Shown piece by piece: positions 1-64,000 of a DNA stretch of 64,000 nt (positions are counted from its first letter, which is position 1; each line of letters opens with the position of its first letter). The notes below the pieces were generated by a model, which saw only the letters and a program-made list of their open reading frames with translations, had not been told where the DNA came from and did no database searches. The DNA lies in contig CM026423.1 of NCBI GenBank assembly GCA_014871385.1, forward strand, positions 11,649,952-11,713,951, read 5' to 3'. Both the position numbers and the translations under genes were made by a program. The stretch comes from Ceratodon purpureus. Taxonomy: Eukaryota > Streptophyta > Bryopsida > Pseudoditrichales > Ditrichaceae.

Positions 1-370
1 GTAGTGTCTATTGCACTGAACAATACAACTCGATTTGTCTCACTCCACTATACCGCATTGGGCTCCGTCAAAAAGACGAACTAAGTTGCGGGTATCCTTC
101 CAAGCTCCGCTATAGCTTCAAGGTGGAAGTAGCTACGGCAAAGAGTTTATTGTTGGTTGGATTCGGATGGTCTTAGCGCGTTTCATTGGATTTGGTGAAG
201 AAGATACAAGCGGCGAGTTCCAGATTTGGACGTAACTTTGTCGGTTTGAAAATTTGGGTAATTCAGGAGATACGGGTTCCACATAATTTATTTGAAGTCC
301 ATAAAAGTTCTTGATATTAAACTGATGGTCATATTGATTTCGTTAAAAAATGATTTTCTCAAAAAGCAAA

Positions 371-442
371 AGGAGGCAAGCGGGTTTGAACCACTGACCT
401 ATCGGACTGCAGCCGATTGCTCTACCACTGAGCTATGCCTCC
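371..442 (-). tRNA. tRNA-Cys (anticodon GCA), array copy 1
   Basis: Read on the minus strand, the gene folds into a full cloverleaf. The acceptor stem GGAGGCA/TGCCTCC is perfect, as are the D stem GCTC/GAGC and the anticodon stem ATCGG/CCGAT. The anticodon loop is CTGCAGT, giving anticodon GCA, and the T stem AGTGG/CCGCT has one G-T pair. The base after the acceptor stem is T, the U73 discriminator expected of tRNA-Cys. The A box (TAGCTCAGTGG) and B box (GGTTCAAACC) are present. A run of four T starts at the discriminator and a second T run follows, giving an RNA polymerase III terminator. The acceptor, anticodon and T stems differ from my recollection of the usual plant nuclear tRNA-Cys, yet all remain paired. 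I see no obvious TATA or CAA motif just upstream. Confidence 0.93.
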
Positions 443-965
443 GTACCGAGATCGAGCGGTGCCAAGAACTTTCGGAGCAGGACCCTTGATGACACAAAAG
501 TAAATTTTAAAAACAGTGACTTTCTTTGGATCACTATTCTTAATCCCGCACTCCAAAGAGAGTCATTGTTTTTTCTTTTGGTGAAATAAAGGGAAGTAGT
601 GTCTATTGCACTGAACAATACAACTCGATTTGTCTCACTCCACTATACCGCATTGGGCTCCGTCAAAAAGACGAACTAAGTTGCGGGTATCCTTCCAAGC
701 TCCGCTATAGCTTCAAGGTGGAAGTAGCTACGGCAAAGAGTTTATTGTTGGTTGGATTCGGATGGTCTTAGCGCGTTTCATTGGATTTGGTGAAGAAGAT
801 ACAAGCGGCGAGTTCCAGATTTGGACGTAACTTTGTCGGTTTGAAAATTTGGGTAATTCAGGAGATACGGGTTCCACATAATTTATTTGAAGTCCATAAA
901 AGTTCTTGATATTAAACTGATGGTCATATTGATTTCGTTAAAAAATGATTTTCTCAAAAAGCAAA

Positions 966-1037
966 AGGAGGCAAGCGGGTTTGAACCACTGACCTATCGG
1001 ACTGCAGCCGATTGCTCTACCACTGAGCTATGCCTCC
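966..1037 (-). tRNA. tRNA-Cys (GCA), array copy 2
   Basis: Same 72-nt gene as copy 1, no difference seen. Confidence 0.93.
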
Positions 1038-1560
1038 GTACCGAGATCGAGCGGTGCCAAGAACTTTCGGAGCAGGACCCTTGATGACACAAAAGTAAAT
1101 TTTAAAAACAGTGACTTTCTTTGGATCACTATTCTTAATCCCGCACTCCAAAGAGAGTCATTGTTTTTTCTTTTGGTGAAATAAAGGGAAGTAGTGTCTA
1201 TTGCACTGAACAATACAACTCGATTTGTCTCACTCCACTATACCGCATTGGGCTCCGTCAAAAAGACGAACTAAGTTGCGGGTATCCTTCCAAGCTCCGC
1301 TATAGCTTCAAGGTGGAAGTAGCTACGGCAAAGAGTTTATTGTTGGTTGGATTCGGATGGTCTTAGCGCGTTTCATTGGATTTGGTGAAGAAGATACAAG
1401 CGGCGAGTTCCAGATTTGGACGTAACTTTGTCGGTTTGAAAATTTGGGTAATTCAGGAGATACGGGTTCCACATAATTTATTTGAAGTCCATAAAAGTTC
1501 TTGATATTAAACTGATGGTCATATTGATTTCGTTAAAAAATGATTTTCTCAAAAAGCAAA

Positions 1561-1632
1561 AGGAGGCAAGCGGGTTTGAACCACTGACCTATCGGACTGC
1601 AGCCGATTGCTCTACCACTGAGCTTTGCCTCC
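1561..1632 (-). tRNA. tRNA-Cys (GCA), array copy 3, U8A variant
   Basis: Differs from copy 1 at tRNA position 8, where the nearly invariant T is replaced by A. U8 normally makes a tertiary pair with A14, so this copy may fold less well. Confidence 0.88.
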
Positions 1633-2155
1633 GTACCGAGATCGAGCGGTGCCAAGAACTTTCGGAGCAGGACCCTTGATGACACAAAAGTAAATTTTAA
1701 AAACAGTGACTTTCTTTGGATCACTATTCTTAATCCCGCACTCCAAAGAGAGTCATTGTTTTTTCTTTTGGTGAAATAAAGGGAAGTAGTGTCTATTGCA
1801 CTGAACAATACAACTCGATTTGTCTCACTCCACTATACCGCATTGGGCTCCGTCAAAAAGACGAACTAAGTTGCGGGTATCCTTCCAAGCTCCGCTATAG
1901 CTTCAAGGTGGAAGTAGCTACGGCAAAGAGTTTATTGTTGGTTGGATTCGGATGGTCTTAGCGCGTTTCATTGGATTTGGTGAAGAAGATACAAGCGGCG
2001 AGTTCCAGATTTGGACGTAACTTTGTCGGTTTGAAAATTTGGGTAATTCAGGAGATACGGGTTCCACATAATTTATTTGAAGTCCATAAAAGTTCTTGAT
2101 ATTAAACTGATGGTCATATTGATTTCGTTAAAAAATGATTTTCTCAAAAAGCAAA

Positions 2156-2227
2156 AGGAGGCAAGCGGGTTTGAACCACTGACCTATCGGACTGCAGCCG
2201 ATTGCTCTACCACTGAGCTTTGCCTCC
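2156..2227 (-). tRNA. tRNA-Cys (GCA), array copy 4, U8A variant
   Basis: Carries the same position-8 T-to-A change as its neighbour at 1561, so the two adjacent copies share ancestry within the array. Confidence 0.88.
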
Positions 2228-2750
2228 GTACCGAGATCGAGCGGTGCCAAGAACTTTCGGAGCAGGACCCTTGATGACACAAAAGTAAATTTTAAAAACA
2301 GTGACTTTCTTTGGATCACTATTCTTAATCCCGCACTCCAAAGAGAGTCATTGTTTTTTCTTTTGGTGAAATAAAGGGAAGTAGTGTCTATTGCACTGAA
2401 CAATACAACTCGATTTGTCTCACTCCACTATACCGCATTGGGCTCCGTCAAAAAGACGAACTAAGTTGCGGGTATCCTTCCAAGCTCCGCTATAGCTTCA
2501 AGGTGGAAGTAGCTACGGCAAAGAGTTTATTGTTGGTTGGATTCGGATGGTCTTAGCGCGTTTCATTGGATTTGGTGAAGAAGATACAAGCGGCGAGTTC
2601 CAGATTTGGACGTAACTTTGTCGGTTTGAAAATTTGGGTAATTCAGGAGATACGGGTTCCACATAATTTATTTGAAGTCCATAAAAGTTCTTGATATTAA
2701 ACTGATGGTCATATTGATTTCGTTAAAAAATGATTTTCTCAAAAAGCAAA

Positions 2751-2822
2751 AGGAGGCAAGCGGGTTTGAACCACTGACCTATCGGACTGCAGCCGATTGC
2801 TCTACCACTGAGCTATGCCTCC
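2751..2822 (-). tRNA. tRNA-Cys (GCA), array copy 5
   Basis: Same as copy 1, with T8 restored. Confidence 0.93.
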
Positions 2823-3345
2823 GTACCGAGATCGAGCGGTGCCAAGAACTTTCGGAGCAGGACCCTTGATGACACAAAAGTAAATTTTAAAAACAGTGAC
2901 TTTCTTTGGATCACTATTCTTAATCCCGCACTCCAAAGAGAGTCATTGTTTTTTCTTTTGGTGAAATAAAGGGAAGTAGTGTCTATTGCACTGAACAATA
3001 CAACTCGATTTGTCTCACTCCACTATACCGCATTGGGCTCCGTCAAAAAGACGAACTAAGTTGCGGGTATCCTTCCAAGCTCCGCTATAGCTTCAAGGTG
3101 GAAGTAGCTACGGCAAAGAGTTTATTGTTGGTTGGATTCGGATGGTCTTAGCGCGTTTCATTGGATTTGGTGAAGAAGATACAAGCGGCGAGTTCCAGAT
3201 TTGGACGTAACTTTGTCGGTTTGAAAATTTGGGTAATTCAGGAGATACGGGTTCCACATAATTTATTTGAAGTCCATAAAAGTTCTTGATATTAAACTGA
3301 TGGTCATATTGATTTCGTTAAAAAATGATTTTCTCAAAAAGCAAA

Positions 3346-3375
3346 AGGAGGCAAGCGGGTTTGAACCACTGACCT
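3346..3375 (-). pseudogene. Split tRNA-Cys, 3' half
   Basis: The acceptor 3' strand and T-arm of array copy 6, cut off at the variable loop by the 13.26-kb insertion. The missing 5' part lies at 16653-16694. The last 18 bases (3358-3375) are the left copy of the target-site duplication. Neither piece can make a tRNA. Confidence 0.95.
3358..3375. repeat. Target-site duplication, left copy
   Basis: The 18-bp word GGTTTGAACCACTGACCT occurs here and again at 16635-16652. The bases on either side differ between the two copies, which fixes the ends. Read on the minus strand it holds the B box and variable loop of the tRNA gene. Confidence 0.93.
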
Positions 3376-5529
3376 TGAAATCCCCACCGGGGTTATTGTA
3401 ACAATTGGCTAGAGACAGACCGGTTTTATCCGGCCCGTAAAAGTTTTTCATCTTACTGGGGAATTTAGTTACCCTTGTGTTCACTAGTCTGATTAACAGA
3501 CTGTAGCGAATGGCTTACTACCATTTACTGGGAAATATCTTTCCCTGTCACATTCCTGCTCTATTGTGTATAAAGATATTATAATGTAATAAAGTACTTG
3601 CTGATCTTCCTATTGCAAACCATTGAAGACAGAGTCTCCCTGTACTCGATAAAAGATCCGACTATCTAGGTAATTATTGAGTTATCTTAATGACAACCTA
3701 AGAGTACCCCTTAATTGCAAAGCTCAATCATCAAGGGAAATAATGAGACGGGAGACAAAACTGATGAAACCTTATCTGGTTCCCCCAAGTGGAGTCCACA
3801 TGATTAGCTAGTTTGATGAGCTGGGGCTTGAAACTTGAGTAGTAATTGGTTCTTCAGTTTGAGAACTCCCAGTTGCAATTCGAAAAGCTGCTGTTGTTGT
3901 CCATGGAGCTTGGTGCGTCTGTCCCATTCGTTGGAGCAGAAGAAAGTCCCAGTTTGCCTCCTCTAAAACGAGTGGTGAAAAAAGAAAAAAAAGAAAGCAA
4001 AGAAAAAGGCGAGATGTCTCGATTGCCTCGGTCCCATGAGCAGCAGTAATTGCCTTTCTCATGGGCTTTAGCTGCCTGGCGAATTATCCCTGAATGCCTA
4101 AAAAACCAATCCAATGCTAGAAGAGCAAATTGGGCTAGCCTACTAAATACAAAAGAGGGAGGAACTGGCCCAAATCGAAAATTAAGACCCCCATATACAT
4201 GAGAATTATAGTAAAATTTGAAGGGAAATTGGCTGTAATCAACTGGCAGTGGGGTAGGAGAGAAATGGATCAAAAAACGGAAGAAATAGAAGGGAAGGAG
4301 AAAAGCTAAAGGAAAAAAATAAAATGAAGGAAAGGAGGGGGTGGGTAGTGAAACTACCCGGGTGAAATAATTGCGACCCTTCACAGGTTACACGTTTGAC
4401 AGCTGTGAACGGTCGCGCTCTCGGGATGAGCCGCGCATATCTTGTCACAGTTAGCATCTTAGGTGGGGCTAGCACCGTTGGTTGGGAACAACTCAGTTTC
4501 CTGCCAATAATTGCTCACTAGAGGGTTTGTCAAGCCACTTCATGCCACCGACCCGCTCAACGGGGCCTTGTTACGGATTCGAACCCGGACCGGTTCGAAT
4601 AACAAACGCTCTTATAACCATCCCAACCAACGAAAGAGCTTGTGGCTTGACGTACATCTCAAAATAAGCAACACTATAAGTATAAGAGAAAAAAAACTCA
4701 CCCCTTACTGATCTCTCTGTTTTTTCTCTCAATTCTCTCTCTTTTTTCTCTCAGAGACTGGCCTGTTCCCTTATGTTAACTGCCCTGTACCTTTGAAAAT
4801 AAAACCCCTGTCCTCCAAACAAGGGATTCTTTCTCGGGCCTCCTGATGCGTACGTAGATCTTCTGCTGAAAACTTCCTTCTTGTGGCGAGATGAACTATA
4901 CTCTGCTGTTTGAAATTAGGTCAAACGCTGGAATACTTTCGGTGGGGAAGGTTTTGGTGTCTGAGAATCTGCCTTCTGATTTCTCCTTGATTGTTGTCCA
5001 TTGGTCATCTTGAAATTGTCGATGGCCCTTCCCTTCCTTCTCCTCTTACATCTGTGAGAGAGTTTTAGGTCAGAAATTTACCAAATAGGGAGGAGATGTG
5101 GGCGTGTTGGGAGTCCCTCAGGTACCGTTAGAATTATCTAGCTCCTCGTGAGAGCTACTGCTGTTGGCTGAAATGAAGGCGCTGCTTCTCCGATGTCGAA
5201 ATCTGAACCTAAGAATTCCCAGCCGTGGCTTCTCCTTCTAAAACCTCGTTGTAGCTGGTTGAGTCGATTGCTTGTTGCAATTACTTCTCGGATTTTAGGT
5301 TGGGTTGAGAGGATCGGTGAAGATCCGGTGATGAGTCGCAATGTCGAGTCCTATCTGGGTGTTTCCTGTCTTGTTGAGGCACAATGTCACTTCTCTTTCA
5401 TTTGCTCCCATCATGAGCCGTCATTGGCGATTTCCTTTGATCTGGGTGCTCAATGTTAGGTTTTTATTGAGGCTGTCCCTTCTTCGCTCTTCATCATCGT
5501 CAATTATGGGTCTGTCTGAATCCCGAGAG
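3376..5529. other. Non-coding 3' part of the element
   Basis: No convincing gene. It holds the terminal hairpin at 3382-3392, a purine-rich plus-strand tract at about 4250-4345, a perfect small hairpin near 4346-4362 (GGGTAGT, GAA loop, ACTACCC), the tRNA-like motif at 4568-4627 and a pyrimidine-rich stretch at about 4700-4755. Long minus-strand open frames at 3854-4384 are low-complexity read-through of the purine tract. Confidence 0.5.
4568..4627 (-). promoter_or_regulatory. tRNA-like RNA polymerase III promoter motif
   Basis: On the minus strand, 4576-4586 reads GGTTCGAATCC, a perfect match to the B-box consensus. About 30-40 nt upstream (4614-4627) is an A-box-like word (TGGTTGGGATGG, one mismatch). 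The B box also sits in a palindrome: TTGTTA (4568-4573) and TTCGAACC (4578-4585) pair with GGTTCGAA (4592-4599) and TAACAA (4600-4605). The cloverleaf is degenerate, so this is not a tRNA gene. It could be a SINE-like head or a structural motif of the element's RNA. Confidence 0.4.
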
Positions 5530-5537
5530 TATAAAAT
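5530..5537 (+). promoter_or_regulatory. TATA box for plus-strand ORF
   Basis: TATAAAAT on the plus strand, in a GC-richer surrounding, about 185 bp before the ATG at 5723. It is a good match to a plant core promoter and points away from the LINE's own transcription direction. Confidence 0.4.
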
Positions 5538-5722
5538 GGGGTGCGGTGTCTCTGGCGAATTCGTGTGTTGTATGAGTTTCTCTGGAGGTTCTCCCCTGTC
5601 TGCAACTTCGGTGGGGTTTTGTTACTTGGGTATTCGCCATGGCTGGCTCCCGGAGCCTTATCTTCCAATGGCTCTCCGTCGTGTATCGTCGCTAGGAGGT
5701 GGATCGCTTGAATTTGCCCGCA

Positions 5723-6214
5723 ATGCCCGCGCTGAAGGAGGTTTTGTTCAGCACCGGGAAGATAAAGTGGACTGAGGCGTGTTTTAACGAACTCCATCTG
5801 ATGGGGTGTGCCGTGGGGATCTCCTTCTTTCAGTATGTGCGCGATCTCAAGATTCCGGAGGTTGAAGGGATGTGCGCGGCATATCCGGTGCTAATTACTG
5901 GAGCAAATTCCAGCGGGTCTTCTTCCTCGTCTTCGTCTGATTGTAAGACCGAGTCCTTGGCCAAGACCACATCGTCGGGGAGTGGGTCCGGTTTAGATGG
6001 CAGTGATGATTCTGGCGGGATCGGTGTGTATGTTGAATCTTCTCCTGATCGTGAACCTGCTGATAGTGACGATCCTCCTTACTACTTCGGTGCGCCAGAT
6101 TCGTCGTCCAGCGAGGATAGCGCTTATAATTCCTTCACCACTCGAGAGTCTGAGGGTAAATCCTGGTCTTCGACTGGAGCAGTGTCTCCCTGCTCGGGTT
6201 ATGACTCGTTCTAA
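5723..6214 (+). CDS. 163-aa acidic, Ser/Asp-rich protein, antisense to the LINE
   Basis: Starts at ATG 5723 and ends at TAA 6212-6214. The first half looks globular (for example KIKWTEACFNELHLMGCAVG). The second half, from about residue 60, is a run of Ser, Gly, Asp and Glu, as in a disordered acidic tail. Mixed codon use with many G/C third positions, absence of repeats at the DNA level and a TATA box 185 bp upstream favour a real coding region. I do not recognise the family and see no catalytic motif. It lies inside the insertion, on the strand opposite ORF1 and ORF2, so it would be an antisense accessory gene, a captured host gene or a chance ORF. Confidence 0.45.
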   Translation: MPALKEVLFSTGKIKWTEACFNELHLMGCAVGISFFQYVRDLKIPEVEGMCAAYPVLITGANSSGSSSSSSSDCKTESLAKTTSSGSGSGLDGSDDSGGIGVYVESSPDREPADSDDPPYYFGAPDSSSSEDSAYNSFTTRESEGKSWSSTGAVSPCSGYDSF

Positions 6215-7216
6215 GATGTTCGGCGAGGTTGCATGCTGAGGCTGTGTCGCACCCGTGGCTTGGAGAGGTGTCTAATACCTCGGTGCTGTTGTTGATATCA
6301 GAAGTGTGATGTTGTAACCGTTCAGTGGTGTTCTTCAGGGGTCTCAGGTTAGGTTTCGAATTTTCCAGACTTTGGGCGATGCCTGTAAAACAATTTGTGT
6401 ATACAAACGCTGTGCAGGAGAAATCCCCCTTTATTTTGCAAAGGCTTGGGTTAAGTAATCGGATTAAGTATAGGTTAGGGATAGTTTGATCTAAGAAACT
6501 CTGATCTCAAGGTTGAACCTGGTTAGTCTAAGCTCTTGGGCTGACTGAATGTCTTCTCTGTTTCTTTGTAAATAGAGTAGATCTGAAAGATCTGTTGGAA
6601 GGAGTAAATGCTGCCTGAGACAGAATGTTGGGTTTGGATTTGTTTGACCTCTGGCTCTAATGGTTTTAGTCTTAAAATCTCCAGGTTATGTCGAGGATTA
6701 GTCTAAGGGTAGGTTGGTGTAAGGATCTATTCTCCAGGATGCTAGGGAGCTAAGGTTCTTCTATAATTGGGCTTGTGTGCGAGAGTTCTTGGATGAAGTA
6801 TCCACCGTTTCTCTCTAACTGGTTGTCAAGGAATCTGATAAATTGTTAAGACAGTAAAGAGGGGTGGTAACTTTCCTGATGGATGAGTGTACGGTGGTTG
6901 AGTCACTCTGGCTGAGTTGTGGAAATCTTGTGGACCCGCCTGACTTTCTGGGGACGCTTGTGTGGGTCACTGTTCCTTGCAGCAGATTGAGTGGAGGACA
7001 GCTACAGAGGGTTTGTCGGATCTGGTGTAACGTCTCTCTCCATCATGTTGTGTTTTCGTGGGGTGTCCGTGGTGTGTGAGGCAGGAGCTCCTTGTTTTTG
7101 ATCTTCTCGGAGTCCGGCCTGCTTGTTGGTCTCCTTCTTACATCTCTGGTATGTTCTTCTATCCCATATGCTGAAGGTCTTGAATCGTTGTTTCTGGCTT
7201 AGGATAGTCTATCTGT
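6215..7216. other. Element interior with no recognised gene
   Basis: About 1 kb between the plus-strand ORF and ORF3. Short open frames only (for example 6864-7079 plus), with no domain or codon signal I would defend. Confidence 0.4.
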
Positions 7217-7450
7217 TCAGTCTTCATCATATCTCTTTTCTACCTGTGTTGCTTCTTCAAGTTCTCTGAGTAGTTCTTCCGCATCCCACCATTCCTCCAT
7301 TCGTTCGTTAGCAAATCGAGGTGTATATGGTTTGTGATTAGGAACGTCGATTGCATGGTGGCCAAGAGTACAAATCCCATGGTGTGCCATGAAGTCGCTG
7401 ACCTCCTGTTGTGCTTGGATATTTGTTCTTGGTGAGGAGGGGGCTGTCAT
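7217..7450 (-). CDS. Possible ORF3 of the LINE, 77 aa, acidic
   Basis: Begins with a true ATG at 7448-7450, only 21 bp after the ORF2 stop, and runs in the same direction. The protein is strongly acidic near the C-terminus (EEWWDAEELLRELEEATQVE) and the composition looks protein-like. No known domain. It could be a third LINE product translated by reinitiation, or a remnant of a longer ORF2 tail. Confidence 0.35.
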   Translation of the reverse strand: MTAPSSPRTNIQAQQEVSDFMAHHGICTLGHHAIDVPNHKPYTPRFANERMEEWWDAEELLRELEEATQVEKRYDED

Positions 7451-7471
7451 TGGGGGGAGGCTGTTCGCGTA

Positions 7472-10400
7472 TTAATTTCCCAGCGGATTGCGAGAGTAGG
7501 TTACCGGTGTTTGTTTCTCTTCCTCCCGTTGCTGTTCCAGGTGAGAGGGGTGGCCGACTCCTATACCCCGTGTTGTTGTTGGTTTTTTCTTGTAAGTTTT
7601 TTGTTTGGGTCTTGTTGTGTGAGTCCCCCTCCTGCTCTGAAATATGTTAGGGGGTTGACTGGGTTGTTGATGTAGTGGTTCTTCCCTTTGAGTTCTTTGA
7701 TCTGAGGGCTGATTCGGATATGTTGTTGGTGCTACATGAGGTGGCTGGTCTTGTGCTTGATTCGTAGAAGCGACTGATGCTCCTTCCGGTTGGGGTGCTG
7801 TGTTGGAAAGAGGAACCGACATAGAAGGTATGTTGATTTTCTTCTTAAACGCCTTCTGTTTTGGTCTGCTAACCGGTGTAGTTCTGCTAGATGAGGGGCC
7901 TTCTGAGTGATTCGAGTTTGTTTGCTGTGGTGGAGATGTCTGATGTTGTGGTGGTTTCTGCGTCTTCTTTTCTTCTCGTCGTTTCTGTTTCTCCACGGCT
8001 GGGTTGTAGTATCCGGTATGGATGGGGATTTTTGGTGGTCCCTTTCTTCTGGTTACTCGTGTCGGCACTGATGTTGGCGTTGGTGTCGTAGTTGGAGCTG
8101 ACCAAGTGCTAAGCGTCAAAACCGGTGTTGCCTTTGGAGGACGTTTTGGTCTTCTTCGACTCCCAGCTGCCGAGCACTCCGCCTGTGAAGGTCTAGTCGT
8201 CATACTATTAGTGTCGACGGTCTGTTTGTATGTTGCTCTGGTACTTCTGCCTTGTGCTGGTCGATATGCTCTTGGTATGGTTGATGATTGTCTCAAAATT
8301 TCTTCCATGGCTTGTTGAAGTAATTCGGTAGCTCTCTTAACTGCTTCTTGCTGATCTTGAGGTTCATCGTCTTCTTCTGTAGGTGTAAAATGACTTTGCG
8401 GGATGTTTGAGGCCATACCTTGAGGTAAGTAGCTTGAAGGTGGAAGTAGTTGCCATTGTAGCAGTCCTTCCCTATTTTTTGCAAAGATGTCGTCTTTAGT
8501 CCAAACTTGGTAGAACAAATTTCGCATATGTTGTTTTCTAGTTTCTGATCGAGGATGTCGGGTGATGTCTCTGTATGCTTCCATCCCTGTAAAAATAACA
8601 GTACGCCAAGCTTGATATAACGCAAGACCTGGATGGAGATTTTCTTGACGAATTTCAAAGGCGCAGCGTTGACACCACGTGTGCCAAAGTAAGGCTGAGC
8701 GCAACAGGTCCCATGGTGTGTTGGTATTGACTATGATCCTGCCCTCGAAATCCCATTTGAAGTTATCATATTCTGGCCTTGTTCCTGGTGCTTGAAGTGA
8801 CCCTGTAATATGATCCGGCCACTGTGCACAGTAGGCTGGTAGTGTGGATGTTGCTCTTAAAGCTTGAAATCTGGTCCATACTATGGCTATGTGTGGACAC
8901 TTGACTAACGAATGTTCTATCGAATCTTCAATATCTGTGTCGTTGCAGATTCGGCAGTGTCCTTCCCCTCCGATCTTTTTTCTCTAGGAACCTGTGGGTA
9001 AGCCTCCTGCTAGAGTTAGCCAGTTCATCATGGCTATTTTCCTAGGTTTCCATTGATGCCATAGTCTGTAGAAAAATTCTGATTGGGCTTGAGGAGTGTA
9101 TCCTACATCCTGGAGGGCTCTTTTAAACCACATAATTTCCTTTGAGTCCTCCAGATGAATCCTATATCCTCTCTTAACTGTATATTGAAAAAATTGAAGC
9201 TTAGGGGCACCAGAAAAGGCCCTCCATGTCCACTGCTTAGGGTCCCAATCCATGTCCCGGATGTAGTTTCTCTCCCAGAGCCAAATTGTTTTACTCTTAT
9301 TTGGTGTAATCGCAGGGTTGTAATGTTCAAATGCTCCATTAGCTCCGTGTCTGGTTACCACTCGGACTTCGGAGTAAATTCTTCTTGGCAGTTCTATCAG
9401 GTTGGGTAAGTGTTCCACCAGTCGATCATTTGGTTGAATTTTATATATTTTTGCCCATTGAGCACCATCTATGATAGTCTGGACATGGTAGACGTATTCC
9501 ATGATGCCGTCATTTTTTTCCGATAGCCAACAGTTCGATCTCATGGGTTCCTGGAATGGTTTCCATGCTATGCTTTGAATAAGTTGCCGTCGATGTGATT
9601 TGACTATTCGACGATGAGCTCCTGTTTGAGTTCTGATCACTCTAGAGGATTTCCACTGTTGTCTCCTTGTTGACCAGAGCTCTCCGATTGTATTAATCCC
9701 TTTGATTGCCCAATTTCTGTAGCGAGTTTTCACGTCGAATCCCCATAGTTGACCCTGGGGTGAACTAATGAGGCGGTTACCATATAATGGTTCGCGTCTA
9801 ATCTCTCCTTCAGTTCGGGGCGGGTGTTGTTCAAGTCCTGTCTGAACTGTGCTCCAACTGTCCAGAATCCCTTTCCACAGTGCTGTGCCCGGGATGTTTA
9901 AGTATTTCGTTTGCTGGTGCATCCATCGTTTAGATTGAGGCCATGCTCCATTCTTCTGGAAGCTAATTTGGTTGATTCTGAAATGTATGAATGCTTTCCA
10001 GGGTTCTTTGTCTGGACACAATCCACGAACCATTAGTTTGGTTAGAAGTGCCCTAGTTTGTGCCCCTAGATCTATGACTTTGATGCCGCCTTTGCTGACT
10101 GGAATCTGGGCGATGGTCCATCTGAGTTTAGCCCGAGTCCGTCCTGCTGCCTTTCCGCTCCATAGGAAATCTCTGATCATTGCTTTTGTTTTCTGGAGTG
10201 CAGTTTTGGAGAAAACCGCGCAGCTCGCCAAGAACCATACAGAGGCTAGGATAACCTGGTTGACTATGAGAGTCCTACCTGCAAGGGATAGAAATTTACT
10301 GCTCCATTTCCTGATTTCATTTCGAATCTTGAGGATCAGAGAGTTGTCCAGTTCTTCAAGAGGAAGTTTGAACCCGAGCGGGAAGCCGAGATAGCGAACC

Positions 10401-12772
10401 GAGGTGTGCTTCGGGACCCAGATCACGCCCATATTTTCCCCCCAGGTCCAGGTACGAATTTCGTCACTAGCCCAAATAGCTCGGGTTTTCTTCCAGTTCA
10501 ATTTGGATCCAGATCCTTCACAATACAAATCCAACACTTTCATAGCCCTAGTCATGTTAGCTTTAGTGCCATATAACATTAGATTTGTATCATCTGCAAA
10601 TTGTGAGGAGCTTACTGGTTCTCCGTTAGGTAGTATGATGCCCTGAACATCATATTTCGGGTCTTGTAACATCATTGCTAGTACATTAGCTGCTATCAAA
10701 AATAAATAGGGTGCAAGGGGGCAACCTTGACGAACGCTTCGTTGTATCTCAAAATCTTCCCCTGCAAGACCGTTTACTAACACACTTGATCTGCCTGATG
10801 CGTATAGGGAACGTACCATTTTAATCCAGTTGCTGTGGAAGCCCATTTTTTCCATGGAAGCTTCAAGAAAACTCCAACTCAGCCTATCATAGGCTTTTTC
10901 GAAGTCTAACAGTAACATTACTAGAGGTTGATTACTTTCTTCACCCCATGATAATGTTTCATATGCCAAATAAATGTTATCAAAAATACATCTTCCTGGC
11001 ACAAACCCTGACTGGGAAGGAACTATCCATTCAGTTAGGTTTTGTGTCATCCTTAATGATAATAGTTTGGCTAGAATTTTATAAATTGCTGGGAGCAAAG
11101 TGATTGGCCGAAAGTTAGTTAAGTATGCTATCTCTTTTGTTTTCGGGATGAGGGTAATCAGTCCAGTGTTTAATTGAACTAATAATTGACCATCCTGGAA
11201 TACTTCTTCAGCGAAAGCTAACACGTGTTCTCCCACAACAGACCATAATGTTTGAAAGAATTCAGTAGGTATACCATCTTTACCTGGTGATTTATGCGTG
11301 GGTAGGGCTTGAACTGCTCGGCTTAGTTCATTGAGAGAAATGGGAGCAATCAAGTCCTCATTTTGAATGTCAGTAACAATTGAAGGCACACTAGCTAAAC
11401 ATGCTGCTCTTGCTGGTGCATTCGCTTCTACCACCGGATCAACCGTATATAGTTGCTTATAAAATTGAGTCGCATAAGCTGATAGATCTTTTTGAGTTCG
11501 GAGTACTGTACCTTCATTAACTAACTCTTTGATTTTGTTTTGTTGTCTCCTTTCTTTGTGGGATTCAAAAAACTCCCTGGTACAGCGGTCGCCTACTCTC
11601 GTCCATTTCGCAGCAGTGGCGTTAACTCGCTTGTTGAGTCTGGCCTGGCGAATTTCATGGAGTTTGGTTTGAGCTCGAGCTATTCTTTCCCGTGTTGCTG
11701 TATCTTCCCAATTTTCATGCAGGTATTCTTCTGCTTCAAGGATTTCTTGAATCTCTTTGTCGTATGTGTCTTGCCACTTCTTAGATCTGGTTCGAGTGTA
11801 GTCATCACTCTTGGCTTTGATTTGCTCTAATGCTCCAGCAATTTTGTCCTGCCAAGAACGATGAGGATTGTCTTCGATGCTGTCTTTCCAAGTTTTAGAA
11901 AGCATCTCTCTTCCTTCATCACATTCTAACAAATATCTGTTAAAATGCAGGTGTTTTTCGGTATGGATATCTCTGTCATGCCACTTGACAAAATAAGGGG
12001 CATGGTCCGAGAGTCTGCGAAATGTGGGCCAAATACCGCAATGGCCACCGATTGACTGCAAGGTTAGATCAAAATATATTCTATCAATCCTAGTTGCAAT
12101 TCGTTTGGGTCCAATTAACCCATTATCCCATGAGTACTGCTTTTTAGTTAGATGACAAAATTCAGGCATCTGAAAAGAATCTGCGATGTTAAATTTAAGT
12201 AACATATTGTGCCACTGACTTTGTTCGGGTGGCTGCATTCCAGTAGTTGGCTGTCCGCCTATTTTATCTGAAATGCTTTCGATATTATTAAAGTCACCTG
12301 CGAGGACCCAATGAGCTAACGGCAGAGGTGCATTCCGGATAGTTTCCCAAAGCTTAGCTCTAGCTGGAGATTTCCCGCATCCGTAAATGCAGATAATACC
12401 CATTAGAAGCCTAGGGTTCAGTTGAAGCGTTATAAATTGTACCCTACCTGGTACGATGATTCCTGTTTGCTGAACTAACGATGTGAGCCTCTTAGTTAGC
12501 AATATTGCTGTCCCTCCTCTAAGCCTATTCTTGTTAACATTAAAATAAGCTTCATTCCAAAAAGACGGTCCTCCCATGTAGTCTAATTGAGTAGTTTTAA
12601 AAGCGCAATCTTTAGCTGAAAATTTATGTTCTTGAAGAAGTAATATATCTGGTTGGGGGTTGAGATGACGAAAATGATCCCTGATAGCATGACGTTTCCA
12701 AACGCCGTCTGTGCCTTGACCTAGACAACTAACATTCTGAGTAACCAGTGTTAATTTAGGTATCACCACCAT
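7472..12772 (-). CDS. LINE ORF2: endonuclease / reverse transcriptase, with one in-frame TAG
   Basis: Nicks target DNA and copies the element's RNA at the nick. ATG at 12770-12772. An APE-type endonuclease fills about residues 5-260: Glu48 in LLLQEHK, Gly159-Asp160 in GDFNN and the SDH motif at 255-257. The reverse transcriptase follows, with SQSGFVPGRC, Asp623 in LDFEKAYD and the catalytic FADD at 725-728 (FADD in place of the common YADD). The frame is closed by TAG at 8984-8986 (codon 1263) but is otherwise open to 7472. Just beyond the TAG lies a zinc-binding segment (HCRICNDTD, then EHSLVKC, Cys1273 onward) typical of plant LINE C-termini. A Pro/Gln/Thr-rich tail follows, to about codon 1766. 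There is no RNase H. The TAG probably makes this copy defective unless it is read through. Confidence 0.88.
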
Positions 12773-15700
12773 GATCGGATTCGGTGGATGTTACAGGCTC
12801 CTCCTGAGCGATATCGCTGGTGTCTTCCTCTGAAGGTACGTTCCTGTGAAAAGAGCAAGCTTTCTTGGTATAAGGTTTGAACGGGGAATCAGGGGCATAT
12901 TGCGGAGCTTGGGGTCCAAGTAGGAGCTCCCAAGTATTCTGCAGATGCTGCTGATATACTATTCGAGAGGGTGCATTGGTTCTAATAGTGTCAGCTAGGA
13001 CCAGCGGGAGAACCTTCCAGGCATACAGTCCTGGTTTGGTAAGTCTGAGTGTGCTCCCAGCTGCTTTGAGGAGCGGGAGAACACGCACAACTTGAAGGTT
13101 CTGGGCTTCTACCGTCCAGTAATAACACCAGATAGCTTGAGTCCAGTCTAGCAAGGAATCTTCATGATCTTTGTAGTTCGAAATGATCTTAGCTATCTCA
13201 ATGTGAATGTCATTGACCATCTGTTGTCGAATGAAGAGCTCACCCAGGTCCTGATTACCTACTATAGTCAATTCTGTGACGGGCATGAAACAGATTGGTT
13301 TGTTGAAGTAGGTTTTTCTCTGACATAGGAACGTGTAGCAATCACGTACAGGCTCATAACGGTAGAAGATAGGAATGACTAAACCTCGTTTAGTAGCGAC
13401 TTCGGGGATGATGCCAACTCCAAGTGAAGTTAGGAACTGATCCGAGAGGTCTGTTGATCTGTAGGTCCTCTTGGTTGCTGTGGAGACTTGTTCTTGCGAT
13501 GAAGTGTCCTGGCTAGATGTATGTGATTTGTTCAGATTTGGTGTTCTGTTCCAGAGATACGGCTTAATTGGTCCACGTTTGTGTCTCGTTGTTGATGGTG
13601 TGGCTTGGGTCGTTGTCTTCGATGGAGCTTTGGCTTGTGATGGTTCTGCATCACCAATTGCGGCTCCATCCCAAGGTACAAAATTATAAATGTTATGAGA
13701 ACCTACCTGGTATTCTGGTTCCTCTGAGTTGAAGCTCTGGGGTGTACACGCTCCTCTTCTTGGCGGGTCGGAGGATGTGGGGATAACGTCGGTGTGAGCT
13801 GTCTTAGTAAAGGCATGAGAATTGATGATTTCCGGTTGTTTACCTTTTTGCTGCTCAACTGGTTTGATGTTCGATTGAGTCTCATCTGATTCTTCAGTAG
13901 TTGCATTTCGGGGGATGTACTCCAGGTAAGGGGAGGAGTTGCCCTTGTGATTAGAGTTTGTTTCTGTGTCCATAGCCTCTGGAATTTCCCCCTTACCTTT
14001 ATGAGTGTCATTTGTGGCTGCATCCATGTCCTTTGTTGCTGTGTCCATGTCCTCTATCATTACACCTTTACCTTTTTGTGTGGATAAACTTGTTGCTTCT
14101 TTGGTGTGAGTAGAGTGATCTGAATTAGCATTTTGACATGAAGTATTTTTGGAATTGCTTACCTGCTTGGCTTGGGGTTTCTCGCTGAGGTCTTGAGCCG
14201 GCTGGTCATTTGGAGTGTGGTCATTGTTCTCAGTAGGATTTTGAGCAGTCTTCACTGCGGAAGTTGTCTGTTGGTTCTTGTCTGTTTTTTCCGGGGGGGC
14301 TTGAGTACTTGTCGTGTAAGTCTTGCTGCTCCCTGGTGCGTCAGCTTGTTGTTTCTGGGGAGGGCGATTAGTTGTGGCTGGATCTTGGTTAGGTTGTTGT
14401 TGCTTTCGGGCCCAGTACTTGTTCTGCAGTCTAGGTTTAGTGCAATTACTTACCAAGTGATCCCAGGATCTACATCTGCAGCATTGATTAGGTAATCCGC
14501 TGTAATCAACCTTGTAGGTGATTCCTCCCGGTCCATCGAGTCTTGGTATGGTGATTTTCGTAGGCATGTCAACTATGGATGTAATCAAGATCCTGATTCT
14601 GAGGCCTGAGACCTTAGCTCTGTAGTGATGTGATTCTTCCACTGTGATGACTTCGGCGATTTGGCTGGCCACTTCTGTAAGGAATTTGGGATCCCTTAAA
14701 AGTCCAGGTAGTCCAACGATTTGCATCCATACTGGATATCGAAACTCGTGTGGGGAGTTGGATTCCTTGTATGTCTCTGGGGTAAAATGAGGGGACCAAG
14801 TGTGAAAGAAGACAGGTTTACCTTGATATGCGTAAGATGTCTTTGTGAGGGCTTCCGTTCTGCCTGCATCAGAGGTAAATTGAGCTTCAAAATATCCTTG
14901 ACCTTTCAATACAAGAGTATCAAATGAGTTGTGTAAGACATCTTTAGCCCAATCTACTAACTCATGATGGTTAGGATTTGCTCCCTGAATATGTCCAATC
15001 AAGACATGAGTTTTGGCATGTTTCAGACTGATCTGAATGGCTTCCATCGTTGCAGGTGACAGCAGGATGTTGATAGGTTCGGGTTCTTTGGCCTCTTCAT
15101 CTTGTTTGCTGCTGGTTGGTGCTGGTACCTCGGTGTCGGTAGCTGTTGGCTCCTTAGTGCTGGGAAGTTGTAGATGCTCCAAATTCTCTTGCGTTTTGCC
15201 TGTGAGTTGTTGAGTATCTGGAGTAAGAACCTCTTTGTTGCGTGGAAGCACTGTCATGATTGGAGTCGGGTTACCGCTGTCTTCTTTAGTGTCGTCTTCC
15301 ACCGGTGTTGTGTCTGTGGATGATGTCTCCATGTTCGTTTCGCAAGTAGTTTGGTAGAATCCTTCCTCTGAGTCTGCTAAGTTGACGGTGTGGATTCTTG
15401 GCAGGTGTGATCCCTCGTAGTCTTCGTGCAGAGGACGTTGAGCTGTGGCGGATTCTCCTCGAAAAGGGCGAAAATCGTCAGGTTGTAGTGGATCTTTGGC
15501 TGCTGGGTATCCGCCTTGCGAAGCCATCACCACCTGGTATTCTTCGCGGACTTCCTCGAACAACTTAGCTCTCCTTGACTGATCACGCTCCTCCTCCATG
15601 TAGTCTGGTGGGAGAGTGTAGAAGAACTTGATCACTTGCTCAAAGTCCGCTAGCTTAAGGCGCCGTCCCTGTGTGGACAGACTGTGACGCCCTCGCTGGT

Positions 15701-16067
15701 ATGCGTGAAAGTTGCACAAGTTTTCCATGTAGATAGTTGCTTGTTCCACCGGGGGGATGTCTGTGCGCGGCAGTTGTTGAAGAAGTCTCAGTCCTGCATC
15801 TGCCGACCAGTGGAGTCGTGAGCGTGGTTTGAGGCCTGTCCGTTCACCAGTGTGTCCCTGTTCTTGCTTCTCGAATCTGATGTCGTCCATGATGGAAGCA
15901 AAAAGGTCTCCGGTGGTGGGTATGAAACGGGGTTCTTTCCTAACTAGCCTGTAAATCTCCAGGTAGACTGGATCTACTCGATCAGGTTCCTCTGCAGGGT
16001 GTGGGGATGGTCTACCGCCTTCTACCGTCCCAACTTCCACCGGAACTGATACCCAAGCATCCTCCAT
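12756..16067 (-). CDS. LINE ORF1: gag-like RNA-binding protein with CCHC zinc knuckle
   Basis: 1103 aa from ATG 16065-16067 to TAA 12756-12758, overlapping the ORF2 start by 17 bp in another frame. A domain resembling plant DUF4283 occupies about residues 380-515 (PVWMQIVGLPGLLRDP, then YKVDYSGLPNQCCRC). A CX2CX4HX4C zinc knuckle follows directly, with its first Cys at residue 529. The middle (about 540-850) is low-complexity Thr/Gln/Asn/Ser-rich. The C-terminal quarter looks globular but is unknown to me. Such proteins bind LINE RNA to form the transposition particle. The frame is intact. The length is about double that of many plant LINE ORF1 proteins. Confidence 0.85.
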   Translation of the reverse strand: MEDAWVSVPVEVGTVEGGRPSPHPAEEPDRVDPVYLEIYRLVRKEPRFIPTTGDLFASIMDDIRFEKQEQGHTGERTGLKPRSRLHWSADAGLRLLQQLPRTDIPPVEQATIYMENLCNFHAYQRGRHSLSTQGRRLKLADFEQVIKFFYTLPPDYMEEERDQSRRAKLFEEVREEYQVVMASQGGYPAAKDPLQPDDFRPFRGESATAQRPLHEDYEGSHLPRIHTVNLADSEEGFYQTTCETNMETSSTDTTPVEDDTKEDSGNPTPIMTVLPRNKEVLTPDTQQLTGKTQENLEHLQLPSTKEPTATDTEVPAPTSSKQDEEAKEPEPINILLSPATMEAIQISLKHAKTHVLIGHIQGANPNHHELVDWAKDVLHNSFDTLVLKGQGYFEAQFTSDAGRTEALTKTSYAYQGKPVFFHTWSPHFTPETYKESNSPHEFRYPVWMQIVGLPGLLRDPKFLTEVASQIAEVITVEESHHYRAKVSGLRIRILITSIVDMPTKITIPRLDGPGGITYKVDYSGLPNQCCRCRSWDHLVSNCTKPRLQNKYWARKQQQPNQDPATTNRPPQKQQADAPGSSKTYTTSTQAPPEKTDKNQQTTSAVKTAQNPTENNDHTPNDQPAQDLSEKPQAKQVSNSKNTSCQNANSDHSTHTKEATSLSTQKGKGVMIEDMDTATKDMDAATNDTHKGKGEIPEAMDTETNSNHKGNSSPYLEYIPRNATTEESDETQSNIKPVEQQKGKQPEIINSHAFTKTAHTDVIPTSSDPPRRGACTPQSFNSEEPEYQVGSHNIYNFVPWDGAAIGDAEPSQAKAPSKTTTQATPSTTRHKRGPIKPYLWNRTPNLNKSHTSSQDTSSQEQVSTATKRTYRSTDLSDQFLTSLGVGIIPEVATKRGLVIPIFYRYEPVRDCYTFLCQRKTYFNKPICFMPVTELTIVGNQDLGELFIRQQMVNDIHIEIAKIISNYKDHEDSLLDWTQAIWCYYWTVEAQNLQVVRVLPLLKAAGSTLRLTKPGLYAWKVLPLVLADTIRTNAPSRIVYQQHLQNTWELLLGPQAPQYAPDSPFKPYTKKACSFHRNVPSEEDTSDIAQEEPVTSTESDHGGDT

Positions 16068-16634
16068 CAGAAGGCACGCTGGAGTGAAGGTGGAGAGAAG
16101 GGTTAAGAGAAAACTCTAGTACTCTTTAGATTTTTTTAAAATTTGATGGGTGGGGTTTGAAAGAGCTCTAGCTGATGCTAAACTCTGGTTAGGTGCCTCA
16201 CAAACTTCTAAACACTAAGTCTAAGCTTGCTTCGCCAGGGTACTACAAAAGGACACAAAGATCCTACCAGTAACTAGTCAGACTCAAACTTTCTCATAAT
16301 CCCAGAATTGTTCTACATACTAAAGCAAAGTGCATGATTTCTAGAGTAACATCATTCGGAGATTCTGGCGCTAACGTTTGCTTCAACAAAAGGCTGAAAA
16401 ACATAAGCTTCCTCACAAGTCTATCCTCACTCAACTCAGCGCCTCGTCAATACTGATCAGAATTACATGAATTTTGTGTGTATATGATCCCTGAGGGACA
16501 ACACACCCGATAATAGACGATATTCACTCAAAGATCATGCAGGTCGTGTAGCAAATAAATTCCCTAGATTTATGGCGGCGGAAGATGCTATGCGCCCTAA
16601 AATCGCGGAGCGATATTTGTCCAGGGGAAAGTCT
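16068..16634 (-). other. LINE 5' UTR
   Basis: 567 bp from the element's 5' end to the ORF1 ATG. No ORF. The 5' end abuts the tRNA target duplication, and the first run of four T on the minus strand lies about 32 nt inside the element (plus-strand AAAA at 16599-16602). Confidence 0.7.
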
Positions 16635-16652
16635 GGTTTGAACCACTGACCT
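16635..16652. repeat. Target-site duplication, right copy
   Basis: Second copy of the 18-bp word at 3358-3375. With the flanking tRNA sequence it rebuilds a normal 72-nt tRNA once the 13.26 kb is removed. Confidence 0.93.
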
Positions 16653-16694
16653 ATCGGACTGCAGCCGATTGCTCTACCACTGAGCTATGCCTCC
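16653..16694 (-). pseudogene. Split tRNA-Cys, 5' half
   Basis: Acceptor 5' strand, D-arm and anticodon arm (GCA) of array copy 6, followed on the minus strand by the 18-bp duplication and then the LINE. A box and B box both survive here, directly upstream of the LINE on the same strand, but no tRNA 3' end follows. Confidence 0.95.
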
Positions 16695-17217
16695 GTACCG
16701 AGATCGAGCGGTGCCAAGAACTTTCGGAGCAGGACCCTTGATGACACAAAAGTAAATTTTAAAAACAGTGACTTTCTTTGGATCACTATTCTTAATCCCG
16801 CACTCCAAAGAGAGTCATTGTTTTTTCTTTTGGTGAAATAAAGGGAAGTAGTGTCTATTGCACTGAACAATACAACTCGATTTGTCTCACTCCACTATAC
16901 CGCATTGGGCTCCGTCAAAAAGACGAACTAAGTTGCGGGTATCCTTCCAAGCTCCGCTATAGCTTCAAGGTGGAAGTAGCTACGGCAAAGAGTTTATTGT
17001 TGGTTGGATTCGGATGGTCTTAGCGCGTTTCATTGGATTTGGTGAAGAAGATACAAGCGGCGAGTTCCAGATTTGGACGTAACTTTGTCGGTTTGAAAAT
17101 TTGGGTAATTCAGGAGATACGGGTTCCACATAATTTATTTGAAGTCCATAAAAGTTCTTGATATTAAACTGATGGTCATATTGATTTCGTTAAAAAATGA
17201 TTTTCTCAAAAAGCAAA

Positions 17218-17289
17218 AGGAGGCAAGCGGGTTTGAACCACTGACCTATCGGACTGCAGCCGATTGCTCTACCACTGAGCTATGCCTCC
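17218..17289 (-). tRNA. tRNA-Cys (GCA), right array copy 1
   Basis: Identical to 371-442. Confidence 0.93.
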
Positions 17290-17812
17290 GTACCGAGATC
17301 GAGCGGTGCCAAGAACTTTCGGAGCAGGACCCTTGATGACACAAAAGTAAATTTTAAAAACAGTGACTTTCTTTGGATCACTATTCTTAATCCCGCACTC
17401 CAAAGAGAGTCATTGTTTTTTCTTTTGGTGAAATAAAGGGAAGTAGTGTCTATTGCACTGAACAATACAACTCGATTTGTCTCACTCCACTATACCGCAT
17501 TGGGCTCCGTCAAAAAGACGAACTAAGTTGCGGGTATCCTTCCAAGCTCCGCTATAGCTTCAAGGTGGAAGTAGCTACGGCAAAGAGTTTATTGTTGGTT
17601 GGATTCGGATGGTCTTAGCGCGTTTCATTGGATTTGGTGAAGAAGATACAAGCGGCGAGTTCCAGATTTGGACGTAACTTTGTCGGTTTGAAAATTTGGG
17701 TAATTCAGGAGATACGGGTTCCACATAATTTATTTGAAGTCCATAAAAGTTCTTGATATTAAACTGATGGTCATATTGATTTCGTTAAAAAATGATTTTC
17801 TCAAAAAGCAAA

Positions 17813-17884
17813 AGGAGGCAAGCGGGTTTGAACCACTGACCTATCGGACTGCAGCCGATTGCTCTACCACTGAGCTATGCCTCC
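17813..17884 (-). tRNA. tRNA-Cys (GCA), right array copy 2
   Basis: Identical to 371-442. Confidence 0.93.
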
Positions 17885-18407
17885 GTACCGAGATCGAGCG
17901 GTGCCAAGAACTTTCGGAGCAGGACCCTTGATGACACAAAAGTAAATTTTAAAAACAGTGACTTTCTTTGGATCACTATTCTTAATCCCGCACTCCAAAG
18001 AGAGTCATTGTTTTTTCTTTTGGTGAAATAAAGGGAAGTAGTGTCTATTGCACTGAACAATACAACTCGATTTGTCTCACTCCACTATACCGCATTGGGC
18101 TCCGTCAAAAAGACGAACTAAGTTGCGGGTATCCTTCCAAGCTCCGCTATAGCTTCAAGGTGGAAGTAGCTACGGCAAAGAGTTTATTGTTGGTTGGATT
18201 CGGATGGTCTTAGCGCGTTTCATTGGATTTGGTGAAGAAGATACAAGCGGCGAGTTCCAGATTTGGACGTAACTTTGTCGGTTTGAAAATTTGGGTAATT
18301 CAGGAGATACGGGTTCCACATAATTTATTTGAAGTCCATAAAAGTTCTTGATATTAAACTGATGGTCATATTGATTTCGTTAAAAAATGATTTTCTCAAA
18401 AAGCAAA

Positions 18408-18479
18408 AGGAGGCAAGCGGGTTTGAACCACTGACCTATCGGACTGCAGCCGATTGCTCTACCACTGAGCTATGCCTCC
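18408..18479 (-). tRNA. tRNA-Cys (GCA), right array copy 3
   Basis: Identical to 371-442. Confidence 0.93.
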
Positions 18480-19002
18480 GTACCGAGATCGAGCGGTGCC
18501 AAGAACTTTCGGAGCAGGACCCTTGATGACACAAAAGTAAATTTTAAAAACAGTGACTTTCTTTGGATCACTATTCTTAATCCCGCACTCCAAAGAGAGT
18601 CATTGTTTTTTCTTTTGGTGAAATAAAGGGAAGTAGTGTCTATTGCACTGAACAATACAACTCGATTTGTCTCACTCCACTATACCGCATTGGGCTCCGT
18701 CAAAAAGACGAACTAAGTTGCGGGTATCCTTCCAAGCTCCGCTATAGCTTCAAGGTGGAAGTAGCTACGGCAAAGAGTTTATTGTTGGTTGGATTCGGAT
18801 GGTCTTAGCGCGTTTCATTGGATTTGGTGAAGAAGATACAAGCGGCGAGTTCCAGATTTGGACGTAACTTTGTCGGTTTGAAAATTTGGGTAATTCAGGA
18901 GATACGGGTTCCACATAATTTATTTGAAGTCCATAAAAGTTCTTGATATTAAACTGATGGTCATATTGATTTCGTTAAAAAATGATTTTCTCAAAAAGCA
19001 AA

Positions 19003-19075
19003 AGGAGGCAAGCGGGTTTGAACCACTGACCTATCAGGACTGCAGCCGATTGCTCTACCACTGAGCTATGCCTCC
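19003..19075 (-). pseudogene. tRNA-Cys copy with a bulged anticodon stem
   Basis: 73 nt. An extra base at 19036 changes the 3' strand of the anticodon stem from CCGAT to CCTGAT, so the stem has a one-base bulge. Everything else matches the other copies. Probably not a working tRNA; a sequencing slip is also possible. Confidence 0.75.
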
Positions 19076-19598
19076 GTACCGAGATCGAGCGGTGCCAAGA
19101 ACTTTCGGAGCAGGACCCTTGATGACACAAAAGTAAATTTTAAAAACAGTGACTTTCTTTGGATCACTATTCTTAATCCCGCACTCCAAAGAGAGTCATT
19201 GTTTTTTCTTTTGGTGAAATAAAGGGAAGTAGTGTCTATTGCACTGAACAATACAACTCGATTTGTCTCACTCCACTATACCGCATTGGGCTCCGTCAAA
19301 AAGACGAACTAAGTTGCGGGTATCCTTCCAAGCTCCGCTATAGCTTCAAGGTGGAAGTAGCTACGGCAAAGAGTTTATTGTTGGTTGGATTCGGATGGTC
19401 TTAGCGCGTTTCATTGGATTTGGTGAAGAAGATACAAGCGGCGAGTTCCAGATTTGGACGTAACTTTGTCGGTTTGAAAATTTGGGTAATTCAGGAGATA
19501 CGGGTTCCACATAATTTATTTGAAGTCCATAAAAGTTCTTGATATTAAACTGATGGTCATATTGATTTCGTTAAAAAATGATTTTCTCAAAAAGCAAA

Positions 19599-19670
19599 AG
19601 GAGGCAAGCGGGTTTGAACCACTGACCTATCGGACTGCAGCCGATTGCTCTACCACTGAGCTATGCCTCC
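19599..19670 (-). tRNA. tRNA-Cys (GCA), right array copy 5
   Basis: Standard copy. Confidence 0.93.
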
Positions 19671-20193
19671 GTACCGAGATCGAGCGGTGCCAAGAACTTT
19701 CGGAGCAGGACCCTTGATGACACAAAAGTAAATTTTAAAAACAGTGACTTTCTTTGGATCACTATTCTTAATCCCGCACTCCAAAGAGAGTCATTGTTTT
19801 TTCTTTTGGTGAAATAAAGGGAAGTAGTGTCTATTGCACTGAACAATACAACTCGATTTGTCTCACTCCACTATACCGCATTGGGCTCCGTCAAAAAGAC
19901 GAACTAAGTTGCGGGTATCCTTCCAAGCTCCGCTATAGCTTCAAGGTGGAAGTAGCTACGGCAAAGAGTTTATTGTTGGTTGGATTCGGATGGTCTTAGC
20001 GCGTTTCATTGGATTTGGTGAAGAAGATACAAGCGGCGAGTTCCAGATTTGGACGTAACTTTGTCGGTTTGAAAATTTGGGTAATTCAGGAGATACGGGT
20101 TCCACATAATTTATTTGAAGTCCATAAAAGTTCTTGATATTAAACTGATGGTCATATTGATTTCGTTAAAAAATGATTTTCTCAAAAAGCAAA

Positions 20194-20265
20194 AGGAGGC
20201 AAGCGGGTTTGAACCACTGACCTATCGGACTGCAGCCGATTGCTCTACCACTGAGCTATGCCTCC
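20194..20265 (-). tRNA. tRNA-Cys (GCA), right array copy 6
   Basis: Standard copy. Confidence 0.93.
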
Positions 20266-20788
20266 GTACCGAGATCGAGCGGTGCCAAGAACTTTCGGAG
20301 CAGGACCCTTGATGACACAAAAGTAAATTTTAAAAACAGTGACTTTCTTTGGATCACTATTCTTAATCCCGCACTCCAAAGAGAGTCATTGTTTTTTCTT
20401 TTGGTGAAATAAAGGGAAGTAGTGTCTATTGCACTGAACAATACAACTCGATTTGTCTCACTCCACTATACCGCATTGGGCTCCGTCAAAAAGACGAACT
20501 AAGTTGCGGGTATCCTTCCAAGCTCCGCTATAGCTTCAAGGTGGAAGTAGCTACGGCAAAGAGTTTATTGTTGGTTGGATTCGGATGGTCTTAGCGCGTT
20601 TCATTGGATTTGGTGAAGAAGATACAAGCGGCGAGTTCCAGATTTGGACGTAACTTTGTCGGTTTGAAAATTTGGGTAATTCAGGAGATACGGGTTCCAC
20701 ATAATTTATTTGAAGTCCATAAAAGTTCTTGATATTAAACTGATGGTCATATTGATTTCGTTAAAAAATGATTTTCTCAAAAAGCAAA

Positions 20789-20860
20789 AGGAGGCAAGCG
20801 GGTTTGAACCACTGACCTATCGGACTGCAGCCGATTGCTCTACCACTGAGCTATGCCTCC
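20789..20860 (-). tRNA. tRNA-Cys (GCA), right array copy 7
   Basis: Standard copy. Confidence 0.93.
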
Positions 20861-21383
20861 GTACCGAGATCGAGCGGTGCCAAGAACTTTCGGAGCAGGA
20901 CCCTTGATGACACAAAAGTAAATTTTAAAAACAGTGACTTTCTTTGGATCACTATTCTTAATCCCGCACTCCAAAGAGAGTCATTGTTTTTTCTTTTGGT
21001 GAAATAAAGGGAAGTAGTGTCTATTGCACTGAACAATACAACTCGATTTGTCTCACTCCACTATACCGCATTGGGCTCCGTCAAAAAGACGAACTAAGTT
21101 GCGGGTATCCTTCCAAGCTCCGCTATAGCTTCAAGGTGGAAGTAGCTACGGCAAAGAGTTTATTGTTGGTTGGATTCGGATGGTCTTAGCGCGTTTCATT
21201 GGATTTGGTGAAGAAGATACAAGCGGCGAGTTCCAGATTTGGACGTAACTTTGTCGGTTTGAAAATTTGGGTAATTCAGGAGATACGGGTTCCACATAAT
21301 TTATTTGAAGTCCATAAAAGTTCTTGATATTAAACTGATGGTCATATTGATTTCGTTAAAAAATGATTTTCTCAAAAAGCAAA

Positions 21384-21455
21384 AGGAGGCAAGCGGGTTT
21401 GAACCACTGACCTATCGGACTGCAGCCGATTGCTCTACCACTGAGCTATGCCTCC
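21384..21455 (-). tRNA. tRNA-Cys (GCA), right array copy 8
   Basis: Standard copy. Confidence 0.93.
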
Positions 21456-21978
21456 GTACCGAGATCGAGCGGTGCCAAGAACTTTCGGAGCAGGACCCTT
21501 GATGACACAAAAGTAAATTTTAAAAACAGTGACTTTCTTTGGATCACTATTCTTAATCCCGCACTCCAAAGAGAGTCATTGTTTTTTCTTTTGGTGAAAT
21601 AAAGGGAAGTAGTGTCTATTGCACTGAACAATACAACTCGATTTGTCTCACTCCACTATACCGCATTGGGCTCCGTCAAAAAGACGAACTAAGTTGCGGG
21701 TATCCTTCCAAGCTCCGCTATAGCTTCAAGGTGGAAGTAGCTACGGCAAAGAGTTTATTGTTGGTTGGATTCGGATGGTCTTAGCGCGTTTCATTGGATT
21801 TGGTGAAGAAGATACAAGCGGCGAGTTCCAGATTTGGACGTAACTTTGTCGGTTTGAAAATTTGGGTAATTCAGGAGATACGGGTTCCACATAATTTATT
21901 TGAAGTCCATAAAAGTTCTTGATATTAAACTGATGGTCATATTGATTTCGTTAAAAAATGATTTTCTCAAAAAGCAAA

Positions 21979-22050
21979 AGGAGGCAAGCGGGTTTGAACC
22001 ACTGACCTATCGGACTGCAGCCGATTGCTCTACCACTGAGCTATGCCTCC
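21979..22050 (-). tRNA. tRNA-Cys (GCA), right array copy 9
   Basis: Standard copy. Confidence 0.93.
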
Positions 22051-22573
22051 GTACCGAGATCGAGCGGTGCCAAGAACTTTCGGAGCAGGACCCTTGATGA
22101 CACAAAAGTAAATTTTAAAAACAGTGACTTTCTTTGGATCACTATTCTTAATCCCGCACTCCAAAGAGAGTCATTGTTTTTTCTTTTGGTGAAATAAAGG
22201 GAAGTAGTGTCTATTGCACTGAACAATACAACTCGATTTGTCTCACTCCACTATACCGCATTGGGCTCCGTCAAAAAGACGAACTAAGTTGCGGGTATCC
22301 TTCCAAGCTCCGCTATAGCTTCAAGGTGGAAGTAGCTACGGCAAAGAGTTTATTGTTGGTTGGATTCGGATGGTCTTAGCGCGTTTCATTGGATTTGGTG
22401 AAGAAGATACAAGCGGCGAGTTCCAGATTTGGACGTAACTTTGTCGGTTTGAAAATTTGGGTAATTCAGGAGATACGGGTTCCACATAATTTATTTGAAG
22501 TCCATAAAAGTTCTTGATATTAAACTGATGGTCATATTGATTTCGTTAAAAAATGATTTTCTCAAAAAGCAAA

Positions 22574-22645
22574 AGGAGGCAAGCGGGTTTGAACCACTGA
22601 CCTATCGGACTGCAGCCGATTGCTCTACCACTGAGCTATGCCTCC
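22574..22645 (-). tRNA. tRNA-Cys (GCA), right array copy 10
   Basis: Standard copy. Confidence 0.93.
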
Positions 22646-23168
22646 GTACCGAGATCGAGCGGTGCCAAGAACTTTCGGAGCAGGACCCTTGATGACACAA
22701 AAGTAAATTTTAAAAACAGTGACTTTCTTTGGATCACTATTCTTAATCCCGCACTCCAAAGAGAGTCATTGTTTTTTCTTTTGGTGAAATAAAGGGAAGT
22801 AGTGTCTATTGCACTGAACAATACAACTCGATTTGTCTCACTCCACTATACCGCATTGGGCTCCGTCAAAAAGACGAACTAAGTTGCGGGTATCCTTCCA
22901 AGCTCCGCTATAGCTTCAAGGTGGAAGTAGCTACGGCAAAGAGTTTATTGTTGGTTGGATTCGGATGGTCTTAGCGCGTTTCATTGGATTTGGTGAAGAA
23001 GATACAAGCGGCGAGTTCCAGATTTGGACGTAACTTTGTCGGTTTGAAAATTTGGGTAATTCAGGAGATACGGGTTCCACATAATTTATTTGAAGTCCAT
23101 AAAAGTTCTTGATATTAAACTGATGGTCATATTGATTTCGTTAAAAAATGATTTTCTCAAAAAGCAAA

Positions 23169-23240
23169 AGGAGGCAAGCGGGTTTGAACCACTGACCTAT
23201 CGGACTGCAGCCGATTGCTCTACCACTGAGCTATGCCTCC
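23169..23240 (-). tRNA. tRNA-Cys (GCA), right array copy 11
   Basis: Standard copy. Confidence 0.93.
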
Positions 23241-23763
23241 GTACCGAGATCGAGCGGTGCCAAGAACTTTCGGAGCAGGACCCTTGATGACACAAAAGTA
23301 AATTTTAAAAACAGTGACTTTCTTTGGATCACTATTCTTAATCCCGCACTCCAAAGAGAGTCATTGTTTTTTCTTTTGGTGAAATAAAGGGAAGTAGTGT
23401 CTATTGCACTGAACAATACAACTCGATTTGTCTCACTCCACTATACCGCATTGGGCTCCGTCAAAAAGACGAACTAAGTTGCGGGTATCCTTCCAAGCTC
23501 CGCTATAGCTTCAAGGTGGAAGTAGCTACGGCAAAGAGTTTATTGTTGGTTGGATTCGGATGGTCTTAGCGCGTTTCATTGGATTTGGTGAAGAAGATAC
23601 AAGCGGCGAGTTCCAGATTTGGACGTAACTTTGTCGGTTTGAAAATTTGGGTAATTCAGGAGATACGGGTTCCACATAATTTATTTGAAGTCCATAAAAG
23701 TTCTTGATATTAAACTGATGGTCATATTGATTTCGTTAAAAAATGATTTTCTCAAAAAGCAAA

Positions 23764-23835
23764 AGGAGGCAAGCGGGTTTGAACCACTGACCTATCGGAC
23801 TGCAGCCGATTGCTCTACCACTGAGCTATGCCTCC
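23764..23835 (-). tRNA. tRNA-Cys (GCA), right array copy 12
   Basis: Standard copy. Confidence 0.93.
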
Positions 23836-24358
23836 GTACCGAGATCGAGCGGTGCCAAGAACTTTCGGAGCAGGACCCTTGATGACACAAAAGTAAATTT
23901 TAAAAACAGTGACTTTCTTTGGATCACTATTCTTAATCCCGCACTCCAAAGAGAGTCATTGTTTTTTCTTTTGGTGAAATAAAGGGAAGTAGTGTCTATT
24001 GCACTGAACAATACAACTCGATTTGTCTCACTCCACTATACCGCATTGGGCTCCGTCAAAAAGACGAACTAAGTTGCGGGTATCCTTCCAAGCTCCGCTA
24101 TAGCTTCAAGGTGGAAGTAGCTACGGCAAAGAGTTTATTGTTGGTTGGATTCGGATGGTCTTAGCGCGTTTCATTGGATTTGGTGAAGAAGATACAAGCG
24201 GCGAGTTCCAGATTTGGACGTAACTTTGTCGGTTTGAAAATTTGGGTAATTCAGGAGATACGGGTTCCACATAATTTATTTGAAGTCCATAAAAGTTCTT
24301 GATATTAAACTGATGGTCATATTGATTTCGTTAAAAAATGATTTTCTCAAAAAGCAAA

Positions 24359-24430
24359 AGGAGGCAAGCGGGTTTGAACCACTGACCTATCGGACTGCAG
24401 CCGATTGCTCTACCACTGAGCTATGCCTCC
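24359..24430 (-). tRNA. tRNA-Cys (GCA), right array copy 13
   Basis: Standard copy. Confidence 0.93.
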
Positions 24431-24953
24431 GTACCGAGATCGAGCGGTGCCAAGAACTTTCGGAGCAGGACCCTTGATGACACAAAAGTAAATTTTAAAA
24501 ACAGTGACTTTCTTTGGATCACTATTCTTAATCCCGCACTCCAAAGAGAGTCATTGTTTTTTCTTTTGGTGAAATAAAGGGAAGTAGTGTCTATTGCACT
24601 GAACAATACAACTCGATTTGTCTCACTCCACTATACCGCATTGGGCTCCGTCAAAAAGACGAACTAAGTTGCGGGTATCCTTCCAAGCTCCGCTATAGCT
24701 TCAAGGTGGAAGTAGCTACGGCAAAGAGTTTATTGTTGGTTGGATTCGGATGGTCTTAGCGCGTTTCATTGGATTTGGTGAAGAAGATACAAGCGGCGAG
24801 TTCCAGATTTGGACGTAACTTTGTCGGTTTGAAAATTTGGGTAATTCAGGAGATACGGGTTCCACATAATTTATTTGAAGTCCATAAAAGTTCTTGATAT
24901 TAAACTGATGGTCATATTGATTTCGTTAAAAAATGATTTTCTCAAAAAGCAAA

Positions 24954-25025
24954 AGGAGGCAAGCGGGTTTGAACCACTGACCTATCGGACTGCAGCCGAT
25001 TGCTCTACCACTGAGCTATGCCTCC
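24954..25025 (-). tRNA. tRNA-Cys (GCA), right array copy 14
   Basis: Standard copy. Confidence 0.93.
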
Positions 25026-25548
25026 GTACCGAGATCGAGCGGTGCCAAGAACTTTCGGAGCAGGACCCTTGATGACACAAAAGTAAATTTTAAAAACAGT
25101 GACTTTCTTTGGATCACTATTCTTAATCCCGCACTCCAAAGAGAGTCATTGTTTTTTCTTTTGGTGAAATAAAGGGAAGTAGTGTCTATTGCACTGAACA
25201 ATACAACTCGATTTGTCTCACTCCACTATACCGCATTGGGCTCCGTCAAAAAGACGAACTAAGTTGCGGGTATCCTTCCAAGCTCCGCTATAGCTTCAAG
25301 GTGGAAGTAGCTACGGCAAAGAGTTTATTGTTGGTTGGATTCGGATGGTCTTAGCGCGTTTCATTGGATTTGGTGAAGAAGATACAAGCGGCGAGTTCCA
25401 GATTTGGACGTAACTTTGTCGGTTTGAAAATTTGGGTAATTCAGGAGATACGGGTTCCACATAATTTATTTGAAGTCCATAAAAGTTCTTGATATTAAAC
25501 TGATGGTCATATTGATTTCGTTAAAAAATGATTTTCTCAAAAAGCAAA

Positions 25549-25620
25549 AGGAGGCAAGCGGGTTTGAACCACTGACCTATCGGACTGCAGCCGATTGCTC
25601 TACCACTGAGCTATGCCTCC
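25549..25620 (-). tRNA. tRNA-Cys (GCA), right array copy 15
   Basis: Standard copy. Confidence 0.93.
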
Positions 25621-26143
25621 GTACCGAGATCGAGCGGTGCCAAGAACTTTCGGAGCAGGACCCTTGATGACACAAAAGTAAATTTTAAAAACAGTGACTT
25701 TCTTTGGATCACTATTCTTAATCCCGCACTCCAAAGAGAGTCATTGTTTTTTCTTTTGGTGAAATAAAGGGAAGTAGTGTCTATTGCACTGAACAATACA
25801 ACTCGATTTGTCTCACTCCACTATACCGCATTGGGCTCCGTCAAAAAGACGAACTAAGTTGCGGGTATCCTTCCAAGCTCCGCTATAGCTTCAAGGTGGA
25901 AGTAGCTACGGCAAAGAGTTTATTGTTGGTTGGATTCGGATGGTCTTAGCGCGTTTCATTGGATTTGGTGAAGAAGATACAAGCGGCGAGTTCCAGATTT
26001 GGACGTAACTTTGTCGGTTTGAAAATTTGGGTAATTCAGGAGATACGGGTTCCACATAATTTATTTGAAGTCCATAAAAGTTCTTGATATTAAACTGATG
26101 GTCATATTGATTTCGTTAAAAAATGATTTTCTCAAAAAGCAAA

Positions 26144-26215
26144 AGGAGGCAAGCGGGTTTGAACCACTGACCTATCGGACTGCAGCCGATTGCTCTACCA
26201 CTGAGCTATGCCTCC
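26144..26215 (-). tRNA. tRNA-Cys (GCA), right array copy 16
   Basis: Standard copy. Confidence 0.93.
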
Positions 26216-26738
26216 GTACCGAGATCGAGCGGTGCCAAGAACTTTCGGAGCAGGACCCTTGATGACACAAAAGTAAATTTTAAAAACAGTGACTTTCTTT
26301 GGATCACTATTCTTAATCCCGCACTCCAAAGAGAGTCATTGTTTTTTCTTTTGGTGAAATAAAGGGAAGTAGTGTCTATTGCACTGAACAATACAACTCG
26401 ATTTGTCTCACTCCACTATACCGCATTGGGCTCCGTCAAAAAGACGAACTAAGTTGCGGGTATCCTTCCAAGCTCCGCTATAGCTTCAAGGTGGAAGTAG
26501 CTACGGCAAAGAGTTTATTGTTGGTTGGATTCGGATGGTCTTAGCGCGTTTCATTGGATTTGGTGAAGAAGATACAAGCGGCGAGTTCCAGATTTGGACG
26601 TAACTTTGTCGGTTTGAAAATTTGGGTAATTCAGGAGATACGGGTTCCACATAATTTATTTGAAGTCCATAAAAGTTCTTGATATTAAACTGATGGTCAT
26701 ATTGATTTCGTTAAAAAATGATTTTCTCAAAAAGCAAA

Positions 26739-26810
26739 AGGAGGCAAGCGGGTTTGAACCACTGACCTATCGGACTGCAGCCGATTGCTCTACCACTGAG
26801 CTATGCCTCC
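26739..26810 (-). tRNA. tRNA-Cys (GCA), right array copy 17
   Basis: Standard copy. Confidence 0.93.
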
Positions 26811-27333
26811 GTACCGAGATCGAGCGGTGCCAAGAACTTTCGGAGCAGGACCCTTGATGACACAAAAGTAAATTTTAAAAACAGTGACTTTCTTTGGATC
26901 ACTATTCTTAATCCCGCACTCCAAAGAGAGTCATTGTTTTTTCTTTTGGTGAAATAAAGGGAAGTAGTGTCTATTGCACTGAACAATACAACTCGATTTG
27001 TCTCACTCCACTATACCGCATTGGGCTCCGTCAAAAAGACGAACTAAGTTGCGGGTATCCTTCCAAGCTCCGCTATAGCTTCAAGGTGGAAGTAGCTACG
27101 GCAAAGAGTTTATTGTTGGTTGGATTCGGATGGTCTTAGCGCGTTTCATTGGATTTGGTGAAGAAGATACAAGCGGCGAGTTCCAGATTTGGACGTAACT
27201 TTGTCGGTTTGAAAATTTGGGTAATTCAGGAGATACGGGTTCCACATAATTTATTTGAAGTCCATAAAAGTTCTTGATATTAAACTGATGGTCATATTGA
27301 TTTCGTTAAAAAATGATTTTCTCAAAAAGCAAA

Positions 27334-27405
27334 AGGAGGCAAGCGGGTTTGAACCACTGACCTATCGGACTGCAGCCGATTGCTCTACCACTGAGCTATG
27401 CCTCC
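27334..27405 (-). tRNA. tRNA-Cys (GCA), right array copy 18
   Basis: Standard copy. Confidence 0.93.
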
Positions 27406-27928
27406 GTACCGAGATCGAGCGGTGCCAAGAACTTTCGGAGCAGGACCCTTGATGACACAAAAGTAAATTTTAAAAACAGTGACTTTCTTTGGATCACTAT
27501 TCTTAATCCCGCACTCCAAAGAGAGTCATTGTTTTTTCTTTTGGTGAAATAAAGGGAAGTAGTGTCTATTGCACTGAACAATACAACTCGATTTGTCTCA
27601 CTCCACTATACCGCATTGGGCTCCGTCAAAAAGACGAACTAAGTTGCGGGTATCCTTCCAAGCTCCGCTATAGCTTCAAGGTGGAAGTAGCTACGGCAAA
27701 GAGTTTATTGTTGGTTGGATTCGGATGGTCTTAGCGCGTTTCATTGGATTTGGTGAAGAAGATACAAGCGGCGAGTTCCAGATTTGGACGTAACTTTGTC
27801 GGTTTGAAAATTTGGGTAATTCAGGAGATACGGGTTCCACATAATTTATTTGAAGTCCATAAAAGTTCTTGATATTAAACTGATGGTCATATTGATTTCG
27901 TTAAAAAATGATTTTCTCAAAAAGCAAA

Positions 27929-28000
27929 AGGAGGCAAGCGGGTTTGAACCACTGACCTATCGGACTGCAGCCGATTGCTCTACCACTGAGCTATGCCTCC
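27929..28000 (-). tRNA. tRNA-Cys (GCA), right array copy 19
   Basis: Standard copy. Confidence 0.93.
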
Positions 28001-28523
28001 GTACCGAGATCGAGCGGTGCCAAGAACTTTCGGAGCAGGACCCTTGATGACACAAAAGTAAATTTTAAAAACAGTGACTTTCTTTGGATCACTATTCTTA
28101 ATCCCGCACTCCAAAGAGAGTCATTGTTTTTTCTTTTGGTGAAATAAAGGGAAGTAGTGTCTATTGCACTGAACAATACAACTCGATTTGTCTCACTCCA
28201 CTATACCGCATTGGGCTCCGTCAAAAAGACGAACTAAGTTGCGGGTATCCTTCCAAGCTCCGCTATAGCTTCAAGGTGGAAGTAGCTACGGCAAAGAGTT
28301 TATTGTTGGTTGGATTCGGATGGTCTTAGCGCGTTTCATTGGATTTGGTGAAGAAGATACAAGCGGCGAGTTCCAGATTTGGACGTAACTTTGTCGGTTT
28401 GAAAATTTGGGTAATTCAGGAGATACGGGTTCCACATAATTTATTTGAAGTCCATAAAAGTTCTTGATATTAAACTGATGGTCATATTGATTTCGTTAAA
28501 AAATGATTTTCTCAAAAAGCAAA

Positions 28524-28595
28524 AGGAGGCAAGCGGGTTTGAACCACTGACCTATCGGACTGCAGCCGATTGCTCTACCACTGAGCTATGCCTCC
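28524..28595 (-). tRNA. tRNA-Cys (GCA), right array copy 20
   Basis: Standard copy. Confidence 0.93.
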
Positions 28596-29118
28596 GTACC
28601 GAGATCGAGCGGTGCCAAGAACTTTCGGAGCAGGACCCTTGATGACACAAAAGTAAATTTTAAAAACAGTGACTTTCTTTGGATCACTATTCTTAATCCC
28701 GCACTCCAAAGAGAGTCATTGTTTTTTCTTTTGGTGAAATAAAGGGAAGTAGTGTCTATTGCACTGAACAATACAACTCGATTTGTCTCACTCCACTATA
28801 CCGCATTGGGCTCCGTCAAAAAGACGAACTAAGTTGCGGGTATCCTTCCAAGCTCCGCTATAGCTTCAAGGTGGAAGTAGCTACGGCAAAGAGTTTATTG
28901 TTGGTTGGATTCGGATGGTCTTAGCGCGTTTCATTGGATTTGGTGAAGAAGATACAAGCGGCGAGTTCCAGATTTGGACGTAACTTTGTCGGTTTGAAAA
29001 TTTGGGTAATTCAGGAGATACGGGTTCCACATAATTTATTTGAAGTCCATAAAAGTTCTTGATATTAAACTGATGGTCATATTGATTTCGTTAAAAAATG
29101 ATTTTCTCAAAAAGCAAA

Positions 29119-29190
29119 AGGAGGCAAGCGGGTTTGAACCACTGACCTATCGGACTGCAGCCGATTGCTCTACCACTGAGCTATGCCTCC
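29119..29190 (-). tRNA. tRNA-Cys (GCA), right array copy 21
   Basis: Standard copy. Confidence 0.93.
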
Positions 29191-29713
29191 GTACCGAGAT
29201 CGAGCGGTGCCAAGAACTTTCGGAGCAGGACCCTTGATGACACAAAAGTAAATTTTAAAAACAGTGACTTTCTTTGGATCACTATTCTTAATCCCGCACT
29301 CCAAAGAGAGTCATTGTTTTTTCTTTTGGTGAAATAAAGGGAAGTAGTGTCTATTGCACTGAACAATACAACTCGATTTGTCTCACTCCACTATACCGCA
29401 TTGGGCTCCGTCAAAAAGACGAACTAAGTTGCGGGTATCCTTCCAAGCTCCGCTATAGCTTCAAGGTGGAAGTAGCTACGGCAAAGAGTTTATTGTTGGT
29501 TGGATTCGGATGGTCTTAGCGCGTTTCATTGGATTTGGTGAAGAAGATACAAGCGGCGAGTTCCAGATTTGGACGTAACTTTGTCGGTTTGAAAATTTGG
29601 GTAATTCAGGAGATACGGGTTCCACATAATTTATTTGAAGTCCATAAAAGTTCTTGATATTAAACTGATGGTCATATTGATTTCGTTAAAAAATGATTTT
29701 CTCAAAAAGCAAA

Positions 29714-29785
29714 AGGAGGCAAGCGGGTTTGAACCACTGACCTATCGGACTGCAGCCGATTGCTCTACCACTGAGCTATGCCTCC
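29714..29785 (-). tRNA. tRNA-Cys (GCA), right array copy 22
   Basis: Standard copy; the spacer that follows (30010) has lost one A. Confidence 0.93.
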
Positions 29786-30307
29786 GTACCGAGATCGAGC
29801 GGTGCCAAGAACTTTCGGAGCAGGACCCTTGATGACACAAAAGTAAATTTTAAAAACAGTGACTTTCTTTGGATCACTATTCTTAATCCCGCACTCCAAA
29901 GAGAGTCATTGTTTTTTCTTTTGGTGAAATAAAGGGAAGTAGTGTCTATTGCACTGAACAATACAACTCGATTTGTCTCACTCCACTATACCGCATTGGG
30001 CTCCGTCAAAAGACGAACTAAGTTGCGGGTATCCTTCCAAGCTCCGCTATAGCTTCAAGGTGGAAGTAGCTACGGCAAAGAGTTTATTGTTGGTTGGATT
30101 CGGATGGTCTTAGCGCGTTTCATTGGATTTGGTGAAGAAGATACAAGCGGCGAGTTCCAGATTTGGACGTAACTTTGTCGGTTTGAAAATTTGGGTAATT
30201 CAGGAGATACGGGTTCCACATAATTTATTTGAAGTCCATAAAAGTTCTTGATATTAAACTGATGGTCATATTGATTTCGTTAAAAAATGATTTTCTCAAA
30301 AAGCAAA

Positions 30308-30379
30308 AGGAGGCAAGCGGGTTTGAACCACTGACCTATCGGACTGCAGCCGATTGCTCTACCACTGAGCTATGCCTCC
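30308..30379 (-). tRNA. tRNA-Cys (GCA), right array copy 23
   Basis: tRNA intact; spacer changes at 30448 (lost A) and 30668 (G to A) lie on its 5' side. Confidence 0.92.
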
Positions 30380-30892
30380 GTACCGAGATCGAGCGGTGCC
30401 AAGAACTTTCGGAGCAGGACCCTTGATGACACAAAAGTAAATTTTAAAACAGTGACTTTCTTTGGATCACTATTCTTAATCCCGCACTCCAAAGAGAGTC
30501 ATTGTTTTTTCTTTTGGTGAAATAAAGGGAAGTAGTGTCTATTGCACTGAACAATACAACTCGATTTGTCTCACTCCACTATACCGCATTGGGCTCCGTC
30601 AAAAAGACGAACTAAGTTGCGGGTATCCTTCCAAGCTCCGCTATAGCTTCAAGGTGGAAGTAGCTACAGCAAAGAGTTTATTGTTGGTTGGATTCGGATG
30701 GTCTTAGCGCGTTTCATTGGATTTGGTGAAGAAGATACAAGCGGCGAGTTCCAGATTTGGACGTAACTTTGTCGGTTTGAAAATTCAGGAGATACGGGTT
30801 CCACATAATTTATTTGAAGTCCATAAAAGTTCTTGATATTAAACTGATGGTCATATTGATTTCGTTAAAAAATGATTTTCTCAAAAAGCAAA

Positions 30893-30964
30893 AGGAGGCA
30901 AGCGGGTTTGAACCACTGACCTATCGGACTGCAGCCGATTGCTCTACCACTGAGCTATGCCTCC
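30893..30964 (-). tRNA. tRNA-Cys (GCA), right array copy 24
   Basis: tRNA intact. The 3' flank has a 9-bp deletion near 30785 and the 5' flank an extra G near 30981, 17 bp before the gene. Confidence 0.92.
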
Positions 30965-31488
30965 GTACCGAGATCGAGCGGGTGCCAAGAACTTTCGGAG
31001 CAGGACCCTTGATGACACAAAAGTAAATTTTAAAAACAGTGACTTTCTTTGGATCACTATTCTTAATCCCGCACTCCAAAGAGAGTCATTGTTTTTTCTT
31101 TTGGTGAAATAAAGGGAAGTAGTGTCTATTGCACTGAACAATACAACTCGATTTGTCTCACTCCACTATACCGCATTGGGCTCCGTCAAAAAGACGAACT
31201 AAGTTGCGGGTATCCTTCCAAGCTCCGCTATAGCTTCAAGGTGGAAGTAGCTACGGCAAAGAGTTTATTGTTGGTTGGATTCGGATGGTCTTAGCGCGTT
31301 TCATTGGATTTGGTGAAGAAGATACAAGCGGCGAGTTCCAGATTTGGACGTAACTTTGTCGGTTTGAAAATTTGGGTAATTCAGGAGATACGGGTTCCAC
31401 ATAATTTATTTGAAGTCCATAAAAGTTCTTGATATTAAACTGATGGTCATATTGATTTCGTTAAAAAATGATTTTCTCAAAAAGCAAA

Positions 31489-31560
31489 AGGAGGCAAGCG
31501 GGTTTGAACCACTGACCTATCGGACTGCAGCCGATTGCTCTACCACTGAGCTATGCCTCC
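31489..31560 (-). tRNA. tRNA-Cys (GCA), right array copy 25
   Basis: tRNA intact; 5' flank has C to T at 31596. Confidence 0.92.
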
Positions 31561-32083
31561 GTACCGAGATCGAGCGGTGCCAAGAACTTTCGGAGTAGGA
31601 CCCTTGATGACACAAAAGTAAATTTTAAAAACAGTGACTTTCTTTGGATCACTATTCTTAATCCCGCACTCCAAAGAGAGTCATTGTTTTTTCTTTTGGT
31701 GAAATAAAGGGAAGTAGTGTCTATTGCACTGAACAATACAACTCGATTTGTCTCACTCCACTATACCGCATTGGGCTCCGTCAAAAAGACGAACTAAGTT
31801 GCGGGTATCCTTCCAAGCTCCGCTATAGCTTCAAGGTGGAAGTAGCTACAGCAAAGAGTTTATTGTTGGTTGGATTCGGATGGTCTTAGCGCGTTTCATT
31901 GGATTTGGTGAAGAAGATACAAGCGGCGAGTTCCAGATTTGGACGTAACTTTGTCGGTTTGAAAATTTGGGTAATTCAGGAGATACGGGTTCCACATAAT
32001 TTATTTGAAGTCCATAAAAGTTCTTGATATTAAACTGATGGTCATATTGATTTCGTTAAAAAATGATTTTCTCAAAAAGCAAA

Positions 32084-32155
32084 AGGAGGCAAGCGGGTTT
32101 GAACCACTGACCTATCGGACTGCAGCCGATTGCTCTACCACTGAGCTATGCCTCC
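32084..32155 (-). tRNA. tRNA-Cys (GCA), right array copy 26
   Basis: tRNA intact; spacer shows the G-to-A variant near 31849 that also appears near 30668 and 33648. Confidence 0.92.
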
Positions 32156-32678
32156 GTACCGAGATCGAGCGGTGCCAAGAACTTTCGGAGCAGGACCCTT
32201 GATGACACAAAAGTAAATTTTAAAAACAGTGACTTTCTTTGGATCACTATTCTTAATCCCGCACTCCAAAGAGAGTCATTGTTTTTTCTTTTGGTGAAAT
32301 AAAGGGAAGTAGTGTCTATTGCACTGAACAATACAACTCGATTTGTCTCACTCCACTATACCGCATTGGGCTCCGTCAAAAAGACGAACTAAGTTGCGGG
32401 TATCCTTCCAAGCTCCGCTATAGCTTCAAGGTGGAAGTAGCTACGGCAAAGAGTTTATTGTTGGTTGGATTCGGATGGTCTTAGCGCGTTTCATTGGATT
32501 TGGTGAAGAAGATACAAGCGGCGAGTTCCAGATTTGGACGTAACTTTGTCGGTTTGAAAATTTGGGTAATTCAGGAGATACGGGTTCCACATAATTTATT
32601 TGAAGTCCATAAAAGTTCTTGATATTAAACTGATGGTCATATTGATTTCGTTAAAAAATGATTTTCTCAAAAAGCAAA

Positions 32679-32750
32679 AGGAGGCAAGCGGGTTTGAACC
32701 ACTGACCTATCGGACTGCAGCCGATTGCTCTACCACTGAGCTATGCCTCC
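32679..32750 (-). tRNA. tRNA-Cys (GCA), right array copy 27
   Basis: Standard tRNA. Confidence 0.92.
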
Positions 32751-33276
32751 GTACCGAGATCGAGCGGTGCCAAGAACTTTCGGAGCAGGACCCTTGATGA
32801 CACAAAAGTAAATTTTAAAAACAGTGACTTTCTTTGGATCACTATTCTTAATCCCGCACTCCAAAGAGAGTCATTGTTTTTTCTTTTGGTGAAATAAAGG
32901 GAAGTAGTGTCTATTGCACTGAACAATACAACTCGATTTGTCTCACTCCACTATACCGCATTGGGCTCCGTCAAAAAGACGAACTAAGTTGCGGGTATCC
33001 TTCCAAGCTCCGCTATAGCTTCAAGGTGGAAGTAGTAGCTACGGCAAAGAGTTTATTGTTGGTTGGATTCGGATGGTCTTAGCGCGTTTCATTGGATTTG
33101 GTGAAGAAGATACAAGCGGCGAGTTCCAGATTTGGACGTAACTTTGTCGGTTTGAAAATTTGGGTAATTCAGGAGATACGGGTTCCACATAATTTATTTG
33201 AAGTCCATAAAAGTTCTTGATATTAAACTGATGGTCATATTGATTTCGTTAAAAAATGATTTTCTCAAAAAGCAAA

Positions 33277-33348
33277 AGGAGGCAAGCGGGTTTGAACCAC
33301 TGACCTATCGGACTGCAGCCGATTGCTCTACCACTGAGCTATGCCTCC
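33277..33348 (-). tRNA. tRNA-Cys (GCA), right array copy 28
   Basis: Standard tRNA; a duplicated TAG near 33035 lengthens this unit to 598 bp. Confidence 0.92.
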
Positions 33349-33871
33349 GTACCGAGATCGAGCGGTGCCAAGAACTTTCGGAGCAGGACCCTTGATGACA
33401 CAAAAGTAAATTTTAAAAACAGTGACTTTCTTTGGATCACTATTCTTAATCCCGCACTCCAAAGAGAGTCATTGTTTTTTCTTTTGGTGAAATAAAGGGA
33501 AGTAGTGTCTATTGCACTGAACAATACAACTCGATTTGTCTCACTCCACTATACCGCATTGGGCTCCGTCAAAAAGACGAACTAAGTTGCGGGTATCCTT
33601 CCAAGCTCCGCTATAGCTTCAAGGTGGAAGTAGCTACAGCAAAGAGTTTATTGTTGGTTGGATTCGGATGGTCTTAGCGCGTTTCATTGGATTTGGTGAA
33701 GAAGATACAAGCGGCGAGTTCCAGATTTGGACGTAACTTTGTCGGTTTGAAAATTTGGGTAATTCAGGAGATACGGGTTCCACATAATTTATTTGAAGTC
33801 CATAAAAGTTCTTGATATTAAACTGATGGTCATATTGATTTCGTTAAAAAATGATTTTCTCAAAAAGCAAA

Positions 33872-33943
33872 AGGAGGCAAGCGGGTTTGAACCACTGACC
33901 TATCGGACTGCAGCCGATTGCTCTACCACTGAGCTATGCCTCC
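33872..33943 (-). tRNA. tRNA-Cys (GCA), right array copy 29
   Basis: Standard tRNA. Confidence 0.92.
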
Positions 33944-34466
33944 GTACCGAGATCGAGCGGTGCCAAGAACTTTCGGAGCAGGACCCTTGATGACACAAAA
34001 GTAAATTTTAAAAACAGTGACTTTCTTTGGATCACTATTCTTAATCCCGCACTCCAAAGAGAGTCATTGTTTTTTCTTTTGGTGAAATAAAGGGAAGTAG
34101 TGTCTATTGCACTGAACAATACAACTCGATTTGTCTCACTCCACTATACCGCATTGGGCTCCGTCAAAAAGACGAACTAAGTTGCGGGTATCCTTCCAAG
34201 CTCCGCTATAGCTTCAAGGTGGAAGTAGCTACGGCAAAGAGTTTATTGTTGGTTGGATTCGGATGGTCTTAGCGCGTTTCATTGGATTTGGTGAAGAAGA
34301 TACAAGCGGCGAGTTCCAGATTTGGACGTAACTTTGTCGGTTTGAAAATTTGGGTAATTCAGGAGATACGGGTTCCACATAATTTATTTGAAGTCCATAA
34401 AAGTTCTTGATATTAAACTGATGGTCATATTGATTTCGTTAAAAAATGATTTTCTCAAAAAGCAAA

Positions 34467-34538
34467 AGGAGGCAAGCGGGTTTGAACCACTAACCTATCG
34501 GACTGCAGCCGATTGCTCTACCACTGAGCTATGCCTCC
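34467..34538 (-). tRNA. tRNA-Cys (GCA), right array copy 30, variable-loop variant
   Basis: Variable loop AGGTT instead of AGGTC, a C-to-T change at about position 48. Stems are untouched. Confidence 0.9.
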
Positions 34539-35061
34539 GTACCGAGATCGAGCGGTGCCAAGAACTTTCGGAGCAGGACCCTTGATGACACAAAAGTAAA
34601 TTTTAAAAACAGTGACTTTCTTTGGATCACTATTCTTAATCCCGCACTCCAAAGAGAGTCATTGTTTTTTCTTTTGGTGAAATAAAGGGAAGTAGTGTCT
34701 ATTGCACTGAACAATACAACTCGATTTGTCTCACTCCACTATACCGCATTGGGCTCCGTCAAAAAGACGAACTAAGTTGCGGGTATCCTTCCAAGCTCCG
34801 CTATAGCTTCAAGGTGGAAGTAGCTACGGCAAAGAGTTTATTGTTGGTTGGATTCGGATGGTCTTAGCGCGTTTCATTGGATTTGGTGAAGAAGATACAA
34901 GCGGCGAGTTCCAGATTTGGACGTAACTTTGTCGGTTTGAAAATTTGGGTAATTCAGGAGATACGGGTTCCACATAATTTATTTGAAGTCCATAAAAGTT
35001 CTTGATATTAAACTGATGGTCATATTGATTTCGTTAAAAAATGATTTTCTCAAAAAGCAAA

Positions 35062-35133
35062 AGGAGGCAAGCGGGTTTGAACCACTAACCTATCGGACTG
35101 CAGCCGATTGCTCTACCACTGAGCTATGCCTCC
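35062..35133 (-). tRNA. tRNA-Cys (GCA), right array copy 31, variable-loop variant
   Basis: Shares the AGGTT variable loop with the neighbour at 34467. Confidence 0.9.
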
Positions 35134-35656
35134 GTACCGAGATCGAGCGGTGCCAAGAACTTTCGGAGCAGGACCCTTGATGACACAAAAGTAAATTTTA
35201 AAAACAGTGACTTTCTTTGGATCACTATTCTTAATCCCGCACTCCAAAGAGAGTCATTGTTTTTTCTTTTGGTGAAATAAAGGGAAGTAGTGTCTATTGC
35301 ACTGAACAATACAACTCGATTTGTCTCACTCCACTATACCGCATTGGGCTCCGTCAAAAAGACGAACTAAGTTGCGGGTATCCTTCCAAGCTCCGCTATA
35401 GCTTCAAGGTGGAAGTAGCTACGGCAAAGAGTTTATTGTTGGTTGGATTCGGATGGTCTTAGCGCGTTTCATTGGATTTGGTGAAGAAGATACAAGCGGC
35501 GAGTTCCAGATTTGGACGTAACTTTGTCGGTTTGAAAATTTGGGTAATTCAGGAGATACGGGTTCCACATAATTTATTTGAAGTCCATAAAAGTTCTTGA
35601 TATTAAACTGATGGTCATATTGATTTCGTTAAAAAATGATTTTCTCAAAAAGCAAA

Positions 35657-35728
35657 AGGAGGCAAGCGGGTTTGAACCACTGACCTATCGGACTGCAGCC
35701 GATTGCTCTACCACTGAGCTATGCCTCC
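35657..35728 (-). tRNA. tRNA-Cys (GCA), last copy of the array
   Basis: tRNA standard; 5' flank is the most changed in the array (35729-35745), and repeat homology stops at about 35776, 48 bp upstream of the gene. Confidence 0.92.
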
Positions 35729-35776
35729 ATACCGAGTTCAAGCGGTGCCAAGAACTTTCGGAGCAGGACCCTTGAT

Positions 35777-36324
35777 GTTGCGTATAGATTTTGAATGTTC
35801 TATAACTGAAATTTGAAAGTACTGTTGCTAGTCATTTGACCATCAGCTTCATGAATTTGTCTTGGAGACCGTGGGTGAGGTGAAGGCTTACTAGGCGCTA
35901 AGATATGCTATTTTAGAGAGGGGAAATTTTCAAAATTTCATAAAATATAATTCTGAATCGAAAAAGTCTACGATACGAAAGAAGTTTGGGACAGAACCTA
36001 CGTTCAAGATAATAGAGCTGGTGCCGAAGGGAAATAAATATGTACTGTTTGGAATCGCACTTAGTTTTTAAAAACTACTAGAGCTGTACAGTCATTCTAG
36101 AAAATTCAGGGCAGAAGCATTTACTACTGGCTATGCAAACCCACAAGAAACGTACTTTTATGTCCCTCCTTGTATCCTCCACCCTCCACATATCAAAAGT
36201 TTGGAGTCACATGCCATGTATCAGATAGAAAATGAAGAAAGATTGACATACACCTACGTACTAGACAAGAACTCCCTTTGTTTCTACAGACATGCCGGTG
36301 CACAAGCATGCCGGTACACAAGAT
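35777..36324. other. Spacer between array and glyoxalase II gene
   Basis: AT-rich, single-copy. No gene seen. Probably includes the 3' UTR of the glyoxalase II gene. Confidence 0.4.
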
Positions 36325-38760
36325 TTATCGGCCTTTGTAGTTGTCTTTCATGCGCCTTACTTCTGCCATGACTTCAAGCGGCGAATGTCGGCCAGTAGCC
36401 AGCTGTGATGCGCAACAAACAAAAGTTTGATCAATATACTTGCTGCATATCTTATATTGATTATTTATCATGATTATTGATTATTTATCATGATTGTAAC
36501 AACAACATTCTGCGGATTAGACTTACACAGGTCTAGTTAATATTGATCAGAGAGTTGTTCACTAATTGGTTACTTAGATGCTACCTATCTCGTACATCCG
36601 AGAATGAACAACAATATCAACAGTAGTATGTAATGTAAGAACAACACTAATGTTTACCCATCAAACATTGGATCAAGAACAGCAAACCTGAAGAGGCTTC
36701 AGATCCACTCGCATGAAGGGATTAAATTCGAGCTCATCCCCGATGGTTGACGGCACAGTGGCTAGCTTTTGTTTCCGTTGATGCATTACCCATTCCATCT
36801 TCTTGAGAAGGGCCTCGTTCTTGGGCTCTAGCGTCAAAGCAAACTCCAAATTCTTCTGTGTATACTGCAAAAAGTGGCAACCAACTACGAGTTTAATTTT
36901 CTAGTCTTAGGCTAAACCGAAACAAGCAGACAGAATTGGAAAAGGGCATTGAGTTCTCACCTCGTGACCACAATAAACTTGAGTTTCAGGAGGAAGTGAC
37001 GCAAGAGTCTTGCACAATGAGTTGTACATTTGATCAGGCGTCCCCTCAAAAAATCTGCCACAGCCCCCTATGAACTGGCCACACGAACAAAAGAAAGCCA
37101 ATCAATTTCCTTCATTATGTCTCTGAACGATTCTGAACTTCGAACGGTTCTGAACCCTGCCATAATGAGAATCTAACAGATTTAAGTCACGGGCTAACTT
37201 GGTCTCCAATCCCTCTCATGTGCATCCTATAACTAAAAAACGACAAAGCAGCACCTACATCCGCCGCACAAACCCAGAAGTACCTTTCAAATTTCCAGAT
37301 TATCACAGGGCTTCACGACAGAATTATGCTATGAAGCATGTGAAACAATCGAGTGCACAAGCATAAAGACGATGGTGAGAGAGCGCACCAAAGTATCCCC
37401 AGTAAACACAGCGGGTTTGTCTCCTTCCAGTGTGCTTGTAATGAAGTAGCTTATGTGCCCTTTCGTGTGACTACAAACAGCCCACAAAACCGACAATTAA
37501 AAGGGAGTATCAGGAACTATACAGCCTAACAAATGCTGTGTGCGACCAGAAAGAAATAGATTGCAGAAGCCGAGCCGCAGTCGAGAAAGTTCCTCATAAC
37601 AGAACCCACCATGGAGTCTCGAGACATTTAACACGAATAGTAGGACTGATAGAAAACTCGTCACCATGTTGCACAGGATGTGAGCAACCCTCCACTTTGT
37701 CCTTCACGCCGCCATATATCGGCACATCTTTCAGATGCTTCTTCATGCCGTTGTTTCCCCCAGCGTGATCCCTTTACAGAAAAGCGAACATTTGAAACTA
37801 CATGAATCTTTCATCTTCCAACATGCGATATAGGTCATTGAGACTGTCAGAGGGCATACTCGAGCAACTTAACATTACCAAAGTTATTGTGACAAAATAA
37901 TAAAGAACAAAACTATACTGCTACTGTTGTGATCATAATCGCTTGCCACTAACTTCTTCGGCAAAGCAATTTCTTCTAACATTTCAAAGTGAGAAGATTA
38001 CCAGTGATGGTGAGTGGTAAGAACCATCTTAACTTTCGCACCATTCAATTGAGCTGCCTGCAAAACTTGGTCTGGCCACACTGGGTCAATCGCCGCTGCA
38101 TCACCGGTTTCTTCATCGAACACCCTGCAAGAATTGCACAGTCCACGATCTTTAAAATACAGACCCAAGCCATAATTCTTGCAGAAGAGCGTGCACTTTG
38201 TCCAACTAAAGATCACCCCTCACAGAGCTTCCTTATCCCAGGCTCCAAATCGGTTAGGTTTCACAGACCCCCCAACTTCTCTCTCAAACAGGAGCATCAT
38301 CGCTTGTCCAACAAACTCGTATCTGTTCGAAATTTCTCATGTAAATTCTAAGCTTTCAATCCCAAAGCATAGCACACGCAAGAAGATGTTCCCGTACACG
38401 ACCATCCCTCAACTCAAACTCCAGAAGAAAACACTCGTAACCAACCTCCATAATCCTAAAACACAAAACCCTGAACCCAGAGAACCTCTCTCACGTTCCA
38501 CAAACCCAAGAACGATCTCTCTTCCCTTCTCAACGACACGAACTCCCAGAAAAAAGCCAGAAGAAAGATCAACTCCAACTGACCCCCCAAAGAAAAAACT
38601 CCAAAGAAAAAGAACTCAAACATACCAAACAACATCAGACCCATTTCACCAACCCATCACAAAGAACAGAACATCGTCATTCATGGCCCAATGCAAAAGA
38701 GAAGAGCACGTACAAGTAGGCGTAGTTGTCCTCCAAGCACGGCACAGGCAGCACCTTCAT
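36325..38760 (-). CDS. GLX2: Glyoxalase II (hydroxyacylglutathione hydrolase), cytosolic type
   Basis: Hydrolyses S-D-lactoylglutathione to D-lactate and glutathione, the second step of methylglyoxal detoxification. Seven exons join without any frame break: 38714-38760, 38002-38124, 37610-37771, 37389-37470, 36961-37074, 36688-36864 and 36325-36402. All introns have GT/AG ends. The product is 260 aa, the usual length of plant cytosolic enzymes. The metallo-beta-lactamase site is complete: THHHWDH with His54, His56, Asp58 and His59, then His112, Asp136 (FTGDTL) and His175 (VYCGHE). It starts [16 protein letters not shown] with no transit peptide. The C-terminal NPFMRVD glutathione-site region is present. 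It looks fully functional. Confidence 0.96.
36459..36496. repeat. 19-bp tandem duplication in intron 6 of glyoxalase II
   Basis: Two adjacent copies of ATTGATTATTTATCATGAT inside the intron between the last two exons. Confidence 0.7.
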
Positions 38761-40397
38761 GGTTGCAAACGCAATTTTCCCTCTCAAGCGCCTCGAAACA
38801 GCTCTCCACGCAACAACCCAACTGCGTTTCAGAGCTTCTCGGCACCAACAATCACACTAACATACACAAATCACAAGCGGCAACTGATCCACGTCTGAAG
38901 AAGCCTCGAGACAACTCACGGTTCTCATCCTAACCTGGATGAACGCCGGTGGTTTCACCTTCCTTCGGCGAGGTTGGTGCCATGTCCTTGTACAAGTGGC
39001 ACTTGCAGAGCATCAAGAGTGATGGCTTCTTGTCCGAACCATGCCTCGTTATGTATCTGCACAAGATCTGAGGCTTTTGATGTGTTTTTTGGATGGTTGA
39101 GAGGCTGCTATGATGTGAGGATTATGCGGTGATTGCCATACCACAGATGTGAAGTACGTGGGTTGATGGAGTTTGTTTCTTGCTAGGAATGTCTGCGAAG
39201 TGTTTTGGTTCTGGTGTTATCTTGAAGTTGGAGTTACGGTTTCTTTTTATGGATGTGAAGGTTTGAGTTGGAGTGTTTAGTGGTGATTTTGGGAGTGATG
39301 TTGGAGCCTCTGGGATGGCTGCAGTGAGCTTGGGAGGTGTTTATGATGTGAACTTGTGAAGTACCTCATTCAGGGATGTTGCACCACATCTGCGAACTCT
39401 GCTTTTGTGGGGTCTGTTTCTTGCTCGTCAGTATATGCGAAGTGTTTTCGGTTGTGGTGGTTTCTCAGGTTGGAGACTCGCCGTTTTTGCCTTTAGATTG
39501 TTTTTAGGCTTTTAGTGGTGAGAAGGTTTGAAGCTCGTCGATGTTCTAAGAAAGATTTTCTTCTGTTCTGGACTTGCAAACAGGGTAATCTGTTGGCTGT
39601 GACAGTGCTTTTGAGTATGTTATTAAAGCCTGATCGTCTGAATACAGGAATTGGGTAGAGCCTAATGGTGTGCTTATGGTTGGCGGCATTCTACTTGGTA
39701 ATGCTCGACATCTCAAATAATGTGGGTATGTAATTTACATAGTGTTTTATGACTTGTTAGTAGATCTCAAAGGTTGAATTTAGTATTCCACATTGTGAAG
39801 AACATAAACATGATTATTTTTGTAGAAAGTTTCTGTTTACAACTGCCGGCACGACTGATTATTTACATTGAGTTCCCTAACCTTTACAAACGCGGCACCT
39901 ATTCAGAGAAGAAATTCACCTTTGGATATGTGACTTGGCAGTTGCCATGCACCCATGTACAAAGGTTCATCTAACAAATAGTGACACTGGAAGAATATGA
40001 TTTCCTAAGCATCCTAGAAGTGTTTTCTTGAAACTCTAGCAACTGTATCGACCATGACCAATGCTTCCTAAGCACAGAAAATGGTGAGCCATATTTCTTA
40101 GTGCACTATTAACAAGGCGCTGAAGGATGAAACTTGAATGAACTAAACATAGATTTCTCTTCCTCTTGTTTCATGTTCCTTCCGGATTTCCCTCCATGTA
40201 ATCATGAGAGGAGAATCTGCATCAGTGACTACAAAAATTCAGTGACATTCAAATACCTCAAGCTACTTCAGGCAACAAGAAAAGAAGCTTACGTGATTAG
40301 AGAAAGGAGGTGAAGAACAACAATCACCTGACATCCCTTCAGTTCCTAGAATCTTCTAGAGGAGGATTCGAGACTAATTTGCTGCTCAGCCACAACC
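38761..40397. other. Intergenic between glyoxalase II and PHD-BAH gene
   Basis: Holds the glyoxalase II 5' UTR and promoter and the downstream region of the PHD-BAH gene. On the minus strand 38935-39065 looks like an open upstream exon ending at a GT (translated piece SPKEGETTGVHP), which could be 5' leader. No other gene seen. Confidence 0.35.
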
Positions 40398-43300
40398 TCA
40401 AGGAGGAGCATCTGAAGCTCTGAATAGCCCTTTTGGAGCATCATAAAACCATCTGCAGGCAGACGAATATCAAGTTTACTTCACGTTCAGATCCTCATAT
40501 ATTTCGTGTTTCAATTCTTTAAAAGCTTAGGAAGCAAACGGTTTACATAAACTATCCGTGAACAATGTCCAAAAATTTCAACATCATGATCAGCGACAAA
40601 GCTAAGAACCATACTATTACACTTGCAACTAAGTGTTCTCAAAAAAAAAAAATATTGGACAAGTGGAGATCCAAAAAGTAAATGCACCGAACTCCTCCAA
40701 GCACCAACATCTAATATCAAACTAGTTTCAGCCCAAGTTTCAGTAGGTGTTCTCACTTACTGGCATAAAAAGAGAGGTACAGGATCCTCCTTTGGGTTCT
40801 TCGAACGTCGATCCAATTCTTCCTGGTACTTCAAAGGTGAGAGGACGAGACAAGGACCTTGAATAGATCCTACTAGATTGTTGTCACTGTGATTTGACTC
40901 ATATACCTGCAAATACATTGCAAGCGATTTAGCAAGTCTTGTGTAGGAAAAAGATACCAGAGAGAACCAGGTCATGAAGGGTTCAATCAAGGAATAGTAA
41001 TTAGCAATTTAATTGACACGTCATCTTACTGTTGGATCCCAACCCTCAAAAACTTCCATTGAAACAAGCGAGATAAAAGACACCAGAATGAAATTGCAGA
41101 CCGTAATGTTCAGTCCTGTACGAGGAAAATGACTTGGCTACTAATTCGCCGTCAATCTTTATAATCTAGAAAGCATCCAGGACAACTTTAATGACAGAAC
41201 ACACAATTTAATTCCAATTTAACTGCAATTTAACTTCAAGACTGAAGAAATAAATCACCTCTCTTGGATCGCTTGTCACTGGTCGACCCATGTTAACTGG
41301 AAGATCTGATGGGTAATAGCACCAATTCACTTTCACCCACTTCTGGCCAGAGCTCTTATCCTCCCACAATGCCTATAACAACACCAACATAATTATTTCT
41401 CAGACTATAAAACTTCTCACCACGAAATAACAGTCTCACCAAAAAATTCATTCATCCTGCACTTATGTCCTCGAGTTTACGAATTACTACACTAGCAGAA
41501 GGTAAACACCACAAGTCGACAGCAGATCCAAGGCAACTGATTCTAACAAATAATATAGAACCATTCCATAAAAGTATCTTATTCCATTATAAAACGCAGA
41601 AGCTAAACGTACTTAGCATGTTATTCATACTTGGCATTTTACCCAATAGTACCTGAAGCCTAGCAATGTAGGGTGGCACATCTGGTGCCTCTGGTCGGAA
41701 GAAGGCAGCGTCCTGCAGACGAATAGTCACACCTCCGACAGAGCATGCCGAGTAGTAGAGCTGTTCTTGGCCTGAACTCACCACTGGACCAAGCCACTCC
41801 AACTTCAAAGACTGTTCAGAGACTTCTTGTTCAGGAACTCCAGCTGATATTTGTTTGCTTGCGCTTTGAGCCCTACCTCTGGCATACTCTTCCATGCTAT
41901 GTCTCCTTGCCACGGCCTCATGTTGAGAGTTCGTATAAGCTCCAGGTGCTGGGGTTGGAGGCTCAACTGAATCTTGAACAGCATCAACTTCCTTTCTCTT
42001 GGATTGCAACAACAGCTTTCCAGGGGATTGGCCCTTGGAGACGTCACTTCCACGGCCAGCCTACATTCACACTTGGAGAAGGGACCTCGTTGGCAAGTTC
42101 ACCAGAAATGAAAGTGTGACTGATAATGTCCTCCACAAGGGTACACAATGATGGCCAGGAATTGATTTCTATCCACTTGAATATAACTTCTGGTGTTCTT
42201 TCCCAACAAGCATGGTATAGGCATGAGCTTCTGTGCTTTGGCTTCTCCCTTTGGGTTGGAATTCCCTAAAACCTACGACCATCCCAATTAAGTAGGCCTT
42301 GCTATCCACGGATAAAATTACATACCAGGTAGTACTCTAAGGATGTGATGTTTAAGGATTAGAAGTGAAGCTCTGGGATAGATAAAGACCACTAGGTACA
42401 TCAAAATGGCTCTCAGAAAAAGCTCAAAAGAGACTCTTGAGGAAGTCATGGCCACCGTGCTTATACAGAAACCCCTAATTTGCTACCACTGAGGCTCAAA
42501 ATCCTACAACCTTGCTTTATAAAATAGAAATTCCTGATTGACTGTCTCCACTAAGAGACTCAATCAGTAGAAAACAGATCACAGTCAATTCCCTTGTTAA
42601 CTAAAATAAGAACTTCATATAGATCTGTACACAGGACACTGGACGGTATAAACAATGAGCAGCTACAAACGAGAATCGTGTTATTACTCCAATATTCTAA
42701 CCCGAAGTGCGTGGATTATTTTTTCGGAGTTAATACCTGCATAGACCATGAATTTTTAGGTCCAGACTGCCCGGCAGGTCCACGGCGCAGGGGGCCATAC
42801 TTGGGAGGCTGTGGGCGGCCAGCGTTTGTCGTCACACACTTAGGACAGTACCAGTCACCTTTTGGAATGCTCGTAGTGGAGCTCAGTTGTAGACACTGCA
42901 GGTGAAACCCACATTCACATCCATCACAAACCAGGACATTGTTGGTCGTGTTCACTACCACTTTGCAGATGCCGCACGGAACTGGAGTGCTCATGTAGTT
43001 TCCAGCTGTTTTGCTCAACGCTGTGGTTATAATGTAAGGCTTCAAGAGGAGCTGTACAGCCAGGGTTATTTGCCGGTGTGTTTCCAGCGGATCTGGAGGA
43101 ACAGGTTGTTCAGGAACCATGTTCTTCAACCCACGCTGTCTTGCAAGGGCTTTTGGTGCCTGACTCCCTCTTTGATCTCTGATGGTAACAGTTGTTGTGG
43201 GTTGGGCATCTGCACTTGGAGTTGCCTGCTGTTTGACAGGACTTGTCCGACCCCCGGATTTCGTCCTCAGAGCATTAGCCGGTGTAGTGGATGTTGCCAC

Positions 43301-44733
43301 TGCAAACATGAGTAAAAGGGTTAATACTATTGCCTCTAAAACTCCTAAACTGGGAATGATTACCTCCAGTTTGAGCAAAACGAAGACCGAGTTTCAAAAG
43401 TAGGAATGGCCAACAAGCCCGTTGGAACACCAAAACTGATTGTCAAACTAGGGATGAAACACAAGACATGAGACCAAATTAGGGACCAAAGACGGTGATG
43501 TTTAGGGAGACTTAAAAGACCCAATTGGTTCACAGTGAGAAGGTTTATAAACAATTAAAACTAAACTAAAAAACACACAAAAAAACCACTCAATCGAAGC
43601 AACAAAGCGGAGTGTCTTACCAGGAACATTTATATCTGTTGCGGGTGCTGATGATGGTGTCGTGTCAGGAACATTTGCATTTGTCGCGGGTGCTGGTGAT
43701 GGTGTAACAGACGGTGCCATACCATCAAGAGATGAACTTGACGTTTGCACTTGATCCAATGCCAATGGCTTTGCCTTCCCCTGTGCTGGCGATGGCGCGG
43801 ATGCCCCTGTTTTCGATGCTGCTATCACAGCTTTTGATGCTGATGTAGTTGCTTTGGGTGCTGGGGCTGGTATCACTGCTAGTCCTGACTCAGAAGCTCG
43901 TGCAGATGAAGCTACCGAATCTGGAGGTGCTGAGGCGCCCGATAAAGAAGAGAATAATGGAGCTGGCGAAGGCGACGGAGATATCGACGGTGAAGATGAT
44001 GGCGAAGGTGTAGATGCTAATGCCTGAGCTTGAGCTGCGGCTTTAGACAGAGATGGAGATGGTAATGGGGCTGACGCTGGTGATGGGGTTGTTGCTGCTA
44101 GCGGCGGTGTTGGAGATTGCTGTACAATAGGAGTAGTAAAACGGTTAAAACCCCAACACAACCTCGCAAATAGAAACAGTTCTCTTATAAGAATTCCTCA
44201 AATTGGTAGCAATACTCCCTTTTCTAAGAACTGTACTGGTGTTTATGACAGAAATGTGCAAGTGAGAAACCAGAAAGACTTACAATCGCAACAGGCTTGG
44301 TAGCTGGGCGAGTAGGAGGAGGCGGTGGCACAGTCAACTGCTGGATCAAAGATTGCAAAGCATCTTTTGAAACCAAATCTTGCGGAGCAGAGACTGTAAC
44401 AAGAGTTGCCAGCTTTTCGTATGCCTGTGCAGCTAACTGACATTCCAGAGGACTAGGCTGAGCCCCACCTCGAAGAGCTGCCACTCCCACCAGGACCATT
44501 ACTATCTCTGCTGTCTGCCTCAAAACCATCTCTACTTCCCCATGGACTCTCTTAATTTTCTTCATTACTGGTTCATGCCCATCCTCCGCTCTTGCTTCCA
44601 ACATGTGGATTCCTGGCTGATCTTCACCTCTAACGTCTAGCTCCATCCCCGTTGCAACGCTTGAATTGGCATGATCGTGGGGCAAGGACTCGGGTAGCGC
44701 CACTGGTGTTGGGACGGGTGCTGGTATCGCCAT
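40398..44733 (-). CDS. PHD-finger and BAH-domain protein, chromatin reader
   Basis: Seven exons join in one frame with GT/AG introns: 44284-44733, 43621-44119, 42737-43299, 41653-42060, 41259-41372, 40761-40906 and 40398-40452, giving 744 aa. Residues about 60-135 (VLRQTAEIVMVLVGVAALRGG...) resemble the N-terminal domain of plant PHD proteins of the At3g20280 type. Residues about 150-400 are Ser/Ala/Pro-rich and probably disordered. A C4HC3 PHD finger runs from about 425 to 472 (CGIC, CDGC, FHLQC, WYCPKC), a module that reads histone H3 tails. A BAH domain covers about 590-735 (LEWLGPVV..., APYIARLQ-like PPYIARLQALWED, ending LFLCQWFYDAPKGLFR). The ATG context GACATGGCG is good. It is likely nuclear and acts in histone-mark-dependent regulation. 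Confidence 0.85.
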
Positions 44734-46163
44734 GTCTGCTACAACGCCCTTAAGCTCGAAAGGAACATGTGGCGGAAAGAACAGCACGGTAGAATGTACC
44801 CATCCACGACAATGGCGAATACCCTTCTTCGCAAATACTATCCTGTTATTGAAAAGCTCTTAGCTTCAGCAAACTCCCGCAGGTACAGCTCAAACACCAA
44901 TACCTGTGCCTAGACAGGTCCTGAAGAAACAATGTAAAAAACCAGTCACAGACAAAGGAATAGTCAGAAGAGGCTTGAGCAAATGTTGCACTTTAAAACC
45001 TGTAAGAGAAAACACTAATCCAAGACACCTTGCATAAGGAAGGTGTTCCCAAAACCACATTGAAAAACTTACAAAATTCCCAGGCAAGTACGGAAGATCA
45101 CAAACCCTCACAATACTCAAAGACGCAGGTGTCCAGAAATACAACAATGACTATCATAATATAAAATAATCCCAGAAACAAACTCCATACCCATATCATC
45201 GCTTCACTACGTCTCATACACTTCATCAGCTGCCAAGTGGCTAAATGGCAAGAACACAACAACAGCAACAAGAAAACACCAACATTCCACATGATCTAGC
45301 TACAGCCACATCCATCTTCAGATTAACTCAAAAACACAAACACTTAATTTCCTCTCAAAAACACCTCTTGTCGGGCAAAACAGAACCCTAACACTCTGTT
45401 CCGCAACCAACTGCTTCTCATCACAAACCCTAAATTCACTCCCACTCAGCAAAAACCCAATTAGCAAACCAAACAACACCACCACAACACCGCCACTAAA
45501 CAAAACCTCAAAAACCACTGCCAATGTACATACTCCTCCAAACTCCCACCTTTAATCAGCCTAAAAGGTCAAAAAACTGGCCCCAAAAAATCACCATGAA
45601 TCAAAAAACCTATTCATTGAGTGCCCACTAAGACCTGCTACCCATTCCTCACTCACTGCCTTCTCTCTCGAAGGTAGACTCAAGCCCTAAAACCATGTGA
45701 AAACCACAAACCCACATGAGAAAAGGAGCTTGGAAGATCGGAAAAGAGCAGCAACACTTACCTAGATTGCACACACTGCAATTGATCCCCTTCAAATGCT
45801 TTGAAATCCATTCCAGAGGCAGCTTGCGGAGGTTGTAGAGGTTGTGGAGATGATTGAACTGAAAATGGAGAAAATACTGCTTTGTAAACGGGTTACTCTG
45901 TATCTATGCCTTCCTACTCTGTGTGCCTTCCTGCTGTAAATGCAATGCAATGCAATGCAATGGTGTGTTGTGTTTTCTTACATGCAGTGGGAGGAAGCAA
46001 GGACCGAATTGGGGGATGGAGATGGAGCTACAAGAGAGGGGAGAAGCAGGAGTTTCCTGATGATGAAGGATGATCAACTTTGGTCCTGATGATGAGGGAA
46101 TTAAGTGTGTGTTTGTCTAGTACCTTGTATCAATGTCTATGTGATAGAGATGAAGAGAATAAG
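44734..46163. other. 5' region of the PHD-BAH gene
   Basis: Contains the candidate exon at 45765-45860 and a short (TGCAA)n microsatellite at about 45938-45961. No other gene seen. Confidence 0.35.
45765..45860 (-). other. Possible 5' exon upstream of the PHD-BAH gene
   Basis: Bounded by a good acceptor (TTTTCAG) near 45860 and a strong donor (GTAAGT) near 45765 on the minus strand, and open in frame with a protein-like reading (MDFKAFEGDQLQC). It could be a 5' UTR exon or an alternative N-terminus. I could not join it cleanly to the ATG exon at 44733. Confidence 0.3.
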
Positions 46164-46638
46164 GGCTGGTTCAAACTATGCCCAATTTGAGAGAACAGCC
46201 GTTACTTTTCTAGAACAAACTATGTCGAGAGGCCGAGGGCAATGAAAAAAAAATTCGGTCTCTCGACAATAGTTTTGGTCGAGCATTTTGCTCAACCCAA
46301 ACTATTCCTTGAAAGGCCGTCGCCTTGGCGCCATAACTTCCTCAAAGTACAACCACATAGGCTCTTTTTTGAAGTAACGTCTTTTGAAATTTAACGCTTG
46401 GTGTGACAACCGAGAGGCCTTGGGCATTTCAAAAGTTTGCTCGACCCAAACTATTGCTTGAGAGGTTGTTGCCTTGGCACCACAACTTACTAAAAGTGTA
46501 GCCACATAGGCTCTTTTTGAAGAGACGTCTTTTGGACTTTGACGCTTGGTGTGAAGGCCAAAAGGCCATGGGCATTTCAGCATTTTCATAAGTCCAAACT
46601 GGCGACCTCTCAAAGTTTGGGCAGAGTTTGAATTGGTC
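46164..46638. mobile_element. 475-bp MITE with imperfect terminal inverted repeats
   Basis: The left end (GGCTGGTTCAAACTATGCCC...) matches the reverse complement of the right end over about 35 bp with a few mismatches. The 5-bp word ATAAG flanks it on both sides (46159-46163 and 46639-46643). Inside are a hairpin (46223-46236 with 46255-46268) and two diverged tandem copies of a unit of about 150 bp (from about 46290 and 46440). No coding capacity, so it must be mobilised in trans. Superfamily unknown; a 5-bp duplication is uncommon. Confidence 0.6.
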
Positions 46639-46643
46639 ATAAG

Positions 46644-47450
46644 AGTGTTGTTATTTTATGATGATAGAGTAAGTTAGAGGAAGATGAGAATGAAGAGCGT
46701 GATGGAGGGGTCCTTTGGTGGTGAAATGGGATGGTGAATCCTAACTTCTTTCTAAGAAATAGATAAGATATGATGTAGTAAGAGCTTTGTTGAAGGTTTT
46801 CTTCTTTATCAAACTTAAGGTAGAGGTACTTATTTTAGCTTGAATAAATAAAAGACAAGGTATTTGTAGTGGTGTGAAAATATGTTTTAGTGTGTTAGCA
46901 TTTGAAAATGTATTTTTTGAGTTCATATAAATAAATTGTGAGTTGTAAATAAAAGTGGTACTATTGATAATGTCGATAATTAGAGACATACAAGGTTCAC
47001 TTGATAATCTCAAGCATTCAATGACTAGACATGAACTTGGAAAGTGTTGAAAAAAATAAAATTTAGAATATAATATTGTTATTTTAAGTGAATAGTTTAG
47101 AACCTATTAAGATAACATTTCATATTAAATACTTCTACCTAAGTTACATTTAACATTTGAAGCTCAGCACAAAGTTCTGAAATCTTAATTAATAGGATTC
47201 ATTAGATTTTGGAAATTTGAAGTCTTAACTTTTTAAAGAATGTATGTAAAGTCATCACATTAAAACGTCATATGAAATTGAAGATAAATTGCCAATAACT
47301 TTAAATTGCCAAACATCTACGAATGTTAATAAATGTTCACTAAAATTAAAATTGAGCATTGTAAAAAATCTTTGAAATAATTCTTAAATATGTATAGTGA
47401 AATTTAAATTTCAAATACATTGATATGCTACACAACCATATGGGACCAAT
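46644..47450. other. AT-rich intergenic DNA
   Basis: Very AT-rich with no gene, structured RNA or repeat that I can support. Confidence 0.4.
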
Positions 47451-47671
47451 AACACCAAAGAACATGTACACTATGCATGGCTAAGAATTTGAAATATCTT
47501 TACGGATGAACAAAGAATGGCCTCATTGTTTAGGGGATGGAAATGGTTAATTGAATGCATTGTGAACTCCGTCCAAAAACACCAAAGAACATGTACACTA
47601 TGCATGGCTAAGAATTTGAAATATCTTTACGGATGAACAAAGAATGGCCTCATTGTTTAGGGGATGGAAAT
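47451..47671 (+). repeat. 127-bp tandem duplication beside the gene-fragment element
   Basis: Positions 47451-47544 are repeated at 47578-47671. The stretch between (47544-47579) recurs as an identical 36-bp block at 53448-53483. The order is therefore A-B-A-insert-B: the first A-B is the empty site and the second A and B are split by the insertion. Confidence 0.85.
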
Positions 47672-47943
47672 TCCAGTGAGGACCTAAGTCGGATCTGGTT
47701 TAGCATGGCTGGGAGGGTCGTTCGTCAACATGACAATTATTTCGTCACCCACGACAGTTCCATTTCGGCCCCCACGACAGTTCCAATTTCGTCCGACACC
47801 ACGACAGTTCCGACATTGTTCCCGGTATTTGGGTTCCCAGTAATCGCGTTCCCAGCGTTCCGACGTTGCCTATAGCGGATGACTATTTTCGTTACGGAAC
47901 CTGCGTCACGTTAGCTGCGTTACAGTGGAGGAGTGAGCGGGAG

Positions 47944-47955
47944 TTATATATACAG
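47944..47955 (+). promoter_or_regulatory. TATA box ahead of the captured exons
   Basis: GTTATATATACAGGG on the plus strand, about 230 bp before the first captured exon reaches a clear protein-like reading. It could start a chimeric transcript across the fragments. Confidence 0.35.
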
Positions 47956-48126
47956 GGAGTGTCGTTTCATGTGCAATTGTTGTGGGTTATGTAGTCGTAA
48001 TACATGCTAGTGCTGGAAGTCGTCTTTGAATGCGGGAGTAACCTAGGGATGGTTTAGTGGGTGGAGAGTTTTTTTTAAGGATTTTGGTGTGTGATTTGGA
48101 ACTGCTTGTTGTTGGAGTAGGAATTG

Positions 48127-49409
48127 AGGTTCGTTCGTAAGCTGGAGTAGTAGGGCTAGTGGGAGTTGGCAATTGGGGTTCAGTGAAGATGGAGCGGATG
48201 GGGAGCTCGCTGAAGCGGCGGAGGAAGTTCACGACGTTGTTAAGTTGGTCCACCGTCGTGCTGGTGATGTGCAGGAGTTTTTGACGCATCTGAAGACGAA
48301 AGTAGATGAGGTATGTCCTTAGTTTCTCCTGGAATTCATGGAATTAGGCTGTAGCAGAGAGGTGGTGTTGTACTGCGCCTGTTCTCTTCTCGTTTGGGGA
48401 AGATTGTGTGTACACACCCTTTGTTTTGTGTATCGATTGAAATGTCGACAATTTTCTTGGGGTGAGAATGTTTGTACTTCTTGAACCGATTAGGTCAGGC
48501 GTTGTTGCTTGTACATCGGTTGCTATGTGAGAATGTATGTGCATTCATTTGTCCTGTTATTCAAGGTTTTCGTTGGACGGGAGTTGAGGTGAGAAGGATC
48601 TGAAATTCGGTGTTGATGATAGAATTGCACTGTGAGCATTTTAAGGTCATTGTTCCACATGATTATGTGTTATCAAGTAGAGTTTTGAGTTGTCGATTGT
48701 GGGCGTTTGAATGTAGCTGGCGAAGGCACTCGAAAAGCTTCACAATGCAGAGACATTGTTGGAGCAATTTAGGGCAAGTTCTAGGGCCATGCAAGCGGAT
48801 CGGAATCTTCTGCGGATCGGGGAAAGAAAGAGTCCAGTAAGAGAGCTTCAGGTGCGTGGTTCCGTTTGTGAGAAACCCGAACTCCTCAACTTGTTCAATG
48901 TTTGTCGCTGAAAACTCTAGTGTTTCGTCACTTTTTATGACTACTTTGCTGCATGAAGAGGTTGCTAGGTGCCTTCTTGTCAGTTTCTTTTACAACTTAT
49001 CTAACATGATCTCTCTTGGTTAATGTGTGGCATTGTTTAATGTCAGGTGTAGAGGAAAACTCGAAAAAAGCCAAGGGAGCTGTGCAACGGGAATATGTGG
49101 ATTTGATCTCAATGATAAGGAGTCAAACCAAACCGACCAAGTTGGATGTGGCATTTCCAGTTTATGTTCCTAATCATCACAAACGCAAGCCTCGGAGTCT
49201 TGTGATGAGGCCAAGCATTGACCACCTATGCGCTACTAGGTAACCATGTGGAGTATGTTGCTATGTGGAGTTCTGTGGCGGCTGTCGTTCTCTTGCCAGT
49301 ACATGGATGTTTGTGGTTTTGTGAACTTCTGTATGATTGATATTTCGACTTCTTGATGCAGTGCATTGGATGGCGTTGTAAATTTCTGGCAAATAACTCA
49401 AGACAAAGC
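48127..49409 (+). pseudogene. Captured exons of an unidentified gene
   Basis: Four exon-like blocks. First, an open block from about 48127 to a donor at 48310 (reading ends ...EFLTHLKTKVDE). Then 48717-48851 (45 codons, LAKALEKLHNAETLLEQF..., helical, coiled-coil-like), 49048-49239 (...PTKLDVAFPVYVPNHHKRK...) and 49362-49409 (SALDGVVNFWQITQDKA). Blocks 3 and 4 join in frame across their intron; block 2 to block 3 does not join in the best frame. The first block has no in-frame ATG. I do not recognise the family. Missing start and phase breaks point to a fragment. Confidence 0.5.
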
Positions 49410-49630
49410 GTAAGTCAGCTCTTGATCTTCACAAATTTTTTGGAAGTTTTATTTTCTTATTTGAAATTGTTGATTTTCAGTAAAAAGATTTTGCTTGGAA
49501 ATATATTGTAAAATTACTTTAAGTTGTCCTTTCATGGCTTGTTTTGCGATAGTAGCGCGTTCTGGTTAATGTTCTCTTGAAGTGCATTCAACTCTTGTTT
49601 TAACCGGTTTTCTTTGGTATACTGGAACAG

Positions 49631-50189
49631 AATGCCGCGTACCTTATCTTGCGAGGTTTGAAGACTTTGGATCTTCGTGTTAGGCAGCAGAACAGGACTG
49701 CATCTCTGCTTGCATCAAAATTGGAAGCTCACGCGAAGGTATGTAATGTGTAATATTTCAGGATCTTGTACAAGTTTCATGTTTTTGTGACTGTTGCTCG
49801 ATGATTTTTCTGGATCTTCAGGGGCTTAATGATGTGCTTCACTCACAGGTGGCACGTGTACATTATCGTGGCCTGGAAAGTCATTCAGAGCATTACATTG
49901 CTAAGCGACAGATGAGTGGCTTTGGCGGTGTCATTAGTTTTGAGGTAAATTTCGTTCCTTTTTTTTTTCGTTCCAAGGATCTTGTTAGCCGTCTGTCTCT
50001 CGTGGCAATTCCTAGTTGTATCCTTTGATTGCTTGGATACGAAGTAACACATGTTAGTTTCCAAGTACAGATAGAAGGAGACGTTGAGACCACTTCAAGA
50101 TCTATTGACGGTCTCAGAATTCCTTACATTGCACCTTCTCTTGGTGGAGTCGAAAGCTTGGTTGAACAGCCAACCATCATATCTTACTG
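49631..50189 (+). pseudogene. Captured fragment of cystathionine gamma-synthase (3 exons)
   Basis: Exons 49631-49738 (NAAYLILRGLKTLDLRVRQQ...), 49849-49944 (VARVHYRGLESHSEHYIAKR...) and 50071-50189 (...IPYIAPSLGGVESLVEQPTI) are a continuous piece of the C-terminal half of cystathionine gamma-synthase. That is the PLP enzyme committing carbon to methionine synthesis. Splice sites and phases are intact. The N-terminal half, including the PLP lysine region, and the last exon (expected to begin near a D-L-P motif after SYW) are absent. The phase does not match the preceding fragment. Not a working gene. Confidence 0.8.
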
Positions 50190-51190
50190 GTACTTTTCTT
50201 ACTCTACTAAAATCACAGCTCTTTCATTACAACATTTTTGAGCACTGATAGCTCTTTCTAGAGAGTCAACCCTGTCTTCTTCACCGGATTTGCAAGCATT
50301 CTCTTGAACAGAACTAAGTATTTCGGGAACTTCTATTAAGTTTTGGGCTTCTATTTGACCCTCCAAGTTGTGTTGTTGCTACGTTCAATGGATCTCCATC
50401 ATACAGGATTGAATGTAGTAATTGTGAAGTTGATTACAGCCACTATACTGCAGTTGCAGCCAATGTCTTAAATGAATGTTGTAAAATTATCTCATCCGAG
50501 TCCTCTTTCCTGTCACAAATACAGCTATAAATATAGTTATCATAGTTTATGAAATGAAACATATAAACTATAATATATATAACTATAATATATATAATAT
50601 AAACAGGTCAAAACAGTACAAAACTTAAAGCAAGAAGCCTCATGTAGAACTATGCAGAATCCTTTCACTTGATTACACAATTAGCAGACAATCATCTGTA
50701 GACAACAACTAAATATCCTTAAGCCATGAAATTATCTCCTACCTTCCATAACCGTACAAGCATAGTGTGAAGCTTTATAACATGTTGTGTAGAAAAATAC
50801 AAATCATGTGCTCTCTGAAAAATCATATACAATCGGGACGAATTACTTATTAAGATTACGGAAAATTGTTGCAAGTTTAGCACAAAAAGATTTACAAGAT
50901 CTAGAAAAGATCTTCAAAATATGTATATTCTTGGAAAAATGTAAATTTATAAATGATCAATAATAAAAAACTTTAAAGCCAACAAAAGTTGATTTCATTA
51001 ATATGTTTCAAATATTTCATTGTGGCATGAATGGCTGGCAAGCAATTGGCAAGGTAAACTAAGTGACTATATTCGTTAGCGACGTTTTGCGAAGTTTAAT
51101 TTATCTACAGTTTATTTTTTATTTTTTTCACTCTCTTTTTTCTTAAACAAGAAGTATCTGTGCTCTGACAATTCATGCTCCGGGATGCAG
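50190..51190. other. Non-coding filler between captured fragments
   Basis: AT-rich, including TATATA-rich runs at about 50560-50610. No exon seen; the expected final exon of cystathionine gamma-synthase is not here. Confidence 0.45.
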
Positions 51191-52001
51191 GTGTGTGGTG
51201 CGGTATGGTTACAAAGACGTGCGCAAAGACGAGAATGACTTTGAGAATCAGTTGATAGCCAATCTCGCTGAGTTCATCCAAACTGAAGAAACCAGTTTCA
51301 ACGACGAACGGTCATCGTACGAAGGGCATTTGACCGTCATGGGGACTACGCCTGAGTTGTTTCAGAGGGATTTTTCTTCTAGAATGGACGAAGAAGAGAG
51401 CATTAGATCCATGGCCATGTCGAATGGTGGAGAGAGCTTGCAGGTAAACTGCTGTCAACTCTGCATTCGTATGAAAAAAAATAGCTTGGTCCTTGGATGA
51501 GTAATCAAATTCGAATGCACATTCCACACATTCTTTCCCTTGTAACTTTAAAATAAAACTCTGAGCATCACCTGTGTAGAATCATTTGGCAACCAACCGC
51601 TTTGGACATGCCACAATAAATCTTGACTAGCTGATCAACTTCTGGAAATTTTGAATCCAAGATTGTTGCAATCAGCACATATAACGAAGCTCATCTGCAC
51701 TTGACATTTCCTGAAGGCCCACTGAATCTTTTTACAAAGTTATGTTGATTTATTTGTGTTATTTTCTTATAATCGAGTTCTGATTTTGCAGTCTATGGAG
51801 TGGTTAAGTACATCATCACCTGCTCCAGTCCCCAGGAGACGAGTGCACTTTGACATTCCTTCTAGTGACACTGACGACGATGGAAGGGATCTTTCGGATG
51901 TTCGAAGGGAGCTCACAGTGCTTTCCAAAGCAAAGGAAGCCGGTCATGCATACATGCTGAGTCACTCGTACGTCAGGGCTAGAAAGTCTTCGTATAGCTA
52001 G
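51191..52001 (+). pseudogene. Captured C-terminal fragment of a KUP/HAK potassium transporter
   Basis: Exons 51191-51443 (CVVRYGYKDVRKDENDFENQ...) and 51792-52001 (...VRRELTVLSKAKEAGHAYML...) match the cytosolic tail of KUP/HAK/KT potassium transporters. The membrane domain is missing. The reading stops with TAG at 51999-52001 soon after HSYVRARKSS, where family members continue for some tens of residues to a conserved end, so the fragment is cut at both sides. Splice borders are intact. Confidence 0.75.
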
Positions 52002-52084
52002 AAAGTAAATCAATTTTTATGCAACGTTTTGACATCACGGATCCATGTTTTGCCGTGGAAATGAACGTTGAACCATTTTTGCAG

Positions 52085-52224
52085 CTCTAGTGCCTTCGAG
52101 TCCTCCTGACCTACCCTTGATTATTCCAACAGCCCTGAGTAGCCGCGATGTTGTCGTGGAATTCCTTGCCCCAAATGTCACAGTAGAATGTGTTCCTAGA
52201 GACATGCAGCATTCTGGGGGTTGA
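52085..52224 (+). pseudogene. Captured terminal exon of unknown origin
   Basis: Follows a TTTTTGCAG acceptor and is open for 45 codons to TGA 52222-52224 (reads VPSSPDLPLIIPTALSSRDV...). Protein-like, but I do not know the family. It may be the 3' end of the same gene as 48127-49409. Confidence 0.35.
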
Positions 52225-52355
52225 AATACATAAATGTTTCTTATCTTCATACCACAAAATGCAGTAATTGTAATCATCATAGGTTGAATTGAACACTCTT
52301 GCTTGAGCAAGCATTTGCAACCTTTAGCTTAGCCTTACCTATATTTTCCCTGTAG

Positions 52356-52470
52356 CATGACAAATTGTAACATGTATGACAAATTGTAACATGTATGATC
52401 AGTTGATAACCTTTATTTTGTTAGTTGATTAAATGTAGATAACCTTTATTTTGTTAGTTGATTAAATGTA
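52356..52470. repeat. Two short tandem duplications
   Basis: A 19-bp unit duplicated at about 52357-52395 and a 33-bp unit duplicated at about 52405-52470. Both near perfect. Confidence 0.75.
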
Positions 52471-53214
52471 GCAGAGATTGTTTTGATGGCCTTATTGAGT
52501 TTTGAGCATCAGAACTCGGAAGTCTAAAGATGTAGCATATGTAATTAGTAAGTTTTATTTAAAATCATTACAATTTCCTGTGTTGAGCAAATTTTTTTAA
52601 GTAGTTTTTAGACTCTTGGAATTAAAGAGGTCATAAAGTAAATTGTAATTTATAACATCTTTTATGAGTTTGCAATCTGAGGAAATAAGAAAAGTATCTA
52701 AAGTAACAAGAAGATATATATTTGGATGAATGAATTGAAAAGTAAGTGGACCTTTTATATTCAGATGGTACAATGCAATTTTATTGCACTTTTCTACATA
52801 AAAAATGCATCCAAATGGTATATATACATTATATGTTTATGGAATATATCGCCATGGAAGACAACACAATACAATGCTTATTAAAGTTTAGAATATACAG
52901 AAATTAGGCAACCTTTACATTAAGTCTCTTCGACCTAAGTGTTTTTTTTGGAATGAAGTAGAAGTGATTTAGATTGGAATTTATGTGGATTTCACATTTT
53001 CATTGATCAAAATTCTCGTAGCCAATAAATGATTAGAAATTTGTAGGAGAAAAGATCTTGCTTATGATTCTCGTTGGAGGTGCTCATTAGTCCGGGAGGA
53101 CACAAGAGACAAATAAAAGTAGTATAACTGGTGCTTAGATTCATTGGCCCAACCACTAAATCTAAGTACCTCTTTTGCTACTTTTATACGGTGGTCATTA
53201 TATTACCTCTTTTG

Positions 53215-53345
53215 CTACTTTTCGTACTATATACAACATACAATATTATATTATACTATACTATACTACACTATACATACTACACATATATATACCAAAT
53301 TATATTATACTATATTATATATATACTACACTATATACTATATTA
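53215..53345. repeat. AT-rich low-complexity tract (TATAC/TATAT)
   Basis: Irregular runs of TAC, TAT and ATA words. Open frames over it are a composition effect. Confidence 0.7.
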
Positions 53346-53447
53346 CGAAGAAAAATTTCTACACTTGAAAATTCAATGGTAGAGACTTCCAAATCTATCA
53401 TAAGATATCAATCGTCACTGGTAATGCGAAGAGTAGCGAAGCCCTAG

Positions 53448-53483
53448 TGGTTAATTGAATGCATTGTGAACTCCGTCCAAAAA
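53448..53483. repeat. 36-bp right flank matching the empty site at 47544-47579
   Basis: Identical to 47544-47579. Marks the right border of the gene-capturing insertion. Confidence 0.85.
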
Positions 53484-54387
53484 GTAGATGAAAATGGTGT
53501 ACATCTTCCAACTTCATTTAGCCTTTAATAAAAAATATGGGGTGTTTTGAAATAAAAGTAATTTAGGATGATAAGGAACTATCTTGAAGCATGAGTAATT
53601 TATTTCACAACTTTGTATGCCAAATTCTTGGTTTGTTTCTTGATAGTGTTATAACAATATTTTTTAAGATGATTGATGATAATTTTAGATGCATTTATCA
53701 TATATATAAAAGTATTGGAATAAATATTGGAATTAAAATAAATATTGTTTAGCATATATGTGTATAGAAGTAGTAAATTGTTCTTTACATTTCTTATCAA
53801 ACATCAAACCTTTCATGTTTCCAACTTCAATTGATTTTTAAATATTGGTTGAAATTAATTTTGCAATAACTTTTTGAATAGCCATCTATATAACCTTTCA
53901 AACAACCTTTCAAGTTTCCAACTCTAACTTCAATCTCTTCTTTCTTTTCACGACCATATAGACCCAATAATATCAAAGGACATGACAACAACGACAATGA
54001 CGATTATGATTTTTCTTCAATATTTTTCTGGATTAAAACTCTCTCCGAGTTCCTCGGCAACGAAATTAATTTTGGTCCAAAACTATCAATTATTAAAATT
54101 TATAAATAGAATGTTTGCTTCGGGGTGACACATATAATACTTTCGACTCGTACTGTAGACAATGGCTCGGAGAGAGTGAACCATGTATTTATGAGTTGCT
54201 CCGCACCAAACTCACGCTAGTAGGATGTCGGGAAGTCCTACGAGAAAATGACAGTTGGAAATAACACAGACTTAGGCAAATTCAGTGAAGACCATGATAA
54301 AATATAGGAGCAAAAATAATTGATGATAGAAAACAAGTGTAGCGCAGGAATTTTGGTAAAGACTTAAAGGGAATCGGGGAAGCTTAC
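53484..54387. other. AT-rich intergenic DNA
   Basis: No gene supported. A stretch near 53950-53980 resembles the 47436-47465 sequence in diverged form. Confidence 0.4.
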
Positions 54388-55041
54388 TAGTCTTGCTGCG
54401 AGCCCAGGCCAGAGATGAGTTGCCCGCAATGTCTTCTTGAAGACTGGGCCATCATAATGTCTTCGCAGCGGTCCTTCTTCTCCTGCAACTACAGGCTTCT
54501 GAGGGCTCTCAAGATGGTGCACAATCACCACCAAGCATTTGTCGTCCACCACTTCAAAAACAAGAAGACTACCGAACTTCACTTCTTGATGCACAATGAA
54601 GATCGACCAGCCATGGCCAACACTGGTGGCTATGCGTTTACCATCACCTTCTTCAAGAATCTGAAACTGGACGAGCCACTAGTTCATATCCAAAATGGAC
54701 GTGACCATGGCGCAATCCTCACACCCAGGCCACCCGGTCTTCTTGGTGAATGCGGGTTGGATTTCTTGCACGAAATTGAAATAATTTAGTTACGAGGTGT
54801 TACAAGCTCCCTAGCGGTACTTTCGGCAAACATGCAACGAGGTGCTATAGTGCCTCGGCAATATGACAATGTCTCAAGGATTCGGGAGCTGAACTATGGA
54901 AAATTCAGAAGCGGCACTAACAAAAACAGAGAGTAAGCAATGAGACAAAGTGTGACCAAACAACAAGAGATAGCCAAAGCGGAAAGAGATTCAAGCACGA
55001 GGCCATAGAGCATGTTGCTCAAAATTTTAATAATAGTAGTA

Positions 55042-56729
55042 CACTGTAAGAATCCCACATTTTAGGTGACATCCCGAATCATGTCTAAAAAAACAAGTGG
55101 ACGTTGTAAAGGATGTTGTGCAGACATGAGAACATCTAAGACGCAGCAAAAACAAATGCAGACATCCGAAAAAACATGCAGACATCTCCGTAGCACGTGC
55201 GTCTCCGGGTGATTTTGAGGGGCAGTGAAGTATGCAACGTGGACGCCACGTCAACGACACATCAGCAAAGTTTTTTCCGGGCAGTGCCACATGGGAGGAG
55301 GATGTCATCGCTGCCATGGTGACGTAGCGGACCACGTGGACCCGCCATTTTCTAACGTGGCGGCGCGAAATTCTGACGTGTCAGCCGCAAAGGAGTGACG
55401 TGGTTTGCCACGTAAGCATAGTTTCCGGTGATTTTTGAGTTAGAATTGCGTTACCGTAGACGTCATCGAGGACATCACCGTGGTTTTTGAGACGTCTATG
55501 TGGTGACAACGTGATGTCCGCGTCGATGTCTGTGCGGACGTGAACTGTATCCGACATTTGTTATAGTGGACATCCCCATGCTGTAGAATTTGCCATGCTT
55601 GACATGGCCATGTCAATGTGTACGTGATGTGTGGAAGGGTATTTTTGCAAAGATGAATGTGTTTTTGTAGACATGAAGGTGTTTTGCAGACATGAGGGTA
55701 TTTTTTTTAGACATGCGAGTGTTTTTGCAGACATGAAGGTGTCTTTGCAGCACCAAAGGTGTTTCGATAGCCATGATGGTGGCATTTGATCACAAGAAAA
55801 CTAAGGAAAGAAGATCACATGAAGAAAGGAACAAGGGAGGAAAGGAGACAAGAAGAAGATGGAGAACAAGAATGAAGTTAGGAGACCCCCCCCCCGGATT
55901 TTTTTGAAGTACCTTTCAGTTTTTAGGTCGCCATCTCTCCATTCTAGCTTGGATTGAGGCGTGCCTTAGCTTTTTGGAAAGCTAAGTTGATTGTGCATCT
56001 ACCCTCAAAATCTCAAAAGCATAGGATCAAAATCCTCGGACTGATTGCTAAAAATCCGAGACCCTTCCTCCAGCCGCACTCCTTTGACAACCCCAACTTT
56101 GTGAGGCAATATCTCACTACCTATAACTCGGAATTGGACGTGCTAACTACCATTGGAAAGCCCTACAAGAGATCTACAACTTTTGTGAATCTCACTCTAC
56201 TTGGAGAAGATACAAGGGACTGATAGGGAAAACAGATGTCTGTGTCGACATCTTTCGAGACATGCGGACATCTCCAAAAAAGAAAGAGAGAAGAACTTTG
56301 ATATTGTAAATTTCATTTATAAAGAAAAAATAAAAAAAAGGTTCTTCAATCCCTCTTGGCCTTTTTTTGCTCCCTTTGCTGACCCTGCCCTTCTTGTGGT
56401 TTTTTTCACTGTGGGCAGAAAGTTACCTTGCAGCCCCGTAACTTCGCGCCCATTTTACCGTCCGTCAAAACGAGGTCGTTGTTGACATGGCAATCACGTG
56501 TCTACAAGGATGTCCTCTGCCATGTCCCCATAGACGCGGACGTTTTTCCAAACGTCTTTGCGTTTTTAGGATAGCGCGCTCGTGTTTGGTGACGATAAGC
56601 CCAGTTTATCTCAAAAAACAAGTTAACGTCTTCACGTTCCCCAAGACATGAATGACTAACACAGAGACATGAAAAAAACACGACTATGTTTTTGGAGAAC
56701 GTCACCTAAAACGCGGGATTCTTATAGTG
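55042..56729. mobile_element. Non-autonomous CACTA (En/Spm-like) element
   Basis: The left end CACTGTAAGAATCCCACATT and the right end (reverse complement CACTATAAGAATCCCGCGTT) are terminal inverted repeats, both followed by TTAGGTGAC or a near copy. A 3-bp target duplication GTA flanks it (55039-55041 and 56730-56732), as expected for the CACTA superfamily. Sub-terminal copies of GACAT/AGACATC words are plentiful. There is a GC-rich core (about 55200-55560), a tract of GACATGAAGGTGT-like repeats (about 55620-55780) and a C9 run near 55888. No transposase, so it is mobilised in trans. Confidence 0.8.
55620..55780. repeat. Short tandem-like repeats inside the CACTA element
   Basis: About five copies of a 25-35-bp unit built on TTTTTGCAGACATGAAGGTG, diverged. 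Confidence 0.65.
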
Positions 56730-56949
56730 GTAAGATCAAGAAGTGAAAGGGAGCACATACCAGGCGGGAACGCTGCGACTTGGTCAAGATGTTGACGATG
56801 AAGTACAAGGCACGGACGTCCTCGAGTTCTTCTTCCACCAATTTCTCTATCGCCTCCATAATTGAGAACAAGCAATGAGTACCGGAAGGCAACCGCATTA
56901 GAGACAACTAGAGTGGACCTAGGGTGGAACTGGGATCTCTTGTCTACAA

Positions 56950-56972
56950 GGTGTCTATTTATATGAGTTTGT
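56950..56972 (-). promoter_or_regulatory. TATA box of the B3-like gene
   Basis: Minus strand reads CTCATATAAATAGACACC about 95-105 bp before the ATG at 56859, a near-ideal plant TATA box. Confidence 0.6.
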
Positions 56973-59900
56973 ATTGGTCCTTCGGTGCCTCAGTGATTGC
57001 CCATAATAACCAAATCAGAGCTCGAAGTACAATTCAAAAATTCAGCAATTAATACGTAATGGTGCAGTCGCCGCCAATTTATTAATTCACACATTTAATG
57101 AGCCCCAACCTTGAATGTCATATACATCAAAGCGCTGACCCTATCAAATTCGTAATGATGCATAACATAAAAAATCAGTCTATGTGTCCATGCACCTCCT
57201 ACGGCCATTGCCCAACTGGTACCAGTAATTCAGAGATTTAGGTTCAATTTCTCACCTTGTCACCGATTCAGGAGCCTCCACGTCACTCCGTCTATGGGTT
57301 CATGGCTCCTTCCACAAACTTTAGGTGAAGTTACAAACGTGCAGGGTCTTGGCAACATCAAATTGGCAGTGAAGTCGTAACCTGCAGGAACACTGTGTAT
57401 CGTTGTGTATACCTCCATAGTCACTAGTAGAAATTCATGACAAAATCAACAACAAATCAACTGATTCCTATTGTTTCAGGCACTACAATGATCGATTTCT
57501 TTAATTTTTTATTTTTATTTTTGTAAAAATCAACATGTATTTTGTTGATTTGAATAGTGTGATGACCAAATCAACAAAATTTCAGCAAAGTTGGAATTTT
57601 TTTGGAATTTTTTGAATTTTTTTAGTCTTTTGGAATCTTTCTAGAATCTTTTGGAAACTTTATGGAATCTTTTGGAATCTTTTTTGGATATTCTGAAATC
57701 TGTTGGAATCTTTTTGGGATACTATGGAATCTCGTGGAATATATGGAATCTTTGCAATTTAACAGACTAAACAAAGAGGAGCTTTAACAGACGAAAAAAA
57801 TGATTCATGTTTAAATTTATTTTTATTTTTCTCTAAAAGTTTAGTGAATTGGAAACCACATCCAATTTAGAGAACCCTTGTTTGAATTCATAGATAAGCC
57901 TTCAATATGCCAACCATGAATCACAATAAGCCTTCCAAGATGTCTTCATTCTTAGTGTTAGAAAACTTACAATATCGGAAACTAATGGTGTTCCTAATAG
58001 GTAATTAGTGGCATTTCTCTATATTATCATGAAATATGTGATTTTAGCCAATCATATCAATTTCCAACTACTAATAATAGAAAGTGTATTTTCTATTGAT
58101 TTTCAAAGTTTTAGTCTCTTAATTAAATTGTGAAATAATTGGTTTCTATTTTAAAAAAATTAACCAAATTAATATAATTTAAGCATTAAGGTCTTTATAC
58201 TATCTTTTAAGGCAAAATTTTATAAGTGTCATGGAATGCATATTTTACAACACATCTAAGTTTTTCTCCAAACCCCTTGGGCCTTTAGGGGTTAGGGGTT
58301 AACTTATTCATTCACAATTTTTTTAAAGAAAAAAAAAAAAAAAACTTAGAAGACTTTGGCGGCAATTTTGTCATAGTAAAACAATTTTTTTCAAAAAGCT
58401 TATAGACTAAGAAATGCCGTCACAATTCTAGTTCAGCACTTTTCAAAATACATATTTCTTCCAACCCTAAAATGAACAATACACAGTTTCAAGGCCATTT
58501 TAGGCCTCAACATCTTCAAAGGGTTAACCTCTAAAATTCCTTGACTGTAATCTCACAAAAAACCATGAAAAACGCAGCATTTGGAAGTTGGAGAAGAAAT
58601 AAAATGTTTTTTTAGTTTTTTCATCATTTAACCGTAAGATCTAATACCCAACTTGGTTTTTCATGTGAGCACAAAAATTGAGAGCAAGATGACCATTAGA
58701 TTCTTAGATTATAAGGATCAAAGTTACAAAAGAAGATTTTTTGGAGTTCAATCTGGTGACAACTTTGAACTTTAGAAATTAATATCTTTTTTTTGAATGG
58801 TTCGGAAATTGATTGAATGGCAAGGCCATGTTAACAATTGAGTTAAATCTTCAAATATGAAATCTTGTAAGAAAAAGACTCATATTAATTTTTTCATAAA
58901 ACAATTACTAGAAGTAGGTACAGAATGGAAGGAAATATAAAATCATTTATAAGCTTGACATGGAATTGTAAAATGTCAATCTTAACGAAGAGAATGTTTT
59001 ACTCAGAAGTCTTCACCTAGTGCTTTTTATTTCATTAAAAAATATTGAAAATTGAGTTTAGAAATGAGCTTCAAAGTTTTTTTTATCCAAACTGCCCAAG
59101 AAACATATCTCCTCATAACTTTTATCCCATTGCTTAGAATGGGAAGATTTAAAGCTTCAATTGTAGATAAAGATCAACCAATCATGAATCAAACAAAAAA
59201 AAAAAAAAAAATCCAAAAAAAAGTAAAAAAATATTAAATTCTTGTTGCCCGATCTCGCTTCAAAAACTTCAAATGCTTATAACTTTTGCAATACTTATGG
59301 GAATGACATGAAACGAAGTACTACATGTAGAGTGTGATTTTTGGAAACTAGACTAAAATTTTCATTGAAAGTTTTAAAAATATGAGGTCCCCGGAGGCTA
59401 TCCAAGACCAGAATATGGTCGCGAAGAATTTTAGGGGTTAATACAAATTACTCACAAATTGTAAGTACCTGAATAATGCCAATGTCAATGGGTGTGAGAA
59501 CGTAATGATCTACCGCAATTTACAATCATAATGTGAATCACATGTCTGAATTGCATCAGTGCCAGGTGGAAGAAAGGAAATGAATACTAGTGTGAAACAA
59601 ACCAAGTTCACTGTCATCAGGGCCCATCCTTGGCACCTAAAATGCAATTGGTACTATTGTTGACAATAAAATGGAATTCTACGGATAATTTTATTGCCCA
59701 GTGTAAGGTACAAGTACCTGTAACGGATAACTTAAGCATTTCAGCATAGCTTCTCTTCTGTTATGAAGAAGGAGTTATTTTTCGTTCGTAGAAACATAAG
59801 GTTCATGAAGAATGAGAATTTTTTCAGAATTAATTGAGTAAAATTCAAAATTACTACAATTTTTTTGTGGAAAAGTTGTTTAGAGCCCATAACAAAGATA

Positions 59901-60064
59901 TAGCTTCACCCATGACACACAACAACAAGAGTAGTGAACAAACATAAGACTATCTAATTCCATAACACTCACAGACGCATTCTATTGGAGGATGCATCCT
60001 GAATCTACTGTTCATCAATTATTGGCTACTGGTTTTCCATTGTTCTTAACCAAGAAGCCTACTT
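56973..60064. other. AT-rich intergenic DNA with low-complexity tracts
   Basis: No gene supported. It contains an irregular GGAATCTTT repeat tract at about 57590-57755, poly(A) runs near 58325 and 59190, and one short telomere-like TTTAGGGG word near 58292. Confidence 0.45.
57590..57755. repeat. GGAATCTTT-type minisatellite
   Basis: About ten imperfect copies of a 9-17-bp unit (TTTGGAATCTTT). Confidence 0.7.
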
Positions 60065-60475
60065 ATAAGGTAGAGGGTTGTATTCCCGACTGAATTTCAG
60101 ATTTGCATACTCAGATTTGTGAAAGATTTTTTTTTATATTTTTGGATGCTCCGCAAAGTTATTGCAAAGGCATCCTCCAAAAAATTAAATTTTTGAGCAT
60201 TTCTACAATTTTCTATGAATTTTTGAGTTTGAAGGCATAGAGTGGCCATTAACCGTTCACTAGAGTGCTACATTCATAAGCGGTTGGATTCTGAAAATAG
60301 AACGCTTTGGCACCGATGAGAACCAATCATAAACTTTCAGTTTTCCCAAGTATGGACGTAATTAGAACCCTCTTGGTCATTTTCTGAAGTAAGGCTAGTT
60401 GGTTCTTGACACCCCTTCCCCAATCAGTAGGGGTCAGGATTGCAACCCGCTCGGGAATACAACCCTCTACCTTAT
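60065..60475. mobile_element. Possible 411-bp foldback/MITE
   Basis: A perfect 25-bp inverted repeat pairs 60065-60089 with 60451-60475 (arms begin ATAAGGTAGAGGGTTGTATT). TTAT lies next to both ends, so the target duplication is uncertain. No coding capacity. Confidence 0.5.
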
Positions 60476-62211
60476 GTGATGGGGCCATTATTGGTTATGG
60501 GTATGTCTACCTTAGCGAGGCATGTCAAAGCCATCTAGTCGAACGAAAGGATTTTATCAAAGGATGAAGTCTGATTGGACCTGTAGCCCATTCCATCTTA
60601 TGGTTGTTTCGAAAGATAATAGCGGAGGACATAAGGTTGATATCATTTGCTTATATGTGTTATAGCTTGACTTATGTCCTACTTTCCCATGCAATTGAAA
60701 ACACATAAATAAAATCCATAGATCCAATTGATAATGATTTGATGTAAGATGAAGAGTTTGGTACGACCTAAAACCTTGAACTATATTTTTTTTAGAAATT
60801 AAGAATAAAGAGTAAAAAGTTGTGAATTTTAAAACAAAATTTGAATTACCTTCATACTTTAAAAATGAAAATTTGTTGGGACAAACAGAGGAAAAGGGGG
60901 AAGGGGTTGAAGGCTCAGAGACGGGCTCCGTACCCATTTGGGATGACCCTTACTGACTAGGCCCGTGCTTCCCTCTTGACAATGTTGGGGAATCCAAATG
61001 TTGAATCATGACACCTTGACCCTGGGAGATGCTTGGTGACTAACATATGTTAGCCAGTTGGCAAAACACACACAATTGTAGGCTGTTTCAGTTGTGCCCA
61101 CATTCGAATTCCGCAACGTTGCAAAAGGAATTCCAACCTCGTAGAGATGCTTGACTTTTGATCCAGCACTCAACTGTGGCATGCACGGTAAGGTGGAGTT
61201 ACTTGAGTACATATTCCATTTGATTTCTATAATATCTCAAGTGCCTGTAGTTTACGAGCACATGGATGTACGTTTGACTCAGCAATGGCAAAAATTTAGT
61301 TCAAAGCTACTGTTAAGTTGTTTGTGATTGGTCACTAGTTGATGATTTTTTCTGGGATGATCTCATACAACCTGCAGCAAATAGCAACCTGCAGCAATCT
61401 GACTCTAAATTGAATTCGAAAGACATCCCCGTCGTGGCAACCTACCATTGGAGTATGAATTTTTTTTCAGTGTCTTAATTTGCTCATGAGTCATGGTCAC
61501 GGTGCATTTTTCTGGAAGTTGAACTTCTTTTTGGCCAAATGGGTTCATAATTTACTTTCCCAAAGCTGAAGAACTTTCAGGCACAGTGCACGGTTGTGGA
61601 AGAATTTCAGCTAAATTCAACCTTTTGGGACTTCAATCTTTGCACCACACAGAGTGAAGATGTATATATAATTGGATTAAAAATAGAATGGAATATCAAT
61701 TAAATAATATTCAAGTAACGGTGCCAGATTTCATTTTTAGACACTTTAGATGATGGAATTTTGCAGAAGTTGTTTTTCCTTTATCTAGAGTCCAATTTTA
61801 ATGGTTTTTCTTTGGGTTGTATTCCAATTCTAGTCAAGATAATTTAACCCCTAAAGTCAAAATCGACCCCATCAATGTTGCTAGTCTACACTGACTTCCA
61901 AACGATCATTTCTGGAATTGTTGTAATTTTTTTTTCAACTTGATTTTGAGAGCCATCCAATAAGTCTACCTACCAAGTTTTATCAATTTTTACCGTACTG
62001 ATCTTGAGATATATTTAGTCAAAGTTCTAATTTTTATAGAAACTTTCAGGCAGATTTCAACATTAGGGGTTAAGATGTTGTGAAGTTTGAAAAGTCTTTC
62101 ATTGCATAGAGTCTATTTTTGGATTATTTTGGGACTGATTTGAATCATTTTTTATAATGAAAGGTCATTTTCAATGAAGAGAAGATAAATTTTGATGTTT
62201 AGAAAAGACTG

Positions 62212-62324
62212 TTGTGAACAAGGTACCTACTGTTCAACCATTGAATTTAGTAAAAGGGCATAGATTATTGTGAACAAGGTACTTATTTGTTCAACCATTG
62301 AATTTAGTAAAAGAGTATAGATTA
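62212..62324. repeat. 56-bp tandem duplication
   Basis: Two near-identical copies, 62212-62267 and 62268-62324, containing TTGTGAACAAGGTAC and TTCAACCATTGAATTTAG. Confidence 0.8.
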
Positions 62325-62549
62325 GGCTTACAGAACTATTCTTCTTTTTCGAAAGTACACCTTGATCAATACTGGTAATATGTAAAGAAAGGCAATAATT
62401 TTGAGTAGTAGTTAATTCATTAAACAACAAACATTTTATTCAATTGTACATTGGCTCCCTTGTACAATTGATTGATTTTATGAATGCCAAATCATCAATA
62501 GGTAATTAGTAGTAATAGACTAAATAATTTAGTCTTTTCACAAACAAAC

Positions 62550-62646
62550 AATTTCTTTTGATAAATTATACATTCTAATCTTCCTTTTGATAAATTATAC
62601 AATCTAATTTCTAATCTTCCTTTTGATAAATTATACATTCTAATCA
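62550..62646. repeat. Triplicated 30-35-bp unit
   Basis: Three copies of a unit containing TTTTGATAAATTATACA, slightly diverged. Confidence 0.75.
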
Positions 62647-62756
62647 ATTGTTGAAATTTATAACATTTCTTATAAATAGCATATGAAGGTGCTAAATTAG
62701 ATTTTTGAATGATTGGTGGCTAGATTCATTACATCTGCACTTTAGATCGCAGGTAA

Positions 62757-62803
62757 GGATATATAAAGCGACAATGGGCCTGTGTCGTTTCTAACCCTAA
62801 TTC
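62757..62803 (+). promoter_or_regulatory. Promoter-like cluster: TATA, GGGCC and telo-box motif
   Basis: GATATATAAAGC is followed within about 40 bp by ATGGGCC and AACCCTAA, a motif set common in promoters of plant ribosomal-protein and other growth genes. Pyrimidine-rich leader and a possible acceptor (TTACAG near 62847) follow. No recognisable ORF lies downstream, so this may be a decayed promoter or the leader of a spliced gene. Confidence 0.35.
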
Positions 62804-63487
62804 TATGACTGCTCTCCACCTCTCTCAGATCTCTTTTCCAATTACAGGAGTAGTCAAGCTTCTTTAGACAGAGTAGCACATGCTTAGTTCAGACATTTTA
62901 GTTTTTTAGCTACTTGATTATGTACTTATTTTCATGACTGTTCTGAGTCTTCTGTCTTAGTTTGACCTTCCCGAGCTTAGCTCTCCTCAAATGAATTCTC
63001 ATCCTAGTTGGTCTCTGGTTACCTCCTCAATCCTTTGAATTGTTTCTAAGATTAAAGAAAGCTACCGGTTACCGCCGGTTGTCTTTGCTCCATGCACTTG
63101 TGCCTTTGTTTCCCTTTCTTTATTTAACCCTGGTGGAGATTTAGAAGTCAAGCTTCTTTTGACCTCCAAATAGAGTATCTCAAAGTAACTCCTTGTCTAC
63201 ACTCTAGACTTCCGCTTTAAGAGTTAAAAGCATACCACATCCATGTAGTGATTCTAGTATAATTTTACAATTTTACCTTTTCTATTTTTTAAAATGCTCA
63301 CTGACCATGTGATTCACACTTAATTGAGATTCAAGAACCAGTAAACACAATACAATGCGGTACACAAAATTTAATGTCCCTAATATCATCATTTTCCTCC
63401 TTTTAAGTGAAGGTGAGTGTAGTAGTATCCACCGAAAATGCCAAGCCTAAAATGATATTGGCAACTCCACCCAACATTCAACCAAAC

Positions 63488-63495
63488 TATAAAAA
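63488..63495 (+). promoter_or_regulatory. Possible TATA box
   Basis: CTATAAAAAATG on the plus strand about 180 bp before the ATG at 63669. Confidence 0.25.
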
Positions 63496-63668
63496 ATGTG
63501 CAAAACTTAGAGAACAAAGCTGCCTGCCAAGCTATGTATCACCCAGCTAAACTTGTCTTTCACACTCTCTCAACTTCATCTCCGAACTCAACACATCTGT
63601 ATCAAGCTCCAAATCAAGCTCTAAATCAAGCCCCGTGACTAATCTTCGTGCACATCCATGATCAATCC

Positions 63669-63854
63669 ATGGCACCTCCGGAGCATATTCTCACAGTGAA
63701 GAATGCAGTCACGCCTGTCAGTCAGCCAGCCAGTCGCCACCACACCACGCCACAATCTGCAACAATCTGCAACAACAATCTGCACATGGACAAACTGTCT
63801 AGAATGATTCCTCATAGTGCTCCAATCTGCAAGCGAAGCTGCTCCCGAAACTGA
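63669..63854 (+). CDS. Possible small ORF, 61 aa
   Basis: ATG in a good context (CCATGGCACC). The reading is MAPPEHILTVKNAVTPVSQP... then a Gln/His/Asn-rich stretch over a CAGCCAG and CAACAATCTGC repeat. No family recognised. A candidate TATA lies upstream. It may be a first exon that runs on beyond the window, or chance. Confidence 0.2.
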   Translation: MAPPEHILTVKNAVTPVSQPASRHHTTPQSATICNNNLHMDKLSRMIPHSAPICKRSCSRN

Positions 63855-64000
63855 TACCATAGCTAGGGTGGTGGTGGCGCGGTGGAGTGCCAAGACGGCA
63901 CCGAGTCCTTTTTTGTTTGTTTGTAATTTCATCTCATGTACTAAACAACTAGGAATTGAAATTCACACATGCGCATGAGTCTCTGTTCCAGAGGGTAACA

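Follow-up and report, generated by a model that had tools for sequence, protein, structure and literature searches.

Probable preference of a moss L1-type LINE family for tRNA genes and a GGT-type nick site

Association of mobile DNA with tRNA genes is well known, from slime-mould elements that settle beside these genes as well as from other kinds of mobile DNA. The Dictyostelium TRE5 and TRE3 elements share with the moss LINE described here an APE-type endonuclease and a preference for a wide variety of tRNA genes. However, TREs stay outside the gene, some 50 bp from it on the upstream side or 100 bp on the downstream side, whereas the moss LINE mostly enters the gene itself and does so at a GGT motif, a few copies being just downstream. 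A set distance outside the gene was not found for the latter, which occupies positions 9, 17 and 44 inside tRNA genes and only two sites downstream of them. For TRE5-A, the available parts of two reports implicate Pol III factors (PMC5391098, PMC5006619). LINEs specific for tRNA genes are also described in the available part of PMC4640811, namely NeSL-1_TV (tRNA-Pro), LIN15_SM (tRNA-Arg) and LIN25_SM (tRNA-Glu). These are relatives of the NeSL clade, which has a restriction-like endonuclease, and each family uses one tRNA kind; in contrast, the moss LINE is APE-type and L1-like and inserts into genes for several kinds of tRNA as well as at many sites that are not tRNA. As far as the excerpted sources go, zebrafish Dewa is a target-specific LINE tied to tRNA loci, but in the tRNA-Leu spacer rather than the gene (PMC3706591), and Dada DNA transposons, like the moss LINE, enter tRNA genes themselves, where their positions are fixed and in some families fall at the A box (PMC3706591, PMC8869645). 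Dada elements are nevertheless DDE transposons with 6-7-bp duplications and without reverse transcription. Finally, a monocot L1 lineage has, like the moss LINE, a structured and conserved 3′ end, with a hairpin and a 'stringent' terminus; the available part of that source does not mention tRNA targeting (PMC3747384). Within the literature surveyed, part of it in excerpt, we found neither an APE-type, L1-like LINE that enters tRNA genes themselves nor, in land plants, any LINE directed to tRNA genes. The moss LINE would be a further, separate LINE route to tRNA genes, in a plant that seemingly has large tRNA arrays.

The window, that is, the whole stretch of 64,000 nucleotides of Ceratodon purpureus DNA analysed, carries a tandem array of tRNA-Cys(GCA) genes (Table 1). 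ARAGORN recognises 38 of them, one without clear anticodon, and Rfam gives 38 matches; on both sides of the insert, most units are identical to the first one. A 13,259-bp insert splits one of these genes and is flanked by two copies of GGTTTGAACCACTGACCT, bearing out the original prediction that a LINE had entered a tRNA gene with an 18-bp duplication. The 5′ part of the split gene lies directly upstream of the LINE, in the same orientation. Since the duplication spans the variable loop, the 5′ strand of the T-stem and the T-loop, plus one base, both copies retain the B-box core. The prediction had equated it with the variable loop plus B box; variable loop and T-loop are indeed covered, but the first-strand nick falls between bases 43 and 44, numbered sequentially, where the anticodon stem gives way to the variable loop, and outside the B box. 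The junctions of the various copies, when compared, suggest that the duplication proper begins at GGT and measures 17 bp in the window, the eighteenth base being attributable to either LINE or target.

Table 1. Features of the interrupted tRNA-Cys array and of the inserted LINE (window positions)
Feature	Positions	Strand	Remark
Tandem array, left part; 595-bp units, one tRNA-Cys(GCA) gene each	1..3375	minus	units continue left of the window
Interrupted tRNA-Cys gene, 3′ part	3346..3375	minus	
Target duplication, copy at LINE 3′ end; (A)GGTCAGTGGTTCAAACC in LINE sense	3358..3375	minus	
Full-length L1-type LINE, 13,259 bp	3376..16634	minus	related copies in the Ceratodon purpureus genome
Long 3′ region past ORF2, ~4.1 kb, without terminal poly(A)	3376..7471	minus	terminus recurs elsewhere in the genome
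Terminal CCCC-GGT-GGGG hairpin at LINE 3′ end	3382..3392	minus	
3′ stem-loop, GGCCGG..CCGGCC type	3415..3438	minus	conserved among 12 aligned copies
ORF2, in-frame continuation past TAG; zf-RVT-like, weak (E 0.13)	7472..8983	minus	
ORF2 up to its TAG; endonuclease (Exo_endo_phos, APE-type) plus reverse transcriptase	8984..12772	minus	
ORF1 with DUF4283	12756..16067	minus	
5′ untranslated region and LINE 5′ end	16068..16634	minus	
Target duplication, copy at LINE 5′ end	16635..16652	minus	
Interrupted tRNA-Cys gene, 5′ part; A box and almost whole B box	16635..16694	minus	
tRNA-Cys array, right part	16635..35728	minus	

By sequence comparison, the element belongs to the L1 type. The Pfam scan of ORF2 identifies an N-terminal APE-type endonuclease (Exo_endo_phos, E 3e-8) and a reverse transcriptase (RVT_1, E 2e-29); the latter is closest to L1 ORF2 chains (E about 1e-52) and far more weakly related to R2 (1e-13), an assignment made by matches to solved structures. 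A restriction-like endonuclease, the mark of NeSL/R2-type elements, was not found when the two ORF2 pieces were scanned against Pfam. After its in-frame TAG, the ORF2 frame continues for 503 codons; the ORF2 match is free of stops in several other copies (L024, L026, L027 and L028, among nine of the closest clade). A 163-residue plus-strand reading frame (5696-6214) has no homologue at E 1e-3, ORF2 has no relative in the viral contigs searched, and an Rfam scan of 3376-7500 gave four weak matches, all under their cut-offs. A recombinase element was rejected, such a domain being absent from the six insert reading frames scanned, and so was an older insertion with the LINE nested inside, the terminus at 3376 being common to copies elsewhere.

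Plant L1s usually end in poly(A), as most do, though this is not a defining trait; the moss LINE does not. No run of more than four A occurs in the 12 bases past the terminus at any of the 38 ends read, which were located via the terminus itself, so that ends of another form would be missed. Its two 3′ hairpins are paired in 92% of cells, but no measure of covariation clearly exceeds shuffles and the case for the structure therefore rests on conservation; nor does the 3′ end stand out when folded as a single sequence (z 0.3 to -1.9). The fixed 3′ end, target duplications and 5′-truncated copies observed in this family are features of target-primed reverse transcription. In two elements read at both ends (L008/L016 and L006/L068), no matching duplication was seen by eye.

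Genomic 3′ ends were searched regardless of their flanks with the 19-base terminus, at most one mismatch being allowed. This gave 37 matches, against none with the reversed control, and L017, with two mismatches, completed the set of 38. Removal of L053, L054 and L063, whose flanks repeat those of L052 and L062, left 35 independent ends. Six lie inside tRNA genes (Cys, Trp, two Pro, Gly and a degenerate Gly), the five other than the window copy being on other contigs. Five more lie in tRNA-like repeats (L010, L016, L051, L061 and L020, by A/B-box resemblance judged by eye), and ARAGORN rejects all three of the joined sites of this kind (L010, L020 and L051). Three copies lie a short way downstream of a tRNA gene, at two sites, 57 bp past a tRNA-Asp and 123 bp past a tRNA-Ser, both genes being intact. 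In the junctions of the other 21 we recognise no tRNA sequence. Wherever ARAGORN recognises a tRNA in the insertion site or just upstream of it, which is the case at seven sites (Cys, Trp, Pro, Pro, Gly, Asp, Ser), the LINE points the same way as the tRNA. Multiplication of one tRNA insertion by segmental duplication was rejected, as tRNA genes and flanks differ between copies. Natural LINE stubs of 44-48 bp also exist.

These numbers speak to whether the window insertion reflects targeting. A single LINE may have fallen into a tRNA gene by chance, given how large a target the array offers: 9% of 18-bp duplications placed at random in the 595-bp unit would lie wholly within the tRNA gene, and 9-15% of positions would give such a duplication. 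This explanation, which the original prediction had held open, is very improbable in view of the five further copies among 34 in other tRNA genes (P 1e-13 to 5e-12). With the window copy included, six were observed inside tRNA genes for 0.007-0.014 expected (P 2e-16 to 1e-14), an excess of about 400- to 800-fold, assuming 1000-2000 tRNA genes, an outside figure used because our Rfam tRNA census scored only 63 of 18830 candidates. The available part of PMC12652284 reports 'more than 1000' tRNA genes and large tRNA clusters for a bryophyte 'Cpu', taken here as Ceratodon purpureus. Furthermore, a B-box core occurs within 80 bp at 7/35 copies versus 140/8985 control windows starting with NGGT (p 1e-6), and a T-arm scan is positive in 7/35 flanks versus 3.4% of control windows (p 1e-4); by eye, two of those seven flanks are non-tRNA. 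The tRNA targeting that the original prediction had raised as one possibility is borne out by the junctions of the other copies. Copies at unrelated sites, which would have spoken against it, do exist (the 21 above), but beside them stand the six inside tRNA genes. A strong preference is strongly supported by these junctions, rather than a strict site specificity in which nearly all copies share one target. It might also be imagined that insertion is random at GGT motifs and that copies are tolerated when the tRNA gene they enter is one of many, and purged elsewhere. The redundancy of tRNA arrays and the clusters of 'Cpu' would agree with such survivorship; yet purging would need to be weak for 21 of 35 copies to persist elsewhere, and set against the size of the excess we regard this as improbable.

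Joined empty sites were submitted to ARAGORN in two sets, giving whole tRNAs in three of seven (Cys, Trp and Pro-TGG) and then in one of 13 (Gly-GCC). The duplications are GGTAGCGCGTCTGACTC for Trp, GGTCTAGTGGTATGATTCT for Pro-TGG (L058) and GGTCTAGTGGTAGAATAG for Gly-GCC, where the LINE is a 44-bp stub. In the second tRNA-Pro copy (L059, anticodon AGG), which differs from L058, only the 3′ side could be read, and the degenerate Gly copy (L057) is ARAGORN-negative; over 34 single-sided contexts, ARAGORN finds a tRNA in the two tRNA-Pro cases only. These sites bear on template switching, whereby the tRNA letters at junctions would come from tRNA RNA rather than from the target. An extra piece in L004, between its duplication and the LINE 5′ end, matches tRNA-Trp at 22 of 24 letters, as such switching would produce. 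However, at Cys, Trp, Pro-TGG and Gly, the LINE is flanked by both gene halves together with the duplication, and joining them restores a whole gene, which contradicts template switching at these four; L059 is known from its 3′ flank only. Overall, this origin of the junctions is hardly credible.

On the evidence of the junctions, what is targeted is not the B box but a GGT-type motif, located in tRNA genes or shortly downstream of them. The target starts with GGT in 26/35 copies and with GGTC in 18/35, the preceding base, mostly A or C, seeming LINE-derived; the exceptions are L020, L057, L060, L064, L066, L068, L073, L074 and L078. Cutting in the B box, proposed earlier as a new specificity, does not describe the family: in Pro, Gly and Trp genes the copies lie in the D-arm/A-box part, at positions 9 and 17, and the variable-loop location is limited to the window copy (position 44) and the tRNA-like repeats L010 and L016. 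When a motif was derived from 23 sites that lie neither in tRNA genes nor in tRNA-like repeats and was applied to four tRNA genes, the actual insertion point scored highest among the 122-124 positions compared in each case (4/4); these amount to three different sites as Pro and Gly share one 11-mer. The endonuclease alone might therefore choose its targets by reading an A-box-like motif (GGTCTAGTGG and relatives), with no help from Pol III factors; the rank, the GGT starts and the variable-loop choice in tRNA-Cys, which follows the motif, all fit. Equally good scores are nevertheless reached by 1.3% (Trp), 0.18% (Cys) and 0.039% (Pro/Gly) of control positions, implying very many sites genome-wide, and the intact tRNA genes upstream of the two downstream sites would be a coincidence. 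By these scores the motif occurs much too often to account for why tRNA genes are chosen, and recognition by sequence alone is a possible but rather unlikely account.

The reading that we prefer, a moss L1-type LINE family with a preference for tRNA genes and a GGT-type nick site, is very probably correct; its direct support in the sequence consists of one 3′ terminus at many sites, the GGT start, the duplications, the interrupted tRNA genes and the motif rank. In the corresponding mechanism, the Pol III machinery (TFIIIC/TFIIIB) would bring the integration complex to tRNA genes. We lean slightly towards such a tether, since a motif of such frequency could not by itself single out tRNA genes and since two sites lie downstream of intact genes. 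The LINE endonuclease, presumably that of ORF2, would then nick the strand opposite N^GGT(C)NA. The best site within tRNA genes would be the D-arm/A-box part, GGTCTAGTGG in Pro and Gly and GGTAGCGCG in Trp; in Cys, whose A box is without the motif, GGTC of the variable loop would be used instead. The freed 3′ end would serve as primer, the LINE RNA being reverse-transcribed from a 3′ terminus that bears the hairpin and lacks poly(A), and second-strand cleavage 17-20 bp away would create the target duplication. The in-gene motif positions, the short stubs and the copies with a stop-free ORF2 match should make tethering and endonuclease preference separable.

The LINE relatives in the genome were grouped into five clades. 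For L112, a 5′ region of another clade, no clear LINE end was found, nor any tRNA by ARAGORN. A second LINE (L050, 42% ORF2 identity), left of the window, interrupts another tRNA-Cys unit at the A box, with the duplication GCTC(A/C)GTGGTAGAGCA. It is tempting to extend the scheme to the whole moss L1-type lineage, which would live on tRNA genes via a Pol III tether and an ACC^ nick motif. Its 3′ terminus (CCCCGGTGGGGATTTCA; CCCCGGGGGGGTATTT in the second LINE) would mimic a tRNA's 5′ acceptor strand, allowing the LINE to re-cap the tRNA remainder after A-box insertion, and the upstream A/B boxes of the split gene may drive the LINE; we consider this broad version improbable, if less so than survivorship. 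ARAGORN calls a tRNA across the LINE/tRNA junction in three copies, a tRNA-Pro in L058 and L059 and a tRNA-Cys in L050.

In the 362-Mb assembly, the window (G000:C3:11649952-11713951) contains a tandem array in which one tRNA-Cys gene is split by an L1-type LINE. The 13,259-bp insert is flanked on both sides by repeats of a 595-bp unit, each carrying one minus-strand tRNA-Cys(GCA) gene. ARAGORN finds 38 tRNA-Cys genes in the window, and Rfam gives 38 matches. Immediately upstream of the LINE, in identical orientation, lies the 5′ part of a tRNA-Cys, with its A box and an almost complete B box. Among matches to solved structures, the reverse transcriptase is nearest to L1 ORF2, and the best-scoring named match of the window ORF2 is a Ceratodon purpureus protein (49% identity over 37% of the query). 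ORF2 is followed by 4.1 kb of 3′ sequence and a terminus devoid of poly(A). The second plus-strand open frame of this 3′ region gave no homologue. The array units left and right of the LINE are otherwise mostly identical; the tRNAs of the two units with a common one-base change score 63.3 versus 67 bits. The tRNA genes of the bryophyte 'Cpu' are reported to number more than 1000, with identical tRNA-Ile and identical tRNA-Cys genes gathered in large clusters (PMC12652284); 'Cpu' is read here as Ceratodon purpureus, the main text of that article leaving the abbreviation unexplained.

Features of the window's LINE and array, with GGT-starting target duplications (window coordinates)
Feature	Position	Strand	Remarks
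Target duplication	3358-3375 and 16635-16652		18 bp, exact
ORF1		minus	DUF4283
ORF2		minus	APE-type endonuclease and reverse transcriptase; one in-frame TAG
Stretch within LINE 3′ region	4573-4640	minus	A/B-box-like; B-box match at 4585
Open frames in LINE 3′ region	5335-6214	plus	second one serine-rich
Array unit variants	19003-19075 and 1561-2227		one unit with a one-base insertion close to the anticodon; one-base change common to two units
GGT-starting duplications			Cys 17 bp, Trp 17, Pro 19, Gly 18, L010 18, L011 20, L014 19, L015 19

The genome was searched with the LINE 3′ end, the flanks being disregarded, by DNA search and with a 19-base pattern (at most one mismatch). The DNA search gave 12 places and the pattern 37 matches, 18 of them exact, against 0 for the reversed control. 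Addition of L017, a DNA-search match with two mismatches, brought the union to 38 ends, all of which were read. Three were dropped for repeated flanks (L053 and L054, repeating that of L052, and L063, repeating that of L062), leaving 35 independent ends; their common terminus is built into the search, and other terminus forms would be missed. Homology among copies breaks off immediately at the terminus, at unrelated sites, so that 3376 is the true LINE end. No poly(A) follows it among the ends read: within the first 12 bases past the terminus, runs of A reach four at most.

Six of the 35 ends lie inside tRNA genes. After joining of the flanks, ARAGORN recovers a whole gene at three of seven sites, namely Cys (window), Trp (L079/L055) and Pro-TGG (L070/L058), and at one of 13 sites of a further joined set, Gly-GCC (L076). 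The fifth, L059, is a tRNA-Pro-AGG known from its 3′ side only (ARAGORN; Rfam 28.9 bits), and the sixth, L057, is a degenerate tRNA-Gly rejected by ARAGORN. Rfam matches at the junctions of L055, L058, L059 and L076 are partial, starting from model position 8 or 9, and score between 25.9 and 36.2 bits, L058 alone being above the 29-bit cut-off of the family. Three further ends are found downstream of intact genes: L014, 57 bp from a tRNA-Asp, and L012 and L015, which have one site in common 123 bp from a tRNA-Ser. Five others (L010, L016, L051, L061, L020) are held by repeats that look tRNA-derived, as judged by eye from A- and B-box resemblance. The B-box core is present in four of these five targets, and ARAGORN rejected all three joined sites tried among them. 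Flanks are 91% alike within each of the pairs L010/L016 and L051/L061; these repeat families with tRNA-like boxes are possibly undescribed moss SINEs.

The original prediction had left open whether the insertion in the tRNA-Cys gene reflected targeting or chance. For a genome with 1000-2000 tRNA genes, each 75 bp long, the gene number being an outside figure, 0.007-0.014 of 35 ends would be expected inside such genes, and P(≥6) is 2e-16 to 1e-14; when the window's copy is left out, P(≥5 of 34) is 1e-13 to 5e-12. Tabulation of the other copies' junctions thus bears out repeated insertion into tRNA genes, and does so for part of the copies, no tRNA being recognised at the junction in 21 of the 35 ends. 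As to novelty, LINEs with tRNA-gene targets are not new as such, since PMC4640811 describes relatives of the NeSL clade with specificity for the genes of tRNA-Pro, -Arg and -Glu. The literature searched, in which subscription journals were scarcely covered, yielded neither a plant LINE nor an APE-type L1-like LINE inserting inside tRNA genes.

A single base separates terminus and target (C 17, A 15, T 2, G 1; n = 35); it seems to be LINE-derived. After it, the target starts with GGT in 26 of 35 ends (GGTC in 18) and otherwise in nine. GGT forms the first bases of the duplication in eight sites where both ends were read and the duplication is clean; there, the nicked strand would read 5′-ACC^. 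Less exact duplications, some starting with GGA, GAT or AGT, occur in other short copies (L074, L064, L060, L013, L077), and no matching duplication was seen by eye in elements L008/L016 and L006/L068. The same GGTCTAAGGTAGACAGACC site, 123 bp downstream of tRNA-Ser, was hit by two LINE copies about 50 bp apart (C12:12580165-12580216 and C12:12538761).

Could this motif suffice to choose tRNA genes? A weight matrix of 11 positions was built on 23 sites that lie in neither tRNA genes nor tRNA-like repeats; L015 was left out, its site being that of L012, and L012 and L014, near tRNA genes, were retained. The matrix places the actual insertion position first of 122-124 (both strands) in all four tRNA genes tested, which represent three different sites only, as Pro and Gly have identical 11 letters. 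This accounts for the variable-loop position of the window's copy, the A box of tRNA-Cys lacking GGTC. However, 0.039% to 1.3% of control positions reach the scores of the tRNA sites, so that the motif alone cannot select tRNA genes. Its commonness, together with the two sites downstream of tRNA genes, suggests a tether. By analogy with Dictyostelium TRE5-A, for which such a role has been proposed (PMC5391098), this tether would most likely be the Pol III transcription complex.

The LINE 3′ end contains two hairpins conserved across 12 aligned copies, covariation being not clear. Five copies are just 44-48 bp long (L057, L062, L074, L075, L076), have target duplications and start at or just past the 3′ strand of the larger hairpin, where the reverse transcriptase may have stalled; the remaining short copies have various lengths, from 95 to 1089 bp. 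At the L004 5′ junction (C9:16644289), an extra 24-letter piece, 22 letters of which match tRNA-Trp, stands between the duplication and the LINE 5′ end. Either the source element resided in a tRNA-Trp gene, at the same site as in L055, or a tRNA was copied in by template switching.

Searched against the genome, the ORF2 protein has at least 38 matches (37 of 1298 candidates scored); the 29 longer of 30 fetched are read as five clades. L050, which is about 42% identical and belongs to the most distant clade, is situated to the left of the window and flanked on both sides by tRNA-Cys units. Its 5′ flank terminates in ...GGAGGCAAAGCTCCGTGGTAGAGCA and its 3′ end, similar to that of the window's LINE, is ...AACCCCGGGGGGGTATTTG, then GCTCAGTGGTAGAGCA, which makes a duplication at the A box of a tRNA-Cys unit. 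Outside the window, the frames that hold the ORF2 matches at C1:15236003-15239770 and C1:15200402-15204172 (G000) stay open for 6595 and 3072 codons, respectively. Intact tRNA-Gly and tRNA-Asn genes precede the former match by about 4 kb, the 3′ part of tRNA-Asn being duplicated in tandem. At L013:933-988 (C13:11690769-11690824), a partial tRNA-Thr-like sequence (Rfam 37.7 bits) begins with AGCTCAGTGG right after ...CCCGGAAAGGGATTTTC; a further LINE family may have its 3′ end here, inside a tRNA gene.
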